DNA of 20,763 nucleotides, from positions 1 through 20,763 of IMG/VR virus record IMGVR_UViG_3300025789_000183; one strand, written 5' to 3'. The notes under the pieces were generated by a model that saw only the letters and a list, made by a program, of their open reading frames with translations, had not been told where the DNA came from and did not search any database. This stretch comes from a virus. The translations under genes were made by a program, and so were the position numbers. Each line of letters opens with the position of its first letter. The first letter of the stretch is position 1. Below are positions 1 through 20,763 of this stretch, piece after piece.

Positions 1-519
1 ATAATTACTCATCCAAACCAACAACTCTTCTTCAGCACGAGGGCGTTGCATTATAGTCAACAGTTTTGTAGTAGGATTAAAAGTAAAGTTTATGTCGCTA
101 CCAAACATTTTACCGACCTGTTTTTGGTATCCAGCAAAGGCATAATAAGTAGCTAGGCCACCCATGTTTGTTGATGCGAGCAAATATGTATTACTATAGG
201 CTAAGTTAAATGGTTCAAACAATGTACCCCCAGCCCCGCCACCGGATCTTGAACCAATGCTTCTACGGAACAATTGACGCACACTCATTACTTCTTTAGG
301 CATGTAATAGTCTGTAACATCAACTTGGATAGTTAGAAATCCAAAACTTTCCTCAACACTATTGCTACTACGCTGACGGAATTTTGCCAGGGCACGACCT
401 ATAGCAGTATTATAGTGTATGGGATCCAATTCTACATCTACCATACCCGAGCCTAACATGGCTTTGATATAGTCGATAACTTCTTGGTATTGATTTAAGG
501 ATGGGTCGTTGTCTATCAT
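1..519 (-). CDS. gp13-like neck (head-completion) protein, C-terminus cut off by window edge
   Basis: Reading the minus strand from an ATG at 519-517 gives 173 codons with no stop, so the gene continues past position 1. The N-terminal pattern is an amphipathic stretch, then LGSGMVDVELDP (residues 22-33), then AIGRALAKFRQRSSNS (39-54). It resembles the start of T4 gp13 and its marine homologues, which read LGxPxxxVEL followed by a helix with IxxALxxY/F. Later come RQLFRRSIGS (81-90), a Gly-rich loop (93-98), a FEPF…TYLL segment and FNPTTKLLTIMQRPR. In T4, gp13 acts with gp14 to close the filled head so that the tail can attach. The gene diverges from the gp14-like gene across only about 42 nt, whereas T4 genes 13 and 14 are co-oriented. 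There is no Shine-Dalgarno sequence; a TAAATA motif ends 5 nt before the ATG. The assignment rests on remembered family patterns, not a search. Confidence 0.68.
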   Translation of the reverse strand, partial: MIDNDPSLNQYQEVIDYIKAMLGSGMVDVELDPIHYNTAIGRALAKFRQRSSNSVEESFGFLTIQVDVTDYYMPKEVMSVRQLFRRSIGSRSGGGAGGTLFEPFNLAYSNTYLLASTNMGGLATYYAFAGYQKQVGKMFGSDINFTFNPTTKLLTIMQRPRAEEELLVWMSNY

Positions 520-561
520 ATCGATATTTAGCGATAAATAACACTAACCAGGAGAACTAAA
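520..561. promoter_or_regulatory. Divergent intergenic region with two T4-late-type promoter motifs
   Basis: This 42-nt gap separates the gp13-like (minus) and gp14-like (plus) genes. On the plus strand GATAAATA at 533-540 differs at one base from the T4 late consensus TATAAATA. It sits 21 nt before the proposed gp14-like start, with AGGAG (550-554) downstream. On the minus strand GCTAAATA (532-525) lies 5 nt before the gp13-like ATG. Both would suit sigma-gp55-type late transcription. Assigning them as promoters is inference from motif and position. Confidence 0.5.
550..554 (+). promoter_or_regulatory. Shine-Dalgarno that points to a start at 562, not 622
   Basis: AGGAG at 550-554 leaves 7 nt before the ATC codon at 562. 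No comparable purine-rich site precedes the GTG at 622; the bases there read TCATTGATCGC. This site decides the start assignment of the gp14-like gene. Confidence 0.6.
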
Positions 562-1767
562 ATCCCAAGATTATCACTTTATAAACCGGAGAAAGGGCCG
601 GACTTCCGCTTCATTGATCGCGTGGTCAACGAGCAGTTTCAGGTTGGTGGTACAGATATTTTTATTCACAAATACCTCGGTCCAGTTGCTCCGCAAGATG
701 GTGAATCTACTCCTACAACTCCTAATACCAGTGCAAATCCTATTCCAGAACTAGGCATACAAGATGTCCTGTTCATGGAAAATCGCGATCGCAACTACGA
801 GCCAGATGTATATACAATTCGTGGAATTTATACAATGGCTGATTTAGATTTTAATTTAAGTCAGTTTGGATTGTTTCTACAAAATGATACAGTATTAATG
901 CACTTTCATTTACGCAACTGTGTGGATACGCTGGGGCGTAAAATCATGCCTGGCGATGTGCTAGAATTACCTCACTTAAAAGATGAATATGCTCTAGACA
1001 ACAATTTTGTTGCTCTTAAAAGATTTTATGTTGTGCAGGATGTTACTCGTCCTGCCAATGGTTTTAGTCAAACATGGTATCCTCATTTAGTTCGCGCCAA
1101 GTGTGTACCGTTGATTGACAGTCAAGAATTCAGTCAAATATTTGCACAAGATGCAGGCAATGGTGACGGAACTACACTAAAAGATTTACTCAGTACTTAC
1201 AATCAAAGTATACAAATCAATGATCAGATTATTACACAGGCTGCATTAGACGCACCTGTTAGCGGGTATGATACTAATCAGTTTTTTGTCATACCCATAA
1301 GTTCGAGTACAGGCCTAGTAAGTTATGCACCTACTAGTGATGTCACAGATGATGCCAGTATAGATACCATGGATGCCAGCATGATTCTAAATACTCCTAA
1401 TGGTCAAGTTTATGTAGGATATGCATCAGGTAATACTATACCTAAAAATGGTGCGGCCTTTGGATCAGGCACACAATTTCCTACAGATCCTAGCATAGGT
1501 CAATATTATTTGAGAGTTGATTATCTTCCTAATGTCTTGTACAGATTTGATGGCGGCAAATGGATTATGACTGAACAAAATGTACGCATGACTATGAATC
1601 AGTTTGGTGCACAGGATGTTAGTACTGGAACTTTCTTTGGCTCACAGATACGACAAACACAGAAGACCAGTTTCATCAACAATACTACAACTGCTACTAT
1701 CAATGGAAAACTTGTTGTAGAGAAACAAGCATTGAATACAGCATTAAAACCCAAGGCGGACAACTAA
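562..1767 (+). CDS. gp14-like neck protein / T4-like virion structural protein
   Basis: The frame is open from 538 to the TAA at 1765-1767. The first standard start is GTG at 622, but codons 562-621 encode PRLSLYKPEKGPDFRFIDR, which looks like the family's conserved N-terminus running directly into VNEQFQVGGTDIFIHKYLGP. AGGAG at 550-554 lies 7 nt before an ATC at 562. I therefore place the start at 562 (401 residues), as a non-canonical ATC start or a base change from ATG; the conservative alternative is 622 (381 residues). Recognisable parts are IQDVLFMENRDRNYEPDVY, then QFGLFLQNDT and RKIMPGDVLELPHLKDEY. These resemble the 'FG…de…GDli..P' core of T4 gp14, which joins the neck to the head. 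The protein is longer than T4 gp14 (256 residues), with a C-terminal extension containing YRFDGGKW and a KQALNTALKPKAD tail. It is followed immediately by the gp15-like gene. It could instead be a distinct marine-phage structural family next to gp14. Confidence 0.62.
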   Translation: MPRLSLYKPEKGPDFRFIDRVVNEQFQVGGTDIFIHKYLGPVAPQDGESTPTTPNTSANPIPELGIQDVLFMENRDRNYEPDVYTIRGIYTMADLDFNLSQFGLFLQNDTVLMHFHLRNCVDTLGRKIMPGDVLELPHLKDEYALDNNFVALKRFYVVQDVTRPANGFSQTWYPHLVRAKCVPLIDSQEFSQIFAQDAGNGDGTTLKDLLSTYNQSIQINDQIITQAALDAPVSGYDTNQFFVIPISSSTGLVSYAPTSDVTDDASIDTMDASMILNTPNGQVYVGYASGNTIPKNGAAFGSGTQFPTDPSIGQYYLRVDYLPNVLYRFDGGKWIMTEQNVRMTMNQFGAQDVSTGTFFGSQIRQTQKTSFINNTTTATINGKLVVEKQALNTALKPKADN

Positions 1768-1768
1768 A

Positions 1769-3169
1769 ATGGATCATTTTTATTCGGGGCAAGTACGCCG
1801 ATATCTAACCCAGTACATGAGATTAATGAGTAATTTTTCTTGGAAAGATAGCTCAGGTAAGTTAAGTCAAATACCAGTAATGTATGGTGATCCTAGTCGT
1901 CAGGCCAGTGCATTGTTGAAAAAGAATTCAGAGAATGTAATGCCTACTGCACCATTCATTGCTTGCTATATCAAAGGACTAGACTATGACCAAAGTCGAC
2001 TACAAGATCCTACATTTGTCAGTAAGGTACAAATTCGTGAGCGCGAATTTGATGAAACAACAGGTCAATACTTGAACACTCAAGGACTGGGATATACTGT
2101 AGAGCGTATTATGCCAAGTCCATACAAATTAACATTTGTAGCAGACTTATGGACTACTAATACTGAACAAAAGTTGCAGATATTTGAACAGATTGCGTAT
2201 TTGTTTAATCCTAGTCTAGAACTTCAAACTACTGATAACTTTATAGACTGGACTAGCTTAACTGTATTACAATTAGAAAGTACAAGTTGGACTAGTCGTC
2301 AGATACCCCAAGGTGTTGATCAAAACATTGATATAATGAATATGACATTTACAACACCTATATGGATTACACCTCCTGCTAAAGTTATGAAGATGGGTGT
2401 CATTACTAAAATTATTGCTAATGTTTTTGCTGATCAACAAGGCACTATCATAACTGACTACGATGATCCTAATGCTGTTTATCCTGGATTAGGTAATCTA
2501 GTTGAATCTGTGGTAGTTACACCTGGCAATTTTGAATTAATGGTATTAGATGGTGTGGCCGGTTTGTTGACCAATGAAATAGACACAGCCTCAAGTGATA
2601 CAACGATGCCTGGCAATACAGTATCGTGGCGTAAACTATTAGATTTATATCCTGGTCAATTCCGTGCAAATATCAGTCAGCTGAGATTATCTAAGCCCAA
2701 CGGTAACGAAATTGTTGCTTACATTAGCTTAGATCCGTATGATGAGCGTAGAATGTTGCTGACATTTGATACAGATACTATACCTGCCAACAATGCCCTA
2801 CTGAACCGTCCCTTAGGTACTGTAGATGCAATTATAAATCCTGAGACATTTGCTCCAGGAACACCAGTGACTAATGTTACATATCTAATATTAGAAAATA
2901 TCAATGTTGTATCAGAATATGGTCAACCTGGTTATAGTGGCCCTGTGGCATGGAAAAATGCTGATCAAAGCGACTTTCAAGCATTGGCCAATGACATCAT
3001 ACAGTGGGATGGAGTTAAGTGGAATGTGATATTCAATTCTGCTGATGTGGTTGAAGTTCATTACATAACTAATTCATATACAGGTATACAATACAAGTGG
3101 GACGGACATCAGTGGTCGAAGAGCTTTGAAGGCATCTACCCAGCATTAGGATGGCGTCTTGTGTTATGA
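1769..3169 (+). CDS. gp15-like tail sheath stabiliser/completion protein with long C-terminal extension
   Basis: The start DHFYSGQVRRYLTQYMRLMSN (residues 2-22) matches the opening of T4 gp15 (YFYNSSFRRYATLMGDLFSN). Other matching points follow in order: a PxxYGDPSRQ segment, a hydrophobic central strand (PFIACYIKGLDYD), PSPYKLTFVADLWT, then EQIAYLFNP and FTTPIWITPPAKV (compare gp15 PSPIKMIYELSIFT, EQILPYFQP, NGWMYPP). In T4, gp15 caps the completed sheath and binds the neck. T4 gp15 is 272 residues; this protein has 466. The extra ~200 residues form a beta-rich tail with two 'DG-x-x-W' motifs, QWDGVKW (412-418) and KWDGHQW, ending in a W-R-L-V-L strand. The gene starts 1 nt after the gp14-like stop, so the two are co-transcribed. 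A GGCGGA stretch upstream is the likely ribosome site. It belongs to a divergent gp15 branch, not the typical cyanophage version I remember. Confidence 0.7.
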   Translation: MDHFYSGQVRRYLTQYMRLMSNFSWKDSSGKLSQIPVMYGDPSRQASALLKKNSENVMPTAPFIACYIKGLDYDQSRLQDPTFVSKVQIREREFDETTGQYLNTQGLGYTVERIMPSPYKLTFVADLWTTNTEQKLQIFEQIAYLFNPSLELQTTDNFIDWTSLTVLQLESTSWTSRQIPQGVDQNIDIMNMTFTTPIWITPPAKVMKMGVITKIIANVFADQQGTIITDYDDPNAVYPGLGNLVESVVVTPGNFELMVLDGVAGLLTNEIDTASSDTTMPGNTVSWRKLLDLYPGQFRANISQLRLSKPNGNEIVAYISLDPYDERRMLLTFDTDTIPANNALLNRPLGTVDAIINPETFAPGTPVTNVTYLILENINVVSEYGQPGYSGPVAWKNADQSDFQALANDIIQWDGVKWNVIFNSADVVEVHYITNSYTGIQYKWDGHQWSKSFEGIYPALGWRLVL

Positions 3170-3175
3170 TAAACA

Positions 3176-3625
3176 ATGAACGCTGAAACAACATCAACTC
3201 AACAAATCATTTGCAGTGGAGGCTTATTCCTAGCTCGAGATACTCGCAGATTTTTGTTTCTCTTACGAACACAAGGTAAAACTGCCGGTACTTGGGGGCT
3301 AGTTGGTGGTCGTAAAGAGCCTACGGATGCCACAGCCTTTGAAGCACTGAGTCGTGAGATACAGGAAGAAGTAGGTGCTACGCCTAAGATAAAAAAGATT
3401 ATTCCTCTAGAGCTGTTTACCAGCAATGATCAAAACTTCCAGTACAACACCTATGTACTAATGATCGATCGTGAATTTATTCCTACACTAAATGAGGAAC
3501 ACAGTGGCTATGCTTGGACTGGATTTGATCAATGGCCCAAACCCTTGCACCAGGGTGTAAAGAACAGTTTCAACAATCGTGCTGTTCGTGCTAAATTAGA
3601 ATTACTATTAGACTTAATAGATTAA
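3176..3625 (+). CDS. Nudix hydrolase (phage type)
   Basis: This 149-residue protein has the Nudix fold signature. A strand reading ICSGGLFLARDTRRFLFLLR is followed by GTWGLVGGRKEP (38-49) and the catalytic helix ending REIQEEVG (60-67), with the metal-binding glutamates E61, E64 and E65 in place. Such enzymes cleave nucleoside diphosphates linked to another group; the substrate cannot be read from sequence. The Nudix box is one residue longer than GX5EX7REUXEEXGU between G45 and R60, with Asp51 where Glu is usual. The C-terminal part, LNEEHSGYAW…WPKPLHQGV (105-128), resembles a branch of phage Nudix proteins. The gene starts 6 nt after the gp15-like stop, so it rides on the neck/tail transcript; no clear Shine-Dalgarno is visible. 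Its stop overlaps the convergent small gene's stop in a shared TTAA. Confidence 0.85.
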   Translation: MNAETTSTQQIICSGGLFLARDTRRFLFLLRTQGKTAGTWGLVGGRKEPTDATAFEALSREIQEEVGATPKIKKIIPLELFTSNDQNFQYNTYVLMIDREFIPTLNEEHSGYAWTGFDQWPKPLHQGVKNSFNNRAVRAKLELLLDLID

Positions 3626-3828
3626 GGTAGAGTAGCGTAGAGATCACGCTTCTGTTGATTGGTCAACGGTGTGCCGTTAGAATCATTGATGTCTACACTG
3701 TTAGATACATCACGTTTAAAAATAACATAGTCAGTATTATCTAGTGCAAAAGGAATATAAAGATTGTCTTCAAGCCTTTTAACTATCTCAATGTTGTTTG
3801 TAATTAAATTCTTTACTAATTGATACAT
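3622..3828 (-). CDS. Small hypothetical protein at the end of the fibre operon (68 residues)
   Basis: I do not recognise this protein firmly. The frame is open from an ATG at 3882, but the ATG at 3828-3826 is the better start. It is preceded by GGAG with an 8-nt spacer, lies just beyond the upstream gene's stop at 3831, and avoids a 52-nt overlap. The product begins MYQLVKNLITNN, contains YIPFALDNTDYVIFKRDV (approximately residues 24-41) and ends NQQKRDLYATLP. The 'IPFALDNTDYxxF' element resembles short segments near phage fibre proteins that often read IPxDxxNxDYxxY. No signal peptide or membrane segment is seen. As the last gene of the 7783-to-3622 minus-strand group it may be a fibre-associated or assembly factor; that is context only. 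Confidence 0.55.
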   Translation of the reverse strand: MYQLVKNLITNNIEIVKRLEDNLYIPFALDNTDYVIFKRDVSNSVDINDSNGTPLTNQQKRDLYATLP

Positions 3829-3830
3829 TT

Positions 3831-5000
3831 TTATAACTCCGATGATGCCGTCCATTGACCATAAATTTCTGCGTTTGTCCAAGCACCTATACCAGAAGCT
3901 GTATTTTGATAAAATCCGTTTACTCCAACTCCTGTTGGACTAGGAGTAAGAGTAAGTCCGCCTCCTGAATAAGTACCAGACCATCCGGTACCGCCACTGG
4001 TATTCCAAAAAGAAAGAGACGGTGTACCTCTTTTAGTAACTTTAAAATTCACTGTAGATCCCAAAGCTCCTCCCCCTTGGGTTGTACCTCGTTGTATTGT
4101 CATACCAACATCTGTAGCTGTACCAGGTGGAGTTGTAACATCGTATGACATTTCATAATATCGCTGACACATCTGCAGTTCTCTAGTATAGTCTCTATAG
4201 TCAAAAGTTGTAGCCGACGCACCTGCTTCTAATTGCACGCCACTGATATACATTGTAGCACCATTGGTTGCTAATAAATTAGTTGAACCAGCAGAACCTA
4301 TAGCAAAACTTTTTGTAGTCCATGCATTAGCAGTATCTTGGTAAGTTGATCCTGCGGCTAATGTAATGCCAAATTCTATACCAATTCCGGTGGTATTATT
4401 CCACGATCCTGTTGTTGGTCCCAGAATTGTCCGTGTAATTTGTACCCATGTATTTGCCGCTGATATAGTAAATGTAAATGGATAACTATAGGTATTGCCA
4501 CTGTTAGATACATACCCGCTGAATGTTCCTGTCAGTGAACAGTTTACCCAGAATGATACCGATACCGATTGTGCAGAACTAGTTCCCCATGCTAGGTCAG
4601 CAACATTATAACCTTCTATACGTTGGCTGAAAGTTGCATAGACTCCCGAAGATACTGTTGTTGCAGATCCCGATGTGATCAATGCACTATTGGTATAACC
4701 TGTTGGAACACTTGCCGTGCTCTGTTCTAGATAAAAATATCCCAAAGCATTAGCCCAATAACCCCAGCGATCTAGTGTATTATATTTTAAAGTTGAACTT
4801 GCTACCTGATTACTCACAGGTGAGCTACCTCTTTGTGCAAATGTCATTGCACCGTTGATCAATCTATTCTTAAAGGATGGGGGTGCTGAGACTCCACCAG
4901 CAAGTCTAGCCCAATAGTTAGTTGCACTGGTATAGGAATAAGTAATTCCATTGCTCAGTGTTGCAATTTGACCGTTAGTTGGGGAAGTTGGGAAGCTCAT
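3831..5000 (-). CDS. Phage tail-fibre protein with jelly-roll-like carbohydrate-binding domain
   Basis: This 389-residue protein has a short N-terminal attachment-type segment (FPTSPTNGQ…YWARLAGG, residues 3-36). A module typical of many marine-phage fibres follows: NRLINGAMTFAQRG (45-58), LDRWGYW (76-82), QRIEGYNVADLAWGT (126-140), VSFWV (148-152), GVQLEAG…TTFDYRDY (254-271) and ELQMCQRYYE (274-283). The order 'NGxxxxxQRG … DRW … SFWV … GVQLEAG … CQRYY' is characteristic of a beta-sandwich domain thought to bind host surface sugars. The C-terminal ~100 residues are Gly/Thr-rich beta structure. It is preceded by a 60-nt gap containing candidate late-promoter motifs and has no evident Shine-Dalgarno. 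It would be virion-associated and located at the tail tip or fibre. Confidence 0.75.
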   Translation of the reverse strand: MSFPTSPTNGQIATLSNGITYSYTSATNYWARLAGGVSAPPSFKNRLINGAMTFAQRGSSPVSNQVASSTLKYNTLDRWGYWANALGYFYLEQSTASVPTGYTNSALITSGSATTVSSGVYATFSQRIEGYNVADLAWGTSSAQSVSVSFWVNCSLTGTFSGYVSNSGNTYSYPFTFTISAANTWVQITRTILGPTTGSWNNTTGIGIEFGITLAAGSTYQDTANAWTTKSFAIGSAGSTNLLATNGATMYISGVQLEAGASATTFDYRDYTRELQMCQRYYEMSYDVTTPPGTATDVGMTIQRGTTQGGGALGSTVNFKVTKRGTPSLSFWNTSGGTGWSGTYSGGGLTLTPSPTGVGVNGFYQNTASGIGAWTNAEIYGQWTASSEL

Positions 5001-5060
5001 AGTACTTGTATTTAACTAATTTTTATTTATGTATGACTGAATTAATAAATGTTTGGATAA
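5001..5060 (-). promoter_or_regulatory. Intergenic region with candidate late promoter motifs for the 3831-5000 fibre gene
   Basis: On the minus strand CATAAATA (5031-5024) differs at one base from TATAAATA and lies 23 nt before the ATG. A second motif, GTTAAATA (5016-5009), ends 8 nt before the ATG. No Shine-Dalgarno and no terminator-like hairpin with a T-tract is evident in this 60-nt gap. Confidence 0.4.
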
Positions 5061-6539
5061 TCAAATTGTAAAAGATCCGCTGGCATTAAATTGATAAACA
5101 TGAAGATGTGCGGATGTATTGTGAGTATATGTAGGACTTCCTGTAACGGAGGTAGCTGGTGAATAAGAGTCGCTCCAACTTACAATGACTACACCTTTGC
5201 CGCCGTTTCCGCCTGCAAATTTTGTACATGGACTACTTTGGTAAGCACCTCCGCCTCCGCCTCCGCCGCCGGTGTTAGCACAGCCATTGGTTCCTGACGT
5301 TGCATTTGTTCCACTAACCCCACTTCCAAGTTTTGATCCACCGTAGCCGCCACCACCAGAGCCACCTGGTGCAGAATAGCCAGTGGCGGCATAAATGCCA
5401 CCACCGCCACCACCGCCACCCGCATAATACACTGCAGATCCAGTTACACTTGACTGTAAACCAACTCCTCCAGCTCCTCCACCGCCTGAACAATATGTCG
5501 AAGACGGATTACCTCCAACTCCTCCAGCACCTCCGCCACCACCGCCATTCTGCGGAACTCCGGTTATTCCTACTCCACCTGCATAACCTTGCCCACTAAC
5601 AGGAGTCCCACCACTGCTATTACCGTAAGTAGATCCTCCACCACTGCCCCCAGCAAGTCCAGATGCTCCGTTAGTACAATAATATGAACCACCTTTACCA
5701 CCACCACAGGTAGATATGCTTAAAGTACCTATGCTACTTGAGCAACCTTTGGTAGTAGCAGAAGCGGCACCTGATCCTCCTCCTCCTACTGTCACCGCAT
5801 AAACCGTACAAGCAGTTACACCTGCAGTTCCAGTTTTCATTCCTCCAGCACCTCCTCCTCCAGCACCCGGTGATTGATTACCCCAACCGCCTCCACCGCC
5901 ACCTGCTACAACTAGATAACTAATTGAACTAGGTTTAGATACGCTAGTTGTAACACTGTTACTAGATGTACTAGCAGAGCTGGTACCAACACTGTTGGTA
6001 GCAGTTACTGTAAACGTATATGTAGTACCATTGGCTAACCCAGATACTGTAATAGTTCCGGATCCAGCTTGACTTAATGTTCCGGTAATCCCGCCAGGGC
6101 TACTTGTTGCTGTATAGCTTGTTATAGTTGCACCACCATTACTAGCAGGTGCTGTAAATGGCACACTGGCTGTTGTAACAGTGACTGTCACTGTTCCAAT
6201 CGTTGGTGCACCTGGGACAACTGCTACTATAGTTGTTGTTGTATTTGATTTTGCACCTGTACTACCAACTACATTTGTTGCAGTAACTATTGCATATATA
6301 GTATTGCCCACATCGGCTGAACCTAATGTATAAGTAGTTGCTGTGGCTCCACTGATTACAGTACTTGGGCTTCTATACCACTGATATGTATAGCTAATTG
6401 TAGATCGAGAAGTCCAAGTTCCGTTGGTCGTTGTCAACGTAGAGCCAAATTGAGTTGTTCCAGTAACAGCAGGAGCTATTGTATTGATAGGTGGGGAATC
6501 ATAAGAACCTCCAACAAAGGCATTAAGAATGCCACTCAT
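5061..6539 (-). CDS. Ig/FnIII/glycine-rich receptor-binding adhesin
   Basis: This 492-residue protein has three parts. Residues ~17-106 form a bacterial Ig-like domain (PAVTGTTQFGSTL…GTWTS…YTYQWYRS…YTLGSADVGNTIYAIVTATN). Residues ~107-200 form a fibronectin type III-like domain (PGAPTIGTV…ITSYTATSSPGG…ISGL-type turn…TYTFTVTATNSVG). Residues ~208-455 are a glycine-rich domain beginning YLVVAGGGGGGWG with repeated GGGGGAGG runs. A short C-terminal strand segment ends QFNASGSFTI. Glycine-rich tips of this kind are known from the phage S16 gp38 adhesin, where polyglycine II helices pack into a sandwich and bind the receptor. Seven cysteines are scattered through the Gly-rich part. The ATG overlaps the upstream gene's TGA as ATGA (6536-6539), so translation is probably coupled. 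It is probably a distal host-recognition protein. Confidence 0.75.
   Translation of the reverse strand: MSGILNAFVGGSYDSPPINTIAPAVTGTTQFGSTLTTTNGTWTSRSTISYTYQWYRSPSTVISGATATTYTLGSADVGNTIYAIVTATNVVGSTGAKSNTTTTIVAVVPGAPTIGTVTVTVTTASVPFTAPASNGGATITSYTATSSPGGITGTLSQAGSGTITVSGLANGTTYTFTVTATNSVGTSSASTSSNSVTTSVSKPSSISYLVVAGGGGGGWGNQSPGAGGGGAGGMKTGTAGVTACTVYAVTVGGGGSGAASATTKGCSSSIGTLSISTCGGGKGGSYYCTNGASGLAGGSGGGSTYGNSSGGTPVSGQGYAGGVGITGVPQNGGGGGGAGGVGGNPSSTYCSGGGGAGGVGLQSSVTGSAVYYAGGGGGGGGIYAATGYSAPGGSGGGGYGGSKLGSGVSGTNATSGTNGCANTGGGGGGGGAYQSSPCTKFAGGNGGKGVVIVSWSDSYSPATSVTGSPTYTHNTSAHLHVYQFNASGSFTI
5180..5916 (-). repeat. Glycine-rich repeat region within the adhesin gene
   Basis: The minus strand encodes runs of Gly interspersed with Ala, Ser and Tyr from YLVVAGGGGGG down to FAGGNGGKG. 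On the plus strand this appears as degenerate CCACCGCCACC-type tracts. Edges are approximate. It is low-complexity coding sequence, not an independent element. Confidence 0.7.
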
Positions 6540-7783
6540 GTCACATTAGTTCCTGTTAGTAACCATTGAGTTGTTGCTATTTTAATACAATTGGCAACAC
6601 CGTACTGTGCCAAAGTTCTAGATCCTGATGCACCACCCTGCGCCCACGTCAATGTGTCAGAGTTGATGGCAATTGTCACAGCCTGTGTTGACATATTAAT
6701 AAACTGAATCACAGTACCTAAAGCGTAAGGTACTGATGCGTTTGCCGCAATAGTAAATGTTCTAGCATTAGCATCACTTGCAGGGTGAAAAATACACCAC
6801 CCTGCATCCGAAGCAATAGTTGTGTATGCCGCACTTTGGCTATTTTGAGGAATACCAAGATTGGCATAAGTCCCAATTGTAGCGGTAGTTAATATTACTG
6901 CACCACCAATAGTTCCAACCGTTGTTACCGATAGTGTGTTTGCACTTATAGTACTAGTTGCTGTGATACTAGTTGCTGTGATACTGGTTGCTGTGATACT
7001 ATTACCAAAGATAGCATTAAATGTACCCGTTCCACCTACATTTAAATTACCACCAATACCTGCTCCACCTGCAACAGTAAGCGCACCGGTTGTGGTATTA
7101 GAGCTAACTGTGGTATTAATTATTGTAAATATATCTGGAGAAGTAACCTGTGTCTGTGTAACTGTAGTGTACTGTATAGTTAATTGTTGAGCAGTAATTG
7201 TACCGCCAATATATAGATCGCCACCGATACCTACACCACCTGCTACAACTAATGCACCAGATGCAGTACCTGTAGTGGCAGTATTATTAGTAATTGCAAA
7301 TGCACTGGTAGTTCCTGAACTGGCAGCGCCGACAGTAGCACCGGCTACCTGTAAATTGCCGCCTGCGACACTCAGCGGCACCCCACCAATATCAATGGTA
7401 CTGGAAGTAACATACAAGGTACGGAATCTATATGAAGGACTACCTAGATCATAACTAGCAGTGGCACTGGGAATAATACTCTGTGTAATAGTACCACCAC
7501 TGAATGCATTGGTGATTGTAGGGCCCGTGATATCCAACCAAGCAAAAGTCGTTCCATCTGTGGTATATCTCGCAATGGTATCTGTCAGTGTATTATACCA
7601 AAGATCACCAACTCCGGGATTGGCAGGTGGAGTACTAGAACTGGTTGTGCGTGTTCCGCCTCCCGAAATCTGCCCAGCGGCAACAATACCTCCGGCTATA
7701 TTCAGTGCACCAGATCCTGTATTTGAAATAGTTACGGTACCTGTGGAACTTTCTAAGAATGATAATTGGCCTGCTTGAGTCAT
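6536..7783 (-). CDS. Modular phage fibre protein with GALxVxGG repeats and conserved C-terminal domain
   Basis: This 415-residue protein starts MTQAGQLSFLESSTGTV. A 'PPANPGVGDLWYNTLTD…YTTDGTTFAWL' segment (about 53-83) and a 'YDLGSPSYRFRTLYV' element (about 111-125) follow; both are common in phage fibres. Two clear copies of the GALxVAGGxGIGGxLxxGG module follow, with the QLTIQYTTVTQTQVTSPDIF linker between them, then three ITATS repeats and VILTTATIGTYANLG. The last ~110 residues (IPQNSQSAAYTTIASDAGW … TIAINSDTLTWAQGG … WLLTGTNVT) are a C-terminal domain I recognise from many phage fibre proteins. The repeats and linker are shared with the giant fibre gene. A stop codon two codons upstream leaves ATG 7783 as the only Met start. 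It has no Shine-Dalgarno, but TATAAATA ends 6 nt before it. It is the first gene of the minus-strand fibre group ending at 3622. Confidence 0.72.
   Translation of the reverse strand: MTQAGQLSFLESSTGTVTISNTGSGALNIAGGIVAAGQISGGGTRTTSSSTPPANPGVGDLWYNTLTDTIARYTTDGTTFAWLDITGPTITNAFSGGTITQSIIPSATASYDLGSPSYRFRTLYVTSSTIDIGGVPLSVAGGNLQVAGATVGAASSGTTSAFAITNNTATTGTASGALVVAGGVGIGGDLYIGGTITAQQLTIQYTTVTQTQVTSPDIFTIINTTVSSNTTTGALTVAGGAGIGGNLNVGGTGTFNAIFGNSITATSITATSITATSTISANTLSVTTVGTIGGAVILTTATIGTYANLGIPQNSQSAAYTTIASDAGWCIFHPASDANARTFTIAANASVPYALGTVIQFINMSTQAVTIAINSDTLTWAQGGASGSRTLAQYGVANCIKIATTQWLLTGTNVT
6953..6997 (-). repeat. Three tandem 15-bp units encoding ITATS
   Basis: The plus-strand unit ACTAGTTGCTGTGAT occurs at 6953-6967 and 6968-6982, with a one-base variant at 6983-6997. 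The period is a multiple of three, so the fibre frame is kept. Confidence 0.9.
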
Positions 7784-7864
7784 ATGTTATATTTATACTC
7801 AAAGAAAGCTCTTGACATTCTATATGCAGATAAGTAGTATATACATATACAACGGAGAAACCCC
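7784..7864. promoter_or_regulatory. Divergent promoter region between fibre gene and 2OG-oxygenase cassette
   Basis: The 81-nt gap holds signals for both directions. On the minus strand an exact T4 late motif TATAAATA spans 7797-7790, six nt before the fibre ATG. On the plus strand a perfect TTGACA (7812-7817) is followed after 17 nt by TAGTAT (7835-7840), a 4/6 match to the sigma-70 -10 box. GGAG with a 7-nt spacer precedes the oxygenase ATG. The layout suggests early host-type transcription of the enzyme cassette and late transcription of the fibre gene. GATAAGTA at 7829-7836 is a weaker alternative late-type box for the plus strand. Confidence 0.5.
7790..7797 (-). promoter_or_regulatory. 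Exact T4-type late promoter motif TATAAATA
   Basis: The minus strand reads TATAAATA from 7797 to 7790, the consensus late promoter box of T4-like phages. It is only 6 nt from the fibre start codon, so a transcript starting at the usual distance would have almost no 5' leader. Confidence 0.55.
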
Positions 7865-8581
7865 ATGGCAATTGTCATCGAAACCCCAGAGGATCAGATC
7901 ACAGAAATAACCACCACAGAATCAGTAGTCAAGCCCAATGATGTACAGTTGCAAGTAGAATACTTGTTTGCCAGTTCAGTGTGGAGGACCAGTGCTCCAC
8001 AATTCCTAGAAGATGTACAGGCTGTGGCAAAAACACAATTCAGCAAACGTAAAAAAGAACACCCAGAGATCTTAAAAACAGTTTATCCCACGGTGATGAC
8101 TGACAATATCCACACAGATCCCCGTTGTGCCGAGTTTGTTAACTATGTTCAGCAAGCGGCATGGAATGTCCTAAACAATCAGGGTTACAATATGGATGTA
8201 TTTGACATGATATTCTATGATTGTTTTGGACAAGAACATCACAAGTACAGCGGACATGATACTCATACACATCCTGGAGGTCAAATCACAGGATTTTATT
8301 TCTTAGAGACTCCAGAAAACTGCTGCCGTGTAGTATTCCAAGATCCACGTCAGGGCAAAAATCATGGTGCTATCGGTGAACGCAATATGAGCCAAGCTAC
8401 ATTGGCCAGTTATGAAATCAATTACCAACCCCAGCCTGGTGATTTTTTCTTTACCAATTCTTGGTTGCCACACAGTTTCACACGCAATGCCAATGCCAAG
8501 CCAATGCGTTTTATTCATTTTACATTAGGTGTACAATATAAACCTCAGCAACCTATAGCTCCTGCCGCCAATATAGTATGA
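7865..8581 (+). CDS. Putative 2OG-Fe(II) oxygenase (phage type, PF13759-like)
   Basis: This 238-residue protein has the pattern of the 2OG-FeII_Oxy_5 group common in marine myophages. It has an N-terminal LFASSVWRTSAPQF element, then WNVLNNQGY (100-108). HDTHTHPGGQITGFYFLE (131-148) supplies candidate metal-binding histidines (H134/H136), followed by VVFQDPR. PGDFFFTNSWLPHSF (191-205) carries the distal histidine H203, and the MRFIHFTL strand has R215, a candidate 2-oxoglutarate anchor. Such enzymes use Fe(II), oxygen and 2-oxoglutarate to hydroxylate a substrate; the substrate is not evident here. It starts at ATG 7865 with GGAG 7 nt upstream. Its stop overlaps the next gene's start as ATGA (8578-8581). 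With that partner it forms a plus-strand cassette inside a minus-strand fibre block, behind a sigma-70-like promoter. Confidence 0.8.
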   Translation: MAIVIETPEDQITEITTTESVVKPNDVQLQVEYLFASSVWRTSAPQFLEDVQAVAKTQFSKRKKEHPEILKTVYPTVMTDNIHTDPRCAEFVNYVQQAAWNVLNNQGYNMDVFDMIFYDCFGQEHHKYSGHDTHTHPGGQITGFYFLETPENCCRVVFQDPRQGKNHGAIGERNMSQATLASYEINYQPQPGDFFFTNSWLPHSFTRNANAKPMRFIHFTLGVQYKPQQPIAPAANIV

Positions 8582-8835
8582 ATCGTTATCATATTCGTTT
8601 CAACAAATCTCGAGGTCAACCAGGGCGTGGCACCAAAAATCACGTTTGGCGAGTATTTGAGAACGGTGAGGAATACCTTTTTAAACACTTTAAGGTATCT
8701 GTACCTTGTTTTGATGAAACCACAGGTGATGGTCTAGGCAACGATGATTGGAACTTCTGCTGTGAAGGCTATCTGAGTATAGACAAGGCCACATCCACAG
8801 CTATTATCACTGCCGAGCCTCCCGCTAAAGATTAA
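8578..8835 (+). CDS. Conserved small phage protein of unknown function (85 residues)
   Basis: The protein begins MNRYHIRFNKSRGQPGRGTK and continues WRVFENGEEYLFKHFKV, ending with WNFCCEGYLSIDKATSTAIIT. I recall small proteins with an 'RYHIRFN…WRVFENGxE' pattern in marine T4-like phages, with no known function. It is basic at the N-terminus and beta-rich, with two adjacent cysteines (CC) and another upstream. There is no membrane segment. Its ATG overlaps the oxygenase stop, implying translational coupling and perhaps a shared function. Its TAA (8833-8835) overlaps the convergent gene's stop (8834-8832) in one TTAA. Confidence 0.68.
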   Translation: MNRYHIRFNKSRGQPGRGTKNHVWRVFENGEEYLFKHFKVSVPCFDETTGDGLGNDDWNFCCEGYLSIDKATSTAIITAEPPAKD

Positions 8836-9212
8836 ATTGCCGGCGGAATTTCTACTTCTTTCCAGCTTGTAGTAGGTTCATCCCAAATGTAACTTTTGCC
8901 ATCAGTGGGCCTTGCTACTGGTGCAGTCCATGTCCAAGTTGCACTATCTATGGTCCAGCTAGGAAAAGGCTGTGGTGGGTAAAACACATCATTCTCGGAA
9001 TCATAAACATATCCAATACCAGCATAATTACCCCTCAAGGCTACACCTCCGTCGGGTTCACCGTCTTGTCCATAATGTACATTGCCGCGGGTGTTGTATG
9101 AAGTTTGACGCCACTGGCTAGGATCTCCCCATAGTCCTATATCCAATGTTTCTTGTTCTATTGCAATAACTCTGGTTACAATTCCATTTTCTACTTTGGC
9201 AAAATATGACAT
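8832..9212 (-). CDS. Conserved marine-phage protein of unknown function (126 residues)
   Basis: The protein starts MSYFAKVENGIVTRVIAIEQ and contains QWRQTSYNTRGNVHYG (33-48), GGVALRGNYAGIGYVYD (55-71), DVFYPPQPFPSW (74-85) and SYIWDEPTTSW (106-116). This set of motifs (AKVENGIVxxVI, QTSYNTRGxVH, ALRGNYAGIGYxYD, DxFYxPxPxPSW) is very common beside tail and fibre genes in marine myophages, but I know of no assigned function. It is probably a virion component. AAGGA lies about 10 nt before the ATG, and the gene starts 15 nt after the upstream 1071-residue structural gene, so the two are probably co-transcribed. Confidence 0.72.
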   Translation of the reverse strand: MSYFAKVENGIVTRVIAIEQETLDIGLWGDPSQWRQTSYNTRGNVHYGQDGEPDGGVALRGNYAGIGYVYDSENDVFYPPQPFPSWTIDSATWTWTAPVARPTDGKSYIWDEPTTSWKEVEIPPAI

Positions 9213-9227
9213 CAGTAATATTTCCTT

Positions 9228-12200
9228 TTATGCTTGCGGTTCGCCCCAACGTAGGGTTAAATTAGCGTTAATTGGCTGACCAGTGGTTGTATATACATTA
9301 ATGAATAATACATCTGGTCCGTTTGGATAACAATTTCTACCACCAATTGGAGTATTAGTTAATTCTTTCAACAATGATAAATCTAGTACATCTCGTTCAG
9401 CAGGGCTACTAACGAATGAGAATACAGTTTCTCCCGGTTGTGCAAATCCTGTTCTACTGAATGTTATGCTAGTAGAGCCAGCAATGCTATTCACGGTATA
9501 ATTACTGATCCTAACCTGATTAGTAACAGGATTGATGTAGGTTACAACAGTTCCGCCAGTTATAGGACTATTATAATTTCCCGGAATATATACAGCATCA
9601 CCTGCTTGAATACCAGTAACATTGGCCAGTGTTATAATATTAGTACCGGTAGCAGTTACTCCACTTGTAGCAATAACTGTGGTTGCGGCATTGTCAAATG
9701 TAATGCTTTGTCCTTGTGCAATTTGAGCAAAACTTGGCTGGCCGGTTTGAAGTCCTGCACTGGTTAAACTTTGCCATGTAATTCTACCAGAATAAGGATC
9801 ACTGGGATAATTTTGTGGGTTTAATATACCTTGAACAACCATAGCACAGTTGGTATTTGTTGTTCCGCCAGCAGTAACTTCAATTGCTTGCAATCTCATC
9901 TGGGCACGATTCAATAAATCTCGATCACCTAAATCTCCTGCAATGGCATTACTCACACTTGGTGCTAATCGAATAGCAAATGCAGTTGTTGGTACTGTAC
10001 TAACGTTAATGTTTGTAGAAACATAATTAAAAATGTATCCGCGATCATCGTCAAATCCGCCGTCAGCCAAATAAGCTGATCCCCAGTGAGTTAATTGTGG
10101 TGATGCTGTTTGCCCTACTAAAATTACTCCGGTCCCTGTACTATGAATTGATGCGTTGGTTCCAGTAAATGTTCTAGTCTGTCCAGCAACAAACTGGCTG
10201 TAACTTGTTCCACGTGTTAGTCCAGTTAATGAATTTGTACTAGTAGTTATACCTGTATACTGTATAACTTCTTGGTCTACATATACATAACCACCACTCT
10301 TTGGAAAATATGTAACATCTCCTATATTCATGTAAGTATCAGTAACTCCCATAGAATTATACAAATAACTACGTGCACCCTCATTGATAACCTGATAACG
10401 AACAGGCATATTACCAGTTCTTTGGAAAGCTTCAATATTAACGTTGGAATTTTTTAAACGATGTATAGTAATAAAATTACCATCTGGACCTCGCAACATC
10501 CAATCAATAAATCCAGCACCATACCAAGTCCATTGCAATCCGATCATTTGCATTTTATTAACATTAAGATTATAACCACTAGGATTAAAGACTCCATTAC
10601 TACCATCACACCGATCTATGTTCCATTGCGATTGCGGCACTATTGTGTCAACAACTTTGACTATTTTAATACCAGACTGATTTATATAACCACGAAACTC
10701 TGGATTGACCGAAATTTGCGTATCATTTATAACGTTAGTTACAACATGAGTCATGCCTTTAATAACTACACGATCACCTGCTATTAATTGACCTGTAAAT
10801 CGTGTATTAATACCATTTACAATATGACTACCTGTTGTAACAGACACAAGACCTGCAATATTAGGAGTTGCGGTTCGTTGACCAATAGCTATTTGTATTC
10901 CATCATACTGCCAAAACATCCCATTTTGATCATCAAATGTTCCTGCACGTACAGTTGAACCATACCAATTTCTTACAGATAATAATGCTGGGGTACCTAA
11001 AATAGCATTAGTTGATGTAGTTGTTAACGATCCTGTAGAAAGGAAAAGCACAGTACGTTCATCAGTTACTGTGCTAACAGTATAAACACCGTTATATCCA
11101 GCATTACCGCAGTTACTTAATAAAACAGTTGCACCAACTTGACACCCATGATCGTTGTCATCAGTAACAACAGTGATTATACTACCAGTTGTAAGTCCAT
11201 TGGCAGTAACTGATCGAATATTATAGTTAGGAGCAAACAATGCACCGGTATTATAATTAATTGCTTTACCAGATTGATATCGAAGATTTTTCTTACTTTG
11301 GCGTACAGCATCAGTTCCCGGACTAGGTCCGTTTGTACCTAACTGTACACCACCGTCAAAGGGTCGATGTATATAATAACTATCAGATCTCGGTGCTATA
11401 TATCCCAAAGGCGTTCCCGATATTGATCCAACGTTTCTAGCAGAATAGCTGAATGTTGAAGAACTAAGAACTGATGTAACAAAAAATGGTCCCTGGCATA
11501 GATTATGACCATTGCTGCCATTGTAGCTAGAAATAATAGCAATAAAAGTATTTCCCGGAGCAAAGCCGTGTGGATCAGTTGATGTAACTGTGATTGTTCC
11601 TGTGGTAGAAGAACTAGATCCTGTTACTACAAATGACACATTGCTTAATGTAGAACCAGTATAAAATCCGCCTTTACGTACAACAGTCGATGCCTGACTA
11701 ACAACTGTACCACTAGTAACACCGACCAGGCCTTTGGCATAAAAATTAAATGATGTTGCACTGTTTACTGAATCAACAATAAAAGATCCTTGTGCACGGT
11801 CATAACTAGCAACTGTTTGTAATAATGCATTACAGGTCAATGCTGTACCAGTTGATAGATTATGCGGGTAATTTGTATTCACAGTCATTAAACTTGATAC
11901 ACCCGCTTGTCCCCCGCTGGCATAACTAGCATCAGTGGTAATATTATTAACAGATAAGTCTGTTCCTGGTATTTCATAGATTCCAGGGTATCCTCTCATT
12001 TGACTCAATGTCTGCCACTTAGTAGGTTGCATACCATACTCAAAGTCAGCATCAATCATTGATTGAGGTGAGGCTACACGAGTACGTTCAAAGGCATCTG
12101 TTCCCATTGCCCATGGACGAGTAATAACAGCACCTTGCGGATTTTCTGTAAATATTTGCAGGATATCAGTACTCAACATACCAGCGGTACTAGCACCTAG

Positions 12201-12443
12201 AGTAATAGTAGTTATACCATCAGACGATTGTAGAGCTTGGGGAAAATTAGTGGTGTTGGCACGGCTCAAACTCATCGTAGTTCCGACAAAGTTTAAATCG
12301 GCAAAATTGTAAATTATTTGATTTCTAGTAACATTGGTAATAATCAATAACTGACTAAGATCATACCGTCCGGGTATTTGAACCGTTCCTACTCCGGCAG
12401 CTCCGGGAGTAAAAATATACGTTCTTTGCAGTTGTTTTGCCAT
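9228..12443 (-). CDS. Large virion structural protein of marine T4-like phages
   Basis: This 1071-residue protein carries several signatures I associate with virion structural proteins of cyanophages and pelagimyophages. RTRVASPQSMIDADFEYGMQ lies at 120-139, continuing PTKWQTL. The KMQMIGLQWTWYGAGFIDWM block and LRGPDGNFITIHRLKNSNVN with RTGNMPVRYQVINE lie around 620-690. LLKELTNTPIGGRN…PNGPDVLFINVY and a terminal LTLRWGEPQA close the protein. Between them are Thr/Ser/Gly-rich beta modules, such as the 'STDPHGFAPGNTF' and 'DDNDHGCQVGATVLL' hairpins, each reading like 'HGF..G….I….YNG…V..V'. No enzymatic motif is seen. The exact position in the particle (baseplate periphery or fibre attachment) is not determinable. 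AAGGA precedes the ATG by 11 nt, and 24 nt separate it from the giant fibre gene's stop, so the two are probably in one operon. Confidence 0.72.
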   Translation of the reverse strand: MAKQLQRTYIFTPGAAGVGTVQIPGRYDLSQLLIITNVTRNQIIYNFADLNFVGTTMSLSRANTTNFPQALQSSDGITTITLGASTAGMLSTDILQIFTENPQGAVITRPWAMGTDAFERTRVASPQSMIDADFEYGMQPTKWQTLSQMRGYPGIYEIPGTDLSVNNITTDASYASGGQAGVSSLMTVNTNYPHNLSTGTALTCNALLQTVASYDRAQGSFIVDSVNSATSFNFYAKGLVGVTSGTVVSQASTVVRKGGFYTGSTLSNVSFVVTGSSSSTTGTITVTSTDPHGFAPGNTFIAIISSYNGSNGHNLCQGPFFVTSVLSSSTFSYSARNVGSISGTPLGYIAPRSDSYYIHRPFDGGVQLGTNGPSPGTDAVRQSKKNLRYQSGKAINYNTGALFAPNYNIRSVTANGLTTGSIITVVTDDNDHGCQVGATVLLSNCGNAGYNGVYTVSTVTDERTVLFLSTGSLTTTSTNAILGTPALLSVRNWYGSTVRAGTFDDQNGMFWQYDGIQIAIGQRTATPNIAGLVSVTTGSHIVNGINTRFTGQLIAGDRVVIKGMTHVVTNVINDTQISVNPEFRGYINQSGIKIVKVVDTIVPQSQWNIDRCDGSNGVFNPSGYNLNVNKMQMIGLQWTWYGAGFIDWMLRGPDGNFITIHRLKNSNVNIEAFQRTGNMPVRYQVINEGARSYLYNSMGVTDTYMNIGDVTYFPKSGGYVYVDQEVIQYTGITTSTNSLTGLTRGTSYSQFVAGQTRTFTGTNASIHSTGTGVILVGQTASPQLTHWGSAYLADGGFDDDRGYIFNYVSTNINVSTVPTTAFAIRLAPSVSNAIAGDLGDRDLLNRAQMRLQAIEVTAGGTTNTNCAMVVQGILNPQNYPSDPYSGRITWQSLTSAGLQTGQPSFAQIAQGQSITFDNAATTVIATSGVTATGTNIITLANVTGIQAGDAVYIPGNYNSPITGGTVVTYINPVTNQVRISNYTVNSIAGSTSITFSRTGFAQPGETVFSFVSSPAERDVLDLSLLKELTNTPIGGRNCYPNGPDVLFINVYTTTGQPINANLTLRWGEPQA

Positions 12444-12467
12444 TTTATTCTAAATCCTTGTTATTCG
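12444..12467 (-). promoter_or_regulatory. Ribosome binding site between giant fibre and 1071-residue structural gene
   Basis: AAGGA on the minus strand lies about 11 nt before the ATG at 12443. No late-promoter box or terminator hairpin is visible in this 24-nt gap, which favours read-through from the giant fibre gene. Confidence 0.4.
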
Positions 12468-15400
12468 TTACATACCGAGTGCTATTGCCATAGCCGCCGC
12501 GGCTGCTGTTTGTGATATTGCTTGAGCAAAGTTTTGACTAGCTACAATACGAATTACATCTCCAGCGTTACGTGCTGTATTTAGTACCACATAAGGACTG
12601 GTGCTAGCATTATAGTCACCGCTGTTTAACAAAACTCCGTTAGCAAACACTTGTAATTGATTGGCCACAAATCCGCCAGCTACAGTACAAGTGCTTTGTC
12701 CCTGTAACATAGTAAATTCTTGGATAGTTGTGGGCAGTATTTGAGCACCGTTGGTATAGATATTAGATGCATATAAATTACCTGCTATTCCAACTCCACC
12801 TGCAACTGTAAGGGCACCAGAATATGTTCCAATACTCTGCGTTGTATTAGTAATGGTAAAGATATCTGGTGTAACAACAGTAGTTTGAGTAATTGTTGTA
12901 TATAGAATTGTCAACTGCTGTGCAGTAATTCCGCCAGCAACATATAAATTACCTGCAATACCAACACCACCTGCAACTGTCAGTGCACCAGTTGTAGTAC
13001 TTGTGCTCGAAGTTGTGTTAGAAATAGCAAATGTCGCAGTAGTGTTTAGGTTGTAAGCTGCCGCATAAACTGTACCCGTGGCATAGATATTATAAACACC
13101 ACTAATGCTACCACCATTACCTGTGATATTAACTGTGGCAAATGATCCAGTATTGGCTGCATAGATAGATCCATTAACACCAATGCCGCCTGCAACAATC
13201 AATGCACCAGTATAAGTTGATGTACTGATGTTAGTACCAAGTATAGTAGCTGTGGTAAGTACCGTTAATGTGTTATTAGTTGCTGCACCACCAATGTATA
13301 TATTACCACCAATACCAACACCACCAGTAACCTGCAATGCACCTGTTGTTGTACCTGTGCTCTGTGTTATATTACTAATCAGTACAGTTGCTGTTGTTGC
13401 AGTTAATGCCGCCGCTACGTAGGTATTAACAGTAGCAGTTGTAACCAATGCCGCACCAGCAAGTATAATAGATCCACCAACTGTTAAAATATTAGTAACA
13501 GTTAGGCTACCACCAAAAGTTCCACTGTTGGCTACATTTAAGTTACCACCGATACCAACACCACCAGTTACAATAACAGCACCAGTTAAAGAAGATGTTG
13601 AAGTAGCCGAACTTGTAGCCAATAGTACCGGAGCAGTGATTGTACCAGTTGAGAATATATTGTTAACGCCAGTGATACTACCACCAGTACCAACAATTAC
13701 TACGGTACCAAATGATCCAGTATTAGCCGCATATAATGATCCACCAATACCAACACCACCAGCAACAACCAATGCTCCAGTATAAGTTGATGTACTAACG
13801 TTAGTACCTAGTATACTTGCTGTAGTTAGAACTGTTAGGGTATTAAATGATCCAAAGTTGCCAACATACAAGTTACCGCCGATACCAACACCGCCCGTGG
13901 TCTGGAAAGCACCTGTGTTTGTACTGGTACTTTGTGTTGTATTGTTTATGACAAATGTTGCTGTAGTCGCAGTTAATGCTGTGGCAATATATGATCCAAC
14001 AGTAGCTGTGGTAATCAGTGCCGCACCAGCAAGTATAATTGATCCGCCAACGGTTAAGACATTGTTAACGGTTACACTACCACCAAATGTTGATGTAGAT
14101 CCGCCAACATTTAAGTTACCACCAATGCCTACACCACCTGTTACAATAACAGCACCTGTCAGTGTCGAAGTTGATGTAGCAGAACTTGTGGCAAGCAATA
14201 CCGGTGCTGTAACAGTACCAGTAGCAAAAATATTATTAACACCAGTAATACTACCGCCAGTTCCAACAACTACTACAGTACCAAAAGATCCAGTATTAGC
14301 CGCATATAACGAGCCACCTATACCAACACCACCCGCGACAATCAATGCACCGGTATAAGTTGATGTACTGACATTAGTACCAAGTATGCTGGCTGTGGTT
14401 AGAACTGTTAGAGTATTATTAGTCTCTGCACCACCAATGTATATATTACCACCAATACCAACACCACCAGTAACTTGGAAAGCACCTGTATTTGTACTGG
14501 TACTTTGCGTTGTATTGTTAATAACAAAGGTCGATGTAGTTGCAGTCAATGCCGCACTGATTACAGTACCAACAGTAGCAGTTGTAATTAGAGCCGCACC
14601 ACCGACTATCAATTGTCCATTAATAGTTAATGTATTATTAATAGTTACACTGCCACTAAATGTTGATGTAGATCCGCCAACATTCAAATTACCACCAATG
14701 CCTACACCACCAGTTACAATTACTGCACCTGTAGTAGTTGATGTTGAAGTAGCTGAACTTGTAGCAAGCAATACAGGTGCAGTAACAGTACCTGTGGCAA
14801 AAATATTATTAACACCGGTAATACTACCACCATAACCAACAATACTAACTTGTGCAAAAGATCCAGTATTGGCAACATATAAATTACCACCAATACCAAC
14901 ACCACCTGCAACAACCAATGCACCAGTATAAGTCGATGTACTGACATTAGTACCAAGTATGCTGGCTGTGGTTAGAACTGTTAGTGTATTAAATGATCCA
15001 AAGTTACCAACATATAAATTACCACCAATACCAACACCACCAGTAACCTGTAGTGCACCTGAGTTAGTACCGGTGCTTTGTGTAATATTACTGATAACCA
15101 ATGTTGATGTAGTTGCAGTCAATGCCGAAGAAATTACAGTACCGACAGTAGCCGTAGTAATCAATGCCGCACCACCAACTATTAACTGTCCATTAATAGT
15201 TAATGTATTATTAATAGTTACGCTACCACTAAATGTTGATGTAGATCCGCCAACATTCAAATTACCACCAATGCCTACACCACCAGTTACAATTACTGCA
15301 CCTGTAGTAGTTGATGTTGAAGTAGCTGAACTGCTGGCTGTTAGAATAGAAGTAGCCACTGTACCTGTAGCAAAAACACTGTTTACGCCAGTAATACTAC

Positions 15401-18400
15401 CACCAGTACCTACAACAATAACAGTACCAAAGGATCCAGTATTGGCTGCATATAACGAACCACCAATACCTACACCACCTGCGACAATCAATGCACCAGT
15501 ATATGTCGATGTGCTGACATTGGTACTTAATATACTTGCTGTGGTTAGAACTGTTAGAGTATTATTAGTCTCTGCACCATAGACATAGAGATTTTGTCCA
15601 ATTCCAACACCACCTGCAACAACCAATGCACCTGTTACTGTGCTGGTACTTGGGGTTGTATTACTGATAATGAAAGTTGATGTAGTACCAGTAGTTACAG
15701 GGTTGATATAACTTTGAATTGTAGCAGATGTAATGAATGCCTGCCCTTGGACTGAAATAGTTCCAACTACAGTTAAACTACCGCCAATGGTTGCACTGCT
15801 ACCAACATTCAATGCACCGCCAATTCCAACACCACCAGGTACAGTTATAGCACCTGTAGTAGTCGACGTTGAAGTAACTGTGCCAGCTAAATTAATAACT
15901 CCAGCCTGTATAGTACCTGTGGCAAATAAACTATTAACACCAGCAATGTTACCGTTAGCACCTACAATATTAACAGTACTGAATGATCCTGTACCTACAG
16001 CACTAATAACACCACCGCTGTATATATTACCACCAACACCAAGACCGCCGGCTACAACCAACGCACCATTTGTAGAAGTTGTACTGGTAGATGTATTGGT
16101 AATATTGATTGCATTGGTAGTTGTAGATCCCCTATTGGTAATTGTCTGTAGTGTGCTTGAATTAGCAATGTACACACCATTGGTACTAGTGAATACCGAA
16201 GTATCAGTACCAGCAAGAATACCAGCGGCTACATATGGATTAACCAAACTAAAGATAGTTGCAGTTGAAAGTATAGATCCACCTGCGACAAATAAACTAC
16301 CACCAACAAATAAATTGCCTCCAATTCCTAGGCCACCTGCAACAGTAACCGCACCTGTTGTAGTTGAAGTTGAATTGGCTAGGCTAGTAACAGTAACTGT
16401 ACTAGCATAGATAGTACCCGATGAGAAAATTGCAGTAACATTGCTGATAGCACCGCCGCCACCTGTAATGGTAAGAGTATTAATTGCTAACGTACCAGCA
16501 AGATTTAAGTTTCCACCAATACCGACACCACCTGCTACTATTAGTGCACCTGTAGTAGTTGATGTTGAACTTGTTGTGTTAGTAATGTTGAATATACTAG
16601 CAGTACCTGTACTACTACCGCCACCGGCTGCATAGTTACCAATTGTAGCAGTGGTAATAATCTGTGCACCTGCAATGTAACTGGTATTTGCAATATAAAC
16701 ATTTCCACCAATACCTACACCACCAGTAACAACCAATGCACCGGTAATTGTCGATGTTGATGTTGCAGTTCCAGTGACTGATATTGCATTGGCAATTATT
16801 GTACCTGTGGCATTTATACTACCAACACCAGTAATATTGCTACCGCCACTACCTGTAATAGATATGGCAGCAAATGTACCAGTACCACCAACGTATAAAT
16901 TACTACCAATACCAACACCACCTGCAACAGTCAATGCACCTGTGGTAGTTGAAGTTGAAGTTGCTGTTCCACTGAAATACCCAGTTCCTGCAACTGTCAC
17001 TAATCCTGTAGCTGGATTAATAGTAAAACTACTTGTGGTATATTCAGCTTGATAATTTGCTGTATTATTGTTAGCATTGACAAATACAGGATAGTAAGTT
17101 CCAGCGGCAAATTGTGCCTGCGTTTGAACATAAATTGTATTTGTGGCTGTTCCTGCACTTACACCGGCTAATGGTTGCCAAGTTGCAGTAGAACCATTAG
17201 ATGTTAAAACATAATTATTCAATCCAATTGGAATGAATGCAGTAGTGCCGGTGCCGCTTTGAATTGGTATACTACCTGCCGCACCGCCCGCAATGTTAGT
17301 AGTTGTGTTACTGCTTGCACCTAATAAATTACCACCGCTATAGATATTTCCACTAACATTTAAATTGCCACCAACGCCAACACCGCCGGTAATTATTAAT
17401 GCCCCAGTGTTTGTAGAAGTAGACTGTGTTGAACTTGTAACAAATATTGTATTGGCTGTGATTGTACCGGTAGCAGAAATATTAGTAACACCTGTGATAT
17501 TACTGCTGCCAGATCCTGTAATAACAATAGCATTGAATGTACCAGTTCCGCCAACATTAATATTGCCGCCGATACCAACTCCGCCAGCAACAACTAATGC
17601 TCCCGATGCAGTGTCAATACTAGGAGTAGTATTAGTAATTGTGAATATGTCTGGTGATGTAACTAGTGTTTGAGTAACTGTTGTATAGCTAACTGTTAAT
17701 GATGCCGCAGTAATACTGCCGCCAACGTACAAATTACCACCAATTCCAACTCCACCAGCAACTGTCAATGCACCTGTAGTAGTTGAAGTTGATTGTGAAG
17801 TATTAGTAAAATTAACAGTTCCACCAGTTATTCCACTGAATGTACCAGTATTTCCAGCAAGTCCCTGTAATCCTTGAACGCCTTGAGTACCTTGATTGCC
17901 TTGGAGACCTTGAGTACCTTGAATAGATACACCTTGAACACCTTGAATTCCCTGACTACCGATAAGGCCCTGAATGCCTTGTAGGCCTTGAACGCCCTGA
18001 ACACCTTGCGTACCAGTACCACCGACAAATCCAGCTTGTCCCTGTAGTCCCTGCAATCCTTGAACGCCTTGACTGCCAGTTTGCCCTTGTAGGCCCTGAA
18101 TACCTTGTGTACCAGTACTACCTGTAAATCCACTTATACCCTGAACACCTTGAACTCCCTGGCTACCAGTTTGGCCTTGGGTTCCTTGAATACCATTACC
18201 ACCTTGTAGGCCTTGCGTACCTTGACTACCAGTTTGCCCCTGTAGTCCTTGCGTACCTTGACTACCAGTTTGCCCCTGTAGTCCTTGCGTACCTTGTGTT
18301 CCTTGACTACCAGATCCCTGTGTTCCTTGTACACCCTGTGTCCCTGTACCTCCATAGGCACCTACAGTAGCGGTAGTTAAGATAACTGCTCCGCCAATAT

Positions 18401-20763
18401 AGCCAGTATTTGCTACGTATAAATTGCCGCCAATTCCAACGCCACCTGCAACAGTCAATGCACCAGTTGTAGTACTGATACTTTGAGTAGTATTAGTAAT
18501 TGTGAATATGTCTGGTGATGTAACCAGTGTTTGAGTAATTGTTGTATATTGTACAGTTAATTGGTTAGCAGTAATTGTACCACCGACATATAAATTTCCA
18601 CCAATTCCAACTCCACCTACAACAGTCAACGCACCTGAATTAGTACTTGTACTAATTGTTGAATTATTAATATTAACTGTAGATGTTGTAGTACCAGAGA
18701 AGAAACCAGTTTGACCTTGTAATCCTTGTGTTCCTTGTAGACCTTGAGCGCCTTGTAATCCCTGTACTCCTTGAGTACCCTGATTGCCCTGGAGTCCTTG
18801 AGTACCTTGGGTTCCTTGATTGCCTTGTAAGCCCTGAACACCCTGTGTTCCTTGTAAGCCCTGGAGTCCTTGAGCTCCCTGAGTACCTTGGGTTCCTTGC
18901 AGACCTTGTAGGCCTTGACTACCAGTTTGACCTTGTAGTCCTTGTGGCCCTTGTACACCTTGGAGTCCTTGCAGGCCTTGACCTCCTATACCTCCAACAA
19001 ATCCTTGTAAACCCTGAACACCTTGAGGTCCTTGAATACCTTGTAGGCCCTGTGTACCTTGCAAGGCTACACCTTGAACACCTTGAACACCTTGTAGGCC
19101 TTGGAGCCCTTGTGATCCTAATTGTCCCTGTAGGCCTTGGAGCCCTTGCAAACCTTGTGCACCTAAAAGGCCTTGGAGCCCTTGAAGTCCTTGTGATCCA
19201 CTACGTCCTTGTGGACCTTGAACACCTTGACTTCCAATATCTCCTTGTAACCCTTGAACACCCTGTGCTCCCTGTAAACCTTGATTGCCCTGAAGTCCTT
19301 GAGATCCCTGAGTACCTTGATTGCCTTGTAACCCCTGTGTGCCTTGTACGCCCTGCAGTCCTTGCAAGCCCTGTTGACCTTGTCCAGAATATCCACCAAC
19401 TGTAGCAGTAGTGACAATCTCATTAGCACCAATATATCCATGTCCGATTATATATAGAGTATTAACTGTAGCATTGGTTGCTGTAATTCCTCCACCGACG
19501 TATAAATCTTGTCCAATTCCCGCACCGCCGACTACTGTTAGAGAACCATTTGTTGATGTTGTGGCATTAACTCCACTGGTGATCACGGTATTGCTGACAT
19601 TCAAATTGCCACCAATTCCAACTCCGCCACTTACTGTCAGTGCACCTGTTGTGGTACTGATACTTTGAGTGGTATTTGTAATTGTAAATATGTCTGGCGA
19701 TACAACAGTAGTTTGAGTAATTGTAGTATATTGTACAGTTAATTGATTAGCGACAATAGCACCACCAACATACAAATTACCACTAACTGCCGCACCACCA
19801 AATACTTGTAATGCACCTGTAGTAGTTGATGTTGCCGAAGTAGTGTTAGTGACATACAATGTACCATTGTTGACAGCTAAATTACCAGAAACTGCACTGT
19901 CACCGGCAACAGCCATACCGCCACCAGCAACTTGAAAACTCTGTAGTCCACCAGATGCTGTACTTGCAGTACCAATATTATTGACATTAAATCCATAGAT
20001 ACTAGCATAAGCAATTTGCGTACCACCAGCACCCAATATTGTCTGTCCAGATAATCCAGGTGCATTTACAATAGTATTATTATTAGTAACCTGTAGGGTA
20101 TAGTTGTTGACATTTCGATTTACACCGCCAGAATATATGTATTGATTAGCACCTAATATAAGGTTACCGCTGGCAATTAATGTTGTAAATGTACCGGTAC
20201 TTGCAACAATGTTACCAATTTGTGTATTTTGTATTCCACCACCAGCATATAAACTTCCACCAATGCCTGCTCCTCCTGGAACAACCAAAGCGCCAGTTGT
20301 AGTAGATGTAGCGGTAGTTGTAGAGTATAAAGTTAAATTACCAACATTAGACAAGTTTAATACTTGTTGTAATGAGTTATTTCCGCTATTACCATCTATT
20401 TTTGTAAAGAATTGGAATGATGCTGAAAAGTTACCGTCATCGATGGCAGCAAATCTGGCACCTGGGACTCCGTTACCTACACCAGTGTATGTGTAAAAAT
20501 CAATAGCAGATCCAGCACCTGCTGATCCCGCTGTGTTGATTAAATTAAGTTGTGTTTTAAGTGTACCAGATGCTCCGTTGTTAGCAATGTTTAATGGCGC
20601 TACACCAAAAGATCCGCCTGGGTTACTTGGTAGGTACGTTGGATTAGCCAAGAACGATGCATAAGTTGCTGTAACAGCATTAGACATCAGCGTAGCAGTA
20701 TTGATATAAACAGTTACAGCACCAGTGGATGTTGTAACTACTGTACCTGTTCCTGCAGTTATA
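12468..20763 (-). CDS. Giant modular collagen-like tail-fibre protein, N-terminus beyond the right edge
   Basis: The minus-strand frame is open from the right edge (first complete codon at 20762) to TAA at 12470-12468, at least 2764 codons. The ATG at 20687 has no Shine-Dalgarno and 25 open codons precede it (ITAGTGTVVTTSTGAV…), so it is probably internal. Residue numbers below count from that ATG. The protein has about 30 copies of a module ending GALxVxGGVGIGGNLYVGG and four QLTxxYTT…PDIFTI linkers. It also has two collagen-like stretches (about residues 437-660 and 779-947) and a 191-residue tandem array (about residues 1690-2540). The C-terminal domain is FTMLQGQSTCTVAGGF…VFANGVLLNSGDYNA, a form seen at the end of many phage proteins. 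Composition is dominated by Thr, Ser, Gly, Val and Ala, with no predicted membrane segment or signal peptide. A long trimeric fibre for host contact is the likely role. A metagenomic mis-assembly of the repeats is possible. Confidence 0.75.
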   Translation of the reverse strand, partial: ITAGTGTVVTTSTGAVTVYINTATLMSNAVTATYASFLANPTYLPSNPGGSFGVAPLNIANNGASGTLKTQLNLINTAGSAGAGSAIDFYTYTGVGNGVPGARFAAIDDGNFSASFQFFTKIDGNSGNNSLQQVLNLSNVGNLTLYSTTTATSTTTGALVVPGGAGIGGSLYAGGGIQNTQIGNIVASTGTFTTLIASGNLILGANQYIYSGGVNRNVNNYTLQVTNNNTIVNAPGLSGQTILGAGGTQIAYASIYGFNVNNIGTASTASGGLQSFQVAGGGMAVAGDSAVSGNLAVNNGTLYVTNTTSATSTTTGALQVFGGAAVSGNLYVGGAIVANQLTVQYTTITQTTVVSPDIFTITNTTQSISTTTGALTVSGGVGIGGNLNVSNTVITSGVNATTSTNGSLTVVGGAGIGQDLYVGGGITATNATVNTLYIIGHGYIGANEIVTTATVGGYSGQGQQGLQGLQGVQGTQGLQGNQGTQGSQGLQGNQGLQGAQGVQGLQGDIGSQGVQGPQGRSGSQGLQGLQGLLGAQGLQGLQGLQGQLGSQGLQGLQGVQGVQGVALQGTQGLQGIQGPQGVQGLQGFVGGIGGQGLQGLQGVQGPQGLQGQTGSQGLQGLQGTQGTQGAQGLQGLQGTQGVQGLQGNQGTQGTQGLQGNQGTQGVQGLQGAQGLQGTQGLQGQTGFFSGTTTSTVNINNSTISTSTNSGALTVVGGVGIGGNLYVGGTITANQLTVQYTTITQTLVTSPDIFTITNTTQSISTTTGALTVAGGVGIGGNLYVANTGYIGGAVILTTATVGAYGGTGTQGVQGTQGSGSQGTQGTQGLQGQTGSQGTQGLQGQTGSQGTQGLQGGNGIQGTQGQTGSQGVQGVQGISGFTGSTGTQGIQGLQGQTGSQGVQGLQGLQGQAGFVGGTGTQGVQGVQGLQGIQGLIGSQGIQGVQGVSIQGTQGLQGNQGTQGVQGLQGLAGNTGTFSGITGGTVNFTNTSQSTSTTTGALTVAGGVGIGGNLYVGGSITAASLTVSYTTVTQTLVTSPDIFTITNTTPSIDTASGALVVAGGVGIGGNINVGGTGTFNAIVITGSGSSNITGVTNISATGTITANTIFVTSSTQSTSTNTGALIITGGVGVGGNLNVSGNIYSGGNLLGASSNTTTNIAGGAAGSIPIQSGTGTTAFIPIGLNNYVLTSNGSTATWQPLAGVSAGTATNTIYVQTQAQFAAGTYYPVFVNANNNTANYQAEYTTSSFTINPATGLVTVAGTGYFSGTATSTSTTTGALTVAGGVGIGSNLYVGGTGTFAAISITGSGGSNITGVGSINATGTIIANAISVTGTATSTSTITGALVVTGGVGIGGNVYIANTSYIAGAQIITTATIGNYAAGGGSSTGTASIFNITNTTSSTSTTTGALIVAGGVGIGGNLNLAGTLAINTLTITGGGGAISNVTAIFSSGTIYASTVTVTSLANSTSTTTGAVTVAGGLGIGGNLFVGGSLFVAGGSILSTATIFSLVNPYVAAGILAGTDTSVFTSTNGVYIANSSTLQTITNRGSTTTNAINITNTSTSTTSTNGALVVAGGLGVGGNIYSGGVISAVGTGSFSTVNIVGANGNIAGVNSLFATGTIQAGVINLAGTVTSTSTTTGAITVPGGVGIGGALNVGSSATIGGSLTVVGTISVQGQAFITSATIQSYINPVTTGTTSTFIISNTTPSTSTVTGALVVAGGVGIGQNLYVYGAETNNTLTVLTTASILSTNVSTSTYTGALIVAGGVGIGGSLYAANTGSFGTVIVVGTGGSITGVNSVFATGTVATSILTASSSATSTSTTTGAVIVTGGVGIGGNLNVGGSTSTFSGSVTINNTLTINGQLIVGGAALITTATVGTVISSALTATTSTLVISNITQSTGTNSGALQVTGGVGIGGNLYVGNFGSFNTLTVLTTASILGTNVSTSTYTGALVVAGGVGIGGNLYVANTGSFAQVSIVGYGGSITGVNNIFATGTVTAPVLLATSSATSTSTTTGAVIVTGGVGIGGNLNVGGSTSTFSGSVTINNTLTINGQLIVGGAALITTATVGTVISAALTATTSTFVINNTTQSTSTNTGAFQVTGGVGIGGNIYIGGAETNNTLTVLTTASILGTNVSTSTYTGALIVAGGVGIGGSLYAANTGSFGTVVVVGTGGSITGVNNIFATGTVTAPVLLATSSATSTSTLTGAVIVTGGVGIGGNLNVGGSTSTFGGSVTVNNVLTVGGSIILAGAALITTATVGSYIATALTATTATFVINNTTQSTSTNTGAFQTTGGVGIGGNLYVGNFGSFNTLTVLTTASILGTNVSTSTYTGALVVAGGVGIGGSLYAANTGSFGTVVIVGTGGSITGVNNIFSTGTITAPVLLATSSATSTSSLTGAVIVTGGVGIGGNLNVANSGTFGGSLTVTNILTVGGSIILAGAALVTTATVNTYVAAALTATTATVLISNITQSTGTTTGALQVTGGVGIGGNIYIGGAATNNTLTVLTTATILGTNISTSTYTGALIVAGGIGVNGSIYAANTGSFATVNITGNGGSISGVYNIYATGTVYAAAYNLNTTATFAISNTTSSTSTTTGALTVAGGVGIAGNLYVAGGITAQQLTILYTTITQTTVVTPDIFTITNTTQSIGTYSGALTVAGGVGIAGNLYASNIYTNGAQILPTTIQEFTMLQGQSTCTVAGGFVANQLQVFANGVLLNSGDYNASTSPYVVLNTARNAGDVIRIVASQNFAQAISQTAAAAAMAIALGM
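13060..15620 (-). repeat. Tandem array of 573-nt (191-codon) repeats with two alternating variants
   Basis: The anchor ACTGTTAG (ACCGTTAA in the last copy) recurs at 15550, 14977, 14404, 13831 and 13261. Spacings are 573, 573, 573 and 570 nt, all multiples of three. Each unit holds three GALxVxGG modules. In translation order the residues just before the anchor are GAETNNTLT, GSFNTLT, GAETNNTLT, GSFNTLT and GAATNNTLT, so two variants alternate. An older, more diverged copy lies at about 15620-16010. Outer edges are approximate. Confidence 0.88.
17847..18353 (-). repeat. Collagen-like region 2 (55 Gly-X-Y triplets)
   Basis: The minus strand encodes 169 residues from GGTGTQGVQGTQG to GLAGNT. 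This fits 55 triplets plus two two-residue interruptions (GSGSQG near the start, GVSIQG near the end). It shows the same Gln-rich Y position as region 1. Confidence 0.92.
18215..18286 (-). repeat. Perfect 36-bp tandem duplication in collagen-like region 2
   Basis: Bases 18215-18250 and 18251-18286 are identical. Each unit encodes 12 residues, read cyclically as GTQGLQGQTGSQ. Exact identity, synonymous sites included, implies a recent duplication. Confidence 0.92.
18708..19379 (-). repeat. Collagen-like region 1 (74 Gly-X-Y triplets)
   Basis: The minus strand encodes 224 residues of Gly-X-Y starting GQQGLQGLQGVQGTQG and ending GLQGQT. Position Y is mostly Gln and X is mostly Leu, Val or Thr. 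The count fits 74 triplets plus one two-residue interruption (GVALQG). Such regions form triple helices in phage fibres without needing hydroxyproline. Confidence 0.92.

Follow-up and report, generated by a model that had tools for sequence, protein, structure and literature searches.

A phage oxygenase of the PF13759 type and the small beta-protein encoded with it: a candidate enzyme–substrate or enzyme–adaptor pair

The ribosomal protein uL16 carries a Gly/Lys-rich loop around Arg81. As described in the passages of PMC4295552 that deal with the enzyme, the oxygenase YcfD (ROX) modifies this residue, which lies on an extended loop of the small protein. A second case is the P4H of Pseudomonas putida, which is bound to EF-Tu according to the title of its structure entry (4iw3). 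Oxygenases of the 2OG type are common in marine cyanophages, and what they act on is a matter of proposals: those parts of PMC3037559 that touch on these enzymes suggest either a part in repairing DNA or a role via 2-oxoglutarate and the nitrogen status, and the same proposals recur in the corresponding part of a later paper (PMC4164917). Among open-licence PMC papers, no description of an oxygenase paired with a small partner protein was found. For one branch of these phage enzymes a likely protein partner can now be named.

The pair is encoded in a virus record of 20,763 bases (IMGVR_UViG_3300025789_000183), referred to below as the window, in which a block of fibre-like genes occurs together with a gene for a tail-sheath stabiliser of the T4 type (PF16724). 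The comparison with YcfD and uL16 concerns how the two systems may work; YcfD belongs to another oxygenase subclass and no homology is claimed. The P. putida P4H has the same fold class as the window oxygenase (Z 15.4), but the identity is only 8% and its partner is EF-Tu, not the product of a small overlapping gene. Both systems may be regarded as analogues in working, not in membership.

The two genes and their products

The oxygenase gene (7865-8581, plus strand, 238 aa) ends in an ATGA overlap (8578-8581) in which its stop codon meets the start codon of the partner gene (8578-8835, plus strand, 85 aa). The fibre genes on either side are encoded on the minus strand, and the placement read in the initial annotation is confirmed. 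The divergent neighbour encodes a 415-aa fibre-like protein (6536-7783, minus strand; ORF list and PHROG search) and the convergent one a 126-aa fibre-block protein matching phrog_7759 (8832-9212, minus strand). Elsewhere in the window, a 2739-aa fibre-like ORF (12468-20687, minus strand) contains long GLQG-type collagen-like runs, and a NUDIX hydrolase gene (PF00293; 3176-3625, plus strand) separates the tail-sheath stabiliser gene from the fibre block.

The oxygenase matches PF13759 (2OG-FeII_Oxy_5) with 46.1 bits against a gathering cut-off of 27, and phrog_81 with 1.4e-21, while its score for the NCBIfam family TIGR02466 (48.9 bits) falls below the cut-off of 62.5. Its AlphaFold2 model (pLDDT 90) is predicted to adopt the double-stranded beta-helix fold of the superfamily. 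The nearest solved folds are 3bvc (VIA Z 20.6 over 188 residues at 2.5 A) and 2rg4 (Z 20.2), two uncharacterised bacterial proteins of no known function with 17-18% identity to the window enzyme. They are followed by many prolyl hydroxylases (VIA Z 14.8-16.5), and protein hydroxylases are among the nearest folds: 4iw3, an algal P4H with bound peptide (3gze, Z 16.4) and the viral collagen prolyl hydroxylase vCPH (5c5t, Z 15.1).

Instead of the textbook superfamily motif HxD/E...H, the enzyme has HxH...H. The residues H134-x-H136...H203 are present in 195 of 195 partnered enzymes, as are H218 and Q123, and the same arrangement is found in 8/8 aligned unpartnered relatives and in 3bvc and 2rg4, whose HxH and distal His align with those of the window oxygenase. 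It is thus a family-wide variant, and the filing of the enzyme in the superfamily rests on PF13759. With HxH in place of HxD/E, dependence on 2OG is not assured and is taken from the family. The protein is probably a P4H-like enzyme built on a double-stranded beta-helix, with putative 2OG/Fe(II) dependence. Oxygenases of the Pelagibacter phages HTVC033P and HTVC023P and of the Synechococcus phage S-SKS1 also belong to phrog_81/PF13759 and share the HxH...H motif at 24-30% identity to the window enzyme, but unlike the latter they have no partner gene near them in the three records examined. Those of the two pelagiphages adjoin a second 2OG oxygenase and a gene annotated as ‘ferrochelatase’.

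For the 85-aa partner no family was found in Pfam, PHROGs or NCBIfam, and PADLOC returned none for either protein at E values up to 1. The model of the partner is very confident (pLDDT 95.4) and all-beta. Against the PDB, Foldseek gave nothing at E <= 0.001 and VIA-align no Z above 2.7, which is not proof of a new fold. A profile match to human diamine acetyltransferase 1 (partner residues 5-37, E 0.026) was dropped, as it is isolated and at odds with the partner in both fold and length. Several uncharacterised phage proteins are found among the predicted viral structures that resemble the partner model. In addition, a partner-like fold appears to form part of a 231-aa protein of Ralstonia phage phiRSL1 named adenosine 5'-phosphosulfate kinase (E 6e-4, TMq 0.65), which suggests a partner-like domain fused to an enzyme.

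Partner genes are present in more than 570 IMG/VR stretches among the matches listed, and in one of 50,697 GenBank phage records (MW202545). In the genome_contigs scan of 84,980 species genomes the partner was found in two loci alone: a 3.5-kb MAG contig with the oxygenase-partner pair, possibly phage (L121), and a Gammaproteobacteria MAG with a form of the partner that has a shorter loop (L122). Among 369 genomes of the class Gammaproteobacteria, G001 included, it was found in G001 alone.

Linkage to the oxygenase and the two partner classes

Scans of IMG/VR, driven by partner and by oxygenase queries, were pooled with the window, the one phage record and the loci from genomes. With some places included more than once, they yielded 428 partner ORFs, 299 of them distinct by the DNA around the partner (about 190 nt). 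Each scan returned its best 80 loci at most, so that all linkage counts given here describe close to middling relatives and are no census. Two classes of partner differ in how many residues separate RFN from WR: 14 (18 in some few genes) in the long class, to which the window partner belongs, and 9 (once 10) in the short class.

Among the matches listed, the oxygenase lies upstream on the same strand in all 206 distinct long-loop partner genes, with a gap of 60 nt or less in 198. The genes share a 4-nt overlap in 187 pairs (156 ATGA, 23 TTGA and 8 GTGA). As 138 of the 206 came from partner queries, and all 138 have the oxygenase, its presence was not a condition of selection. The gap exceeds 60 nt in eight pairs, in which the linkage is retained; in the examples read, the intervening genes encode a second 2OG oxygenase (PF13640), a QueC-like protein or an unassigned protein. 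In one such locus (L057:4981-5999), oxygenase and partner are separated by a 148-aa ORF of no assigned family and by a QueC-like gene that scores just below the cut-off. In the reverse direction, oxygenase queries found the partner at 78 of 81 distinct oxygenase genes among the matches listed. Two of the three exceptions reach the contig edge 9 and 502 nt later, and the third (L165) is truly without a partner within 3.9 kb. A functional tie between the two genes, proposed earlier from their overlap, is thus borne out in the long-loop class, and oxygenase and partner very probably form an obligate functional unit.

Both genes are under purifying selection, with a median dN/dS of about 0.09 in 206 close pairs of loci. 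Covariation and identity were assessed in 195 of the 206 pairs, 11 being left out for short sequences. Median whole-protein identity is 0.625 for the partner and 0.476 for the oxygenase. The distances of the two proteins correlate with a Mantel r of 0.55 (shuffles at most 0.12), which is the expectation for co-inherited genes. Mean-field DCA (195 pairs, effective 96) gave a covariation of 6.0, barely higher than the 5.0-5.6 of shuffled pairings.

The long loop (partner residues 10-23, KSRGQPGRGTKNHV, encoded at 8605-8646, plus strand) connects strands 1 and 2 and is five residues longer than in the short class. Its consensus is K-S/T-R-G-x-x-G-R-G-S/T-x-D/E-H. Four loop residues, G13, R17, G18 and H22, do not vary across the 195 pairs, and neither do R7, N9, W24, R25, F27, E32, K36, N59 and C62 in the rest of the partner. 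The loop is also the most conserved part: its median pairwise identity is 0.79, against 0.62 for partner residues 24-78 and 0.58 for the catalytic region of the oxygenase. In a tree built without the loop, with few columns and many open forks, a single branch parts the two classes (SH-aLRT 94). Since loop and oxygenase linkage changed only once on this tree, common descent alone could account for their correlation, which is suggestive but not proof. As it is confined to the oxygenase-linked class, the loop stands out as a strong candidate target for binding or modification by the enzyme.

The short-loop genes lack the longer loop with its G13, R17, G18 and H22, but they are of the same family and have the core motif R7, N9, W, R, F, N, C in common with the window partner. 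This oxygenase is absent upstream of all 93 distinct short-loop genes among the matches listed, 84 of which are preceded by 1500 nt or more of sequence. According to the initial annotation, a small gene often found without the oxygenase would refute its reading of the cassette; such genes exist as the short-loop class, never within the long-loop class of the window. Two short-class loci (L301, L313) contain a distant oxygenase of the family downstream, in a non-adjacent position. Directly ahead of 59 of the 93 short-loop genes, among the matches listed, lies an APS-kinase-like gene (PF01583 at 9e-6 in the example scanned), with a 4-nt overlap in 45 of the 59, and the C-terminal half of its product reads as nucleotidyltransferase-like. 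Other upstream ORFs overlapped by short-loop partners are nuclease-like, GIY-YIG-like, sulfotransferase-like or other oxygenase-like, several of these labels being readings of the sequence. Most partner genes begin with ATGA and can thereby supply a stop to the upstream frame, so the overlap alone says little in the short class.

A few further features of the partner loci were noted. The kinase-like protein of the short-loop loci gives weak matches to defence genes, which look like P-loop matches. Sulfotransferase-like genes and cytidylyltransferase/MannoseP_isomer fusion genes occur nearby in the short-loop group L205-L351 (for example L279:688-1826). In the Gammaproteobacteria MAG (L122:6790-8219), the short-loop partner ATGA-overlaps an FAD oxidoreductase gene that resembles L-2-hydroxyglutarate oxidase below the cut-off, and a RodZ-like gene adjoins. 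A long-loop partner domain is fused to a Cys-rich domain of the CxxCxxCC type (L416:3001-3648), and a short-loop one to a further unassigned domain (L287:3338-3910).

Placement and promoter of the cassette

Of the proposed moron-type insertion, the facultative presence is supported by loci that contain a relative of the adjacent 126-aa gene. Neither gene of the pair is present in 75 of 80 such loci, or in 28 of the 32 with full flanks. Two of the five loci that have the cassette are near-copies of the window; among the five it is placed in three ways (convergent, downstream and upstream). In MW202545, the pair follows primase-like and ParB-like genes, away from fibres. Fibre-like genes are found in 115 of 140 long-class loci, and the pair is best described as a facultative cassette, most often beside fibre genes.

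Upstream of the oxygenase, the 81-nt gap holds a sigma-70-like promoter motif on the plus strand (7812-7840) composed of TTGACA (7812-7817) and TAGTAT (7835-7840) with a 17-nt spacer. It matches the consensus at 10 of 12 positions and lies 53 nt before the start codon; a Shine-Dalgarno-like GGAGAA follows at 7854-7859. An exact late-type box, TATAAATA, which we take to be the T4 late consensus, precedes the divergent fibre gene on the minus strand (7790-7797), and a one-mismatch version, TATACATA, lies in the same gap at 7840-7847; 752 of 2000 shuffles have one too. A promoter score of 10/12 was reached in 106 of 2000 dinucleotide shuffles of the gap, and bases 1-20000 of the window hold 48 such sites, fewer than the 59.5 expected from shuffles. 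Viewed in the window alone, the promoter is therefore weakly to modestly supported.

The relatives make it credible. For this comparison 140 of 144 long-class loci were used, in which the start of the oxygenase gene is complete and preceded by 100 nt, with a greedy gene caller and single-linkage clusters. Sites matching at least 10/12 within 100 nt occur in 26 of the 140 loci (5.1 expected), at least 11/12 in 14 (0.55 expected) and perfectly in 5 (0.025 expected), and 16 of the 26 are positioned 51-56 nt from the start codon. In 92 of the loci the oxygenase lies 40 nt or less behind a same-strand gene, which in 61 of them is a small fibre-associated gene; it stands apart in 47, and one further locus has no upstream gene. 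Of the 47 isolated loci, 20 have a site of at least 10/12, where 2.7 are expected; of the 92 tight ones 5 do, against an expectation of 2.2. A promoter of its own, as initially annotated, thus recurs, but mainly where the cassette appears to stand alone, as in the window, with no clear excess in the tight loci. The early expression supposed in the initial annotation is putative. Its view that the cassette is set apart from late genes has against it the majority of loci, where the pair closely follows another gene of the same strand.

Substrate, accessory subunit or passenger

What the partner does for the oxygenase can be pictured along the lines of uL16. The partner would be a dedicated protein ligand whose 14-residue loop reaches the active site of the oxygenase, where an invariant side chain of the loop, most likely Arg17 or His22, would be hydroxylated; the rest of the protein would then do its own job in modified form. 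We tentatively favour this substrate reading, while giving it somewhat less than an even chance; the binding, the hydroxylation, which residue it targets and what the modified protein does are all points that we infer. Invariant Arg, Gly and His, in a loop whose conservation exceeds that of the beta-core, argue for its entry into a conserved active site. The same core is also re-used beside other enzymes, and this points instead to an accessory domain, a modular beta-domain that would tether different phage modifying enzymes to one shared target, such as a protein of the virion or of the host, with the loop as the docking element specific for the oxygenase. This is a serious if less probable possibility, to which the APS-kinase/nucleotidyltransferase-like gene ahead of 59/93 short-loop genes (45/59 overlapping), the FAD oxidoreductase gene that the partner overlaps in a bacterial MAG, and the nuclease-like and sulfotransferase-like genes of single loci all point. 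It is also consistent with the two partners fused to further domains, one long-loop and one short-loop, with the fibre-like genes in 115/140 loci and with the partner-like fold within the phiRSL1 ‘APS kinase’ (TMq 0.65). Given this last match and the coupling of the short-loop class to other enzymes, an accessory subunit fits as well as a substrate. However, a docking surface would be expected to drift across oxygenases of about 48% identity, yet four loop residues are invariant; moreover, no common target is known, and the phiRSL1 match comes from structure comparison, not from its sequence.

The partner could also be a compact, independent small gene whose ATGA start gives a stop to any upstream gene and which was co-inherited by descent, with no interaction. 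Short-loop partners indeed overlap many unrelated upstream ORFs, including some read from their sequence as GIY-YIG-like, the loop changed once on the tree and covariation is weak. Nevertheless, mere hitchhiking seems improbable, as the linkage holds in 206/206 cases over deep divergence (median oxygenase identity 0.48) and is kept in the eight more distant ones, and the overlap is retained with a TTG or GTG start codon in 31/206. The oxygenase might alternatively act on neighbouring fibre proteins, for example on collagen-like repeats, the partner being a passenger of the fibre block or a chaperone. Besides the frequent fibre-like genes (115/140) and the presence of vCPH among the fold matches (5c5t, Z 15.1), runs of at least 8 G-x-y triplets occur in 66 of 278 long-class loci versus 4 of 150 short-class ones, overlapping loci being counted and the fibre context differing between the classes. 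However, 212 of the 278 loci have no such run, the pair occurs away from fibres too, as in MW202545, and neither the loop nor the overlap is explained, which makes a fibre target very unlikely.

For the favoured substrate reading, a few invariant, mutable residues turn the question into an experiment of co-expression and mass spectrometry. A broader and more doubtful conjecture is that of a phage platform for post-translational modification, in which the small beta-domain of unrecorded fold would be the common target or adaptor of different modifying enzymes: with its loop extension it would serve the oxygenase, in its plain version the APS-kinase/nucleotidyltransferase-like protein, and in single loci other enzymes.

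Relatives of the kinase-like protein with 36% identity are encoded by the cultured Stenotrophomonas phages DLP_6 and Bhz60, in which no partner gene is annotated. In DLP_6 the gene has an Fe(II)-dependent oxygenase and a phosphatase as neighbours, whereas that of Bhz60 lies beside a NADAR-domain gene.
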